Virus record (IMG/VR): IMGVR_UViG_3300044994_000363
Span: 1 to 42,788 of that record
Direction: 5' to 3' (one strand)
Length of the DNA stretch: 42,788 nt
Source: a virus
In this document: in pieces, positions 1-42,788 of the stretch
Layout of the letters: the number at the start of each line of letters is the position of its first letter
Position numbering within the stretch: position 1 is the stretch's first letter
The notes under the pieces: model-generated
The model's database searches: none
The model's input: only the letters and a program-made list of their open reading frames with translations
Told to the model about the DNA's origin: nothing
Made by a program: the position numbers and the translations under genes

Positions 1-127
1 ATCCTTAGGAATCAAAAATTTCAGTTCGCTGTCGTATTGCTCATCGCCATCTACCGCTTTTTGTTCCTCAGTGAATTCACCTGTGCCTAGGGTAAATTTC
101 ACCGTATGCTGTAAGTTAATGTCTTTG
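1..127. repeat. Terminal direct repeat (circular overlap), left copy
   Basis: These 127 bases are identical to the last 127 bases of the window. The repeat runs through the middle of one open reading frame that reads continuously across the join, so it is best read as the overlap of a circular or circularly permuted genome of 42,661 bp, not as a biological long terminal repeat. Confidence 0.95.
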
Positions 128-252
128 GCTTCCATTGTTCCTGCTACATAACCATTCACAGGCTCCGGCACATTGTTTACATTATGAGCATCGTTGAATA
201 AAAGATAGCGTACACCGCTCACATTGTCGTTTCCTTCAATTTCTATGACCAT
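1..252 (-). CDS. Phage structural protein, 5' part (continues at right end)
   Basis: This is the N-terminal part of a protein of about 155 residues that crosses the circular join and ends at 42446. It begins MVIEIEGNDNVSG at 252 and overlaps the last 17 nt of the gene upstream. The reading frame continues without interruption into the right-end segment. It lies directly upstream of the capsid protease and major capsid genes, so a role in the head or tail is inferred. No family was recognised. The protein is acidic, beta-rich in appearance, and has no signal peptide or membrane segment. Confidence 0.75.
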   Translation of the reverse strand, partial: MVIEIEGNDNVSGVRYLLFNDAHNVNNVPEPVNGYVAGTMEAKDINLQHTVKFTLGTGEFTEEQKAVDGDEQYDSELKFLIPKD

Positions 253-742
253 GATTATTAAGGTATTGATGAATAGGTTTATGCTGATCGATTAAGGCAG
301 GAATATGTCGCTGGATATGCTTTATGATCGTTTCTGTGCTGAAATCGTCCTCTTTAAATCCAAAGTCATGCTGATACTGTCGGATGATAGCAGCACGTTT
401 GTGATGACATCGTTGTAATCTATTGGCAGTATAATAGAGGTTTAATTCTCGCTTGATCAACAGCTCTATGCTTTTATTAATATTGAATATCTGAGTTTTG
501 GTGAGCGTGCATCCATTATGTTTGATAAAATCCACAGATACGCGCACATTAACTACCTCCGGAAAAGAATCCAGGTTCACAAGTTTATTCTTCCAATTGC
601 TTACAGCTTTGAAATTGGGTACCATGATGGCAAAAATTAAAGGATCATTTGCCAGCACAAGCGATGGACCTAACATCGTGCGAACGTAGGAAGCAACATA
701 TCGCTTCATTGGAATTTCAATATTGACAAGCTCATCAATCAT
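236..742 (-). CDS. Conserved hypothetical protein, first gene of head operon
   Basis: The frame is open from 796, but the ATG at 742 (MIDELVNIEIPMKRYV) is preferred because the upstream stretch carries one arm of an 11-bp inverted repeat and a promoter-like TATATTTA. The resulting protein has about 168 residues. Its N-terminus resembles small Bacteroidetes mobile-element proteins that start with an 'IPVKPYV'-like phrase; this is from memory and gives no function. The C-terminal third is rich in Lys, Arg and His and may bind nucleic acid. It overlaps the next structural gene by 17 nt and appears to lead the capsid operon that crosses the circular join. Confidence 0.7.
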   Translation of the reverse strand: MIDELVNIEIPMKRYVASYVRTMLGPSLVLANDPLIFAIMVPNFKAVSNWKNKLVNLDSFPEVVNVRVSVDFIKHNGCTLTKTQIFNINKSIELLIKRELNLYYTANRLQRCHHKRAAIIRQYQHDFGFKEDDFSTETIIKHIQRHIPALIDQHKPIHQYLNNHGHRN

Positions 743-773
743 TGGTTGTAAATATACAACTAATGAATCGAAT

Positions 774-1108
774 TTGATACCAAAAAAACAGGACAAATCA
801 ACAACTATTTTATTATTAACATGTAATATTTAATTTGTATGAAATCACAAAATAAAATTGGTATCAAATAAATGGTGTTTTTTTTTGTAATTCTGTAAGA
901 CTGTATTAATGTTTCAGAATCAAGCAATTAAGAAAAATTGAGCTCTTACAAACCGATTTGTAATTTTTGTAAGACCAAGGACCTCTTACAAAATTTTTGT
1001 AATATCTCTCTTTTTATTACAGAATAATAATGAGAAGAAGAAGAATAAAGGCCGCACCACAACTGAAAAAAATCCACGACCCTTACACTCTTACAGAATT
1101 ACAAAAAA
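774..1108. other. Intergenic repeat region: iteron-like motifs, candidate origin or operator
   Basis: This AT-rich region has no large gene. It holds an 11-bp perfect inverted repeat (TTTGATACCAA at 774-784, complement at 858-868) and a longer inverted pair built on TTGTAATTCTGTAAG (about 887-901) and CTTACAGAATTACAA (about 1088-1102). Between these are further copies of CTCTTACAAA and TTTTTGTAAG. Repeated TTACAAA/TTTGTAA motifs in both orientations suggest binding sites for a replication initiator or a repressor. Which protein binds is not shown by the sequence. Confidence 0.5.
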
Positions 1109-1176
1109 AAACGGAAAATTTGCAGCATAAAATAAGGAGTAGGGGTAGCAATGAGGCGAAAATGCTGAATGCGTAA
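1030..1176 (+). CDS. Possible small basic protein (48 aa)
   Basis: This short plus-strand frame encodes MRRRRIKAAPQLKKIHD and so on, 48 residues, strongly basic at the N-terminus. It fills most of a space between divergent minus-strand genes and is followed within 12 nt by a strong hairpin, which supports a transcript on this strand. Against it, one arm of the long inverted repeat lies inside the frame, so the region may instead be purely a regulatory or origin site. No family was recognised. Confidence 0.3.
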   Translation: MRRRRIKAAPQLKKIHDPYTLTELQKKTENLQHKIRSRGSNEAKMLNA

Positions 1177-1187
1177 GTCATAAAATG

Positions 1188-1219
1188 CGAAAGCCCTCCA
1201 TGCAAATGGCGGGCTTTCG
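1188..1219. terminator. Strong hairpin between convergent units
   Basis: CGAAAGCCC and GGGCTTTCG form a stem, extended by CCAT/ATGG around a short loop. It sits between the possible plus-strand small gene and the end of the minus-strand regulator at 1242. The minus-strand side is followed by GCATTTTA, so it probably ends transcription in that direction and perhaps in both. Confidence 0.65.
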
Positions 1220-1241
1220 TGCTGTATGATTAGACTTCGTG

Positions 1242-1544
1242 CTAAGATTCTTCAGTGCTTATTGCCTTGGGATATGGCTTCCAATTTTGGCGAAGTGCAT
1301 CAGTTATAGGTGTATCGCCTTTAATTTCTGCAATGGCCGGATATAAATGTAAGGCATCGCAAATCAGAAGGAATTGTTTCATGCCAAGCCAAAATTCGGC
1401 TTGTTCGGCTCTTATGATTGTTCGTACTCCCAAGCCTGTTTTTTTTGCTACATGAGCCTGTGAGTAGCCTAATTCTAATCTTCTCGATCTTAAGATAACT
1501 GCAATCATTTTGCGAGCTTCTTCCATTACATTGTTCTTTGCCAT
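1242..1544 (-). CDS. XRE-family helix-turn-helix regulator
   Basis: The 100-residue protein carries a Cro/CI-type helix-turn-helix at about residues 15-55. The phrase RRLELGYSQAHVAKKTGLGVRT is cut here at RRLELGYSQAHVAKKTGLGV and shows the 'S/T-Q-x-x-V/L-A-x-x-x-G/T' recognition pattern. It probably binds DNA as a dimer and regulates phage or host genes. It follows the Myb-like protein gene with a gap of 19 nt and ends against a hairpin. It is not next to the integrase, so it is more likely an accessory regulator than the main lysogeny repressor. Confidence 0.8.
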   Translation of the reverse strand: MAKNNVMEEARKMIAVILRSRRLELGYSQAHVAKKTGLGVRTIIRAEQAEFWLGMKQFLLICDALHLYPAIAEIKGDTPITDALRQNWKPYPKAISTEES

Positions 1545-1563
1545 TTTTTGTGATTTATTTTAT

Positions 1564-2118
1564 TCATGCTAACCTCCATATCCTGCAAAATTGCACATCT
1601 TCAATTTTCTCTGTCTTTCTAATAGAAAAAAGATATTGAGGCTTATTCTTGGCTTTTTGCGAATTTATAATTAAATATTTTTGACTATTCACTATAGCCT
1701 TATCATTTTCCGGAAAACTAAAAGAATCGCCAACTTTCATTTTTTCCAAAATTTCGAAATAATTATCTGACTTTGAATAAAATGGAACTACGCCTTTCTC
1801 TATGTTTTCAAAATATGTTTTTTTGCTTTTTCTAATTTTAGAAATCCTAAATTTTGAAATATACTTTGAAATACCACCTTGCGATCTCCCAAGTTGCTTT
1901 GCTATTTCATTAATTGAAAGCTTGCCGAGATTTTCTTGTATGAATACCTTTTCCTCTTCGGAATAAGGGTTCATTTCCCTTCGTATTAATCCCATTTCTT
2001 TTAATTTCTGGGCAATTCCATCTATAGACCTGTCTAATTCTTTTGCAAGTGTTGCGTTTGTTTTTTCTAAGAAATTTTCTTTTAAGAAAAATTCTTCTTC
2101 TTCCGTGTACTTTCTCAT
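1564..2118 (-). CDS. DNA-binding protein with two SANT/Myb-like HTH repeats
   Basis: The 184-residue protein begins with two related repeats. Residues 1-45 contain YTEEEEFFLKENFLEKTNATLA and a helix with LDRSIDGIAQKL; residues 50-90 contain YSEEEKVFIQENLGKLSINE and QLGRSQGGISKYI. This 'sEEE..FI..N....s..eIA..LgRS..gI' pattern is typical of Myb/SANT-like or GcrA-like helix-turn-helix domains. The C-terminal half, with GDSFSFPENDKAIVNSQKYL, resembles small phage domains of unknown role. The gene lies 1 nt after the 67-residue gene and shares its promoter. A transcription regulator is the simplest reading. Confidence 0.65.
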   Translation of the reverse strand: MRKYTEEEEFFLKENFLEKTNATLAKELDRSIDGIAQKLKEMGLIRREMNPYSEEEKVFIQENLGKLSINEIAKQLGRSQGGISKYISKFRISKIRKSKKTYFENIEKGVVPFYSKSDNYFEILEKMKVGDSFSFPENDKAIVNSQKYLIINSQKAKNKPQYLFSIRKTEKIEDVQFCRIWRLA

Positions 2119-2119
2119 G

Positions 2120-2323
2120 CTAATTATTTTTGCAAACTCTTTTTAATCTTTCCAAATCAATTTTTTTTACATCATCAGCATTTTTCGTAGCATCAATTAA
2201 CGGCATGTTGTTAGTTGTTGCTGTCCAAGATTTCCCTGTTACGGGACTTGTGTAAGTTACTTTGTAATGACCGTAACCTGAAGGTTGGAAAGAAAAGTCT
2301 GATAATTTGATTGAATTTTTCAT
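2120..2323 (-). CDS. Small conserved hypothetical protein (67 aa)
   Basis: The protein has a core phrase YGHYKVTYTSPVTGKSW that I recognise as common in short Bacteroidetes mobile-element proteins of unknown function. It has no signal peptide or membrane segment. It is transcribed from a 101-bp promoter and leader that is almost identical to the one in front of the 178-residue gene at 31890, so the two genes should be expressed together. It lies back to back with the tracrRNA-like gene, with the two promoters pointing away from each other. Confidence 0.7.
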   Translation of the reverse strand: MKNSIKLSDFSFQPSGYGHYKVTYTSPVTGKSWTATTNNMPLIDATKNADDVKKIDLERLKRVCKNN

Positions 2324-2328
2324 TTTGC

Positions 2329-2429
2329 TTTGCCCTTTTTTTTGTTCTCGGTTGCGGGTCCGAGTTTTAAGTTATTGATTAAATTCTTGACAAATATACG
2401 TGCCATTTTTGACACTACCAAATTTTTTT
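2329..2429 (-). promoter_or_regulatory. Duplicated 101-bp promoter and leader, copy 1
   Basis: On the minus strand this element has TTTG (2422-2419), 20 nt, then TATATTTG (2398-2391), an excellent match to the Bacteroidetes housekeeping promoter. The leader carries a hairpin, CTCGG-ACCCGCAA-CCGAG, followed by an A-rich stretch and AAGGGCAAA just before the start codon. The second copy at 31896-31996 is identical at about 100 of 101 positions. Conservation of the hairpin suggests that the transcript leader matters as well as the promoter. Confidence 0.85.
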
Positions 2430-2458
2430 GAAAAATTTTAATCTTTTTTTTATATTTG
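2427..2458 (+). promoter_or_regulatory. Promoter of the tracrRNA-like gene
   Basis: On the plus strand TTTG at 2427-2430 is followed after exactly 20 nt by TATATTTG at 2451-2458. This matches the Bacteroidetes promoter consensus. A start point about 6 nt downstream would put the first transcribed base close to 2464, just at the predicted anti-repeat. The -33 box touches the end of the duplicated minus-strand promoter element, so the two units are tightly back to back. Confidence 0.8.
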
Positions 2459-2463
2459 ACACC

Positions 2464-2540
2464 GAAAGCAAATCACAATAAGGCTTTAGCCGCAGTGAAA
2501 AAGCACTTTACGCCAGCTATACGTTGGCGTTCTTTTTTTT
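2464..2540 (+). ncRNA. tracrRNA-like RNA of the phage Cas9 locus
   Basis: The predicted transcript is about 75 nt. It opens with a short anti-repeat (GAAAGCAAATCACAA), then the TAAGGC nexus, as in the ACAATAAGGC of known type II-C tracrRNAs. Three stems follow: GGC-TTTA-GCC, AGTG-AAAAAG-CACT, and ACGCCA/TGGCGT, the last running into TTCTTTTTTTT as an intrinsic terminator. It has its own promoter and converges on the Cas9 operon, its terminal T-run overlapping the stop codon of the dioxygenase gene. The anti-repeat complements TTGTGATTTGCTTTC, which from memory is the beginning of a repeat in Bacteroides type II-C arrays. No partner repeat array is visible in the window. Confidence 0.82.
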
Positions 2541-3252
2541 ACCCCATTCCATTCACGCTGTAGAATACAATAGAGTCTCTGTAATCTCCATCAAAGGCAC
2601 TTACTCCATGCATTATCTCCCTTACGTTTAATATTGCCAGCGAATAGCTCTTACTATCGATGCACATATCTAATTCCGGTAGCACCAGTTTGCCGCCATT
2701 GCCTTTTATCTTATAAAATATCAGATTTAAAACGCCAGGTAACGAAGCTGTATCATAATGCAAACCAAGCAAGCCATTGTAATTGACAGAGCCACTTGTG
2801 TAATGGTTGCTGATGCAAACGCTTTTTTCGCAGAGTAAATTCTGTTGTCTTTTTTGAGCTTCAAAAATTGCAGCCAGTTCGTCACTTTTTTCGCTGGCGA
2901 ATTTTACACCAAGCTCGGCCAATAATGAAATGGCTTTGAGGATGTTTTTGTTTCCCGCTTCTTTGTGAAAGGCAGCTATGGTGCATTTGTGCCTGCCTAA
3001 ACTGCCATCAGTTCTTAGCCCGCCAAAAAATATGGATTCCAATTGCCTGCCGCCATATACATGAGGAATGAAGGATTTTTTATCATTCCTGCATCCTTCA
3101 ATGATGTAGTCAATCAAGTATTGAATGTTAGCATTTGTTTCCGGGAAGAATGCGCCTACGATTTTGCCTTTGTTCCTGATGATGGTTTCAGTAGTTACAT
3201 TTGGCTCATGCCAACCTGGGATATCTCGTTCTTTATAGTCTGTTAATTTCAT
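2539..3252 (-). CDS. 2OG-Fe(II) dioxygenase, TET/JBP-like (putative DNA base hydroxylase)
   Basis: The 237-residue protein has the metal and cofactor signature of 2-oxoglutarate/Fe(II) dioxygenases: His165 and Asp167 in GLHYDTASL, distal His215 in REIMHGV, and Arg225 in DYRDSIVFY for 2OG binding. The order HxD, GGKLVLPE, HGV, R-x-S-x-V-x-Y resembles the TET/JBP group, which oxidises methyl groups of thymine or 5-methylcytosine in DNA, and occurs in phages. The assignment to a DNA substrate is inference; a protein or small-molecule substrate is possible. The gene is last in the Cas9 operon, overlapping the upstream coiled-coil gene by 20 nt. Confidence 0.72.
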   Translation of the reverse strand: MKLTDYKERDIPGWHEPNVTTETIIRNKGKIVGAFFPETNANIQYLIDYIIEGCRNDKKSFIPHVYGGRQLESIFFGGLRTDGSLGRHKCTIAAFHKEAGNKNILKAISLLAELGVKFASEKSDELAAIFEAQKRQQNLLCEKSVCISNHYTSGSVNYNGLLGLHYDTASLPGVLNLIFYKIKGNGGKLVLPELDMCIDSKSYSLAILNVREIMHGVSAFDGDYRDSIVFYSVNGMG

Positions 3253-3481
3253 TTTCTATTTCATTTACTTCGGTTTCTAAAATGGCTATGACTGAAAGCA
3301 GCCTGTTGCGCCTGATGAATTGATTATAATTTTGGTACATTCTCTCAATCCTGTTGTCAATTTCTGATAATAGCATTTCATCCACAGGTTCGGGTAAATC
3401 AATATTAAAGCATGGTTGATATGCTTGTTTTTTTTCTTCGATGCCGTTAAGGAAGTTCATTGTTGAGTGTTTTAGTATCAA
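3233..3481 (-). CDS. Small coiled-coil protein in Cas9 operon (82 aa)
   Basis: The protein of 82 residues starts within the end of the helicase gene (35 nt overlap) and ends inside the start of the dioxygenase gene. Residues 35-80 (LLSEIDNRIERMYQNYNQFI and ILETEVNEIENEINRL) are predicted coiled coil with heptad leucine, isoleucine and methionine. A start at Met8 (MNFLNGIEEKK) is also possible and would shorten the overlap. The function is unknown; a scaffold or adaptor between the helicase and dioxygenase is only a guess from the translational coupling. Confidence 0.65.
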   Translation of the reverse strand: MILKHSTMNFLNGIEEKKQAYQPCFNIDLPEPVDEMLLSEIDNRIERMYQNYNQFIRRNRLLSVIAILETEVNEIENEINRL

Positions 3482-4994
3482 TTTTCATGAATTGGGAAAT
3501 ATCGCTGCTTAAATCAACCTTTCTTTCGTATAGATCATTCACATAGCCTTCTACGCTATTGGCTATATAGATATTGTGCGTGTAGGTTTGTTTTTTTTGG
3601 ACCAGTCGGTCGATCCTGCCGATGCCCTGAAAGCGATGGATAGGGTTTAGTGAATGGCCAAACATTACTACATGGTTTGCATTAGGGAAATCCAGCAATT
3701 CGGAGCCACAGCCATAACTTGCCAGCAACACCCTACATTTCCCCTCTCTGAATAAGTGAATGGCCAGGGCATTGTCATCATCATATTGCTGCCCATGTAA
3801 TTCAATGAATGATATTGATGCCCGGTGCAATGCTTCTCTTGCTATTGCAATGTCAGCATAACGGCCGTTAACTGTAAAACCAAACACAATTACCTGATCA
3901 TCATGAGGTATTAAATGTAGTATTTCAATGAGTTTGTTTTTTTTCAACTCTGCGCCTCCTGCGCGATAGCAGCATTGCACCATTGAGGTGAAAACATCTA
4001 CAATGCTTTGTTTCTCTTTGATGAATTTATTAGCCCGATTGTAAAGTAAATTCATAGCCTGAGACTGCGTGGCGTTCAGCATTAATTTATAATCCTTGCT
4101 AATGCTTTTCCGGTTGTCGTAATCATACCGGTTGCGATGGAAAATATAAGGAGAAACGGATTGCAAAAAATTGAGCATAGATTTTACCCCTCTAATTTTT
4201 TCGCCTTTCACATTCAAATAGTGGTGCGCTTTTTTTCCTTCCTCAATGATTATTCTTTTGTCTATACAGAAGAAAATTCCGAATAAATCAAGTACGCCAT
4301 TGATGCAGCTTGTGGCTGTCAATCCATGCACATACCCGGCTTTATGCAGGCTCACCCTTATGTTATTGGCCAGCTTACAGTCGGGGGTTTCGTTGATGGC
4401 GATGATGCCATTTTTCACCCTATGCGCTTCATCAATAATAACACAATCGTTTTCATTTATCAGCAAATCCTGGTTGTAGCTAAACCAATTAATGCTTACT
4501 ACATTGGTTTCAATAGCAGGATTAAGCCAACGTTTGAATGAAGTGTTTAATTGCTCAATGGCTCTTTCATATTGCGGGGTGATCCAGTAAAGGCGTTTAA
4601 TCTTTCCATGATTAAAAAGGGTGTTTGCAACCTCAATTCCAATCTTTGTTTTGCCGGAACCTGTCCACAACCAAATTAGGCTGCGTTTCAATTTTACTGC
4701 AAATTCCACCGCTTCTTTTTGTATCTGCACCAAATCAGCAGGGTAGTCTTTTTCTTCTATGCCGGTTACCCACTTTATTGATGCAGGTGGCTTTTGTTGC
4801 AATATTTCGGCAAGGGAAATATCAGTGAATAAATGGTTGGTTTCAAACCAATCATCCACAACCACATCATAGCCTACCGATGCAGGTTTCATATCTATGA
4901 TAGCAGCGTTTGGAATCCAAAACTTGCTGCCATTCATAAATAGCTTTGCCTTATGGGTTTGTTTCAGTAGCGATATTTGTCTTGCTATTTTCAA
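3447..4994 (-). CDS. SF2 helicase/translocase, SNF2-like
   Basis: The 515-residue protein has superfamily 2 motifs: Walker A TGSGKT at residues 111-116, DEAH at 188-191, TATS at 226-229, and in the second lobe LASYGCGSELLDFPNANHVV followed by NPIHRFQGIGRIDRLVQKKQ, the QxxGRxxR motif VI of SNF2-type enzymes. It should couple ATP hydrolysis to movement on duplex DNA. There is no nuclease or methylase domain attached. The start overlaps the end of cas9 by 44 nt, indicating translational coupling. Phages often carry SNF2-like proteins in replication regions, but this one is placed with the Cas9 homologue, so remodelling or opening of DNA at the Cas9-bound site is a reasonable hypothesis. Confidence 0.88.
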   Translation of the reverse strand: MKIARQISLLKQTHKAKLFMNGSKFWIPNAAIIDMKPASVGYDVVVDDWFETNHLFTDISLAEILQQKPPASIKWVTGIEEKDYPADLVQIQKEAVEFAVKLKRSLIWLWTGSGKTKIGIEVANTLFNHGKIKRLYWITPQYERAIEQLNTSFKRWLNPAIETNVVSINWFSYNQDLLINENDCVIIDEAHRVKNGIIAINETPDCKLANNIRVSLHKAGYVHGLTATSCINGVLDLFGIFFCIDKRIIIEEGKKAHHYLNVKGEKIRGVKSMLNFLQSVSPYIFHRNRYDYDNRKSISKDYKLMLNATQSQAMNLLYNRANKFIKEKQSIVDVFTSMVQCCYRAGGAELKKNKLIEILHLIPHDDQVIVFGFTVNGRYADIAIAREALHRASISFIELHGQQYDDDNALAIHLFREGKCRVLLASYGCGSELLDFPNANHVVMFGHSLNPIHRFQGIGRIDRLVQKKQTYTHNIYIANSVEGYVNDLYERKVDLSSDISQFMKIDTKTLNNELP

Positions 4995-7725
4995 GGCTTT
5001 GTTTTTTTATGATTTCACCCATTTGATTTACAAAAACTTTTTGCAGCTTCATCCATTCATCCGCCTTTACCTTATGTGTATCGGTTGCCGATAGCGTTGT
5101 TACGGGGCGCAACGATGGGTTATCAGCTACCCCAATCAAATACCAATACTTACCGTTTAGTTCTACCACATCATTTTCTTGTAAGTAAAAGCCCTTGTCT
5201 ATTCGCTCGCCATTGTTGAGTTTGTTGATGTATTCGAGTAGCGTAATGGTTTCTTTTTTCACCTTGCCTTTTTCGTCAATCCAAACTTTGAGGCAAAAGT
5301 TTTTATCGCTGAACACATAATCGGTTTTGGTTTCATAATCCCTGAATCTTCCGGTGATGCCGTTGCCATCGGTAGAATGTAATGCAAATATTTTTTCTGC
5401 GTTTTGGCTTACCGATACTCTTTTGATGGGCTTGCAATTGTGGGTTGCCGGGTTTTCAATCAGCGATAAAATGCCGTCTTCGTGGTTGCCTTTTTCTTTA
5501 ATCCTTGCCTGAATTTTTTCACGAATCGCTTTGTCCATTATTTTCAACACCATAGGCTCTGTCAGCTTGCTTATTGGCTGCCTTATTTTGAAAAATACTT
5601 CTTCGATGATTTCGCCTTTGGCATTTCTTTTTTTGTTTACACGCCTGCCGAATACGCTTTCCTCGTGTAATGCAAAGCGTGGATTGAATCCGAATTTCGT
5701 ATGTCTTGAAAATTTGATGCGTGGCATGAAAACCGGAACGTTGAAGTCAATCATCGGCAACCCGGGTTGGATGTCATAAACCGAAACACTGTCGATATGC
5801 TCGCTATGTACTTTTATGTTATCGAAGTAGTCAACGGTTTCCTGGCTCATATTGGCCATGGTCCATGCCTTGGCTAAGTAGTGGCGTGCATCTTGCTCGT
5901 TCCAGCTTTCTTTCAGCCATTCTCTGGTGTAGCGATTGATGAGCTTGTTGGGGATATTAGTTGCTTTGCCTATCGTGGCGAAGCATTTGGTATTATAGTC
6001 GCTATTTTGCCTTTTTGAAATCCAATTATCCGGAATTTCATTTTCTTCCATGAGCAAGAATTTTTGTTTTTCTTCCGGAAATCGTTCAACCGCTTTTCTA
6101 TATTCATCTTCAATGCCTAACTGCCGTGCAAAATCAATACCGGTAAGCCTGTTTTTTTGCTCATTCAATTGCGTTGGGCAAAGCACCAGGTTGGCTATGC
6201 CTCGTTCAAATATTTTGCTTTTGGGGATTATATGGTCAAGGTTATATTTATCAGTGAACAAATCTTTTTTGTCAATGATAACATCGGGTTCGTAAGGACT
6301 GATGCCGCCACTTTCTTCCCATAGTTTGAGCTTCATTAGGTTATAGGCTGATAAGTGGGAATTCACTTTTTCAAACTTGTCATCTTTTCTTTTTGCTTGT
6401 GCTATTGCCTTACGGCCTTTGTTGCCCTGCTTCAGAAGATGGTCAATTTCAAACTGAATTTCGGTAATGGGATATTTGCTTTTTATTTGCTCTACCAAGG
6501 CTTTGTAGCTGTGGTAGTGTTGCTCTAATACCACGTTGCGCAAGGCCACGTTCTCAAAATCAACTTTGCCGTAAACTTCCAATATGGCTTCTTTCAGTTT
6601 CATACCATGGCGCATCAATGGCATTAACTTGCGGATAGCTTTCATGCTGAAATCACCCCAACCTAATTTGCTGAAATCAAGATCGAGCAATTCGTTGATT
6701 ATGTGGTCGCTGAACTTGTATTTTTGGGCCAATAATTTTGCAAGCTTCTCGTTGGTTGTTGCCGAATAAATGTCCTGCCACAAGTTGTAATCTTTCTGAA
6801 TTTTCAAGTCATTGAAGGCTTTACTCACGGGGTTTCCTGCAATCATTTTGCCACTAAACCAACTGTATTGGGTGGGCTTGCTCAACCCTAAATCTTTTAA
6901 GCAAGCGGCTTTTGTGAGGTTGGCTCCTTCGTTGCATTTATTAAACCATTTTTGGCGAATTTCAAATGGGATTTCAATCTCATTTTTTTCGATGTCATAA
7001 ATGTGAATATTCAGCACATCGCGCAAAATTCTAAATTCCTGATAAACCGGGTTGGAAGCGTGAACAACCTCTCTGTTTTTTTCATAATCACACTTTGAAA
7101 CCTTTCCTTTTTTCAAAGGTCGCTGGTAATAAATGATGTCAAACAGTTTCTTTCTCAGGGTTGGGTCTATGGCTTGCTTATCCATAATGGCATTAAATTC
7201 ATTTTCATAGCTTTTCCTGGTAAAAATGATATTCGTACTGCTTTCCATTGTGAGTAGATAAGCCGCTATTGATGGATATGCTTTCAGGTTTTCTTCGTGG
7301 CGTTCAATCTCTTTGATGTAATCGCTGTTGTCGTTATCACTCACGCCACGTTGGCTGTAATAGCCACGTTTTATTTGCAATTGGCAGAGCACATTGGTGA
7401 GTTCTTGTGGTGTCAATTGCTGGGTTAAGCCTTTCACCCTAAGCTGGAGATTGGCAGTTCTTGATAGATGCTGCGGCTTGCAATTGAAATGCTTTAGAAG
7501 GAGCCTTTTTAAATTGGCTTTTCGGCTTTTATATCGCCAAAGGTTGCGCCTGGCGCCCGCCTTTAATCTTTTATTAATCCTTTTGCTCACCGGCAAGCCG
7601 GCAATAAACTCATAGTAATTATCGAAGCTGATATTTACTCTTTTTATTCCGGTTTTTACAACGGAAATTCCTTCGGTGAGGACGAAAGCAATGGCTCTTA
7701 AGCCGACATAGATGTTGAGATTCAT
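4951..7725 (-). CDS. cas9: Cas9 homologue with degenerate RuvC and intact HNH (predicted nickase)
   Basis: The 924-residue protein has the Cas9 order. RuvC-I is at residues 3-16, bridge helix about 49-79 (KRLKAGARRNLWRYKSRK), a small helical REC lobe, RuvC-II with Glu426 (EIQFEIDHLL), HNH with Asp497, His498 and Asn521 (YNLDHIIPKS, LNEQKN), RuvC-III about 610-625, and a C-terminal region like the WED/PAM-binding part. The catalytic Asp of RuvC-I is Tyr6 (TAT, one base from GAT), and RuvC-III reads RHYLAKAW where HHxxDA is expected, giving Tyr616 and Lys619. HNH keeps all key residues with the usual His-to-Asn spacing of 23. The start at 7725 is chosen because it puts RuvC-I at the N-terminus and lies 11 nt after the preceding stop; the frame is open to 7788. 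The length is short for Bacteroidetes Cas9. Reading frame and domain order are intact, so decay is unlikely. Confidence 0.93.
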   Translation of the reverse strand: MNLNIYVGLRAIAFVLTEGISVVKTGIKRVNISFDNYYEFIAGLPVSKRINKRLKAGARRNLWRYKSRKANLKRLLLKHFNCKPQHLSRTANLQLRVKGLTQQLTPQELTNVLCQLQIKRGYYSQRGVSDNDNSDYIKEIERHEENLKAYPSIAAYLLTMESSTNIIFTRKSYENEFNAIMDKQAIDPTLRKKLFDIIYYQRPLKKGKVSKCDYEKNREVVHASNPVYQEFRILRDVLNIHIYDIEKNEIEIPFEIRQKWFNKCNEGANLTKAACLKDLGLSKPTQYSWFSGKMIAGNPVSKAFNDLKIQKDYNLWQDIYSATTNEKLAKLLAQKYKFSDHIINELLDLDFSKLGWGDFSMKAIRKLMPLMRHGMKLKEAILEVYGKVDFENVALRNVVLEQHYHSYKALVEQIKSKYPITEIQFEIDHLLKQGNKGRKAIAQAKRKDDKFEKVNSHLSAYNLMKLKLWEESGGISPYEPDVIIDKKDLFTDKYNLDHIIPKSKIFERGIANLVLCPTQLNEQKNRLTGIDFARQLGIEDEYRKAVERFPEEKQKFLLMEENEIPDNWISKRQNSDYNTKCFATIGKATNIPNKLINRYTREWLKESWNEQDARHYLAKAWTMANMSQETVDYFDNIKVHSEHIDSVSVYDIQPGLPMIDFNVPVFMPRIKFSRHTKFGFNPRFALHEESVFGRRVNKKRNAKGEIIEEVFFKIRQPISKLTEPMVLKIMDKAIREKIQARIKEKGNHEDGILSLIENPATHNCKPIKRVSVSQNAEKIFALHSTDGNGITGRFRDYETKTDYVFSDKNFCLKVWIDEKGKVKKETITLLEYINKLNNGERIDKGFYLQENDVVELNGKYWYLIGVADNPSLRPVTTLSATDTHKVKADEWMKLQKVFVNQMGEIIKKQSLENSKTNIATETNP

Positions 7726-7736
7726 ATTATCGTGTA

Positions 7737-8201
7737 TTAATTGTTTGACATTTTTTTGAGCCATAATGCTCGATTGGCTTGCATCCATTTTGGCGTTGCG
7801 TTGCCGTAATCAAATACAGCAGGGTGGGGCTTGGTGTAATCAATATCTACATGAATGAACCTGGCATTGAGGCCGATTCGTTTAGCTCCGACACTGATCA
7901 GGGTTTCGATAATTAAGGTTGCGTGAGCTTCATCATTGAAGGCAATATCAGCCGCAAGTCCTTGCAGGTGGGCAGAATTTTTTACACCACCAACGGCATC
8001 GTTCAGGCGTGGGCAACGATATCCGGAAGTAATCCGCACCGGCCCAATTTTATCACGAAGAGGTTGCAGGATTTGAGTGCATAGTTTTGTAAGATTTTGG
8101 ACGATGCGTCGTTCGGGTGTGAACTGTTCATTTAAGGATAATTCAACAGCTTTATTTGAGGCTGTTAGTTCTGCTAATGTGAAATTTTTAGTGAGATTCA
8201 T
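7737..8201 (-). CDS. Peptidase M15-family endolysin (D-Ala-D-Ala type)
   Basis: The 154-residue protein matches the peptidase M15 fold used by many phages to cut peptidoglycan cross-links. Residues 57-85 read ITSGYRCPRLND then SAHLQGLAAD, and FIHVDID follows at 115-121. The zinc ligands are His78, Asp85 and His117. There is no signal peptide, so access to the wall would depend on the holin at 27560. It is the first gene of the operon that continues into cas9, with 11 nt between stop and start. An enzyme of lysis placed beside accessory genes, far from the holin, is unusual; M15 proteins also occur as accessory or host-derived genes. Confidence 0.88.
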   Translation of the reverse strand: MNLTKNFTLAELTASNKAVELSLNEQFTPERRIVQNLTKLCTQILQPLRDKIGPVRITSGYRCPRLNDAVGGVKNSAHLQGLAADIAFNDEAHATLIIETLISVGAKRIGLNARFIHVDIDYTKPHPAVFDYGNATPKWMQANRALWLKKMSNN

Positions 8202-8206
8202 AATTT

Positions 8207-8290
8207 TATGTATAATGTATTATTCAAATATTCAATGCGTTATGTGTTACGTTGTGGCAAACCTTCGTCTATTTGCAAGTTATAAGCAAC
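8207..8290. repeat. attC-like boundary sequence (left end of cassette region)
   Basis: On the minus strand this segment begins with GCTTATAAC and contains TTGCAAA and TTTGCCACAA as imperfect inverted arms, followed by CATAACGC. It lies directly after the stop of the small gene at 8292 and resembles degenerate integron attC sites. It also contains the leader of the M15 peptidase gene with an imperfect -7 box, AATATTTG. The attC reading is weaker here than for the next sites. Confidence 0.35.
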
Positions 8291-8291
8291 C

Positions 8292-8564
8292 CTAAAGAAC
8301 AGACTGTTCAAAATAATCATTTAGCCATCCGACTTTTAAACCAATGGTTTTTCCACCACTCAAAGAGCCTAACATAATATCTTCATCACCATCCATCCCT
8401 TTAAAAATACCTGTGTAAGTTTCGCCATTCCGTAGATTTAGCATTACTGCTTTTCCTTTTTCGCAATCTTCAATTTCGTATGGCTTTTTAATAACCATTT
8501 CAATTGTTCTTTTTCCATCTTTGAAATCAATTTCGACTTCTGCTGTTACTGTTGTTTTTGACAT
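8292..8564 (-). CDS. Small beta-rich protein, possible Sm-like fold (90 aa)
   Basis: The 90-residue protein has an N-terminal acidic and basic beta region followed by AVMLNLRNGETYTGIFKGMD, then DIMLGSLSGGKTIGLKVGWL. The pattern 'V-x-L-x-x-G-x-x-Y-x-G-x-x-x-G-x-D' recalls Sm/LSm-type beta barrels that bind RNA, but this is a pattern impression and not a firm match. It is the leftmost gene of the cassette-like array, followed and preceded by attC-like foldbacks, and has its own AT-rich leader. It has no signal peptide or membrane segment. Confidence 0.6.
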   Translation of the reverse strand: MSKTTVTAEVEIDFKDGKRTIEMVIKKPYEIEDCEKGKAVMLNLRNGETYTGIFKGMDGDEDIMLGSLSGGKTIGLKVGWLNDYFEQSVL

Positions 8565-8609
8565 TTTTATTTATTTTAAATTGTTAATATTAAATTCGTG
8601 AAAAGGGCA

Positions 8610-8704
8610 GCTTAGAACAGGTGCTTGGCAAAAGCTGCCAGAAAACATTGTGCGAACTTTGAACTTCGGTTAGGCAGCCTTCGCCAAGCACCCGACCGTT
8701 AGCT
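8610..8704. repeat. attC-like foldback site A
   Basis: Two arms at 8620-8639 and 8673-8692 pair over GGTGCTTGGC and GCTGCC, with 4 unpaired central bases, enclosing a 33-nt loop. They are flanked by GCTTAGAAC on one side and CCGTTAGCT on the other, in the positions of integron R boxes (consensus RYYYAAC and GTTRRRY). On the minus strand the site follows the stop of the gene at 8711 and precedes the start of the gene at 8564, as attC sites do in cassettes. It does not carry a T-run, so it is not a simple terminator. Confidence 0.6.
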
Positions 8705-8710
8705 GATATG

Positions 8711-8977
8711 CTACGGACGTTCCTTAATGCTATCAAGCCACTTCTTGACATCATTTGGACTTACCTTGTCCGTGACTATTCCATTTGTTATACACCATCT
8801 TGCAAAGTGGACTAAATCCATTTCACAAAATGTTTCATCAACAGGGTCGTGTTCAGCTACGAGTGTTCCATCTTTTTCAAACACTTGTGTTATAATCCGA
8901 ATTGGACTATGCTCAACACCTTTACCACGTCTTGTAAGTGTGGCGACTATTAGTTCTTTGCAAATTACTGTATCCAT
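8711..8977 (-). CDS. Cassette-encoded hypothetical protein (88 aa)
   Basis: The frame is open to 9022, but the ATG there lies within attC-like site B. The start at 8977 (MDTVICKELIVATL) follows an A-rich leader typical of this host and is preferred. The protein has a basic phrase TRRGKGVEHSPIRIITQVFE and a C-terminal helical part ending VKKWLDSIKERP. I do not recognise the family. Small size, independent leader and flanking foldback sites fit a mobile gene cassette. Confidence 0.6.
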   Translation of the reverse strand: MDTVICKELIVATLTRRGKGVEHSPIRIITQVFEKDGTLVAEHDPVDETFCEMDLVHFARWCITNGIVTDKVSPNDVKKWLDSIKERP

Positions 8978-9013
8978 TTTTTTAAATTTTAATCGTTTGA
9001 CAATAAGCACATC

Positions 9014-9150
9014 AGCTAACATGCGGTTTGCCGTCAGTGGCAGTGCTGTGGTTAATTGATGGATTGTTTTTCATATCTACTTTATTTTTTTTGATTGATA
9101 AATTCGTTTATAGAATCGCCACCGAACGGCAAGCCGCTGGGGCGTTAGGC
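9014..9150. repeat. attC-like foldback site B
   Basis: Arms GCGGTTTGCCG (9023-9033) and CGGCAAGCCGC (9127-9137) form an inverted repeat with one mismatch. They are flanked by AGCTAAC (9014-9020) and GTTAGGC (9144-9150); the latter fits the attC core GTTRRRY exactly. On the minus strand the site begins 7 nt after the stop of the gene at 9157. The loop of about 90 nt is long, as in large attC sites, and holds a very short frame that may be a truncated cassette remnant. Confidence 0.6.
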
Positions 9151-9156
9151 GAAACC

Positions 9157-9465
9157 CTATTGAGCATCGGACTTCGGTTTGACAATCATTTTTAAATCGC
9201 AAGACTGAGCAGTAATTTTCTCCTCAAAGTCTTTTATGTATTTGTGTGCAACTTCTCTTAATAATGCTTTTAAACAACCTTCTCCAAAATATGAAGTCAT
9301 TTGTTTTAAAACAGCTTCATCTGTTTGTTGCACATTTTCGGTTACAGACTTTCGCAAGTTTGACCAGCTTTTTAGTTTTTTACTGTTGCTTTCTATCAAA
9401 GAAAGTCTTTTTTCAATCCCGTCAATGTAGGTATTAACCGTCTTTTTTAAATCTTCTAATTCCAT
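9157..9465 (-). CDS. Cassette-encoded coiled-coil protein (102 aa)
   Basis: The protein of 102 residues starts MELEDLKKTVNTYIDGIEKR and is helical throughout. Residues 1-30 form a probable coiled coil; residues 50-85 hold a second helical segment with a conserved-looking GCLKALLREVAHKYIKDF. It has no signal peptide or membrane span. It is bounded by attC-like site B downstream and site C upstream. The function is unknown; binding to another protein through the coiled coil is plausible. Confidence 0.6.
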   Translation of the reverse strand: MELEDLKKTVNTYIDGIEKRLSLIESNSKKLKSWSNLRKSVTENVQQTDEAVLKQMTSYFGEGCLKALLREVAHKYIKDFEEKITAQSCDLKMIVKPKSDAQ

Positions 9466-9500
9466 CGTTTTTTATTTTTTGTTAATAATTAAATTCTCTA

Positions 9501-9536
9501 TGCGCCCGAACGCAAAGCCATCGGACGTTAGCGGTC
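9501..9536. repeat. Short attC-like site C
   Basis: This 36-bp stretch is a close relative of the right part of site B: both have GTTAG, then on the minus strand GGCTT, then GCGTTCGG or CCGTTCGG and a GC-rich end. It forms a small hairpin through TGCG and CGCA. It lies between the stop of the gene at 9540 and the start of the gene at 9465. It seems to be a shortened site. Confidence 0.5.
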
Positions 9537-9539
9537 AGG

Positions 9540-10040
9540 CTAAAACGGCAACTCGTCATCATATTGGTTAGACATTTTGACAAGTTCACCTTGACTGCTT
9601 ATTGACTGAACAATATCTATTACAATATCAATAAATTCAAGTTCAATTTCATTTAGAAAATCTTCAACCATCATTTTAAATTCTTGATTGGTTGTAGGTT
9701 TTTTTTCAAATTTCATTTCCGGCTGAAAATATCTTAATATGACATACTTTTTGCTATCATAAACTGAGCAATTAAGCATAATTAGTTTGTTTGGATTATC
9801 GACTAAATAGCCTATTAAAATTCCGTTACCAGAAAAAAATCTACTTCCATTTTTGCTTATCTCAAAATCCAAAAAGTATGACAGGCTACCACAATGACCA
9901 GAGCCATCGGAAAATTTGCCATAATAATTAGGCTGATGAAATTTTTCGGTAACAGGAGAATAGATACTGAAATGTGTGTCAATTAATTCAGGGTAAAACT
10001 TTCCTTTAGGTGATACTGATAATAACTTTACTTTTTCCAT
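9540..10040 (-). CDS. Hypothetical protein with SSB-like acidic C-terminal tip
   Basis: The 166-residue protein is not a recognised family. Its last residues, SNQYDDELPF, copy the acidic C-terminal tip of bacterial single-stranded DNA-binding protein (DDxxPF), which recruits replication and repair proteins. The body is beta-rich up to about residue 115 (YFLDFEISKNGSRFF, LIGYLVDNPNKLIMLN) and then helical. It might be a divergent ssDNA-binding protein, or a protein that uses the tip to dock on the host's SSB partners. The phage primase-helicase ends in a similar DDLPF. It lies in the cassette-like region and follows the ADP-ribosyltransferase-like gene in the same direction. Confidence 0.6.
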   Translation of the reverse strand: MEKVKLLSVSPKGKFYPELIDTHFSIYSPVTEKFHQPNYYGKFSDGSGHCGSLSYFLDFEISKNGSRFFSGNGILIGYLVDNPNKLIMLNCSVYDSKKYVILRYFQPEMKFEKKPTTNQEFKMMVEDFLNEIELEFIDIVIDIVQSISSQGELVKMSNQYDDELPF

Positions 10041-10125
10041 TTGTTTAAATTTTTTCGTTGATTAAATCGTGTGTGTCCATTTTGATTTTATTTAAGTGTT
10101 AAAATTCATTTGAGACATATCAAGT

Positions 10126-10530
10126 CTAAACATTACTCTGGATTAATTTGAATGATTTAATAATGTCAAAATCAAAAACTACAATCACATCGGACACATT
10201 ATGCCTCATTAGTTTTTTTGATGGATAATCAAAAACGTTTTTGATTATAACACCTTTGTGACCTTCTCTATAGAGTTTATACATTAAATTTCTGAAATCA
10301 TTACTATATGATGTTTTGTTGCCATAGTCAACAGAATGCAAATAATCTATGATTTCAGATTCATATACAAAACCGCCATTTCTTTTACCCTCTTCATCTG
10401 CTCTATGTTGAGCGTATAGTTTTGCTAATTCTATATCACTAGCGAAAAATAAAGCTTTGAAGCCGTAACGAGAACGTTTCCACTTTTCAATTTTAAAATT
10501 ATCTCTGGATGAACCTCTGTAAACTATCAT
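10126..10530 (-). CDS. Putative ADP-ribosyltransferase-like protein
   Basis: The 134-residue protein begins MIVYRGSSRDNF, with Tyr4, Arg5 and Gly6 at the position of the NAD-binding arginine of ART-fold enzymes. This is followed by GFKALFFASDIELAKLYAQH, the usual 'F-F-A/S-x-D-x-x-x-A-x-x-Y-A' segment, then FVYESEI and GHKGVIIKNVF. This order is seen in small toxin-type mono-ADP-ribosyltransferases. The catalytic Glu cannot be fixed by eye. In phages such enzymes modify host proteins during takeover; as a cassette gene it could also be a toxin without a visible antitoxin. A GTTAGCA-containing half-site lies just upstream. Confidence 0.6.
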   Translation of the reverse strand: MIVYRGSSRDNFKIEKWKRSRYGFKALFFASDIELAKLYAQHRADEEGKRNGGFVYESEIIDYLHSVDYGNKTSYSNDFRNLMYKLYREGHKGVIIKNVFDYPSKKLMRHNVSDVIVVFDFDIIKSFKLIQSNV

Positions 10531-10614
10531 ATTTTAAATTTTTAACTGTAAAGCCGAATTGCTAACACATTGTTTCCGTTATTATTTGTTGTTTTCGTTT
10601 GCATATTTCAAAAT

Positions 10615-10926
10615 TTATAAAACATTTTGTGATTTCTTGAGAGCATTGACTTCTTTTAATTCATCCATAAGCTTGTCTATTCTAAGCGAAATCATGTCTG
10701 AAAGATTGTTGTTTTTTCTTATTCTTCCGGTCGGAGTAAACCTATTAGCTTGAATAATAGGATTTATTTGCTGCATTGAGAGCATGTCATCTATTGCTCT
10801 AATTTCAATATCGGCTTGTTCAAGAGAGCTGCCGTTTTCTACAATAGTTTTAGCCAGCATTACATACTCATCTGTTTTGACTTGAGTGGTTCCGAATGTT
10901 GCAGAACCTAATAATTTTCTTTTCAT
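10615..10926 (-). CDS. Hypothetical helical protein (103 aa)
   Basis: The protein of 103 residues follows the 64-residue gene by 11 nt and is the last gene that seems to belong to the replication operon. It has a Ser/Gly-Thr-rich N-terminus, then helices with LEQADIEIRAIDDMLSMQQI and a basic C-terminal part with IDKLMDELKEVNALKKSQ. No family was recognised. A role in replication or its control is suggested by position only. Confidence 0.6.
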   Translation of the reverse strand: MKRKLLGSATFGTTQVKTDEYVMLAKTIVENGSSLEQADIEIRAIDDMLSMQQINPIIQANRFTPTGRIRKNNNLSDMISLRIDKLMDELKEVNALKKSQNVL

Positions 10927-10937
10927 TATTGTAATTT

Positions 10938-11132
10938 TTATAAAACCTCTTTCATTAATCCTTTTTTAAGGGCTTCTTCAAAATCTTGTCCGGTTCGCTC
11001 GTATGCTGTGCGGGTTTTTGGATTCAGTAGCTTAACGGTTCCTTTCGTGGTACCGCCCTGCCATATTTCTATCAGTATATACAATTCGCCTGTGGGCGTC
11101 TGGTATTGTGAATATAAGTGGTATGGTATCAT
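10938..11132 (-). CDS. Small beta-rich protein (64 aa)
   Basis: The 64-residue protein (MIPYHLYSQYQTPTGELYIL) lies 10 nt after the primase-helicase gene, in the same operon. It appears as a small beta sheet (YILIEIWQGGTTKGTVKLLN) with a C-terminal helix. The family is unknown. Its compact form and position after the primase suggest an accessory or inhibitor protein; there is no direct evidence for either. Confidence 0.6.
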   Translation of the reverse strand: MIPYHLYSQYQTPTGELYILIEIWQGGTTKGTVKLLNPKTRTAYERTGQDFEEALKKGLMKEVL

Positions 11133-11142
11133 AACTTAATAT

Positions 11143-14076
11143 TTAAAATGGTAAATCATCTTTTACATTATCAGTTGCTGCTCCGCTGTGCTGCAATTCT
11201 TTGTTGCTATAGCCCGGCACTCTTATAGCTATATCAATCGGGTATGGCTCTCCTTTTTCGTTTGTAGTTTGTATATACACCATTTCAATGCTTCGCCCTT
11301 GGAATGATTTGATTATACGATTTGTTTTCGGGTCGGTGATGGTGTCAGGCGGGTTAATGGTGTACTTGTTAAGCGAGCACCATGCATCCAGTGCTTTGCC
11401 AAATTTTTGCGAACTCCATGATTTCATTCCGCTGCTATCCACAAAATCTTTGAATAGCATATTTTTAGGCACAAAACAATTGAGCATATTGCCTTGGGTG
11501 CTGAACATCACATCGGCCCATTCTTCGAACTGTGGCCCCATGATTGATTTGTAGTTTTTGATAATAATGTTACTGCTTGGAGCACTATAGGGGTGTATAT
11601 CTGTGGCCAGATAAAAGCGCAAGCACTCGGCCATAAAGCCAAAGAAATCATTCCAGTCGGCGGTTTTAAAATCGGTGTACATCATGCAGCCGATATCATC
11701 ACTCACTTTTCGACCTGTTTCGCCAATATTGGCAGGCGAATGATAGTAATCGCTGAACATAATCTGAAGCAATCGTCGAATTAGCGATCCATCGAGGTTA
11801 CGTGGCGGGTAATTACTTGCACTTGCCCATTTGGGACTTTCTTTGAATGATAGTGAGAAGCTGCTTTTATTTTTGGGGTTGATTTCAGTGCTTTCTGTCA
11901 CATTGCTGAAGAAGTAATGCAAATTGAAATATTCGCTACACTCATTGAATAGTACGATGTCTGTGAATTTGGTTATTCGTTCAGCCCAGTGTTTGTTGCT
12001 GGTTAATTGGCTATCACGGGCGTTGATATATACAATATTGCAGAAATGCGAGAAAGCTTGAAAAAATAAGCTTTTACCTGTTCCACCCATGCTTTCGTTG
12101 TCTTTTTGCACTTCGTTTTCCATTGCATAAACCCAATAAGCCTGGCTTTCTTTTTTATGGCGATGGAGCAGGTAGCCGATTGCATACATCTTATTAAGCA
12201 AGTGTTGTTTTTGCACCCATTCTTCTTCTTTGGTGAGTGTAGTACGTTTGTATTGTTCGGTAGTTCCATCGGCCTTTTCGCGGATTCCGATTACGCCTTC
12301 TTCTTCCACGCGCCAAAAAACCCGGCAAGTGTTCCATAAAAATCTGAAAAATAAGGGCTTTGTATCTAAGATTTCACAATCCCATAAGCCTGTATTATCA
12401 TCCTTAAAAATCTTAATCGGCAGCTGCTTTGGCATGTGTGGTGCATGTGGAATGACTTTATTTTTCCATACATGCACATTTAAAGATCCCGGCTTGATTG
12501 TGTTTATTCCTGAGGCTGTAATTTCCCAAATTACATTTTTGAAAAACCAGTATTGCCGGTCGGATTTGTAGGCTTGAAAATTCAGTTCTATATCATCAAG
12601 ATTCTCGAGGGAGTTATTGCTGATCTGTGGGGAGCGATGGAATACATTAATGAGCTTAATCGGGAAATTCCTTTTACGTAAAAAATTCTTCAGATATTCA
12701 CGGATGATAGAGCCGTTAACTTCTTCCACGGCATTGTCGGTGATTTTTACCAGGATTTTATCTACATCGCTGCTTGGGTGTGGTATTTTTCGAAAGCCAT
12801 TTTGTGATAGAAAAAAGTATAGGTTTTCATTATTGATTTCATATTTAAACCCGGTGAGCTCTCCGGATTTATCATATTGCGGAATCATGTCCCAAAACCT
12901 GAATTGATTGGCATTTTCGACTAAAGCATGAAAGTGCTTGGGTTTCCAATACCGCAAATAGTCGCGAAGGTCTTTGCAAGGCCTGCTTCGATTGTCCTTA
13001 TAACTCATCAATTCCTGAGGCAGCATTACTACTTTAATATCAAGGAAACCGTTATCATCCGGATTCATGCAGATATTTCGCATGGTGCGAATTCCTGTTT
13101 CATCGAGGTTAGGAATTAGGCAAATATTTTTGGCTATCTGCCGCAACCGATACAGTACTGAACTGCTAAATTGTGCGCTTTCGCTATTGGGCCAAACAAC
13201 ATGATAACCGAGAGCAGCAGCATTCATGCAGTCGCGCTCTCCAGCACCGTAAATTAGGAATTGAAGCTTGTCATCACGTTCTGTGGTTTTGTTTCTTTTC
13301 TTTGGTTCGTCATATTCATCAGCAGTTCCAGCTTCATTTAATATAGATGAACTTAACTCCATCTGAGCTTTCAATGCTTGAGAGTAGCCTGCCAAATGTG
13401 TACTTGTATATTTGCCAAGTGACATGAAGCGGTATTTCTTATCGAATTCCAGTGGTTTATAAATTTTTTCGTATTCATCTTCCTTCCGAAGATAAATTGG
13501 AAAATTTTCAGTCGATTTCCATGTGTAGGCTTCAAGATTTTTTATTTGGGTGTATTCTTCCACCTTATACCAATTGTATTTTTTCAAGGTGTTGACAAGT
13601 ACTTCAAGGCCGTTCATGGGTTCGTTGTCTTTCCAGTAATGCGCTATCACTTGATCGGCAAACCATATTTTCAGGTCATATAGCGTGAAATTTTGGTTCA
13701 CCTTTGTAGTGTAGCTTCCTTCGGGCTCGTCGGCCTTAGCTTTGCGTTTTTCAAACTCCGCTTTTTTAACGATTACTTTATCTTCGTCGGCCACAAGGTT
13801 ATATCTGGCAGCCAAAAAATTAATGGCCTCAACGAAAGTGAGCATTTCTTCTTTCATTACCAGATCGATGGCATTGGCGCTGAATCCATCGCCAAAATCC
13901 TTCACAATCCATACCCCTTGAAATTCTGTCAATGTGCAGCTCGCTGTTTTTTCGCTGCTGCGAAGTTTGAAATGCTTTCCGCGATGATGGACGCATTTTT
14001 CAGCCTCGGGGTAATAGCTGAGAATAATGTCTAAACCACCATTGGTGGCTGCTAATATGTCTTCTTTTTTAATCAC
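11143..14076 (-). CDS. Primase-helicase (CHC2-like, Toprim and SF3 helicase domains)
   Basis: The 977-residue protein is the phage replisome core. Residues 1-95 resemble the CHC2 primase N-terminus (CVHHRGKHFKLRSSEKTASC, then DFGDGFSANAIDLV), but the distal Cys pair is replaced, so zinc binding may be lost. A Toprim-like domain lies at about 270-360 (YGAGERDCMNAAALGYHVVW, then IPNLDETG). A superfamily 3, D5-like helicase lies at about 640-790 with Walker A GGTGKS near 664-669 and FNECSEYF as the acidic motif. The C-terminus ends KDDLPF, like an SSB tip. Primer synthesis and DNA unwinding at the phage origin follow from the family. The start overlaps the upstream small gene by 4 nt. Confidence 0.88.
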   Translation of the reverse strand: MIKKEDILAATNGGLDIILSYYPEAEKCVHHRGKHFKLRSSEKTASCTLTEFQGVWIVKDFGDGFSANAIDLVMKEEMLTFVEAINFLAARYNLVADEDKVIVKKAEFEKRKAKADEPEGSYTTKVNQNFTLYDLKIWFADQVIAHYWKDNEPMNGLEVLVNTLKKYNWYKVEEYTQIKNLEAYTWKSTENFPIYLRKEDEYEKIYKPLEFDKKYRFMSLGKYTSTHLAGYSQALKAQMELSSSILNEAGTADEYDEPKKRNKTTERDDKLQFLIYGAGERDCMNAAALGYHVVWPNSESAQFSSSVLYRLRQIAKNICLIPNLDETGIRTMRNICMNPDDNGFLDIKVVMLPQELMSYKDNRSRPCKDLRDYLRYWKPKHFHALVENANQFRFWDMIPQYDKSGELTGFKYEINNENLYFFLSQNGFRKIPHPSSDVDKILVKITDNAVEEVNGSIIREYLKNFLRKRNFPIKLINVFHRSPQISNNSLENLDDIELNFQAYKSDRQYWFFKNVIWEITASGINTIKPGSLNVHVWKNKVIPHAPHMPKQLPIKIFKDDNTGLWDCEILDTKPLFFRFLWNTCRVFWRVEEEGVIGIREKADGTTEQYKRTTLTKEEEWVQKQHLLNKMYAIGYLLHRHKKESQAYWVYAMENEVQKDNESMGGTGKSLFFQAFSHFCNIVYINARDSQLTSNKHWAERITKFTDIVLFNECSEYFNLHYFFSNVTESTEINPKNKSSFSLSFKESPKWASASNYPPRNLDGSLIRRLLQIMFSDYYHSPANIGETGRKVSDDIGCMMYTDFKTADWNDFFGFMAECLRFYLATDIHPYSAPSSNIIIKNYKSIMGPQFEEWADVMFSTQGNMLNCFVPKNMLFKDFVDSSGMKSWSSQKFGKALDAWCSLNKYTINPPDTITDPKTNRIIKSFQGRSIEMVYIQTTNEKGEPYPIDIAIRVPGYSNKELQHSGAATDNVKDDLPF

Positions 14077-14321
14077 GCTTTAATAAAGGATTTTTCATCT
14101 TTTCTTTTTAACATTTTGCAACCTTCTATCACCTTTTCAAGCGATTTAATTGCATTGCCTGTGGCGGCTATTACAGGAATAAGCTCCAAGGGATTGTCAA
14201 CTATTCTGTTATGTAAAAACTGAGTGTGCTTTTCTTGTAACATATCCATTGCCTTTTGGGCTGTATATGCTAAATCATGGGTACAATTCAAGCTTTCAGC
14301 ATGTTGTTGGGGGTCAAGCAT
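14073..14321 (-). CDS. Small helical protein before primase (82 aa)
   Basis: The protein of 82 residues is helical (AYTAQKAMDMLQEKHTQFLH, ATGNAIKSLEKVIEGCKMLK) and basic at the C-terminus. It overlaps the primase-helicase start by 4 nt (ATGA) and the upstream gene by 34 nt. This tight coupling suggests a replication accessory role, such as helicase loading, but no family match is visible to support it. Confidence 0.65.
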   Translation of the reverse strand: MLDPQQHAESLNCTHDLAYTAQKAMDMLQEKHTQFLHNRIVDNPLELIPVIAATGNAIKSLEKVIEGCKMLKRKDEKSFIKA

Positions 14322-14608
14322 AAGTTGTATAATTTTAAAATTTTATCAAAAAGGATTTCATGTTCAGACTTTAACAGGAAAAAGATCTCAATGTCTGAAT
14401 ATTCTTCGTAGCTAAAATTTACAATGCAATAAGCATGATAGAAAGTAAATGAATGATTAGGGTTATGGACAATCAATCCTTTTACTATAATTATGCCGAA
14501 TTTAATTTCGCACCATTCATAATTTGAGTCGGTGAATACCCTTTTTTTCATCACGTGGCGATACCTTCCATACATGCTGTATGACTGTCTAATTTTTGGT
14601 GGTTTCAT
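14288..14608 (-). CDS. Hypothetical protein in replication operon (106 aa)
   Basis: The 106-residue protein begins MKPPKIRQSYSMYGRYRHVM and has alternating beta strands with many aromatic residues (IIIVKGLIVHNPNHSFTFYH, YCIVNFSYEEYSDIEIFF). Its start overlaps the stop of the 32-residue membrane peptide by 4 nt and its end overlaps the next gene by 34 nt. I do not recognise the family. No signal peptide is present. Confidence 0.6.
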   Translation of the reverse strand: MKPPKIRQSYSMYGRYRHVMKKRVFTDSNYEWCEIKFGIIIVKGLIVHNPNHSFTFYHAYCIVNFSYEEYSDIEIFFLLKSEHEILFDKILKLYNLCLTPNNMLKA

Positions 14609-14703
14609 CCGATCAGCAATTTGATGAGAATGAATGCTATGAATGCACCGGCACCTAATATGCGTGCAAGGCCTTTAATGTCGATTTTGTAATTATTATT
14701 CAT
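14605..14703 (-). CDS. Single-span membrane peptide (32 aa)
   Basis: This short gene encodes a 32-residue peptide starting MNNNYKIDIKGLARILGAG and ending with the hydrophobic stretch AFIAFILIKLLIG, a likely single transmembrane helix. It is linked to both neighbours by overlap: its ATG lies within the last 8 nt of the upstream gene and its TGA overlaps the ATG of the downstream gene (ATGA). This pattern supports a real gene. A role in anchoring replication proteins or in membrane disturbance is possible. Confidence 0.6.
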   Translation of the reverse strand: MNNNYKIDIKGLARILGAGAFIAFILIKLLIG

Positions 14704-15043
14704 AAAAAAAAGTATTTACGATTTTAAGGGATTCTTCCTGCAACTCCATGTATCTGTTTTTCCAGTGCTCATAGCTTTTACAACCTTTGCCAGGCAAAAG
14801 CAATTCAATAATTGCAGCATTGTGCAGAAAAAATTTCGCTTGTTGTTTTGAATTTCTGGTGGGATTGACTTCCAAATTCCTAATCAATTTACCAAGGCTT
14901 TCTATCATTTTCACATCAGATCTGCCGATGTGCTTTCTCACCAGATATTGGCGCATTTTTATGAGTTGAACACAAAAGCTGTGAACACTGCCGGAGCTCA
15001 ACAAGACTTCCGGTCCAAACATAGAGGGTTTATAAGATATCAT
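14696..15043 (-). CDS. Helical hypothetical protein (115 aa)
   Basis: The 115-residue protein is helical and basic. It contains VQLIKMRQYLVRKHIGRSDV and FFLHNAAIIELLLPGKGCKS, followed by an amphipathic C-terminal helix. It overlaps both the upstream 41-residue membrane peptide (4 nt) and the downstream 32-residue membrane peptide (8 nt). No family was recognised. It lies early in the replication operon. Confidence 0.6.
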   Translation of the reverse strand: MISYKPSMFGPEVLLSSGSVHSFCVQLIKMRQYLVRKHIGRSDVKMIESLGKLIRNLEVNPTRNSKQQAKFFLHNAAIIELLLPGKGCKSYEHWKNRYMELQEESLKIVNTFFYE

Positions 15044-15165
15044 ATGAATAAGAAAATAATGAGTCCGGAAACAATAAAGAAAGCACTCAGCGCAGCGGAT
15101 GCGATGATAACCCAGGCTGCAAAATCAACCAATTTTTCAGTTGTACTTTTTTCTCTACTAAGCAT
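15040..15165 (-). CDS. Small membrane protein, first gene of replication operon (41 aa)
   Basis: The 41-residue peptide starts MLSREKSTTEKLVDFAAWVI and ends in a long hydrophobic segment (ASAALSAFFIVSGLIIFLFI) that should span the membrane once or as a hairpin. Its TGA overlaps the ATG of the next gene (ATGA), which supports translation. It is the first visible gene after the terminator at 15197. Function unknown; its size would allow a role as a small phage membrane anchor or exclusion peptide. Confidence 0.55.
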   Translation of the reverse strand: MLSREKSTTEKLVDFAAWVIIASAALSAFFIVSGLIIFLFI

Positions 15166-15196
15166 ATATAGTCAATTAAAGTTACTTTTTAAAAAA

Positions 15197-15226
15197 GTGC
15201 GAAACGGTGGTTAAACCGTTTCGCAC
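15197..15226 (-). terminator. Intrinsic terminator after tRNA-like gene
   Basis: A perfect 12-bp stem, GTGCGAAACGGT with ACCGTTTCGCAC, is followed on the minus strand by TTTTTT. It lies 30 nt beyond the 3' end of the tRNA-like sequence. It separates the early regulator and tRNA unit from the replication operon. Confidence 0.85.
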
Positions 15227-15255
15227 CGGGCTGTGTGTTCAGGTTGGTTGCATGA

Positions 15256-15331
15256 GCGATGTGCAAGGGACTCGAACCCTAATCTCGATAATGAATATCT
15301 ATATCTGTGCTGCCGTTACACTATCACATCC
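15256..15331 (-). tRNA. tRNA-like gene, anticodon uncertain
   Basis: The 76-nt minus-strand sequence has a T arm AGGG-TTCGAGT-CCCT, an acceptor stem GATGTG/CACATC and a D arm GTG-TAACGGCAG-CAC, close to that of Bacteroidetes tRNA-Gln. No CCA is encoded. The anticodon arm is odd. One fold gives GATA/TATC with an enlarged loop; another gives TAGAT/ATCGA, one mismatch, with a 7-nt loop and a TCA anticodon that would read UGA. Mismatches at the acceptor and T-stem ends suggest degeneration. It could be a functional odd tRNA, a decayed one, or a tRNA remnant left from attachment-site exchange near the integrase. Confidence 0.6.
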
Positions 15332-15401
15332 GGAAGTCGTTATGGTAAATAGCGAATTCCTCAAAATCAATTCGACAGAAAAAAAAAGAACGTAATCGCT
15401 G

Positions 15402-15674
15402 TTAGGCTGCCGACCCACTAGCTTTTATTTTTCGAAGCACTGCCGAAACACTTTTCTCATTTCTTTCGGCGGCTTCAATCATTTTGTTTATAATATCCCA
15501 GCTTCCTTTACCACTTCTTTTCACAATCATTAGGTAGTCGTAATTTTTTTTGGTTTGCTCGGCAATAACTCTAACATCTTCAGAAGTCAGCCACCTGCGC
15601 AGGTAAGCAGCAACTTTATTTCTTTCTTGATTGCTAAGCAGAATACTGTTTTTTTTATTTGACCTGAAACCCAT
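15402..15674 (-). CDS. Cro-like or antirepressor-type early regulator (90 aa)
   Basis: The 90-residue basic protein lies divergent from the repressor gene at 15825. It includes KVAAYLRRWLTSEDVRVIAE, then YDYLMIVKRSGKGSWDIINK, which could form a helix-turn-helix of the kind found in small Bacteroidetes phage regulators. It is the first early leftward gene, with a matching promoter TTG, 21 nt, TATATTTG. By position it is the best candidate for the Cro-like partner in the lysogeny switch. Family assignment is not firm. Confidence 0.65.
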   Translation of the reverse strand: MGFRSNKKNSILLSNQERNKVAAYLRRWLTSEDVRVIAEQTKKNYDYLMIVKRSGKGSWDIINKMIEAAERNEKSVSAVLRKIKASGSAA

Positions 15675-15824
15675 CTGAAACTAATATTATGATAATACTT
15701 TGCAAATATAATACTAATTAATTTTTATTTGCAACAAATTTATCATGATAATAGTAACAAAAATCTGTAAAACATTGTGTTATAGTGAAATAAATTTTAA
15801 AGAAATTTGAAATTAAATAGTTTA
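15675..15824. promoter_or_regulatory. Overlapping divergent promoters and operators of the lysogeny switch
   Basis: The leftward promoter has TTG (15734-15732), 21 nt, TATATTTG (15710-15703). The rightward promoter has TTTG (15699-15702), 21 nt, TTTATTTG (15724-15731). The two overlap, so they should exclude each other. Palindromes TATTATGATAATA (15685-15697) and TTATCATGATAA (15740-15751) share the TTATNATAA-type core and flank the promoters as candidate operators. This layout is the expected form of a CI/Cro genetic switch. Confidence 0.7.
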
Positions 15825-16226
15825 ATGATGCATTACGGAGAATTGTTAGAGACGAAACTGAAAGAAATAGGCATGTCAAAATCTGAGTTTGCCAGGAGAA
15901 TGCATATGACCACACAAGGCATTCAACGAATGCTTAAAACACGAACCATTAACATGGCAAGGTTTGAGCAAGCAGCTAAAGTATTTGATACAACAGCGAA
16001 GGAATTGCTTGATTACGGATTTGAATTAAACAAAGAAAAAATTGATCAAGTAACCGATAGGGACCTTGTATATGAAACTCCGCTCAATAGATGCATGAAA
16101 GAAAAAGAAGAGTTGCAAAAAAAATACATTTCAGCGATGGAAAAAATATCGGAGCTGTCAATGTATTTGATGTCGCTTCCAATCGACCGTTCAAAGCTTG
16201 TAGAATTACACAGAGCTAACGGATAG
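15825..16226 (+). CDS. CI-like repressor, HTH with C-terminal coiled coil
   Basis: The ATG at 15825 (MMHYGELLETKLKEIGM) is preferred over a TTG at 15807. The protein has 133 residues. Residues 5-60 form an XRE-type helix-turn-helix with MSKSEFARRMHMTTQGIQRM, and residues about 85-125 (MKEKEELQKKYISAMEKISE) form a coiled coil for oligomerisation. There is no peptidase S24 domain, so induction would not be by RecA-stimulated self-cleavage. It is the only large gene besides integrase on the plus strand in the region, and lies opposite the early regulator, so it is the likely lysogeny repressor. Confidence 0.78.
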   Translation: MMHYGELLETKLKEIGMSKSEFARRMHMTTQGIQRMLKTRTINMARFEQAAKVFDTTAKELLDYGFELNKEKIDQVTDRDLVYETPLNRCMKEKEELQKKYISAMEKISELSMYLMSLPIDRSKLVELHRANG

Positions 16227-16448
16227 TTTCACTAAGATTTCACTATAATCATATGCATACATGATTATCAGGCCATTAAAAAATCTTTTGACTTTCGTCC
16301 AGACCGCAAATCGTAAAAATAGACATTCAATTTTATTGACTGTCTATTTTGTTATTCCTCAAAATCAATCATTTGTGTTTTTTATTGCACAGCGCAGAAA
16401 TGCGCTGTGTTTCACTTTTGTTTCACTGCACTAAAAAATGTTTCACTA
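16227..16448. other. Candidate attP region with arm-type repeats and hairpins
   Basis: The space between repressor and integrase holds at least five direct copies of TTTCAC(T), two near 16227-16245 and three at about 16410-16447. This resembles integrase arm-binding repeats. Between them are an inverted repeat AAAATAGACA/TGTCTATTTT (16316-16325 and 16341-16350) and a perfect hairpin CACAGCGCA-GAAA-TGCGCTGTG (16388-16409). The first inverted repeat may be a core site or a terminator for the repressor gene. No host att sequence is available to fix the crossover. Confidence 0.5.
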
Positions 16449-17609
16449 ATGAACTATAGCTATCGTGTATTAATTAGAAAAGACCAGATTACAAAAGCAG
16501 GCGAGCACGCGGTTATACTTCGCGCTATCATTAATCGCCAAAAATGGGATATTTCCTTAGGTTTTGATATTATGGCCGTCAATTGGGATAATGCCGCGGA
16601 AAAGGTTATTTATAATAAAACCGGTAACATCAACAAAGGCATGGTGGAAACTTACAATCTTAAAATCCAGCAGGTGAAAAGCATTTGTCATTCCATTATA
16701 TGGGATGCTATAATGATGGAAGAAAACATTACAATTCAGGATTTTAAAATCCGGTATAAAAATCCAAAAGACAGAGCATCTTTCTATAATTGGGCAAATG
16801 AGCAAATTCAGCAAATGAAAGGGATCAAAACAAGGTCAACAATTGACCACATCTTGTTGGCATTGAATAGGCTTAAAGAAGTTCACCCGGATTTATTCTT
16901 CAGAGATATTAATGAGGAGTTGGTGGCTCAATACGACAAGTATCTCCGGACGAAATACAAGCTCCACATCAATACAATTCAGCGGCATCATAAAGACATA
17001 AAAATGCTCATCAACCTTGCACGAAGAAAAAACATGTACATCAAGGATGCCTACAAAAACTTCAAAACAAAAAAGGCCGATACACAAAGAATTTTCCTGA
17101 ATGATGAAGAATTGCTTAAGTTGGAGAATGCATATAAGTACAATGTTTTTTGGGGTACCTACTATGAATGTTTGAGGGCATTTCTTTTTTCTTGTTACAC
17201 AGGCTTGCGCTTAAGTGATTTAAAACAAATCACATGGCAGAACATTATGGAAAATTGCTTGATTTTCGTGCCACAGAAAACATCGCACATTGGCAAAATA
17301 ATGAAACTGCCGCTCAGTGATACTGCTCGCAAATATTTAGGAAACGACAAAAGCAAGGTATTCAATATCCCGAGCGACCAGGTTTATAACGAAATATTGA
17401 GAAGCATTGGGAAGGAACTTGGCATTCGCAAAAAAATAACCAGCCATGTAGGGCGCCATACATTTGCGACTATATTTTTGGAGAAGGGCGGAAAAGTTGA
17501 GGTGTTGAAAGAATTACTGGGGCACAGTAAAATTGAAACCACATTAATATATGTTCATCTTACCGATAAACGCATGAGTGAACAAGTTCAGCTTATGAAC
17601 AGGCTTTAA
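16449..17609 (+). CDS. int: Tyrosine recombinase (phage integrase)
   Basis: The start at 16449 (MNYSYRVLIRKDQIT) is chosen over 16407 because it begins at the usual N-terminal arm-binding strand of Bacteroidetes integrases. The protein then has 386 residues: an arm-binding domain, a SAM-like core-binding domain at about 110-200, and a catalytic domain. Catalytic residues are Arg254 (CYTGLRLSDL), Lys277 (PQKTSHIGK), His333 and Arg336 (TSHVGRHTFA), His359 (LLGHSKIETT) and nucleophile Tyr368 (IYVH). It should integrate and, with a directionality factor, excise the phage genome. Its stop codon overlaps that of the convergent downstream gene. Confidence 0.93.
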   Translation: MNYSYRVLIRKDQITKAGEHAVILRAIINRQKWDISLGFDIMAVNWDNAAEKVIYNKTGNINKGMVETYNLKIQQVKSICHSIIWDAIMMEENITIQDFKIRYKNPKDRASFYNWANEQIQQMKGIKTRSTIDHILLALNRLKEVHPDLFFRDINEELVAQYDKYLRTKYKLHINTIQRHHKDIKMLINLARRKNMYIKDAYKNFKTKKADTQRIFLNDEELLKLENAYKYNVFWGTYYECLRAFLFSCYTGLRLSDLKQITWQNIMENCLIFVPQKTSHIGKIMKLPLSDTARKYLGNDKSKVFNIPSDQVYNEILRSIGKELGIRKKITSHVGRHTFATIFLEKGGKVEVLKELLGHSKIETTLIYVHLTDKRMSEQVQLMNRL

Positions 17610-18112
17610 TATCTGGAATGTTGGATTCTTTTGCCGGCTTTGCCGATTTGCGAAAAGCTTATCATGCCGACTGTAAATCCCACGCCACCCACAGCGGCAC
17701 CGCAAAAGCTCAGTGCATTATTTCGCGTTGCAGCACCTGCAATACTAAGTCCACCGCCTACAAGGCTCACAAGCATTCCCGAATACCACATCGCCGACCC
17801 TCGCTTCAGGTCTTGCCCGGCTTTCCACAAATTATCATTCTCAAAGAGCGAATTTCCTATAATTCGATTAATGCTATTTTGGGCTTCCTTATTATAATAG
17901 AAGCTTACGCGGCTCACATCACTAATGGCGCTTTCCTGAATGCCTTTTTCTCCGGAAAGTTTATAAGCAATAAGCTTGGATGTGTGCGTTTTATATTGGC
18001 ATGCAATTTTTGCTCCGCTTGTGAAATAAACAGTATCGGCAAATTGCAACGGAAATTGAGCGAAACCCAATTGAACAAAGGAAAGAAAGAATAAAATCAG
18101 TATATTTTTCAT
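17606..18112 (-). CDS. Exported membrane-associated protein (possible lysogenic conversion gene)
   Basis: The 168-residue protein begins with a clear signal peptide (MKNILILFFLSFVQLGFAQF), probably cut after Ala19. Residues about 110-150 contain two hydrophobic Gly-rich spans (SGMLVSLVGGGLSIAGA and GAAVGGVGFTVGMIS), as in small Bacteroidetes envelope proteins. It lies between integrase and tail genes, with a TATTTTTG -7 box (18133-18126) close before it, so it may be expressed from the prophage. This position fits a lysogenic conversion or superinfection-exclusion function. The family is not known. Confidence 0.7.
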   Translation of the reverse strand: MKNILILFFLSFVQLGFAQFPLQFADTVYFTSGAKIACQYKTHTSKLIAYKLSGEKGIQESAISDVSRVSFYYNKEAQNSINRIIGNSLFENDNLWKAGQDLKRGSAMWYSGMLVSLVGGGLSIAGAATRNNALSFCGAAVGGVGFTVGMISFSQIGKAGKRIQHSRY

Positions 18113-18133
18113 ATTTATATTTTTTCAAAAATA

Positions 18134-21100
18134 TTAAATTTTGCTGATTCTTTGAATTTTTGAATATAAATCTTGGCGTTCTTTCAATTCTTGAATGCTC
18201 ACTGTGGCATGCAAGTTTTCATTCTTTTTAGACGTGACTTCAATAAGCTTGTCCATTTTCTTTTCAAGCGTAGAGTTAGAAAGGGTAGCTGATGCAGTTT
18301 TAGCCGTCGTTGTCGTTGTGCCTTTGGAGTAAAAGCCGCTCCGGGCATACGCGGTGGTATCCATTGCTTTACTTAAAAATTTAGGGCTGAAATTTGCGCC
18401 ACGGGTGTTGTATATGCTTTTTAAATCACCATCGTGCTTTTGTCCGGCTTCTACTAAAGCACTCACTATTCCGGGATTTTTCTCTACTGTCTTTTTGCTT
18501 AAAATAGCTTCTTGCCCTTCTACCATTGCCATCACTTTTCCGGTTGACGGATTAATGATGGGCATTCCTCCATAATAAGAATCATGGCTTGGTCCATCAC
18601 CAAGGAAACCACCACCACCAAAAGTAGGTGTTGGTTGTCCCGCTATGAATGCAAGTTCAGCACCACCTGCTATGGCTGCTGCTGCACCGGCAGCCACACC
18701 ATTAGGCCAGAATGGTTGTGTCATGAGTCCTCCCAAAATTGCTAAGGACATGCGGATGGCAGCTGTAATCAAATCGGCTTCACGTTGCTTTTCCCAGGCA
18801 GCCTTTTTGATTGCCCTTTCCTTTTCCATCATTTCTTTTTGAAGCTTCTCTTTTTGCTTTGCATATGTTTCTTCATTAATAAGCCCGGCTTGATGATATT
18901 CTTCAAGCTTTGTCATTCGTGCATCATAGTTGGCTTTGAACAATTCTAATTCTTTGTTGCTTCGTTCCATCGCCAATCTGCTGAAGCTGTTCAATGCACT
19001 TTCTATGCCAGAGCCCAAAGTTTGTATCGCACTGACATATTTCTGCACGGTTTTCATCAGTGATTCCTTATGTTCTTTCTCAATCGCCTCTTTTGCATCT
19101 TTATTGATTTTTGCGATTGCATCTTCCTTCGCTTGTTCAAGCTGGGTGATATCGAGTCCGTATTTTTTTGCAAGCTCAATGAGTTCATCATAATGTTTAG
19201 CAACGGCATTCACTTTGCGCTCAAGTTCTGTCATTAATCCTTCGCGGATTTTTTCTTCTGCATCTGCAATTTCTTTTTCGCGCTGCTGTTCTTGGCGGCG
19301 AGTAATTTCTTCGAGTTCTTTGTCTCTTAGCTTATAAATTTCAATTCGCTGATCCTCGTGAATTTTAATTTGGCGAATTGCTTCCTGGTTGCCTTGCGAT
19401 TCAAGTTGGCGAAGTTTCCAAATGCTTTCTTCGTTCGCATCAAGCAAGGCTTTGTATTTTTCCGCTGCGGCAATAAGCTCTTTATCATTATCGCTGAGCA
19501 AATCATTGAACATACTTTGCCGAATCTTTTTCAATTCTGCTGCTAAGCGTTCATATTCAGAAGCTTGATAGTTGACCAATTCCGCTATTTTTGCTTTTTT
19601 CTTTGTTTCGTCTCCGCCACCTTCATAGGGTTTGATATTATCTTCAATTTTTAAATCAGCTACAACTTTATTTGTTTGATCATAAATTTCCCGTATTAAA
19701 TTCTGCTCTTCTTCTATGGCAGCTTTAATACCGCTAATCCTTGCTTTCAATTGATTCGCTTTAGCTTCTTCAGGGGAATTTCCCATGTAACCTGTTGATG
19801 TGGCTGTTATTCGTTCTACTTCTGCATTTTTTAAGTTTTCTTCAAGAGATATCAATAATTTTTTATATCCGATGATTCGCTCCATATGCTTCGTAACAAT
19901 ATCATTTTGGGCATTTAATGCTGCTTCACGCATCTTTAAGTTTACTAAATTTTCATAGCTTTCAACAAGCTGCTTATTGAAAGCAACTTCATCGGAAATG
20001 TTTTTCAAATGTGTTCCATAATTCTCATTGATTTTTCGTATTAATTCGCTGCGCTCTTTGCTTCCGGGATTAGTTTTGCGCAATGATTCAAATAAAAGAT
20101 TCATTCTTGCAACTTCTTCATTTAATGATTGGTTGTATTTGTCTTGAATTTCTTTATGAATAGAAAGCCTTTTTGAGTTTTCTTGCTGCTCTTTTCTAAA
20201 CATTGCAAAAGCTGCAACTGCTGTTGTTATCATTGTAAGCACTAAACCCCATGGCGTTGCTTTCATTGCAGCATTAAACATGTGTGTTGCCGTTGTGCTG
20301 CGCGCTGTCATTACAATAAATGCGGCTTCAGCTTGTTGCGCACGGAGCAATGCAGCCGTTTGAAGATTCAAAGCTATCGTTTTGAGCCTTGCGGGTATTA
20401 AGGCTGCCAATGCAATAACTCTGTAGGCTGCCCATGCTGTTACCATTAAGCCCACAAGTTTAGCAACGGTTTTAATGGTGCCGAAATTGTTTTTTAAGTA
20501 ATTAACCAGGTTTACAAATCCATCAATCAAAGAATTGACGGCCTCTTTCATTTTTGGCGTGTAAATTGCTTTCAAAACCTCTTTCCATGCTTTCTTAACC
20601 TTTGCGCCCATGCTCTCATTTTTGAGTGCAAATTCGTTCGTAATGCTTGTTCCTTCTTGAAATGCTTTATTAGCAAGTTGAGTTTGCCTTTTCACTTCGT
20701 CCATATTCTTGCTCAAGGTGCCCAATACGCCAACCACACGGCCGCCATCAAGTCCAATATCACCCAATTGCGCTGCCAAGTCTTCAAGTCCTCCCGATGA
20801 TTTTCCCATTTCTTCAATCACCTTCAATAGAGCCGATAAACCGGACTCATTCATTAATGCCCGAAAATCACCTAAAGACATCTTAGCCATCTTGGCAAAC
20901 ACTTCCATTTTTCCACCCATTTTTGTAAGGAGTTTGCTAAGTGCTGTACTTGATACCTCAGCAGTTTGGCCTAGGCTGTCCAATGTTCCGGCTAATCCCA
21001 TTATTTCAGGGGCTGAAATCTTCGCTACGCCCACCACGCCACTCATTCTTTTTGCAAACTCCACCAAATAGCCTTCTGATGCTGTAGAAGCCATCCCCAC

Positions 21101-21907
21101 TTCATTAATGGCTGAGCCGATTTTAAGCATGCCTTTTTCAAGCCCAAACTCTTCTTTTAATTTAAAGATGCTCACCAATTTGCCTATTTCTCGGGTAGCA
21201 CCTTCGCCCAAGTCTTTGCCTAATGCAACTTTTATCTGGTCAGCTGCTCTTACAAAAGCCAATACATCTTCCACACTGTTATTGCCAAGCTTTCCGGCTT
21301 CGTATGCTAATTCAAGCAAATCGCTTTTGGCCGTTTGGGTGTCAATTTTGCCAAGCTCAGTGTTTAATTTTTGCAATTCTTCACCGGCTAATCCCGTCAC
21401 CTTACGCACATCAACCAGCGCTTCATCCAGTTCTATTGTGCCGGTTACTAAATTTTTCAGATTAGTATACAATGCTGCTGCCGACATCACTGCAAGCGCG
21501 CCTTTAGCCTCGATACTCACTTGTTTCCATGCTGCGGCAAATGGTCCCATCCCGCTTCTTACAGCAAGAATTCGCCGCTGAACAGCTTGCAATTGTTGTT
21601 CGTTTTCTCTGAATGCTGCCGTTCCGGGTGTTATATGATCGCGCATGAGCCGCAATCTGCTTGCTTCTTGATTCAGTTGTTTCAAGGTAAGCGCATTTAA
21701 CCCGGCTTGCTTCCGCAAGGCCGCCATCTTGTTTTCCACTTCTTTTAATTTGGCCGAGGCAGCCACATATTCATTGGTGTTTTTGCGCAGGCCTTTCATC
21801 TGCTCACGCAACTGATAGGCTTCCTGGTCTAAAATCGAAAGCTCGCGTTTCGCCTTGTCGCTTACGATTGTAACCCTCAATTGTACTTCATCGGTTCTTA
21901 CGCTCAT
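18134..21907 (-). CDS. Tail tape measure protein
   Basis: The largest gene encodes 1257 residues. It begins with coiled coil (RELSILDQEAYQLREQMKGL), contains a TP901/PhageMin-tail-like region (residues about 160-420, including EGYLVEFAKRMSGVVGVAKI), then hydrophobic segments near 480-570 (LVGLMVTAWAAYRVIALAAL) and long charged coiled coils up to about 1050. A Gly/Ala-rich membrane-like segment follows. This domain plan is typical of tape measure proteins, which set tail length and later help DNA pass into the host. It marks the phage as long-tailed. The start overlaps the upstream gene by 4 nt. Confidence 0.92.
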   Translation of the reverse strand: MSVRTDEVQLRVTIVSDKAKRELSILDQEAYQLREQMKGLRKNTNEYVAASAKLKEVENKMAALRKQAGLNALTLKQLNQEASRLRLMRDHITPGTAAFRENEQQLQAVQRRILAVRSGMGPFAAAWKQVSIEAKGALAVMSAAALYTNLKNLVTGTIELDEALVDVRKVTGLAGEELQKLNTELGKIDTQTAKSDLLELAYEAGKLGNNSVEDVLAFVRAADQIKVALGKDLGEGATREIGKLVSIFKLKEEFGLEKGMLKIGSAINEVGMASTASEGYLVEFAKRMSGVVGVAKISAPEIMGLAGTLDSLGQTAEVSSTALSKLLTKMGGKMEVFAKMAKMSLGDFRALMNESGLSALLKVIEEMGKSSGGLEDLAAQLGDIGLDGGRVVGVLGTLSKNMDEVKRQTQLANKAFQEGTSITNEFALKNESMGAKVKKAWKEVLKAIYTPKMKEAVNSLIDGFVNLVNYLKNNFGTIKTVAKLVGLMVTAWAAYRVIALAALIPARLKTIALNLQTAALLRAQQAEAAFIVMTARSTTATHMFNAAMKATPWGLVLTMITTAVAAFAMFRKEQQENSKRLSIHKEIQDKYNQSLNEEVARMNLLFESLRKTNPGSKERSELIRKINENYGTHLKNISDEVAFNKQLVESYENLVNLKMREAALNAQNDIVTKHMERIIGYKKLLISLEENLKNAEVERITATSTGYMGNSPEEAKANQLKARISGIKAAIEEEQNLIREIYDQTNKVVADLKIEDNIKPYEGGGDETKKKAKIAELVNYQASEYERLAAELKKIRQSMFNDLLSDNDKELIAAAEKYKALLDANEESIWKLRQLESQGNQEAIRQIKIHEDQRIEIYKLRDKELEEITRRQEQQREKEIADAEEKIREGLMTELERKVNAVAKHYDELIELAKKYGLDITQLEQAKEDAIAKINKDAKEAIEKEHKESLMKTVQKYVSAIQTLGSGIESALNSFSRLAMERSNKELELFKANYDARMTKLEEYHQAGLINEETYAKQKEKLQKEMMEKERAIKKAAWEKQREADLITAAIRMSLAILGGLMTQPFWPNGVAAGAAAAIAGGAELAFIAGQPTPTFGGGGFLGDGPSHDSYYGGMPIINPSTGKVMAMVEGQEAILSKKTVEKNPGIVSALVEAGQKHDGDLKSIYNTRGANFSPKFLSKAMDTTAYARSGFYSKGTTTTTAKTASATLSNSTLEKKMDKLIEVTSKKNENLHATVSIQELKERQDLYSKIQRISKI

Positions 21908-22329
21908 AATTGTGTTTTTATAGTTTCTTTAAGTCCATATATAATGGTGTCCTGGTAATTGCTCACCAGTCGTTGGTAGAGTCTTCCTAATGTTCCGTAT
22001 GATACTTTACTGTAGAATTTTTTAGGTTTTCTTTTTGATATTCTTCCGGCAGTGAGCAACTCTCTGTTTTTTTTGATGCTTTCCACTCCTTTTCGGTATC
22101 CGCGACCTGCACCCATATCCACATATCTTCCGTAAGTGAGGAATCCTAATTCTGCAATCTCTTGTCTTGCCCTGGCATGTATAGAGCTTTGCAATTCTCG
22201 CGTAATCCCTATTTTTCTCCGAAGCAGCTCTTTGATAACGGCATCTGTCACATAGTTACTCCACCATTCCAGTTCATCATGAATGAAGTTCCTTTTGTTT
22301 ATTTCTTGATTGATTCCTCCGCTGCTCAT
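21904..22329 (-). CDS. Tail-associated hypothetical protein (141 aa)
   Basis: The 141-residue basic protein, rich in Arg and Lys, is coupled by 4-nt overlaps to both the tape measure gene and the upstream 738-residue gene. It has helices around residues 15-60 and a beta and glycine region with LTYGRYVDMGAGRGYRKGVE, similar in kind to HK97 gp10-like tail completion proteins. The match is not certain. A role as tail completion or tape measure chaperone is inferred from position. Confidence 0.6.
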   Translation of the reverse strand: MSSGGINQEINKRNFIHDELEWWSNYVTDAVIKELLRRKIGITRELQSSIHARARQEIAELGFLTYGRYVDMGAGRGYRKGVESIKKNRELLTAGRISKRKPKKFYSKVSYGTLGRLYQRLVSNYQDTIIYGLKETIKTQL

Positions 22330-24542
22330 ATCATTAATTTAACAACGGTAAATTTTGCCAAGCCTTCCATTCGAGAGCTGTTAATAATGCTCACTTTCTT
22401 TATTATAAATTTTGTGCCAGCAATGGTTACAGTTTTGTGTGGTGTGAAATTCACAATATCAGCCGCCTTGAGCATTATCGTGAATTCAATTTCTTGATTT
22501 TCCTGAATTTGGGCGATAAAATCTCTGTAAAAGGCTGTATACAACCCAAATCTTCTGTCATCCCACCGCAATGAAAGGTTGCTTATTTGGTTTCCAAAAT
22601 AATTAAAATTAAACGACGAGGCTAATGGGTATTCAAATTCAAAGCCCGGCTTTCCGATGGAGCCCAATTGTTTTCCATGCCAGAAACATATTCTGTAAGG
22701 TGTTTCATTGTCAATTCCATTATTAAAGGCAGGAGAATTGCCCTTGTGCTTGATTGTTGGAACCAATCTCCATGTAGCGCCATCCCATCGCACATACATA
22801 AGCATAGGGGCGCAACGTGGGGTGATTGCTTTTTCTTCACCTTCTCCTGCAATGTAGGGTAAGAAATTATCGCTGTAAACATCCTTGTAATTTGTGTTTG
22901 TGGGGCTAATTAGCGTTGTCCTCCACTTATTTTCACACCACACAAATACATATTCACCCACTTTTAAATTAAATGGAATATCTTCAAAACCATCAGCTTG
23001 ATATTGAGGCTCTAAAGGTGGATATTTGAATTTGTCATTTGCCAATTGGTCATTTTTGAAATCCCAATTAAACACATATTGCACTTTCCCATTATTTCGG
23101 CCAAGGTATTGCTGAATGATTTTGTGATGTGGAATTTCTTCATTGGTTTCAAGCGTCTTTTGCGGCAAGTTGATATGAAACTCTTTTGTTTCGTTGTTGG
23201 CTTCAAACGTGAGGTTAAAGCATTCTTTTAATCCCAATAAAAACTCCGAAACTGTGATATCGGGCACATGATTTGCCAGATGAATTTTTTTCGCATATCT
23301 GTTCAGGTTGCTGATGCTTGCGGCTGTAATTTTCACTTTATGGCTGGTCCATCGGCTCCAATATGAATATGTAGGATCGAGTCCTACAGGCTGCACATAT
23401 ATTTCCACTTGCTCACCTATCCACGATGCATCCATATAAAAGCTTGCGAAATCCAAAACTCCGCCCGAAGTTCCATTCACCAGCATCAAAGGAAATATAC
23501 CCAAATTGCATTTGAGGTAAAATTGCAATGAAGGATAAAGTTCTATGGATGTATCATATGTGGGCGAAAAAAACATAGATCCTTCGAAATAAAAGTCAAA
23601 ATATCCGGGGTCGGTGCTGCCGGGTGGCGGTGGTGGCACGGTAAATCTACTATTGGGCGCATCCCATAAGTTGTCCGAATCTTCAAACGGATCATCCGTT
23701 TCATTTGGGAAGTACAGTCGAATAAAATCGGCAAAACCCCAGGCACCATCCCATTGTTCTGTATCATCAGCTTGCCCTGCATTCACTGTATATTGCGCCT
23801 CTTTTCTGTCAAGGGCATAAGAATTATACAGCATCAACTTTTGGAGGTCTTCATGTTGGAAATATGTGCCGGTGGCAACCCATCCTACTTCTTTGAATAT
23901 CTGCTTAAGTACATAATTCGCAAATAGCCAGGGCACGATGTTGAATTCATTATCTCGCTCCGGGTCTTCTTTGATGGTATTGAAATAGATGGTTTCATTG
24001 ATCGTATCCCAAAAATTCACAAAACCTCTGAAATCGGGATTATCGCTACCGGGGCTGTTCAGCTCTCCATAAAAATCCTGATTTACATACTCCGGAAAAT
24101 TCAAAATTACATCAGGATAGCTTTGCGTCACCGTACTTCGCACGTAATCCAACAAATCATCGAGTGTTTTGAATTCAATATCATCGTCATATAGAAATTC
24201 GGTAAGCTTTTTGTTTTTGAAATTTCCCGGCAAAGAGCTGAAACTGATGCTGAGCATATATTCCTTTTCGGTAAATTCCAGAAGATGAAGAATGCCCGAG
24301 CGTATCGGGCGCCCATTATAATTATATTGGCATGGCCATTCTTTCACATTCTCACGAATGTTCCATCGGTAGCCGAAGCTTAGAATTTTATCATTATTTC
24401 CGGCACCTACTAAGGCCGTAACAGGTAAGGAATAACCTCCCAGATTCACTTCTTCTGAAAACATGGCGTTGAAAAACTCCCATGTAAATTCCGAGTTAGG
24501 AGCTAATACCAATTCTTCATCGTTGACTATAATTGAAAACAT
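22326..24542 (-). CDS. Tail or baseplate structural protein (738 aa)
   Basis: The protein of 738 residues starts MFSIIVNDEELVLAPNSEFT and looks like a distal tail or upper baseplate protein found in Bacteroidetes siphoviruses. It shows long beta-rich stretches, aromatic clusters and a C-terminal part with SFNFNYFGNQISNLSLRWDD. It has no enzyme motif. A proline-rich spot (VPPPPPGSTDPG, near residue 300) is probably a linker. The gene order, just after the tape measure gene in genome order and before the next tail gene, supports this call. Confidence 0.7.
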   Translation of the reverse strand: MFSIIVNDEELVLAPNSEFTWEFFNAMFSEEVNLGGYSLPVTALVGAGNNDKILSFGYRWNIRENVKEWPCQYNYNGRPIRSGILHLLEFTEKEYMLSISFSSLPGNFKNKKLTEFLYDDDIEFKTLDDLLDYVRSTVTQSYPDVILNFPEYVNQDFYGELNSPGSDNPDFRGFVNFWDTINETIYFNTIKEDPERDNEFNIVPWLFANYVLKQIFKEVGWVATGTYFQHEDLQKLMLYNSYALDRKEAQYTVNAGQADDTEQWDGAWGFADFIRLYFPNETDDPFEDSDNLWDAPNSRFTVPPPPPGSTDPGYFDFYFEGSMFFSPTYDTSIELYPSLQFYLKCNLGIFPLMLVNGTSGGVLDFASFYMDASWIGEQVEIYVQPVGLDPTYSYWSRWTSHKVKITAASISNLNRYAKKIHLANHVPDITVSEFLLGLKECFNLTFEANNETKEFHINLPQKTLETNEEIPHHKIIQQYLGRNNGKVQYVFNWDFKNDQLANDKFKYPPLEPQYQADGFEDIPFNLKVGEYVFVWCENKWRTTLISPTNTNYKDVYSDNFLPYIAGEGEEKAITPRCAPMLMYVRWDGATWRLVPTIKHKGNSPAFNNGIDNETPYRICFWHGKQLGSIGKPGFEFEYPLASSFNFNYFGNQISNLSLRWDDRRFGLYTAFYRDFIAQIQENQEIEFTIMLKAADIVNFTPHKTVTIAGTKFIIKKVSIINSSRMEGLAKFTVVKLMI

Positions 24543-26173
24543 TATCTGATGAAATTTGAATGGTTAATTTGCCTGTCGCTATATCTCCAGTTGAATAGAA
24601 CTCCATATAGATAATCATCGGTTCGAATGAGCGAAAAAGACTCCGGCAGGATGTTTACGCGCTCAATTTCTTCATTGTTAAAATCAAACGTGTAAACCAC
24701 TTCCGAAATCAAAAAATCAATCACAAGATTTTTCAATTCTTCTTTCCGATAAAATCCGGTAAAAGATTGAAATACATCGATATATTCCGTTTGATTCTGA
24801 ACTGTATTGGCTTCAAAGCGACTGAATATACTCAAATCCGTGAAAATCTCAAGAAGTTCGGATTGCACTTCTATTCCGTATTCTTGTTTACCACGGCAAC
24901 GAATCGTTTTAAACCCGCCCATTGAGGCTTCAAAATAAAAGCACTTCTCGTTAAAATAGGGTTCTTCCAGTTGATATCTGATTTTTTTCTTGATCAGTTG
25001 GCCACCTTCATTTTCTATCCACACATCATAATGGGTGAATATATAACCCGGATTCGCAGTAAGATAATTGGCAATTGTGGGGTGAAAAGCATCTGTGCGA
25101 ATTCGAATGGTATCAAAATCAGTATAGGCAATAGTACACAAATCAAGTACAACTGAGCTGGCGTTAGAAAAGAACATTTCCACCTTTGCTTTTGGAGCAT
25201 CACCCATATTATGGGCTATAAAATATAACCATTGCTTACATTGAGCTTGTCTGGTTACATACACCTTATCTTCATTGGTGGTTGTGAGCCAATGAATGTT
25301 GTTAATGAATATTGTGGTTACATCCGTTTGAATGAGATAATGATTGCGCCTGCGGCCTCCTTTCAGGCACTTCAACACATCTAAATTGCTCTTTTTGGCA
25401 TTTGTGTAGAAAATTTCGTAAGAAGTATTGGAAACATAAGCAACCTGTCTTATTTCCGACAATGCAAAATAATATTCCAGGTTTATGGATTGGCAAACAA
25501 AAAATAATGAAGTAGAGAAGGGCGCATTGTCAATACGTTGAAAACCATGAATGATATCCTGAATGTAAAATTTGCATCGGGAGTTTGAATCAGGCACAAG
25601 AGGAATTGTACCTATTCTTGTAAATTCAGTCGCGCCAAACTCTTTCACATACACATCCAAAACCATGTGGTATTTATCGAAATACTGAGGGTCAACAGCA
25701 TCATTTATCGCAGTAAATACAATACCTGCGTTTGTACAGGAATTGGGAGTTGCCGGATTATATAGTGTAGATTTGGTTTTTGCTACAAAATATATTTGAT
25801 TGCTCCCGACAGCGCTGATGTGGTAATATTTATCAAGAATATAATTCTGTTTGAGCAATGATAAGATTACGTTTCTCCATTCAGTAATGCTCGCAGCGCC
25901 TGATGATGCATACACCGGCAACTTATTGCCGTCATCTTCACTTGCAATATCAATAAGCGACATCGTGGTAAAGTAAAAAACACAACTACTGTGCAAAGAA
26001 CTATTCTCAATAAGAAGTATATCGCCCTCTATTGCAGTGGTATCATTGATTTGAATCGTGAAATTATAGGGGCTGCCGGTATCTATGAGATACTTGTCCG
26101 TTTCTGCTTCTATAATAATGGGTTCTTCGCTGAAACTTAGGCGTGTGGGTTGCTTGACGATAATAATTGCCAT
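24542..26173 (-). CDS. Tail structural protein (543 aa)
   Basis: The 543-residue protein is beta-rich and starts MAIIIVKQPTRLSFSEEPII. The N-terminal region is Ig-like in appearance (YNFTIQINDTTAIEGDILLI). It is coupled to the 738-residue gene by a 1-nt overlap of stop and start, and its own start overlaps the gene upstream by 37 nt. It probably belongs to the tail tip or baseplate. No receptor-binding or depolymerase signature was seen. Confidence 0.65.
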   Translation of the reverse strand: MAIIIVKQPTRLSFSEEPIIIEAETDKYLIDTGSPYNFTIQINDTTAIEGDILLIENSSLHSSCVFYFTTMSLIDIASEDDGNKLPVYASSGAASITEWRNVILSLLKQNYILDKYYHISAVGSNQIYFVAKTKSTLYNPATPNSCTNAGIVFTAINDAVDPQYFDKYHMVLDVYVKEFGATEFTRIGTIPLVPDSNSRCKFYIQDIIHGFQRIDNAPFSTSLFFVCQSINLEYYFALSEIRQVAYVSNTSYEIFYTNAKKSNLDVLKCLKGGRRRNHYLIQTDVTTIFINNIHWLTTTNEDKVYVTRQAQCKQWLYFIAHNMGDAPKAKVEMFFSNASSVVLDLCTIAYTDFDTIRIRTDAFHPTIANYLTANPGYIFTHYDVWIENEGGQLIKKKIRYQLEEPYFNEKCFYFEASMGGFKTIRCRGKQEYGIEVQSELLEIFTDLSIFSRFEANTVQNQTEYIDVFQSFTGFYRKEELKNLVIDFLISEVVYTFDFNNEEIERVNILPESFSLIRTDDYLYGVLFNWRYSDRQINHSNFIR

Positions 26174-26664
26174 TTTGCAGGATTATAAGTAAGGTTAATT
26201 TGTGTTTTAATTTCAAACTCTACCAGATAGCCAAATGCACGGTCAAAGAGTGGTCCCACCTTGAAATATTTCACCCTATCGAGGTTTAATCTTCTTAGCC
26301 AGCTGTGCATTTTGCGGTCATCGCGCATGCGAGAAACAATTTCCATTGCCAGCACAAACATTTTATCCAACACCTCATCCTGGTCAGCGTAATCACCCAA
26401 ATCAGCCAAATCCACCACCATAAAACCACATGTTTTCACATCATTGATTTGATCATCGCTAACCGCTTCCAATCCTCCTTCCAGGCTTTCGAGCAGCAAA
26501 CATGGATAATTGATATCGGTGTTCAGTGCCTGTATCATTTCATTAATGTTCAGGCGAGAAAAATGCTTTTCCGTCGAGCTGTGGGCAATATCCACGTGCT
26601 CCATTGCAATTTGTTCAAAATAGTGCACATAAGCACTGTGTGTGAAATTAGTTACGATGGCCAT
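26137..26664 (-). CDS. Putative tail connector or completion protein (175 aa)
   Basis: The protein of 175 residues begins MAIVTNFTHSAYVHYFEQIA and contains YPCLLLESLEGGLEAVSDDQ and a C-terminal beta region (VGPLFDRAFGYLVEFEIKTQ). Proteins of this length and plan are often found in Bacteroidetes phages between head-tail joining and tail genes. A minor tail or connector role is likely. The start overlaps the upstream gene by 17 nt. Confidence 0.6.
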   Translation of the reverse strand: MAIVTNFTHSAYVHYFEQIAMEHVDIAHSSTEKHFSRLNINEMIQALNTDINYPCLLLESLEGGLEAVSDDQINDVKTCGFMVVDLADLGDYADQDEVLDKMFVLAMEIVSRMRDDRKMHSWLRRLNLDRVKYFKVGPLFDRAFGYLVEFEIKTQINLTYNPAKWQLLSSSNPHA

Positions 26665-27415
26665 TTTTCAAACTCTTTTTAATGCGTTTCGCCTCTTTGG
26701 CTTGCTCTTCCAAATAAATCATCATATCATGCAAGGGCACATGGGTGCGCTTTGGAATCGTGCCAAATGCATCGCCCGGCAACTTCACCAGAATACTATT
26801 CCAGGAAGCCGAATCGGAATTTCCATCCGATTGGCCAATAGTGGGATAAACAACGTGCAAATATTCACTCAAGCCGATGAAATTTAAAATTGCACGTTGT
26901 TTAACTCGGTAAGGCAGTAGCCTGAATTTCCATGATCGAAGGGGTAATTTGTTGCTATTGTGGCGCTGCCATGGCCATATATACAAGCAAGCCATTAATT
27001 GATTCAATGCTATTTGGTTTGATTCATTCTTCTGGTGAATACCAAGCAAAGTGATAGCATCTGTGAAACGTCCGGCACTAAAATTTTTCAAGAGCTTACC
27101 GGGTCCAATCAGCGGCAATGGTCCAAGCCACAAAATCGGCATAAAGGATTTTTGATGCTGAACTTTATTGAAAATATCACCAATAAGTTCACGCAAATAA
27201 TACAAATCATCGAAGCCAATTTGATTGATGAGTTTCATAGGCAAGTCAAGGAATGCATTTAGTAATCTGGCAAGAGCAAGCTCTTCCGGCACGCTGCCGG
27301 TAATTTGTTTCCATGCGAGCTTTGCCTGTTTGCGGCTGAACTGATCCCACCGCACAGGAAGCTGAGCATAGCGAATTATCGCACCGTTTAAATTCGATAT
27401 TTCAATTCTGATCAT
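26648..27415 (-). CDS. Hypothetical virion-associated protein (255 aa)
   Basis: The ATG at 27415 (MIRIEISNLNGAIIRYAQLP) is used; the frame also begins with a TTG one codon earlier. The protein is helical and basic, with a phrase FFRFLPYR-like cluster of aromatics (LPLRSWKFRLLPYRVKQRAI) and a C-terminal Lys-rich helix. Similar proteins accompany the tail genes of Bacteroidetes phages, but I know no function. It overlaps the upstream 53-residue gene by 14 nt. Confidence 0.6.
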   Translation of the reverse strand: MIRIEISNLNGAIIRYAQLPVRWDQFSRKQAKLAWKQITGSVPEELALARLLNAFLDLPMKLINQIGFDDLYYLRELIGDIFNKVQHQKSFMPILWLGPLPLIGPGKLLKNFSAGRFTDAITLLGIHQKNESNQIALNQLMACLYIWPWQRHNSNKLPLRSWKFRLLPYRVKQRAILNFIGLSEYLHVVYPTIGQSDGNSDSASWNSILVKLPGDAFGTIPKRTHVPLHDMMIYLEEQAKEAKRIKKSLKNGHRN

Positions 27416-27563
27416 CAAGTTCTTTTTTTATAAATCCTTGCACCTTCCAAACCACTCTACCTTTACGTGGCCGTTCAATTGTGAACGACACATTCACAAT
27501 GCCATCGCCCTTTAATTCTTCTCGAATTTTTGCCACCAGGCTTTCTAATTCCTTGTTTGTCAT
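27402..27563 (-). CDS. Small hypothetical protein (53 aa)
   Basis: This short frame encodes MTNKELESLVAKIREELKGD and continues with a beta strand region (GIVNVSFTIERPRKGRVVWK). It overlaps the holin gene by 4 nt (ATGA) and the following gene by 14 nt. The coupling and the codon pattern support it as a real gene. Its function is unknown; it might form a two-gene unit with the holin. Confidence 0.6.
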   Translation of the reverse strand: MTNKELESLVAKIREELKGDGIVNVSFTIERPRKGRVVWKVQGFIKKELDDQN

Positions 27564-27967
27564 TTTCTCTTTGGATTGATGAGTTTTATAAATTCGCTGA
27601 AAATAGAATGGCCGGTAATGCTTTCAATATTTTCGTTGATGGATTTAAGCTCGATGTAAGCAATAAATGCCGAAATGAACTTCACTGCCGGAAAATCCGA
27701 AATAAAATATACTTCCATAAACCGCGCAATCAGCACACAAATTCCATACACAATAAATTTTGGGATACTTCGAAAAGCTTTATTAGAAGTAAACATTTCG
27801 CCTCTTTTGATAGATGCAAAAACGCCTGTAACAAAGTCAGATGCAACAAAAAAACCCACCAGGACAAGCCATTTAGCAGTGGGCATAAAAAAAGCTACAG
27901 CAAAAGGAATTAGTGTATTCATCAAGTTTTCAAGGTTGGGATTAAATATTTTACGTAAGTGCAGCAT
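27560..27967 (-). CDS. Holin (phage holin family 4 / Cph1-like)
   Basis: The 135-residue protein has three or four hydrophobic spans: LIPFAVAFFMPTAKWLVLVG, FFVASDFVTGVFASI, FIVYGICVLIARFMEVYFI and a weaker one after it. The phrase 'D-x-x-T-G-V-x-A-S-x-K-x-x-E-x-x-x-S-x-K-x-x-R-S-I-x-K' is characteristic of the toxin-secretion/phage lysis holin family. It should open the inner membrane at the end of the lytic cycle so that an endolysin, presumably the M15 peptidase at 7737, can reach the wall. It is placed among late structural genes. Confidence 0.85.
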   Translation of the reverse strand: MLHLRKIFNPNLENLMNTLIPFAVAFFMPTAKWLVLVGFFVASDFVTGVFASIKRGEMFTSNKAFRSIPKFIVYGICVLIARFMEVYFISDFPAVKFISAFIAYIELKSINENIESITGHSIFSEFIKLINPKRK

Positions 27968-28934
27968 AAAAACCGGAATTAGGTGAATTTAAACTTGTAT
28001 TGAAATTGGCAACATAACTCGGGCTGTTGGCATATAATGGGTACAAGGAAATGTTTTGGTGTAAATATTTTTTAAGCTCCGCAAAATCAGCATTTGCATG
28101 ACTTCTGCATTGAAGGATATATGACGAAATCCGGTTATCTTCAGCAGGCCTGGTAGCTTTGGTGGTTTGCGTGTTCTCTCCGCTGATACTCACCACGCCA
28201 TCCTGGTTAATAAAAAAAGAAAGCTCATTGGCAGCCATGCTCATAGCCATATTGGCCACCGCAGGACGTATCATCACCAACAAATTATTCACTTCGCTGT
28301 TGATAACACCGCTTGCCAATTCATTCTGAATTTGCTCCCATTGCGGGGCGCCCAAAATTGCAAGCAAAAAAGTACGTTCCACACGTTCTATCAAATGTGT
28401 AATCATGCTATATACATAATGAGGATAAGCAACTTTCACATACTTTTCAAGCTGATTGCCATTTGCAATTGTTTTTTTCAAATTGCTTGTTCGCTCGGGC
28501 GATGCAGAATATAGCGGATAGTCGGCAATATTCTTTTCCAAAAAATCCAACATGTTATTAAGTGCCGAAAGCCCTTCATGTAGGCAAGCAGTACGAATTT
28601 CGTCCACTTGCCACTGAAAGGCCGCTTTCATAGTCTCTGTTGTAGCAATTTGAATCCCGGCACTGGAAATCTTCACGTTTCCCCATGGAATCCAGCGCAA
28701 AAAGCTTAAAGGAACGATGGCTTCACACATCAATTCCCTTAAATTCTTTTGTTCAGGTGTTGCTGAGTTGGGCGTTTGCCATGCCACATCAATATCATTA
28801 TACTGATCCTGGCCCACAAGCTTCATGATCATGTTCACCTCCACTTGTTTCAGTGTTGGCTTCAAATCACCATAGCTGAAAGAGCTCATGATGGGCTTAA
28901 ACTTTTTTATCTCTTCTACTGTATTTAAAAGCAT
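27951..28934 (-). CDS. Virion protein of Bacteroidetes phage type (327 aa)
   Basis: The 327-residue protein is helical and contains two internal repeats. About residues 140-165 (NIADYPLYSASPERTSNLKK) and 295-320 (NISLYPLYANSPSYVANFNT) share 'N-I-x-x-Y-P-L-Y-x-x-S-P'. It resembles conserved proteins next to portal genes in Bacteroidetes phages (DUF6712-like, from memory). A head-completion or neck role is likely from its position directly after the portal gene. It overlaps the holin gene by 17 nt. Confidence 0.65.
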   Translation of the reverse strand: MLLNTVEEIKKFKPIMSSFSYGDLKPTLKQVEVNMIMKLVGQDQYNDIDVAWQTPNSATPEQKNLRELMCEAIVPLSFLRWIPWGNVKISSAGIQIATTETMKAAFQWQVDEIRTACLHEGLSALNNMLDFLEKNIADYPLYSASPERTSNLKKTIANGNQLEKYVKVAYPHYVYSMITHLIERVERTFLLAILGAPQWEQIQNELASGVINSEVNNLLVMIRPAVANMAMSMAANELSFFINQDGVVSISGENTQTTKATRPAEDNRISSYILQCRSHANADFAELKKYLHQNISLYPLYANSPSYVANFNTSLNSPNSGFYAALT

Positions 28935-28935
28935 A

Positions 28936-30270
28936 TCAAATACGATTATCGGGTGAAACTTGATTTTGAGTAGCCAAGAAATAGTTTCTGAACCACCAGG
29001 TCATTCTCGGATAGCGCTTTTTCCAACCATTAAAAGGATTAACCACAGCATTCAATGGTTCCAGAATGATATCCTGGTCAACTTTGGCATTTAATAAATA
29101 AATTTCGCGAGCCACACGTTTATCACTACCACTTCCAGCCGATTGAGAATTTCTTCCCGGGCCTTGTCCCACCAATGTAGGGTCAAGCCCAAAAGCCCTT
29201 AAAATGTGGGCCGAAGCCTCTTGGCTATCTTCAATATAAAGCCCGTCTTTAATCTTATCATCGATGGGTTCAATAATCCAACCGAAAACAGGTTTCTGAT
29301 TAATGGGATCATAAGTGTAATCACTCATGAAAGCATTCCCCGAATTTTTTTCACCTTTCATAAAATTGACAAATTGTGTCAACTTTTCTTTCTTCTTCTC
29401 AAGCTTCTGTTCCGGTGTTAAAGATAGCCAATCTTTATACAGCGATGGCCAGTAGCTATCAGGTATCTTGATGTGATACTTGATTGTCATCTGATTTTTC
29501 ATCAGCGATTTTTTAAACTCAGGAATTGCCCGGGCAATATCCAGCCAACCGCTCACACGCAATCCATTGTGTGTTGGTGTTTGATAATACACCGAATCAG
29601 GCGAAGGGAAACTGCTGTGATAAATAGCCTTTTGCCACTCCGATTTCTGTAGAGTTCCAGCGGGATCATAATATGGGTCAAGCAAGTTTACCTTAGGCAC
29701 ATTAGCCAATGGCGGCCTTTTCTCCCAATTTGCGCTGATATAGACATACGGAATACTGCCATCTTCCCTTTGTTTAGCCAAACGGCAAAAAGAAGCTTCC
29801 TGCACGGTAATTGTAGCAATTTTCGACTTATCGCCCGAAAGAATTAGCTCCGTAAAAACATTTTCAAACCAGTAAAAATCGCTGGCAGCTTCTCTCGAAA
29901 ACCTTCCCAATGCCGATTTAATGGCAAAATCTTCAATTTCAGCATCATAAAAAGGAATAAGTTTTTCACTTCCATCTTTGTCAAATTCCAGATTACCATA
30001 AATAATCCCACCACTAATCAAAGTCTTAATCTTCCAAGCAATCAGCGCTGGAATTTGATCGTCTTTTGCATAATCTTCCACCACCTCCTGGGGATATAAA
30101 TTATTACTACCCCAATACTCAATCACCTGGCTGCCGGTGCGTTTTTCTTTCACCGTTTTTGTAGGCTTTTGTGGCTTGCCTTTGTTGTCATTCATATACG
30201 CCACAGCGTTGAGCTCCGGTAAAAAAACCACATTGCCGTCAGCACTAAAAATTACATTTTCATTTGCCAT
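28936..30270 (-). CDS. Portal protein
   Basis: The 444-residue protein starts MANENVIFSADGNVVFLPEL and contains SNNLYPQEVVEDYAKDDQIP, a typical portal segment, followed by ALIAWKIKTLISGGIIYGN. The middle part has the stem-like alpha region and the C-terminal part HILRAFGLDPTLVGQG with a Gly/Ser/Asn run, also typical of portals. It would form the dodecameric gate through which DNA enters and leaves the capsid. It is separated from the terminase by the 30.6-34.1 kb accessory region, an unusual gap for these two genes. Confidence 0.85.
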   Translation of the reverse strand: MANENVIFSADGNVVFLPELNAVAYMNDNKGKPQKPTKTVKEKRTGSQVIEYWGSNNLYPQEVVEDYAKDDQIPALIAWKIKTLISGGIIYGNLEFDKDGSEKLIPFYDAEIEDFAIKSALGRFSREAASDFYWFENVFTELILSGDKSKIATITVQEASFCRLAKQREDGSIPYVYISANWEKRPPLANVPKVNLLDPYYDPAGTLQKSEWQKAIYHSSFPSPDSVYYQTPTHNGLRVSGWLDIARAIPEFKKSLMKNQMTIKYHIKIPDSYWPSLYKDWLSLTPEQKLEKKKEKLTQFVNFMKGEKNSGNAFMSDYTYDPINQKPVFGWIIEPIDDKIKDGLYIEDSQEASAHILRAFGLDPTLVGQGPGRNSQSAGSGSDKRVAREIYLLNAKVDQDIILEPLNAVVNPFNGWKKRYPRMTWWFRNYFLATQNQVSPDNRI

Positions 30271-30566
30271 CAGTAGAAAACTTTTTCATGATTAAACTCC
30301 ACAATAAGCCGCGGATGCACAGCATACACATGATTATCACTATCCAATTGCTTCACACCCATCGTGCCGTTAGCCTTCATATTATGCGAAAGCGAAACCC
30401 GCACACAATTTTGAAGCCTGATAATTTGGCCACCTTTATTCTTCTTCCGATTAAAAGTCACAAAAACCAAATCAAAAGGAACTAAACGCCCGTTCAGTTC
30501 TTTTTTTCTAGTGAGATCCATTGCTTCTTTCAGCGATATCATACGTCCAAAAGTAGTGTAGGCCAT
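30270..30566 (-). CDS. Small beta-rich protein before portal (98 aa)
   Basis: The frame is open to 30611, but the ATG at 30566 (MAYTTFGRMISLKEAMD) is preferred because it follows an AAGGA-type region and gives a soluble N-terminus. The protein is basic, with beta strands (RLVPFDLVFVTFNRKKNKGG) and VRVSLSHNMKANGTMGVKQL. Its stop overlaps the portal start by 1 nt. A TTTGGTGTCCTTTT motif lies just upstream. The function is unknown. Confidence 0.6.
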   Translation of the reverse strand: MAYTTFGRMISLKEAMDLTRKKELNGRLVPFDLVFVTFNRKKNKGGQIIRLQNCVRVSLSHNMKANGTMGVKQLDSDNHVYAVHPRLIVEFNHEKVFY

Positions 30567-30631
30567 TTCCAAAAAAAAGGACACCAAAAACATCCAAACG
30601 AACACTATCACAAAATCCTTATTTTTGTAAC

Positions 30632-30862
30632 ATGAGCAACAAAAAATACATAAACCTCATTAACCAAGACACCGATCAAATATTCGAAAGAATTCTCAGG
30701 CGTCGAGCTGTGCACCGGGAATTAGGCCCACCGTTCACACCACAAATAATAGGAAGCTACAGAAAGCAATTAAAAATGAAGAAAAAAATTCGATGGGAAA
30801 CAAAGGTCAGGGTATTACTCGCTTATGGCTACGTTCCCATGAACAAAATCAGATGGACTTGA
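30632..30862 (+). CDS. Small basic plus-strand protein (76 aa)
   Basis: The 76-residue protein starts MSNKKYINLINQDTDQIFER and is strongly basic (ILRRRAVHRELGPP, KQLKMKKKIRWETKVR). It is the only plus-strand gene in the 18-42 kb late region. A TATTTTTG box at 30620-30627 sits immediately before the start, which would give a near-leaderless transcript, but no -33 box is evident. It might be a DNA- or RNA-binding regulator. Its end meets the end of the convergent gene at 30849. Confidence 0.55.
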   Translation: MSNKKYINLINQDTDQIFERILRRRAVHRELGPPFTPQIIGSYRKQLKMKKKIRWETKVRVLLAYGYVPMNKIRWT

Positions 30863-31145
30863 AACACCATAACAAATTCAACTCAGCATCAGGATAAGAC
30901 TCAAAGCCCATATCTTTCAGGCATTGGTACACAAAATCCTCTGCATAGGTGCCGGGACAATGAAATTGAAGCTTTTCAAAAATTTCCACCGTCGAAAGCG
31001 TTATTTCAGCCTCAGCATATTGGCATGAGCGAAAGCCTTCAAACATTCTTTTAATTAAAAATTTTACTTCTTCTTCAATATCCATAAAAACCGCGCCTTT
31101 AGGCCTGCTTGATACAATTACAAATTGCCTTTTGGTAGTTTCCAC
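30849..31145 (-). CDS. Hypothetical protein (98 aa)
   Basis: The protein has 98 residues, starts METTKRQFVIVSSRPKGAVF and is acidic and helical in the middle (EEEVKFLIKRMFEGFRSCQY, TLSTVEIFEKLQFHCPGTYA). It has five Cys/His positions, without a clear metal-site spacing. Its gene lies after the first copy of the 93-bp repeat. No family was recognised. Confidence 0.6.
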   Translation of the reverse strand: METTKRQFVIVSSRPKGAVFMDIEEEVKFLIKRMFEGFRSCQYAEAEITLSTVEIFEKLQFHCPGTYAEDFVYQCLKDMGFESYPDAELNLLWCFKSI

Positions 31146-31236
31146 CCAATAGCCTTGGGCGCGGATTATTTTGTCCGAAAAAACATGAACTCTATCGTAA
31201 TTGTATCAAGCGGTTCAAAAATACAAAATAATTTAT

Positions 31237-31329
31237 GATGCACATCTCCCAATTTTTCGCAAGCGACACGCAGTTCGCTTGCGAAAAATTTTTTTACAAA
31301 AAAAGGGTAAGCGTTTACAAACGCTTACC
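31237..31329. repeat. 93-bp direct repeat with two palindromes, copy A
   Basis: This element contains a perfect 14-bp inverted repeat (TTTTTCGCAAGCGA with its complement, loop CACGCAGT) and then a second hairpin, GGGTAAGCGTTT/AAACGCTTACCC. Copy B at 32019-32110 is nearly identical; differences are a C/T, one A of a run, and two loop bases that keep the hairpin. The two copies flank the 178-residue gene and its promoter in direct orientation. Confidence 0.85.
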
Positions 31330-31330
31330 C
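31305..31330 (-). terminator. Intrinsic terminator of the 178-aa gene
   Basis: GGGTAAGCGTTT and AAACGCTTACCC form a 12-bp stem with a 2-nt gap. On the minus strand it is followed by a run of seven T, so it should end transcription of the gene whose stop is at 31354. It is part of repeat copy A. Confidence 0.85.
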
Positions 31331-31353
31331 TCTTCATTTCAATCACTTTTTAT

Positions 31354-31890
31354 TTATAATCGCTGGTACTTACTCAAATGCCCCCTCGGCGCTCCAACCA
31401 CAAATCGTCTTTCAGAAGTGATAAATTCATCGCTAATGGGCTTATCCAATGTAATTGTAGTTGCTGTAACACCATCACAATCATATTGGTGGGCAGAATA
31501 ACCAATTGTCATTGCCGGCAAATCCCAACTTCCCCAATTTTGTTCATTTAACCACTGAAGTAATAGCCTGACATTCTCAATCGTTGCAGGAATAGGACCA
31601 GCCTCAATCATTGCCATTAATTTAGCATTTTCAGCCTTTCTCTTTTCCGCCCTCTCAATAGCATAGGCTTCATTTTCCAGTTTCCTTTGCAATTTCAATT
31701 GTTTCTTTTCTTCCAGAAAAGCTTCAATAGATTCATACTCTTTGTAGCCATAAGGATCCTTATAGGCAGTTTTCTTCTCTAATTCGGCAGGTGTATATGG
31801 CACAAATTGACCTTGAATAATCTTGCCATAAATGCCATCAATGTTAGCAATGTCGCCTGATTTGCTTGTTTCTTTAATTTTAATTTTCAT
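31354..31890 (-). CDS. Moron-like hypothetical protein (178 aa)
   Basis: The 178-residue protein starts MKIKIKETSKSGDIANIDGI. It has a charged coiled coil in the middle (FLEEKKQLKLQRKLENEAYA, ERAEKRKAENAKLMAMIEAG) and a C-terminal domain with LLLQWLNEQNWGSWDLPAMT. It has its own strong promoter, a hairpin leader, its own terminator, and flanking 93-bp repeats, the features of a phage moron. The leader is shared with the 67-residue gene near the tracrRNA, so co-expression is expected. The function is not known. Confidence 0.7.
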   Translation of the reverse strand: MKIKIKETSKSGDIANIDGIYGKIIQGQFVPYTPAELEKKTAYKDPYGYKEYESIEAFLEEKKQLKLQRKLENEAYAIERAEKRKAENAKLMAMIEAGPIPATIENVRLLLQWLNEQNWGSWDLPAMTIGYSAHQYDCDGVTATTITLDKPISDEFITSERRFVVGAPRGHLSKYQRL

Positions 31891-31895
31891 TCTAT

Positions 31896-31996
31896 TTTGC
31901 CCTTTTTTTTGTTCTCGGTTGCGGGTCCGAGTTTTAAGTTATTGATTAAATACTTGACAAATATACGTGCCATTTTTGACACTACCAAATTTTTTT
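31896..31996 (-). promoter_or_regulatory. Duplicated 101-bp promoter and leader, copy 2
   Basis: The copy has TTTG (31989-31986), 20 nt, TATATTTG (31965-31958) on the minus strand, with the CTCGG/CCGAG leader hairpin and the same A-rich approach to the start codon. It differs from copy 1 (2329-2429) by about one base in 101. Identity stops at the run of T before the -33 box, where the tracrRNA promoter starts at the other locus. Confidence 0.85.
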
Positions 31997-32018
31997 TAAA
32001 AAAAATAAAAGCATTTCC

Positions 32019-32110
32019 GATGCACATCCCCCAATTTTTCGCAAGCGACACGCAGTTCGCTTGCGAAAAATTTTTTTACAAAAAAGGGTAAGCGTTTGTA
32101 AACGCTTACC
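32019..32110. repeat. 92-bp direct repeat with two palindromes, copy B
   Basis: This is the second copy of the element at 31237-31329, lying just upstream of the promoter of the 178-residue gene. Its GGTAAGCGTTT/AAACGCTTACC hairpin (32086-32110), followed on the minus strand by TTTTTT, ends transcription of the DUF932-like gene at 32134. The 14-bp palindrome is unchanged (32035-32048 with 32057-32070). Confidence 0.85.
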
Positions 32111-32133
32111 ATCTTCTGTTCAATCACTATATT

Positions 32134-32817
32134 TTAAACTTGCAAAATATAATTATGTAGCTGAATGTGTTTCTGCATGAGTTGTTTAGGTGTGCAAGTT
32201 TTAAGGGCTTCCGTACAATGATTATAAAAATCCCATTGGGTAGCCTCTTTAAAATGCTCACTAAAATACACCTCATTTTTCAGAATGCTTAACTGCGTAC
32301 TTGTCAAAATCCCATCTTCAATAAACATTCTTCCAGCAAGTTCAGCCATTTGGCGGCGGTCCATTGGTCGCAGCTTCATTTCTTCCACATCTTTAACGAT
32401 GTTTAAAAATTGCACTTCCGCACTTTCAACGACAGTATTAACTATGTCTTTCAATTCCTTAAAAACTCCGTTGGTATGCTTGCGCATCACCTTAATGTCA
32501 CCTTTAAACATCAAATTGCTGCACACGATAACAGTACTACCAGCACACAGCCCCACGGCTAAACTCTTGTCGTAGCTATTACGGAAGCCTATATTCATAT
32601 ACTGCCCATTTTCGGGGCTGCCTACTTCCCAAACGCTAAACATCTGCTGCCCGTTGTCGTTGGCGGTGAAGCGTTTTTTTTGAACGTCTAAATTTCTCTT
32701 GTCTAAAGCTTCGCTCAAAATATCTGTCAGCACGATGTGAGGCACGGGTGTATAACTCTGTGTTTTCAATGGTAATTCTACGGCATATAACGCCTGTTCA
32801 TCTAACAAATGTTTCAT
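32134..32817 (-). CDS. DUF932-like phage/plasmid protein
   Basis: The 227-residue protein resembles the DUF932 family of phage- and plasmid-encoded proteins. The core has FRNSYDKSLAVGLCAGSTVI followed by VCSNLMFKGDIKVMRKHTNG, and later RRQMAELAGRMFIEDGILTS. The molecular function is not established. Its length is shorter than full DUF932 proteins (usually about 300-400 residues), so it may have only the central domain. It is transcribed with the 67-residue gene 3 nt upstream and ends in repeat copy B. Confidence 0.75.
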   Translation of the reverse strand: MKHLLDEQALYAVELPLKTQSYTPVPHIVLTDILSEALDKRNLDVQKKRFTANDNGQQMFSVWEVGSPENGQYMNIGFRNSYDKSLAVGLCAGSTVIVCSNLMFKGDIKVMRKHTNGVFKELKDIVNTVVESAEVQFLNIVKDVEEMKLRPMDRRQMAELAGRMFIEDGILTSTQLSILKNEVYFSEHFKEATQWDFYNHCTEALKTCTPKQLMQKHIQLHNYILQV

Positions 32818-32820
32818 AAA

Positions 32821-33024
32821 TTAATGATTAAAATAGTTATTAACGAATTGAGTGTACTCGGCAGCGAACGCAGCCGGATTAGTATTTAAAAGTATTTGTG
32901 CAAAACCTTCAAAATAAAGGTCATTTAGGTAGTCCTCGAACGCATCAATGAAATTTATGCAATTAGATAAAATTTCATCTGTTGGGTCTGGTTCATCGCA
33001 AAAAGAAATAAATTTGTTCTCCAT
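32821..33024 (-). CDS. Small acidic protein (67 aa)
   Basis: The 67-residue protein is acidic with many aromatics: MENKFISFCDEPDPTDEILS, then FIDAFEDYLNDLYFEGFAQI. Negative charge and small size resemble DNA mimics or inhibitor proteins of phages, but this is only an impression. It lies 3 nt upstream of the DUF932-like gene in one operon and starts shortly after an intrinsic terminator. Confidence 0.6.
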   Translation of the reverse strand: MENKFISFCDEPDPTDEILSNCINFIDAFEDYLNDLYFEGFAQILLNTNPAAFAAEYTQFVNNYFNH

Positions 33025-33048
33025 AACAATACTAATTTAAAAGTTAGT

Positions 33049-33083
33049 AAAAAGGGGGTCAGGTTGCAGCCAGACCCCTTTTT
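33049..33083 (-). terminator. Intrinsic terminator
   Basis: AAAAAGGGGGTC and GACCCCTTTTT pair around a GC-rich loop. The minus-strand transcript ends in a run of T after GGGG. It ends the unit of the 151-residue gene, whose stop codon is 3 nt before it. Confidence 0.85.
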
Positions 33084-33086
33084 CAT

Positions 33087-33542
33087 TTAAAACTTAGCAG
33101 CCAGAATTTCAGCGTTAAGCAATTTAATCCTTTCCTCAAACTGCTCACAAAGGAAAGCTTTGCAGCGGCTAATTATTTCGGTGTTAGTCGTGCTAAAGGA
33201 AGAATCACCCTCAATGGTAATTACAGCCTTTTTTCCACTATCACCAAAACCCCAGCTTTGAAGTTCATCCAGTGCACTTTTAAGCCTTTCTAACTGCCTT
33301 GCCTTGTTGCTAATTTCGTCTACTATTTTAATGCGCTCATGCACTTTCATAGCGACCATCACAGAAGAATCTGCAAGAAGTTCATCAACCGCTTTTTGGG
33401 CTTCTGTTTCCATGATAGCATCATCCCCATTTTTGGGCGTTTCAGCTTCCACGATAGGATTTTGTTGATTTAACACCTCATTCGAGGCTGTTTCGATAGC
33501 ATTTTTTTCTGCAGTTGCTATTCTGCTTACTTTTTTGTTCAT
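33087..33542 (-). CDS. Hypothetical helical protein with own promoter (151 aa)
   Basis: The 151-residue protein has a basic start (MNKKVSRIATAEKNAIETAS), an acidic linker, and helices (MKVHERIKIVDEISNKARQL, LKSALDELQSWGFGD) followed by a beta section (AVITIEGDSSFSTTN). It is a monocistronic unit with a TATATTTG -7 box upstream and a terminator just after the stop, so it behaves as a moron. No family was recognised. Confidence 0.65.
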   Translation of the reverse strand: MNKKVSRIATAEKNAIETASNEVLNQQNPIVEAETPKNGDDAIMETEAQKAVDELLADSSVMVAMKVHERIKIVDEISNKARQLERLKSALDELQSWGFGDSGKKAVITIEGDSSFSTTNTEIISRCKAFLCEQFEERIKLLNAEILAAKF

Positions 33543-33590
33543 AATGAATTGATTTTGAGTTACTAAAGTAAGAAAACATTATTAAAATAC

Positions 33591-33598
33591 CAAATATA
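33591..33598 (-). promoter_or_regulatory. -7 box of the 151-aa gene
   Basis: On the minus strand the sequence is TATATTTG, a full match to the Bacteroidetes -7 element, 49 nt before the start codon at 33542. The upstream position where TTTG is expected reads TTTT, so the promoter is good but not perfect. Confidence 0.6.
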
Positions 33599-33750
33599 TA
33601 AGCACTTTTTTTAAAAAAAAAATGCATAAATATTTCATTAAGAGATTAGCATTTCTGTTGTACATTTTAAAAAATAACAGAATGTCAATTCGCACCACGC
33701 CCCGCCCTGTCCGTCCTGACAATTGATTTTTTTGCTTTTTTGAGATATGT

Positions 33751-34131
33751 GATAGGGGGGGGGAGCGGCTGCGCCGCCCCTACTGCCACTTAGCAGCCCC
33801 TATAGGGATGCTTAGAGGCAGTTGCATCATTACTTTACATTCCGCTTTATTAATGGATTGCAATTTTAAAATTGCCAACCAGATGATTGAGGAAGATAGA
33901 GACGTTGGCTAATTTATTTGTGTGCTTGTAAAACTATTTAGCAATTGAGTAGCCAGCTTGCGGCTTCAGTTGCTAAATTGTTTATCAAGATGGGATTTGC
34001 GATAGGGAAGAAATGGATTAGCCAATGTCGAAGATGACGAAAGAGTCAAGTTGGCAATTTTAAAATTGCAATTCATGTATGTGCGGTGCGATATGTGTAA
34101 TTATATCTTTGATTAATTACTCTTATCGCAC
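33751..34131. ncRNA. Highly structured intergenic region, candidate structured RNA or cis-acting site
   Basis: The 613-nt gap between the 151-residue gene and the terminase has no plausible gene but much structure. It holds a GC-rich hairpin (GCGGC-TGC-GCCGC, about 33765-33777), a 41-nt near-palindrome (33782-33822), and three nested inverted pairs. The outer pair is a perfect 22-bp repeat (33858-33879 with 34050-34071), itself centred on GCAATTTTAAAATTGC. The middle pair is GACGTTGGCTAAT/ATTAGCCAATGTC (33901-33913 with 34017-34029), and the inner one is ATTTAGCAA/TTGCTAAAT (33936-33978). A further two-part hairpin lies at 34086-34131. It could be a structured RNA, an origin, a packaging site, or a MITE-like insertion. 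Strand is undecided. Confidence 0.6.
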
Positions 34132-34155
34132 AAGTGCCTGCGGGCTGGATTAATA

Positions 34156-35799
34156 TTATATTGTAATTGTATCTAGATTTCCAATGCCATTATTTTGTAT
34201 ACGTGCTTTCATTCGTAGCTCTCCATATACTAATGTATCAAATGCATCGGTAACGTGGGTAGTTTCTTCTTGGTCAATAGCCTTATCCGTTTCTGCGGAT
34301 TTGTTTTTTTGAAAACCATTTTTCACTTGCTTAACGTCGGTATTTTCTAACGCTATAATTAAGCTTTCGCAGTTGCTTGCATTAATGGATATTTCGGGCA
34401 GTGCATTGTTGTTGTGAGCAAATAAGCCATTAATAAAATGATAACGGCTTTCGTGTGTTGCCGTTTGCCCTATATATAATTCGATAACATTCCATCCATT
34501 GGATTTTAATACTGAAATAACAACGTCTTTGAACACAACATTGCTAACTGCATTCTTTCCTTGAAGCGCAGTATGATCATAAATATATACCACAGTGTTG
34601 CTTGGGAATCCTCTGTAATAATTGCAAAATTCTTGCACAACATTCTCTAAAAGCAAAGGCCATTTAACATATAAATGATTAAGGATTTGCATTTTCTTTT
34701 GGAGCTGGCCTACTACAATATTGCAAATTGAAGAATTGTAATCGAGCCCAATTGACAGTGGCATATTGTAATTTAAGTCGCTATCTTTTTTCCATGGATC
34801 AGCGGCTTTCATTTCTTTGAGATTGAAGTTAAAACTATCGATATAGTCATAATCAATATATTCCGCTGTGTGTATGTCTCTGTTGAAAGAGCCATAAAAC
34901 CCACCTTCAATTTTTGGGCTTCTCATGTTAAGGATGCTGGTATAAAAAAGGTAATCGCTAAGTATCCGCTTTTGTTCTTTCACAAATCGAGGACCTAATG
35001 CACGTAAACACTCATCAACATCGGGCTCAGAATAATAAACTGAATCTCTGCGTAATTCCAATAGCTCATAATGGATCGGTTCCATTTTTGAAATGAGTGC
35101 TTTTTTGCGGGCAGCTGAATTTGTTGTGTAATATTTTTCTTCAAGTTTATTGAGTCTAGTTTGTAGATTAACAATTAAGGTAAGCTTTTCTAGGCTTAGG
35201 GATTCATTTTTCAATTCATGAATCCATTTTTGCTTAGGCCCTGTTGGTTGATCGGTTACGAACATTTGGTTATATAGCAAGGGATGGTCCCCTACATACT
35301 TTTCATAGCCTCTTAATGTTTGAGCAGCTTCGTTGTCAATTTGCTCTTTGTTGATGAGCTTGGCTTCATCTACAATCATCCAGCCGACAGACAATCCATT
35401 GCTTGTTCCTTTTCTATCCTGGCTCACCAGGTGAAAGCCGCATCCGGTTTTTGTACTCACAAAGTAATCCCATTTTCTAGGGTATATATAAGGCTTATCC
35501 CAATGATCGGGCGGTTTTTTGCCGATTACATAGTCTTTATCTTCAATCCATCCTAATCGCTGAAATCCTTCCAATACAGTAGGTAATGTTTTGGTGAGCA
35601 GGCTTATGTATGTTGGCGACTGAAATGTGCCGGGTACTCTTGGGAATAATTCAAAGTTCATGATTGCCCTAAATGCTAATAGTCCAGTAGACTTTCCCAT
35701 TCCTCGTGGCCATACATGATATTCGCGCTTAGCCATTACCATTTGACTAAGGGCTTGGAATTTATTAAAGGTAACAATATTTTCGTCTTTTAGATTCAT
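34156..35799 (-). CDS. terL: Terminase large subunit
   Basis: The 547-residue protein has the packaging ATPase and nuclease. Walker A is PRGMGKST at residues 31-38; Walker B is MIVDEA around 141-146. The RNase H-like nuclease has Asp353 (IGLDYNSS), Asp408 (YIYDHTALQG) and Asp518 (HVTDAFD). It cuts concatemers and drives DNA into the procapsid through the portal. The start overlaps the upstream gene by 4 nt. The long non-coding structured region directly follows its stop codon. Confidence 0.93.
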   Translation of the reverse strand: MNLKDENIVTFNKFQALSQMVMAKREYHVWPRGMGKSTGLLAFRAIMNFELFPRVPGTFQSPTYISLLTKTLPTVLEGFQRLGWIEDKDYVIGKKPPDHWDKPYIYPRKWDYFVSTKTGCGFHLVSQDRKGTSNGLSVGWMIVDEAKLINKEQIDNEAAQTLRGYEKYVGDHPLLYNQMFVTDQPTGPKQKWIHELKNESLSLEKLTLIVNLQTRLNKLEEKYYTTNSAARKKALISKMEPIHYELLELRRDSVYYSEPDVDECLRALGPRFVKEQKRILSDYLFYTSILNMRSPKIEGGFYGSFNRDIHTAEYIDYDYIDSFNFNLKEMKAADPWKKDSDLNYNMPLSIGLDYNSSICNIVVGQLQKKMQILNHLYVKWPLLLENVVQEFCNYYRGFPSNTVVYIYDHTALQGKNAVSNVVFKDVVISVLKSNGWNVIELYIGQTATHESRYHFINGLFAHNNNALPEISINASNCESLIIALENTDVKQVKNGFQKNKSAETDKAIDQEETTHVTDAFDTLVYGELRMKARIQNNGIGNLDTITI

Positions 35800-36368
35800 T
35801 CTTCACTTTCAATGATGATGTTATGTTTCTTTTTCGGATTCATGACTTCTTTTTTAAGCTTTTCAAGCTCATCATCGTTTAGGTCTTGAATTCCTAAAGA
35901 ATGGGGTTTGTATTGAAGAATATTAATTATGGTACTTGGTTTGGCATCTTCAAGGTCTCCAGGCATTTGTTTCATTAGCTCTACCATGCTTCGGATGATA
36001 TGAGCAAGTGATTTAAAATCTTTGGCTATAATGGCTCTATTCCTGGCATCGGCAAGCCAATCCATCACAACCGGAACCCAATAGTATTTTTTATATTTTG
36101 CAGTACTGCCAAAAGCTGTTTGGGTTTCTGCAAAAATGATATTGGCAGTTGTACGGCTTACGTCCAGCATTTTTTGCAGCATGGGAATTACTTTGGATTT
36201 GCTGCCATATTGTCTAATTAAGTCGTCGCATTTCATCATGGCATCGTAGTGACGTTTCAAATCCGGAGATAATTCCACGGAGCCTGAATCATCCTGCATG
36301 TATTGAATAATCTGGTCGACCCGTTTTGTGTCTTTATAATCTTTGTATTTTTCTAGTAGCCCCTGCAT
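35796..36368 (-). CDS. Terminase-associated protein (190 aa), possible small subunit partner
   Basis: The protein of 190 residues is helical and basic, coupled to terL by a 4-nt overlap and to the upstream 97-residue gene by 1 nt. It contains LSPDLKRHYDAMMKCDDLIR and a region SRTTANIIFAETQTAFG that may form a helix-turn-helix. The position suggests a part of the terminase DNA-recognition complex. Either this protein or the 97-residue one may be the small subunit. Confidence 0.65.
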   Translation of the reverse strand: MQGLLEKYKDYKDTKRVDQIIQYMQDDSGSVELSPDLKRHYDAMMKCDDLIRQYGSKSKVIPMLQKMLDVSRTTANIIFAETQTAFGSTAKYKKYYWVPVVMDWLADARNRAIIAKDFKSLAHIIRSMVELMKQMPGDLEDAKPSTIINILQYKPHSLGIQDLNDDELEKLKKEVMNPKKKHNIIIESEE

Positions 36369-36661
36369 TATAGTTCTTTGTATTCAAGGTTGTTAAATGT
36401 TTTGATTGCCATTTTTTGAGCTTCAGGACTATCGCGTTCAGCGCAGTCAAGAATGGCGTTATATATTTTGGTTTTGCGCTTGATGATTTCCGACTTTTGA
36501 ATATTTCTTAAAGGATGATTATGTGTTTCCAGAGCTTCCTTAAGTTCATCAGGCGCAATATCCAAAGCGAAGGCCATTTCTTCTGTGGTCACTTCAAGAG
36601 CCGAGCACATCAGCCTAAATGTTTCTAATTCTTCTTCGCTAAGCGCTAAAAGGTTTTTCAT
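36368..36661 (-). CDS. Putative small terminase-like HTH protein (97 aa)
   Basis: The 97-residue protein starts MKNLLALSEEELETFRLMCS and has a helix-turn-helix-like stretch, EVTTEEMAFALDIAPDELKE, followed by helices with IIKRKTKIYNAILDCAERDS. This plan is common in small terminase subunits and their relatives, which bind the packaging start site. It overlaps the upstream PLD-like gene by 23 nt. The assignment is by architecture and position. Confidence 0.6.
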   Translation of the reverse strand: MKNLLALSEEELETFRLMCSALEVTTEEMAFALDIAPDELKEALETHNHPLRNIQKSEIIKRKTKIYNAILDCAERDSPEAQKMAIKTFNNLEYKEL

Positions 36662-37226
36662 TGTAAATTAGTTTATGAATCCATTTGCGATCATGTTCTG
36701 CCGCTTCGCGTACACAAGCAATTACATACTTTTCAATCCTTTTTTTATTGGTTGCATTGGCAGTACTGGTCACGCTGATTCCCCAATTTTCATTTTCAAT
36801 GACCAACACCTTAGCATGAATTCCTGTGAGGTGTATTTTTCCCAGATTATTTCCCGCAATTTGCAAAGCTGCAGGGCAATATCTTCTTACCCGCTCATCA
36901 AATATGCAATGAATGCGTCGTATCAGCCCCTGTTGTATCAATTGTATAATTTTTCTTACAGGCTCTTCGCTGATTGCCCATGATGTTATACAAACATCGG
37001 CAGGTCCGGTGAAGTGCAGCAAATGCGCCAGAACATCATGCAAGCTCCAATTTACAAAGCAAGGAACATGGTAAGTAAATCCATCCTTTATTTGAGGTAA
37101 AGTGGTTTGGATGCTTTTTCCGGTTGCACCCAAATAAAACCCGTGAGCGCCTTCCACTCCGAGAGCTTCAGGACTCACAGGTTTGTTGCTATCAACAACT
37201 CGTTTTAAATCACTCGGATTTAGCAT
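36639..37226 (-). CDS. Phospholipase D-like (HKD) domain protein
   Basis: The 195-residue protein carries one PLD-type half-site. HAKVLVIENENWGISVTSTA followed by NATNKKRIEKY matches H-x-K-x(4)-...-G-S/T-x-N of the HKD superfamily. The earlier parts (LLHFTGPADVCITSWAISEE) resemble the beta-alpha core of PLD nucleases. Only one HKD motif is present, so activity would need a dimer, as in Nuc-type endonucleases. It lies in the packaging operon, suggesting DNA processing during packaging or host DNA breakdown. The end overlaps the next gene by 23 nt. Confidence 0.72.
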   Translation of the reverse strand: MLNPSDLKRVVDSNKPVSPEALGVEGAHGFYLGATGKSIQTTLPQIKDGFTYHVPCFVNWSLHDVLAHLLHFTGPADVCITSWAISEEPVRKIIQLIQQGLIRRIHCIFDERVRRYCPAALQIAGNNLGKIHLTGIHAKVLVIENENWGISVTSTANATNKKRIEKYVIACVREAAEHDRKWIHKLIYNEKPFSA

Positions 37227-37950
37227 TGATGGCTTTTAGTTTTGCTTCTATATACGTTTTCCGGGCTTCAAGTTCTTTCACCTGGCTTTCGTTGTCTTCT
37301 TTCTTTTTTGCCCTCGTTATTTGAGACCTTGTGTTTTGCAAACTTTTTAACAGTTCTACTTCGCTCATATCATCAAACTTGGCAAATTTGTTTATTACCT
37401 CATTCCCCTTTTGGGGCTCTTGTGAAATTTTAAATGTGATTTTCACTTCTTTGGTTTTTATGAAATGATCCACCATTTCCCAAATCATATCAATGATTTC
37501 AAAATTTCCCAAGATATTTCGGGCAGCATCTTCGCGAGCGTTTTCATCCAGGATTTCAAGTTTGGCATGCAGGTGATTACTTTCACGGTATAACACTTCT
37601 TTTAAATCCCAATATTCATGGAGCTCCGGTGGCAAATCTTCTTTCGTTACCTTATTGCTGAGTGCCGATTTTGAAATTTTGGCAAAATCCATTTTATGCA
37701 AATTCGCTGCAATGGCTTTCATTGGCTCCGCAATTGCATGTAATGTTTCGTTCGAAACTGAATTTTTTGGACGAATACATTTTTCCAGCTGATATTTCAG
37801 CATTTTCACGGTTTGAGCATTCTTTACCTGCCTAAGCAATATGCGTTTATATCCGGTGTTATTGCCGAGTTCCTGGTAAAGCTCCACCCCTAATTGATAA
37901 TACTTGTCGGGGTCGCTCAAGTAAGTTTCGATTTTTTGATTTTGGTCCAT
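37210..37950 (-). CDS. Helical hypothetical protein in packaging operon (246 aa)
   Basis: The start MDQNQKIETYLSDPDKYYQL at 37950 lies 11 nt after the glycosyltransferase stop and is preferred to the open frame start at 38001. The protein is helical, with charged coiled coil at the C-terminus (SQITRAKKKEDNESQVKELE). It has a segment DLPPELHEYWDLKEVLYRES, and is similar in plan to accessory proteins of phage packaging regions. No family was recognised. Confidence 0.6.
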   Translation of the reverse strand: MDQNQKIETYLSDPDKYYQLGVELYQELGNNTGYKRILLRQVKNAQTVKMLKYQLEKCIRPKNSVSNETLHAIAEPMKAIAANLHKMDFAKISKSALSNKVTKEDLPPELHEYWDLKEVLYRESNHLHAKLEILDENAREDAARNILGNFEIIDMIWEMVDHFIKTKEVKITFKISQEPQKGNEVINKFAKFDDMSEVELLKSLQNTRSQITRAKKKEDNESQVKELEARKTYIEAKLKAINAKSE

Positions 37951-37961
37951 AAAATTTAAAA

Positions 37962-38615
37962 TTAACGGTGATGAAAAGAAAAAGCTTTGCGAGTTTGGCA
38001 ATCGCTTTCAAATTGGGAATTTTGAATGACAAGTGCCGGAACTACAGCATAATGATTAATGTTTTGTTTTGGAAGCACATTTAAAATTAGCTGTATATCA
38101 ACTTGATTTTTCATTTCCCTCAAGCCATCGTAAACCTTTCGAATTGTTTCACGATTTAAGATACCATAGCAATGTGTGCCCCAATGACTTGGAGTGCGTA
38201 TCCATGATTTATTTATTTCCACAATTTGTTCGAGCTTTACCTGCGAATGTATATTATAGCCTAACCATATGAAATCCGCATCTTCAGGCATTTCTTTCAG
38301 GGCTTTATCCATCATAAAATCAAAACCGGGCATGAATTTAACATCATCTTCGAAAATCAGAATTTTATCATAGCCTTTATCCACAGCATCTTTAATAATG
38401 CTGAAATGGCTCAGAAAGCATCCCAGCATTCCGGGCGTAAACTTGTTCAATTCATGTGCTATTTTCATTTCAAGGGGATAAAAGCCCATCACAAATTCTA
38501 CACCTTCAAGCCCCACTTTTTTAAATTGATGCGCGGCCATCAGCTTGCGTTGTATATTTTTTTCCAGATATATACATGCAATTCTATCCCATTTAATTCT
38601 GTTCAGCGGGTTCAT
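37962..38615 (-). CDS. Glycosyltransferase family 25-like protein
   Basis: The real start is most likely the ATG at 38615 (MNPLNRIKWDRIACIYLEKN), giving 217 residues. The sequence has MLGCFLSHFSIIKDAVDKGY followed by DKILIFEDDVKFMPGF, the GT25/LPS glycosyltransferase pattern 'G-C-x-x-S-H ... L-x-E-D-D', with the acid pair binding the metal and nucleotide sugar. It could glycosylate phage structural proteins, host LPS or DNA made with hydroxylated bases. The last is relevant because the phage also has a TET/JBP-like dioxygenase, but is speculative. It is second in the operon that leads to the terminase. Confidence 0.8.
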   Translation of the reverse strand: MNPLNRIKWDRIACIYLEKNIQRKLMAAHQFKKVGLEGVEFVMGFYPLEMKIAHELNKFTPGMLGCFLSHFSIIKDAVDKGYDKILIFEDDVKFMPGFDFMMDKALKEMPEDADFIWLGYNIHSQVKLEQIVEINKSWIRTPSHWGTHCYGILNRETIRKVYDGLREMKNQVDIQLILNVLPKQNINHYAVVPALVIQNSQFESDCQTRKAFSFHHR

Positions 38616-38910
38616 CTGCAGGTTGATATTGGTTATAAAATGCCTTAGGATTGATAATCCACCAGTGAAGTTTTGGTTGCAAGGCACGGCACATATCAAT
38701 AAATATTGAATTGTAATGCTTGAAAACCAAGGAATAATTTTCAAATTCATTTTTGGTGATCTCGCTCAAAAAAAGATTTTCCAGCTTATCAAACTGTTTC
38801 ATTGCCTGTAATCCTTCTTTCAGGGCAAGTCTCTTTTCCTTGCGGTTGTGTACCAGCTTGCTTGCTCCGGCTGCAGGTCGTTTCGGTATTAATACTTTTG
38901 AAAGTTCCAT
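38593..38910 (-). CDS. Hypothetical protein, first gene of packaging operon (105 aa)
   Basis: The 105-residue protein starts MELSKVLIPKRPAAGASKLV and has a basic, Ala/Arg-rich head followed by helices (LENLFLSEITKNEFENYSLV). It precedes the GT25 gene and overlaps it by 23 nt. It might be a small head or packaging accessory factor. No recognisable domain was seen. Confidence 0.6.
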   Translation of the reverse strand: MELSKVLIPKRPAAGASKLVHNRKEKRLALKEGLQAMKQFDKLENLFLSEITKNEFENYSLVFKHYNSIFIDMCRALQPKLHWWIINPKAFYNQYQPADEPAEQN

Positions 38911-39015
38911 GATAAGCTTTTGTTTAAAGGATTTTTTGACGCCACCTGGTCAAGAGCTTTGCCGGATATGGCCAATTTCGGATTGTTGTTTGATAGCATT
39001 CGAAAAATATTGAAT

Positions 39016-39023
39016 CAAAAATA
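39016..39023 (-). promoter_or_regulatory. -7 box of the packaging operon
   Basis: On the minus strand TATTTTTG fits TAnnTTTG and is about 106 nt before the start codon at 38910. The expected TTTG is not clear upstream, where TTTTTTCG lies next to the GTGTCCTTTT motif at 39043-39056. It may be an activator-dependent late promoter. Confidence 0.45.
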
Positions 39024-39050
39024 TATGCTATGCCCGGGCGAAAAAAGGAC

Positions 39051-39083
39051 ACGAAAAAAGCCCCAATCAGGGGCTTTTTTCGT
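39051..39083. terminator. Bidirectional intrinsic terminator
   Basis: A perfect 14-bp stem, ACGAAAAAAGCCCC with its complement and loop AATCA, has A-runs and T-runs in its arms. It would work in both directions. It separates the tail tube and capsid operon (ending at 39114) from the packaging operon. Confidence 0.88.
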
Positions 39084-39113
39084 GAGAAATTATTAAATGA
39101 ATAGAAAAAATCC

Positions 39114-39743
39114 TTATGGAACGAACTCTAAATCTTCCGTTGCTGCTAAGCCTGAACCGGATTGATTGATGTCTCCTTCAAAATACAAAATTGGACGTTT
39201 TGCTTTCGGGCATTTGAAAGTGATCGTGGCACCTTTTCTGTCATCGCCTTTTTTGCCGGTAGTCCACTCATATTTTTCGAAAATCAGCGGAGCCACTTCA
39301 TGGCCCACTAAATATTTATTTTCGTCGGCATCTTGAACCACCGCATAAAAGTGGTTATTCTTCAACCAACTCACAAGACCCATGATTTGTTTTTTGCTGC
39401 CGGGGAAGAACAAGTCAAGCTCCAGCGCAAATGTTTTGCCATCGATGCTCCCCTGCATCATGCTTTTCAATTCACCTTCTTCAAGGGTGCAATACATTTC
39501 AATGGCGGTTTTGTCGGTTTTCAGAACAATATCGTCGGTAACTGTTACCAGGTCTTCATAACTGAAGGCGGACGAATGTTGAATGTCCGGCTGAACCGGA
39601 GCCGGCAATGTTTCCACGTAGCTGCGAGGAATCAGGAAGGCTTTTTGATAAAGACCGGGGGTATTATCAGTGCCATCGGGGTGGGTTACGTCTGCCGTAA
39701 CAAGGAGCATGAGTAATGCTGATGTATGAACTGCGTTTTTCAT
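39114..39743 (-). CDS. Major tail tube protein (putative)
   Basis: The 209-residue protein is beta-rich with alternating strands, including TAIEMYCTLEEGELKSMMQG and FALELDLFFPGSKKQIMGLV, which is typical of the tail tube fold. The C-terminal part (PILYFEGDINQSGSGL) fits tube proteins as well. It is located four genes after the capsid protease in the structural operon. The N-terminus could also begin at Met12 (MLLVTADVTHPDG), which would remove a doubtful hydrophobic start. Confidence 0.7.
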   Translation of the reverse strand: MKNAVHTSALLMLLVTADVTHPDGTDNTPGLYQKAFLIPRSYVETLPAPVQPDIQHSSAFSYEDLVTVTDDIVLKTDKTAIEMYCTLEEGELKSMMQGSIDGKTFALELDLFFPGSKKQIMGLVSWLKNNHFYAVVQDADENKYLVGHEVAPLIFEKYEWTTGKKGDDRKGATITFKCPKAKRPILYFEGDINQSGSGLAATEDLEFVP

Positions 39744-39747
39744 CGGA

Positions 39748-40062
39748 TTAAAATTTAAGGGATTTTTTGAATTGAAAATAAAATTGTTTGTATGTTAATT
39801 TTTTGCCTTTCTTCAACACGGCTGGCTCTGCGTGTACGAAGTGTGATACTTCTTTGCCGTCAATGAGAGTTTTTGCCGCTTCGTTGTTTACTTCGAGCAT
39901 ATAAAGCTCTGTTTCTTCTTCGTCGGGGCTCACTTTCTTCACTACAGCTTGCACACTCACTTCCGTTTCTTTGTCGGTTTTAGGGCTTACAACCAATGCC
40001 TTTCCAACGGCTAAATAGTAGCCATTGGAAAGAGCAGAGGATATTTTTAACTCCATGGCCAT
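39748..40062 (-). CDS. Small structural or decoration-type protein (104 aa)
   Basis: The protein of 104 residues starts MAMELKISSALSNGYYLAVG and is beta-rich and charged, with a C-terminal Lys-rich part (LTYKQFYFQFKKSLKF). It lies 1 nt after the major capsid gene and 4 nt before the tail tube gene. A capsid decoration or tail terminator role is possible. Nothing in the sequence determines it. Confidence 0.6.
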   Translation of the reverse strand: MAMELKISSALSNGYYLAVGKALVVSPKTDKETEVSVQAVVKKVSPDEEETELYMLEVNNEAAKTLIDGKEVSHFVHAEPAVLKKGKKLTYKQFYFQFKKSLKF

Positions 40063-40063
40063 A

Positions 40064-41071
40064 CTATGATTGACCTAAGAAGTAAAGTTTCAACATATCA
40101 GCAGAAGCACCCGAGCTCGATAACTGACCGAACCCGCTTGTAGTGTCGTCGAAATTTGCAACGAAAACATATTGATTGATCGCGAAGTCTATTCCTAATA
40201 GACCGGCTCCAAAAACTTTCAATTCATAGTCTTGAACTTGAATGTCGTTTACGGATGGCATATTGAAAATGTCCGTCAGTTTCAATATGTTGTCGTTCAC
40301 AGTTGCGAATAAGCAATTATCAGGCAAGTGAGTCAATCCCACAACATCCCATCCGTAGTAGAATGTTTTTGCACGTCCGGTGCTGCTGTAGTCCGGATTG
40401 TTACCTGTAATAGCATATTTGCTATCGATGAAGTTGTGATAGTTGTTTATGCTGGTAAATATTTGTTTGATGTTGCGAGCCGCTTTTTTTGGAATCGCTT
40501 TTTCAAATTTACTGATTTCATCCCATGCATTTGTTGCGTCTAATGCGGCAATTGGAATCAAATATGCAGGATTATCGGCATTATTCACAGCGTTAGTCAC
40601 TTGGGTTGCTAAGCCGTCCATGGAGCCTTCAAAATCCAATGGGTTGCCTGTATAAACACCTGCTTGCATCAGATAGTTAGCATCTTCGGCAACTTTTGAC
40701 GTGATTTCATTGAGCAATATGGCTGCGATCGGCTGCTCAGCAGGCGACAAGTTTTCTTTTCGTAACATCGAAAGCCAGGTGCCTACAAATTCATCCGGCA
40801 CAATGGGAACATTGAATTTAAGGTCAAAACCTTTCAGATTTTTTGCTTTAAAATACAAATCACCCATGGGGCTCCATGTAGTGCTGAATTTTTGCAAAAG
40901 ATTGCTGATGATTTTGTGCACTGATGGAAATTTACCGTCTACACGGGTCATTTCCTTCAAATAGGGTTCTAGCTCGCCTGCATTATACAGGGCGTCCATA
41001 ATTGCGGTAGGTCTGTTTTGTACTTCAGCACCTAATTCCGCAGCAACTTGGGTTAAAACTAATCCGGCCAT
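40064..41071 (-). CDS. Major capsid protein
   Basis: The 335-residue protein starts MAGLVLTQVAAELGAEVQNR and has the mixed alpha and beta composition of HK97-fold capsid proteins, with a helical N-terminal part, a P-domain-like middle (TEVAEDANYLMQAGVY-like phrase), and an A-domain-like end (FGAGLLGIDFAINQYVFVAN). It follows the S49 protease gene, which commonly precedes the capsid gene. It is expected to form the icosahedral shell. No separate scaffold gene is present. Confidence 0.8.
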   Translation of the reverse strand: MAGLVLTQVAAELGAEVQNRPTAIMDALYNAGELEPYLKEMTRVDGKFPSVHKIISNLLQKFSTTWSPMGDLYFKAKNLKGFDLKFNVPIVPDEFVGTWLSMLRKENLSPAEQPIAAILLNEITSKVAEDANYLMQAGVYTGNPLDFEGSMDGLATQVTNAVNNADNPAYLIPIAALDATNAWDEISKFEKAIPKKAARNIKQIFTSINNYHNFIDSKYAITGNNPDYSSTGRAKTFYYGWDVVGLTHLPDNCLFATVNDNILKLTDIFNMPSVNDIQVQDYELKVFGAGLLGIDFAINQYVFVANFDDTTSGFGQLSSSGASADMLKLYFLGQS

Positions 41072-41106
41072 TGTTTAATTGTTTATTTGGTTTTACATGA
41101 TTTACA

Positions 41107-42387
41107 TTAGCGATTCCCGATCACTTTTTCAGCCATTTGGTTGTGAGCGTAGTCGGGGTTGTATGCTTTATTTTTAGGCGCATCCTCTCCTTTAGGCATT
41201 TCGGGAGTTTCTTTCACAGGCGAAGCCGCAGCAGCTCCCGGAAGTTTGGCAATCTCCGCTTTTAATGCGGCAATCTCTGCATCTTTATCGGCAAGCAGTA
41301 GGGTTTGTGAAGCCACGGTGATTTTCAGCGTTTGATTTTCAGAAACGATTTCCGGGTGCGAAGCCAGTATCTGATCAAGCTCTTTCAGCTTATCTTCCGA
41401 AGCTTCCACTTCTATGGTTTCGTCATCGGATGAAGGAGTCATACCGAAAAATGAGGCAAGGGCCAACAGTGCGGCCGTAAATGAGAACTTTTTCATTTGT
41501 GTTGAATTATTAATTGGTAATTGTTGTGCTGTTTTGGTGCCTAAAGATTTTTCTGCGGCAAAGTCAACCACCTGATTCCAGGTTTTAATCCCATCAATCA
41601 AGCCAATTTTCACGGCACGTTCTGCGAAAAAAACCGCGCCTTTAAATGGATCCCCTTCTTGGGTATTGATTTTACCTTTGCGATTAGCCTTCACATCATT
41701 GATGAATAAGTCACAAATAAGGGATAATTGATCTTGAACCGGCTCAATGTCTCCTTTGAATACAGCTTCAATGTCCTGATTTTTCTCAGTAGATTGGCGC
41801 GCATATATATAATGAATCTTTAGGTTTTTGCTTTCATAATAAGCTTTAAAATCCGGGATTGTGCACATCACACCGATTGAGCCTACTACATCCGAAGCCT
41901 GTGAAGCAAATACATCATCAGCCGCTGATGCAATCCAATAAGCAGCACTGGCGGCCATTCCATCGCTGATGAAAGCAACTACCGGCTTTTTGCAATTCTT
42001 GATAGCCTGTACCAGCGTTTGCGTGCCATCCACCATTCCGCCTCCGCTGTCTATTTTAAGAATGATAGCATGAATGTTCGGGTTATTATCCGCAGCTTGC
42101 ACCCATCCTGTAATAGTTTCGGTGCCTACAGGTCCGCAATCTTCATCATATTTTAAGATGGTGCCAATAATTGGAATCACCTGAATGATTACATCCTGGC
42201 TTCCGGTGGCTGATTTACGGTTAACCTGAACAGTAGAAGGTCTTTCGGCTGTTTTTTCTGATTGATTGGGTAGCGACCACCCCTGTCCATCAATTGCGTT
42301 CATCAAAATAGGAAGATACCTTTCGGCTTCGGAAGATTCGATCAACCAAGGTTTTCTGAGAATTGATAAAGCCAGACGTAATGACAC
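41107..42387 (-). CDS. S49/SppA-like capsid maturation protease fused to scaffold
   Basis: The 426-residue protein has an N-terminal SppA/ClpP-fold protease. It contains AIILKIDSGGGMVDGTQTLV, then SDGMAASAAYWIASAADDVF with probable nucleophile Ser147, then VGSIGVMCTIPDFKAYYESK. The C-terminal quarter from about residue 330 is a charged coiled coil (LKELDQILASHPEIVSENQT, DKDAEIAALKAEIAKL) with a Pro/Ala-rich hinge, as expected of the scaffold part. The fusion supplies both scaffold and head maturation protease. It precedes the major capsid gene. Confidence 0.85.
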   Translation of the reverse strand: MSLRLALSILRKPWLIESSEAERYLPILMNAIDGQGWSLPNQSEKTAERPSTVQVNRKSATGSQDVIIQVIPIIGTILKYDEDCGPVGTETITGWVQAADNNPNIHAIILKIDSGGGMVDGTQTLVQAIKNCKKPVVAFISDGMAASAAYWIASAADDVFASQASDVVGSIGVMCTIPDFKAYYESKNLKIHYIYARQSTEKNQDIEAVFKGDIEPVQDQLSLICDLFINDVKANRKGKINTQEGDPFKGAVFFAERAVKIGLIDGIKTWNQVVDFAAEKSLGTKTAQQLPINNSTQMKKFSFTAALLALASFFGMTPSSDDETIEVEASEDKLKELDQILASHPEIVSENQTLKITVASQTLLLADKDAEIAALKAEIAKLPGAAAASPVKETPEMPKGEDAPKNKAYNPDYAHNQMAEKVIGNR

Positions 42388-42445
42388 GTAATTTAATTTG
42401 TGTCAAAAATCCCACATCATTTTGTTTTATAAAAGGACACCAAAT

Positions 42446-42788
42446 CTATGGCGCATCGCAAAAAGGCACAGGCAAATTATTGCTCATTGTAAACCGAACT
42501 TCATGCCCGTTCCAATCGCCGCCACTGCCGCGTTTTTCCACTTCAAGCTTACAAGGCTTTTCAGGAGTTCCCATCAAATGCCAATACTCGTTGTTATCTA
42601 CAAAGAGAACAACAAACCTTCGGCCCCTCAGGCTTTCAAAAAATCCAAGCATATCAGGCCGATCCTTAGGAATCAAAAATTTCAGTTCGCTGTCGTATTG
42701 CTCATCGCCATCTACCGCTTTTTGTTCCTCAGTGAATTCACCTGTGCCTAGGGTAAATTTCACCGTATGCTGTAAGTTAATGTCTTTG
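42446..42788 (-). CDS. Phage structural protein, 3' part (continues from left end)
   Basis: This is the C-terminal part of the 155-residue protein that starts at 252 near the left end and crosses the circular join. It contains HTVKFTLGTGEFTEEQKAVD, then ELKFLIPKDRPDMLGFFESL, and ends VPFCDAP. The protein may be a tail or head completion component by its place before the S49 protease gene. No family was recognised. The apparent start at 42763 is an effect of the window end. Confidence 0.75.
   Translation of the reverse strand, partial: KDINLQHTVKFTLGTGEFTEEQKAVDGDEQYDSELKFLIPKDRPDMLGFFESLRGRRFVVLFVDNNEYWHLMGTPEKPCKLEVEKRGSGGDWNGHEVRFTMSNNLPVPFCDAP
42662..42788. repeat. Terminal direct repeat (circular overlap), right copy
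   Basis: These 127 bases are identical to 1-127. One copy should be removed to obtain the circular 42,661-bp sequence, and the gene at 252 to 42446 then becomes continuous. Confidence 0.95.

Follow-up and report, generated by a model that had tools for sequence, protein, structure and literature searches.

Near-identical promoter–leader elements at two places in a phage genome and a recurrent promoter–hairpin layout in phages of Bacteroidota

The DNA analysed here (hereafter the window) is the whole 42,788-nucleotide stretch of the IMG/VR virus record IMGVR_UViG_3300044994_000363. Its contig ends have exactly 127 bases in common, as would be expected if an assembler had been run at k = 127 on a circular molecule; because of these shared ends and the presence of an integrase gene (16407-17609), we infer that the window represents the entire circular genome of a temperate phage. 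Its structural genes resemble those of the Polaribacter phage Leef_1 at 24-34%. Two copies of a promoter–leader element are found in it, both on the minus strand, as are the genes downstream of each. Copy 1 (2329..2429) heads three minus-strand genes, which are likely to form a single operon: a gene for a 67-aa protein (2120..2323), the likely native partner of the element, with homologues in nine phage records; a gene for a 184-aa D5-like HTH regulator (1564..2118; phrog_323, E 2e-19); and a gene for a 100-aa HTH protein of the phage repressor family (1242..1544; phrog_3, E 6e-6). Upstream of copy 1 lie a divergent tracrRNA gene (2464..2540, plus strand) and, further on, genes for a helicase (3447-4994) and a Cas9 protein (4951..7788, minus strand).

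Copy 2 (31896..31996) is placed before a gene for a 178-aa protein (31354..31890), which is followed by a twin-hairpin terminator block (31214..31354, minus strand) recognized by its repeats, a terminator scan and alignment. A near-copy of this block (31996..32135, also on the minus strand) lies after a DUF932 gene and abuts copy 2. The terminator blocks flanking the 178-aa gene are 782 bases apart, and the only differences between their first hairpins are in the loop (GT versus AC) and the flanks. Since the 178-aa gene stands singly with its own promoter and its own terminator and is surrounded by structural genes, it has the make-up of a one-gene moron. Its sole relative is found in the contig L007, where the best segment is 56% identical and the gene is without such a leader; none was recovered from the phages collection or from 296 genomes. 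The 67-aa protein was likewise absent from 395 genomes and was seen in one record of the plasmid collection, while the viral_contigs collection yielded no relatives of the DUF932 and D5-like proteins or of the terminase, the last of which has relatives in 5/395 genomes at 26-34% identity. Structures predicted for the two proteins reached a mean pLDDT of 61 (67 aa) and 60 (178 aa) and were left out of fold searches.

Pairwise alignment of 2329-2429 with 31896-31996 gives a single mismatch in 101 nucleotides (T at 2385, A at 31952), in agreement with the initial annotation, which had described 101-bp elements that differ by about one base, with a CTCGG/CCGAG hairpin and promoter boxes inside them, before unrelated genes of 67 and 178 residues; both the hairpin and the boxes are present in either copy, and the two genes are indeed unrelated. 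The aligned segment as a whole spans 130 nucleotides at 93% identity (2306-2435 and 31873-32002), with a weaker similarity running through the start codon into the first codons. In-register identity is 0.99 at 2329-2429, 0.70 at 2306-2328 and 0.52 at 2430-2450, against 0.29 outside, such that the likeness falls to background within about 25 bases on either side. A match of this kind cannot be due to chance. An assembly artefact is an unlikely source, because the copies match without interruption over 56 bases at most, as against the 127 bases of the shared ends, and the copies are very probably real. The analysis supports the earlier proposal that promoter and leader were recently duplicated or converted.

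Read on the minus strand, the element comprises a promoter (TTTGGTA...TATATTTG), a dyad in the promoter spacer, a leader hairpin, an A-rich stretch and the ATG. The promoter of copy 1 (2391..2422) has TTTGGTA as its -33 box, starting from 2422, and TATATTTG as its -7 box (2398-2391), with a spacer of 20; that of copy 2 (31958..31989) is identical. The consensus for the primary sigma factor of Bacteroidota, Sigma-ABfr, as quoted in PMC7366714, is TTTG at -33 and TAnnTTTG at -7. Both copies, as well as the tracrRNA promoter, conform to it with about 20 nucleotides between the boxes. The pattern by itself is no rarer than chance in the window (3 seen versus 2.31 in shuffles), and hence it is the position and repetition of the promoter that carry weight. 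The spacer dyad GTGTCAAAAATGGCAC, a putative operator, lies at 2400..2415 in copy 1 and 31967..31982 in copy 2, both on the minus strand. At up to 3 mismatches it has 5 sites in the window versus 0.65 expected, and the only two exact ones are those of the two copies. Because the dyad is identical in the copies and has just one other window site within 2 mismatches, their co-regulation through this putative operator is plausible. That other site (42400-42415, with 2 mismatches) adjoins a start codon and has no promoter match, and we did not count it as a further operator. The leader hairpin, CTCGG-ACCCGCAA-CCGAG, occupies 2347..2364 in copy 1 and 31914..31931 in copy 2 (minus strand in both), the latter also being picked up by the terminator scan and the stem comparison described below. 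It begins 26 nucleotides past the -7 box and ends 23 nucleotides ahead of the ATG; the fold of copy 1 has an energy of -6.9 kcal/mol with a modest z of -1.66, and the window has no Rfam match at gathering scores.

Between the -33 boxes of copy 1 and of the divergent tracrRNA promoter (2427..2458, plus strand) there are 4 bp. As the two promoters are divergent with such closely spaced boxes, they are probably not occupied at once. The tracrRNA starts with the anti-repeat GAAAGCAAATCACAA, of the sort found in Bacteroidota type II-C tracrRNAs, and ends in a terminator stem at 2510-2530; the 20-base anti-repeat pattern was found in at least 119 stretches, at tracrRNA starts and in CRISPR repeats. 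The Cas9 protein (945 aa; TIGR01865, E 3e-56) has had both the RuvC-I Asp and the RuvC-III Asp replaced and has kept the HNH motif, as judged by comparison with 23 aligned host Cas9 ORFs. Purifying selection seems to act on it, with a dN of 0.014 and a dS of 0.123 relative to the homologue in contig L003. No CRISPR array was found in the window. A phage type II-C Cas9 with a dead RuvC, a tracrRNA, a SNF2 helicase and no array is a proposed kind of anti-CRISPR presented in PMC10910872, where such proteins are suggested to take crRNAs from the host system; phage type II-C Cas9s with a dead RuvC also feature in PMC11656645. The window agrees with this kind in its Cas9, tracrRNA and helicase, in the loss of the RuvC residues with an intact HNH, and in having a tracrRNA with a bacterial-type anti-repeat and no array; the resemblance is in the neighbour of copy 1, however, and not in the element itself. 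Here the RuvC-dead Cas9 locus is borne by a complete 42.8-kb temperate phage. The initial annotation had taken the back-to-back arrangement to link the moron to Cas9 regulation: there is a real tracrRNA beside copy 1, and the link from the 178-aa moron to Cas9 is a matter of position alone. The nearest relative of the window, G001, with a 97% identical Cas9, spans window positions 30362 down to 4566 only, a range that excludes both copies. In G001 (L003 1-8502, 8503-9501, 9502-13223), identity to the window is 99.9% for about 20 kb, followed by a replaced stretch and then by 97.4% through Cas9; what is evidently a recombination boundary lies there next to the Cas9 locus.

Searches of viral_contigs, phages, plasmids and Bacteroidota genomes did not recover the element from any other record. 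Its 25-base core is absent from viral_contigs; a search of the phages collection with window 1-20000 in near mode gave no copy, and in distant mode short partial matches only; and there were no hits among the plasmids or in 12 Bacteroidota genomes. Eighteen short matches in 394 genomes of one family (the best of 26 bases, E 7e-4 to 0.009) were read as chance, and three stretches of viral_contigs matching the hairpin pattern are unrelated.

Relatives of the 67-aa protein occur in 9 phage records: seven are from tailed phages, with an identity of 61-76%, and two from microviruses, with 49%. The leaders were inspected in 8 of these records, of which four have the promoter and the hairpin, three a promoter without this hairpin and one no promoter match. 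The first four, BKO1-3, AS73P1, C1_85S2P and PDS1, have the 67-aa gene preceded by TTTGGTA ... TAnnTTTG and the hairpin ACCGGG-CGTTTT-CCCGGT, and among the 128 window ORFs of at least 60 aa this gene is the only match to any of them, at 73-76% identity. The protein has 22 residues invariant in 8 sequences, and the tailed phages that encode it are of different make. As a small gene at 73-76% identity is accompanied by the same kind of leader in otherwise unrelated phages, their joint transfer is the best reading, and as the gene alone is shared with these four phages and has the layout before it in all four, copy 1 probably came with the 67-aa gene. This transfer pattern, together with the L007 relative of the 178-aa gene that lacks such a leader, makes copy 1 the likely source and copy 2 its derivative. 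Hence, we propose that the 67-aa gene and its cassette may have entered the phage as a unit, and that the cassette would then have been copied before the 178-aa gene.

The search of related phages for the leader, which had been suggested as a check in the initial annotation, uncovered the layout before different genes at several places in each of six phages infecting Bacteroides, Parabacteroides, Alistipes and Elizabethkingia. BLAST with the leader of the Alistipes phage recovered six Bacteroidota phages, at 4, 2, 3, 2, 3 and 2 places. For the comparison of stems, 19 sites in seven phages, the window included, were collected from genome scans. All 95 of the 95 stem cells pair (one as G-T) while the arm sequence changes: pair 2 is C-G, G-C or T-A, pair 3 is G-C, C-G or G-T, and the arms take five different forms, which when swapped pair fully in 8/25 combinations. 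The stem is of 5 bp in the window and 5-6 bp elsewhere. The hairpin follows the -7 box after 15-31 nucleotides, 19 being the distance at 10 sites, and precedes the ATG by 18-23 nucleotides at 15 sites and by 7 at the other 4, all of which lie before one gene family of 142-144 aa. These genomes have the layout before two or more unrelated genes each, and the stem continues to pair as its sequence changes. The 19 sites cannot be treated as independent, since the six phages were chosen by similarity and share a 142-aa gene, and some of them (PDS1, C1_85S2P and PD491P1) look like close relatives.

Promoters were compared in 13 genomes, namely the window, the six phages chosen for having the 67-aa gene or a leader of similar sequence, and six comparison phages: BT498P1 and FPSV-S2, with weak leader matches; CRP6, Leef_1 and phage028a, taken for other genes; and PD691P3, which has the 67-aa gene but not the hairpin. 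Across the 13, a GC-rich hairpin lies 12-31 nucleotides downstream of 21/64 promoter matches, versus 1.57 expected from a per-genome background, and it is present at 18/22 promoters of the TTTGGTA type versus 3/42 others. The six comparison phages have it at 2/26 promoters, both in the Riemerella phage CRP6 and neither of the TTTGGTA type, and their two TTTGGTA-type promoters are both without it. Against shuffled leaders in 9 genomes, 16/30 promoter matches outside long ORFs have the hairpin, with 0.33 expected and one of the 16 being the tracrRNA terminator stem; inside long ORFs 5/15 also have a hairpin within 60 nucleotides, three of these being sites of the 19-site set that were misclassed by the ORF rule. 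With the comparison phages mostly lacking the hairpin and the six showing signs of shared ancestry, the layout is shown, at the level of sequence, to hold for one broad lineage plus this window and not for all Bacteroidota phages. A limited search of the open-access literature found no description of this promoter–hairpin layout. In the main text of the PDS1 paper (PMC10773633) there is no mention of a hairpin, intergenic region, terminator or sigma factor, and its two mentions of promoters concern invertible promoters of the bacterial host.

Since look-alike switches are reused before several genes in some other Bacteroidota phages, the element has the appearance of a portable part for expression and not of a copy made once. 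We consider it likely that it is a self-contained phage expression cassette, comprising a host-sigma promoter with an extended -33 box, a leader hairpin and an A-rich, unstructured run-up to the gene, as supported by the two near-identical copies, the same layout before different genes elsewhere, the kept pairing and the one shared gene. Against this has to be set the view that the promoter alone matters, with the hairpin as passive baggage and the copies the product of recent duplication or gene conversion, each under its own control. A 101-bp duplication indeed needs no function, and the Bacteroides phage BT498P1 has three repeats of a promoter and leader that lack a hairpin (L159 7361, 12775 and 16597, with a different spacer sequence); however, pairing that persists over 19 sites through five pairs of arms, and hairpins that track one promoter type, speak against this account, which we regard as unlikely.

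Alternatively, the hairpin might be an antitermination site comparable to the nut and put sites of lambda and HK022, past which the polymerase would become resistant to termination and carry the genes through terminators. Its location just after a promoter at several places per genome and the terminator blocks behind copy 2 would suit such a function, which would, however, defeat the 178-aa gene's own terminator block directly behind it. Moreover, the loop sequences differ (CGTTTT, GGAGTA and ACCCGCAA), a variation that is not expected of a protein-bound boxB, and none of the window genes scanned was recognized as an antiterminator, leaving this explanation quite improbable. Finally, the element could belong to the control of Cas9 and the tracrRNA, with the 178-aa moron as a co-regulated anti-CRISPR accessory. 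The divergent arrangement of copy 1 and the tracrRNA, whose -33 boxes are separated by 4 bp, and the anti-CRISPR role proposed for phage Cas9 plus tracrRNA in PMC10910872 speak for it. We nevertheless hold it to be very unlikely: no tracrRNA adjoins copy 2, which lies 15 kb or more from cas9; nothing in the other cassette phages matches the window Cas9; and the L007 relative of the 178-aa gene is without such a leader.

Under the favoured reading of a self-contained cassette, transcription by the host RNA polymerase would start some 6-8 nucleotides past the -7 box, and the hairpin, beginning about 20 bases from the expected 5' end, would shield the message and keep the A-rich initiation region before the ATG open. 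According to PMC6847099, Shine–Dalgarno sites are lacking in Bacteroidetes, where structure and upstream A's tune initiation. Thus, any gene placed behind the leader could be translated well without such a site: by fixing structure away from the start codon, the leader would lessen the influence of the following gene on expression, which would account for the movement of the unit from gene to gene. Both copies may be switched together by a repressor acting at the spacer dyad, for which either of the HTH proteins encoded behind copy 1 is a possible candidate; the identity of the dyad is what suggests a single regulator. At copy 1 the polymerases at the divergent tracrRNA promoter, with its -33 box 4 bp off, and at the cassette would probably exclude each other.

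A more general scenario, which we offer tentatively and regard as rather doubtful, is that Bacteroidota phages trade a mobile expression part, made of the extended -33 promoter and a leader hairpin conserved in structure. This might spread between unrelated phages with small cargo genes and be copied within genomes, so that a single operator comes to govern new cargo as well. One of the two copies described here might also compete with the promoter of a decoy tracrRNA, trading the expression of the cargo against the supply of the anti-CRISPR RNA by promoter exclusion. Regulation in the phages of Bacteroidota, which are major gut and environmental bacteria, is poorly mapped, and a recognizable promoter–hairpin layout would allow transcription units and morons to be called from sequence only, besides supplying compact expression parts for Bacteroidota hosts. 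The case also points to a route by which a promoter might spread with, and then beyond, one small gene, and the pairing of copy 1 with the tracrRNA offers a direct test of coupling between an anti-CRISPR locus and other prophage expression.

Repeated promoter or leader cassettes in phages are of an already known kind. The SAS/ESAS elements of Cluster K mycobacteriophages (PMC3203893) are like those of the window in being repeated upstream of several unrelated non-structural genes; about half of them have inverted repeats, they are tied to the gene families that they precede, and the repeat sequence varies between subclusters. They consist of a 13-bp start-codon motif and 17-bp inverted repeats, whereas here the constant part is the promoter and the short hairpin in the 5' leader has a stem of 5 bp in the window and 5-6 bp elsewhere, well apart from a 17-bp inverted repeat. 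Similarly, the halovirus HF2 has intergenic repeats in its genome that were shown to carry promoters (PMC8707807); these are archaeal promoters, and the abstract of that paper makes no mention of a leader hairpin. The Sigma-ABfr promoters of Bacteroidetes, as given in PMC7366714, have the same -33 TTTG and -7 TAnnTTTG, to which the element adds the extended -33 box (TTTGGTA), the attached leader hairpin and the spacer dyad. The element is comparable in kind to the SAS/ESAS and HF2 repeats but is of another make.

Follow-up and report, generated by a model that had tools for sequence, protein, structure and literature searches.

The best-studied cos site of the 3'-end type is that of HK97, which gives a 10-nt 3' overhang and has a small-terminase block 15-29 bp downstream of the cut (PMC11331095, PMC9410871). 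The ends of Polaribacter phage Leef_1 (Helgolandviridae) were classed as Cos 3' by PhageTerm from sequencing reads (PMC8776804). Phages also contain large structured non-coding regions, among them those of the ornate large RNAs GOLLD and ROOL (PMC12286853).

Here, we describe a region beside the terminase gene of IMG/VR virus record IMGVR_UViG_3300044994_000363, which was analysed as one stretch of 42,788 nt (the window). The record is a circular assembly whose first 127 nt are the same as its last 127 nt (1-127 and 42662-42788), with a genome of ~42.66 kb, and the phage is probably temperate, as suggested by a predicted integrase at 16407-17609. The region is two things: a cos site at its low-coordinate end, and separate, lineage-specific hairpins. 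Minus-strand positions 33753-33695 are very probably the cos site of a temperate Bacteroidota phage, the ends and the cut in the window phage itself being predicted. A cos site is an ordinary type of element, and this one is common to a large group of related phages.

The site resembles that of HK97 in its specific cut, its 3' overhang, and a terminase block at a fixed distance from the cut, all of which are predicted here from the sequence. It differs in the position of the conserved block, which precedes the cut by ~37 nt instead of following it, and in that the gene for the terminase large subunit (terL) is at the right genome end, before cos. Lastly, HK97 depends on an HNH protein, but none was identified beside the cos site and terminase of the window, where a gene for a PLD-like nuclease is found instead. 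Leef_1, a cultured relative (terL, 27%), has the same two-block site in the corresponding position behind terL (25.4 bits), but its terL-cos gap is only ~25 nt and has no nested hairpins, its block 1 is TTCATATTAT, and its overhang is GCCACGGCGTTG(T).

Gene neighbourhood and relatives

The terL gene (34156-35799, minus strand) was assigned from phrog_2 (1.9e-6) and a tblastn match to an annotated terminase (6e-97), and its product has 36% identity over 97% to the terminase of Microcystis phage Mea-Yong924-1. Because terL is on the minus strand, the region at 33680-34155 lies downstream of it, and the order along that strand is the terL stop, the region, and then a 151-aa gene beyond cos (33087-33542). 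The portal gene (28936-30270, minus strand; phrog_11226, weak PF04860) is also downstream of cos. Candidate genes for the terminase small subunit (TerS) are at 36368-36661 and 35796-36368. The PLD-like nuclease gene is beside the terminase genes (36639-37226, minus strand; phrog_16945 endonuclease, 4.1e-16), with an HxK...STAN motif recognised by eye. Homologues are found at the corresponding position in Microcystis phage L004, where the product is annotated as a polyphosphate kinase, and in laban6-1 (gp033, PF13091). As a guess from gene position and family, this nuclease might be a packaging accessory, or correspond to the HNH packaging protein found in other 3'-cos phages.

The earlier note on this DNA had described a structured non-coding region beside the terminase, and this was confirmed. 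No likely gene was found between 33542 and 34156 (no open reading frame of at least 60 aa in the list), and 33680-34155 folds well beyond its shuffles, with z -8.69 on the plus and -10.08 on the minus strand and none of 100 dinucleotide shuffles as good. The region forms a GC-rich island in a genome of 39% GC. The nested part alone folds equally well with DNA folding parameters (z -10.0).

A single-sequence search of IMG/VR for relatives returned nothing. Relatives were obtained with aligned terminases, a five-sequence alignment yielding 359 and an eight-sequence alignment 416. The nearest relative, L009 (terL, 47%; portal, 55%), has the same order of terL, gap, small gene, and portal as the window, and conserves the 151-aa gene (35% identity, E 6e-23). 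Its gap is 1.1 kb long, and the match to the window is confined to ~98 nt at its far end (69% identity), with E only 0.03 when taken alone. The matching part covers the GC-rich hairpin, CACATATC, and GACAGRGCGGGGC, and is therefore not the nested hairpin.

A conserved two-block site

Dozens of related phages share a motif that consists of TTCATATATC, a stretch of 36-38 nt that often contains GCAATTGC and has GATAG or GACAG as its last bases, and then TGCGTGGCGGGGTC or a similar sequence. In the window, block 1 is ATCACATATC (33744-33753, minus strand, as are the parts that follow; family consensus as above), located with a two-block matrix from which the window had been left out. It is followed by a spacer of nearly fixed length (33712-33743; 37 nt including GACAG), which contains TCAATTG at a place where many relatives have the spacer word given above. 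The left half of block 2, GACAG (33707-33711), is the predicted right genome end after trimming, and the equivalent base ends seven contigs of relatives. The cut is predicted at 33707/33706, and alignment to contig G419 and Leef_1 suggests a 12-nt cohesive overhang, GGCGGGGCGTGG (33695-33706).

The matrix represented TTCATATATC, 36-38 nt, and GATAG | TGCGTGGCGGGG, and was trained on 19 relatives, with the window and L009 left out and both strands scanned. Its best match in the window scored 34.3 bits (minus strand, 33753), compared with 10.8 for the next unrelated place and 23.2 for the best of 100 Markov genomes. Across 150 terL loci, 46 of the 49 matches of at least 18 bits were on the coding strand and at most 1 kb after terL; these counts include the training loci, and the left-out tests are therefore stricter. 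Among loci anchored on the portal (portal alignment A4), the site was present in 53 of 79, always on the coding strand and before the portal, some contigs belonging to both the terL-anchored and the portal-anchored sets. At a threshold of at least 22 bits, there were 38 (terL) and 40 (portal) matches in the real loci, versus 0 and 0 in reversed loci.

The consensus of 57 distinct site sequences is TTCATATATC ... GATAG TGCGTGGCGGGGT, with gaps of 36 nt in 26 sites, 37 nt in 13, and 38 nt in 11. The core is unstructured (mean z -0.56 over 50 phages) and is conserved as a sequence at fixed spacing. More distant terL relatives have a weaker motif or none, and no description of it was found in the open-access literature searched. 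A first core pattern, CACATATC..GACAGRGYGGGG, was discarded as too narrow; its matches in genome contigs, tRNA genes included, were due to chance.

Contig ends and the predicted cohesive overhang

Contig ends downstream of terL pile up close to the gene, with 25 of 77 falling within 500 nt of the terL stop (6-kb range); 7 of these 25 are at 0 nt and perhaps reflect truncated or trimmed records. Seven independent contigs from different samples (L131, L143, G418, L015, L072, L088, and L165) end 36-39 nt after block 1, six of them at '..AG' and L088 at the equivalent TATTG. Ends at '..AG' can be understood because 3' overhangs are lost in end repair, and because contig limits are where assemblers put termini (PhageTerm paper, PMC5557969). 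The contigs ending at the site include L131 (43,947 nt), L143 (39,598 nt), and G418 (35,405 nt). The last of these is full-length, with terL at one end and the portal near the other; its right end is the site and its left end is just beyond the site. Contig G419 (41,913 nt) has the 12 nt AATCCTGGCGGG at both ends, right after ..ACAG and with a few stray bases beyond, and this shared sequence looks like a 12-nt cohesive end. The Leef_1 record ends 13 nt after the ..GTAG of its own site.

Not every end fits this account. The overhang sequence and a few stray bases are kept in two contigs (the left end of L131 and both ends of G419), a pattern not expected from trimmed 3' overhangs alone, and L151, L042, and L060 end near terL but off the site. 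Strong structure may be a further cause of assembly breaks. The window being circularly closed, its cos would be expected to be ligated and internal. A packaging-end signal, whose lack the earlier note had held to count against its reading, was tested for in the relatives and was found.

Inverted repeats between terL and cos

All of the repeats previously noted in the region are present in the sequence: outer, middle, and inner arms, a near-palindrome, a GC-rich hairpin, and a further hairpin. The outer arms (33853-33879/34050-34076) are 27 nt long and 96% identical; the exact outer pair reported earlier is real, but its exact core is 23 nt (33857-33879/34050-34072) rather than 22. The middle arms (33901-33919/34011-34029; 19 nt, 84%) and inner arms (33925-33948/33966-33989; 24 nt, 83%) lie within it, and together the nested repeats make up a long imperfect hairpin of 224 nt (33853-34076), to which no strand is assigned and which was found only in the window phage. 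On the minus strand, there are also the 41-nt near-palindrome (33784-33824), the GC-rich hairpin AGGGGCGGCGCAGCCGCTCCCC before block 1 (33760-33781), which is partly common to L009, and the hairpin beside the terL stop (34086-34131), one arm of which holds CACATATC, a word also present in block 1.

The minus-strand sequence CCCTATCGCAAATCCCA (33991-34007) is an imperfect second copy (14/17) of CCCTATCACATATCTCA at 33741-33757. The words at block 1 and 33991-34007, written together as CCCTATC(A/G)CA(T/A)ATC(T/C)CA, are alike, there being 2 matches at up to 3 mismatches where 0.09 are expected; a looser form of the block-1 word pattern was not significant. The block-1-like words at 33991-34007 and in the hairpin at 34086-34131 might link the hairpins to packaging, but as word similarities they are suggestive only.

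No homologue of the nested hairpin was found in phages, plasmids, IMG/VR, L009, or 395 Bacteroidota genomes. Direct DNA similarity of the region to phages and plasmids gave chance pieces only, an exact scan of IMG/VR for the 19-mer GGCAATTTTAAAATTGCAA gave no match, and the sole exact 22-nt match sits within an open reading frame. Because no homologue was found anywhere searched, the nested hairpin is private to the window lineage. A same-species contig, IMGVR_UViG_3300044941_000449, starts at the portal gene and does not have the region in the part covered. The nested hairpins and their neighbours are separate from cos, lineage-specific, and not random. Most relatives have ~5-140 nt between terL and block 1, as against 402 nt in the window and 891 nt in L009. 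The gap of the window stands out as the most structured by a wide margin (z -10.4), with those of other relatives ranging from -5.3 to +0.35. Unrelated strong hairpins, some of them terminator-like, occur in the terL-cos gap of several relatives.

A structured region after terL was rejected as a family trait, given that z after terL spans -8.4 to +2.7. A hairpin directly before block 1 was likewise rejected as part of the site, being present in only some phages (mean z -0.68, 14% below -2). Long spacers are not all structured, since the 763-nt spacer of L129 looks coding, with a RadC-like motif seen by eye. The spacers after terL in L014, L021, L033, L072, L123, and L009 seem, by eye, to have a common repeat-like element, GGGCGTTCCC..GGTCGGGCTTTCC..CTACACGGTAG..CAATCCCTAACGC, which may be a repetitive element of Bacteroidota.

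Only one other exact inverted repeat of more than 16 nt within 600 nt occurs in the window. This second long repeat, at 877-1112, has 29-nt arms (97%), lies in a 445-nt gap, and contains iterated palindromic words such as CTTACAnAATTnTGTAAG; it looks like a putative operator or iteron-type origin. A replication origin had been among the earlier suggestions for the region beside terL, and nothing in 33680-34155 points to one; the iterated palindromes at 877-1112 would be the better candidate.

Alternative explanations

The site could be read as pac, the start of headful packaging, rather than cos, as such a start might also leave a conserved terminase site with one-sided contig ends. This is extremely improbable, considering that Leef_1 is classed as Cos 3', that G419 carries the same 12 nt at both ends, and that G418 is full-length and ends at or just beyond the site. 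It is also highly unlikely that a long structured non-coding RNA, either ROOL/GOLLD-like or a packaging RNA, is made from the minus strand of the entire 450-nt region. The very low folding energy of the region (z -10), its GC-richness in a 39% GC genome, and its position among late genes agree with an RNA, and large structured non-coding regions in phages are the point of likeness to GOLLD and ROOL. However, the window has no covariance-model match (no Rfam 15 family at the gathering threshold and, when relaxed, chance matches only, for example to plant miRNAs), and its structured part is not conserved, the nested part lacking a homologue even in L009, whose gene order is the same. Furthermore, the conserved core is unstructured and kept as a sequence at fixed spacing, and both strands fold about equally, like a DNA inverted repeat. 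The earlier proposal of a long structured RNA thus gained no support. A guide RNA or tracrRNA for the phage Cas9-like protein was also set aside, as there are no CRISPR-like repeats in the genome, the gene is far away, and positive evidence is lacking.

The remaining alternatives concern the hairpins and are compatible with cos. That they are the terminator region of the terL operon is a tentative possibility: T-run, terminator-like hairpins are found in the same gap of several relatives (L058, L031, and L116), and a promoter-like word, TATATTTG, precedes the next gene. Yet the window hairpins have no T-run after them on the minus strand, a terminator scan finds none on that strand (both matches being on the plus strand), and the conserved two-block core and the contig ends are left over. 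The nested repeat at 33853-34076 was also considered as a MITE or decayed insertion element between terL and cos, which is consistent with its 27-nt inverted arms around 170 nt without an open reading frame and with its absence from relatives; because of this absence, the repeat was probably gained. A mobile origin is nevertheless unlikely. No target-site duplication was recognised (a TA-type duplication of the hairpin was not exact and was rejected), the inner nested arms are atypical of MITEs, and no copy occurs elsewhere in the window phage or in phages, plasmids, IMG/VR (exact 19-mer), or the 395 Bacteroidota genomes, so the MITE-like character proposed earlier finds no support, in the window phage or in the databases searched. 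It is very doubtful that the nested hairpins are a DNA or RNA element that loads the terminase onto cos through extra block-1 words (33991-34007 and 34090-34097), as a hairpin-type enhancer would. Our best guess is that they would act on the terL transcript by shaping its 3' end, or would serve to insulate the late operon.

Other features of the window

A 945-aa Cas9-like protein is encoded at 4951-7788 (minus strand; TIGR01865, 191 bits against a cut-off of 100, and HNH_4). By eye, its RuvC-I aspartate is missing (NIYVGLRAIAFVL) and its HNH domain is seemingly intact. No CRISPR-like repeats were found in this circular temperate phage genome. Near-identical blocks of ~85 nt at 31250-31332 and 32033-32115 (GATGCACATC..CGCAAGCGACACGCAGTTCGCTTGCG..TTTTTT..GTAAGCGTTT), beside two genes, are duplicated terminator-like hairpins. 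A queuine tRNA-ribosyltransferase-like protein (2539-3252, minus strand; phrog_6059) might perhaps serve in phage DNA base modification.

Proposed function and significance

The suggestion of a packaging signal in the region stands for its GC-rich end, 33753-33695, in view of the conserved site and the ends of relatives, and not for the nested repeats. On the cos reading, the terminase would recognise two DNA blocks, set at an almost constant distance from each other, that lie immediately downstream of the terminase gene, the assignment of terminase subunits to the blocks being one that we infer. It would cut the concatemer there to give complementary single-stranded ends of ~12 nt, most likely 3' overhangs, so that each head would receive one unit-length genome, which would recircularise after injection.

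These results define, from assemblies alone, which sequence marks the packaging cut site in a large group of Bacteroidota phages, most of them uncultured. With the motif, genomes can be rearranged to start and stop at their true ends, and a search for satellites that borrow the site becomes feasible. More broadly, contig-end pile-ups in public viral collections can expose cos sites without reads.
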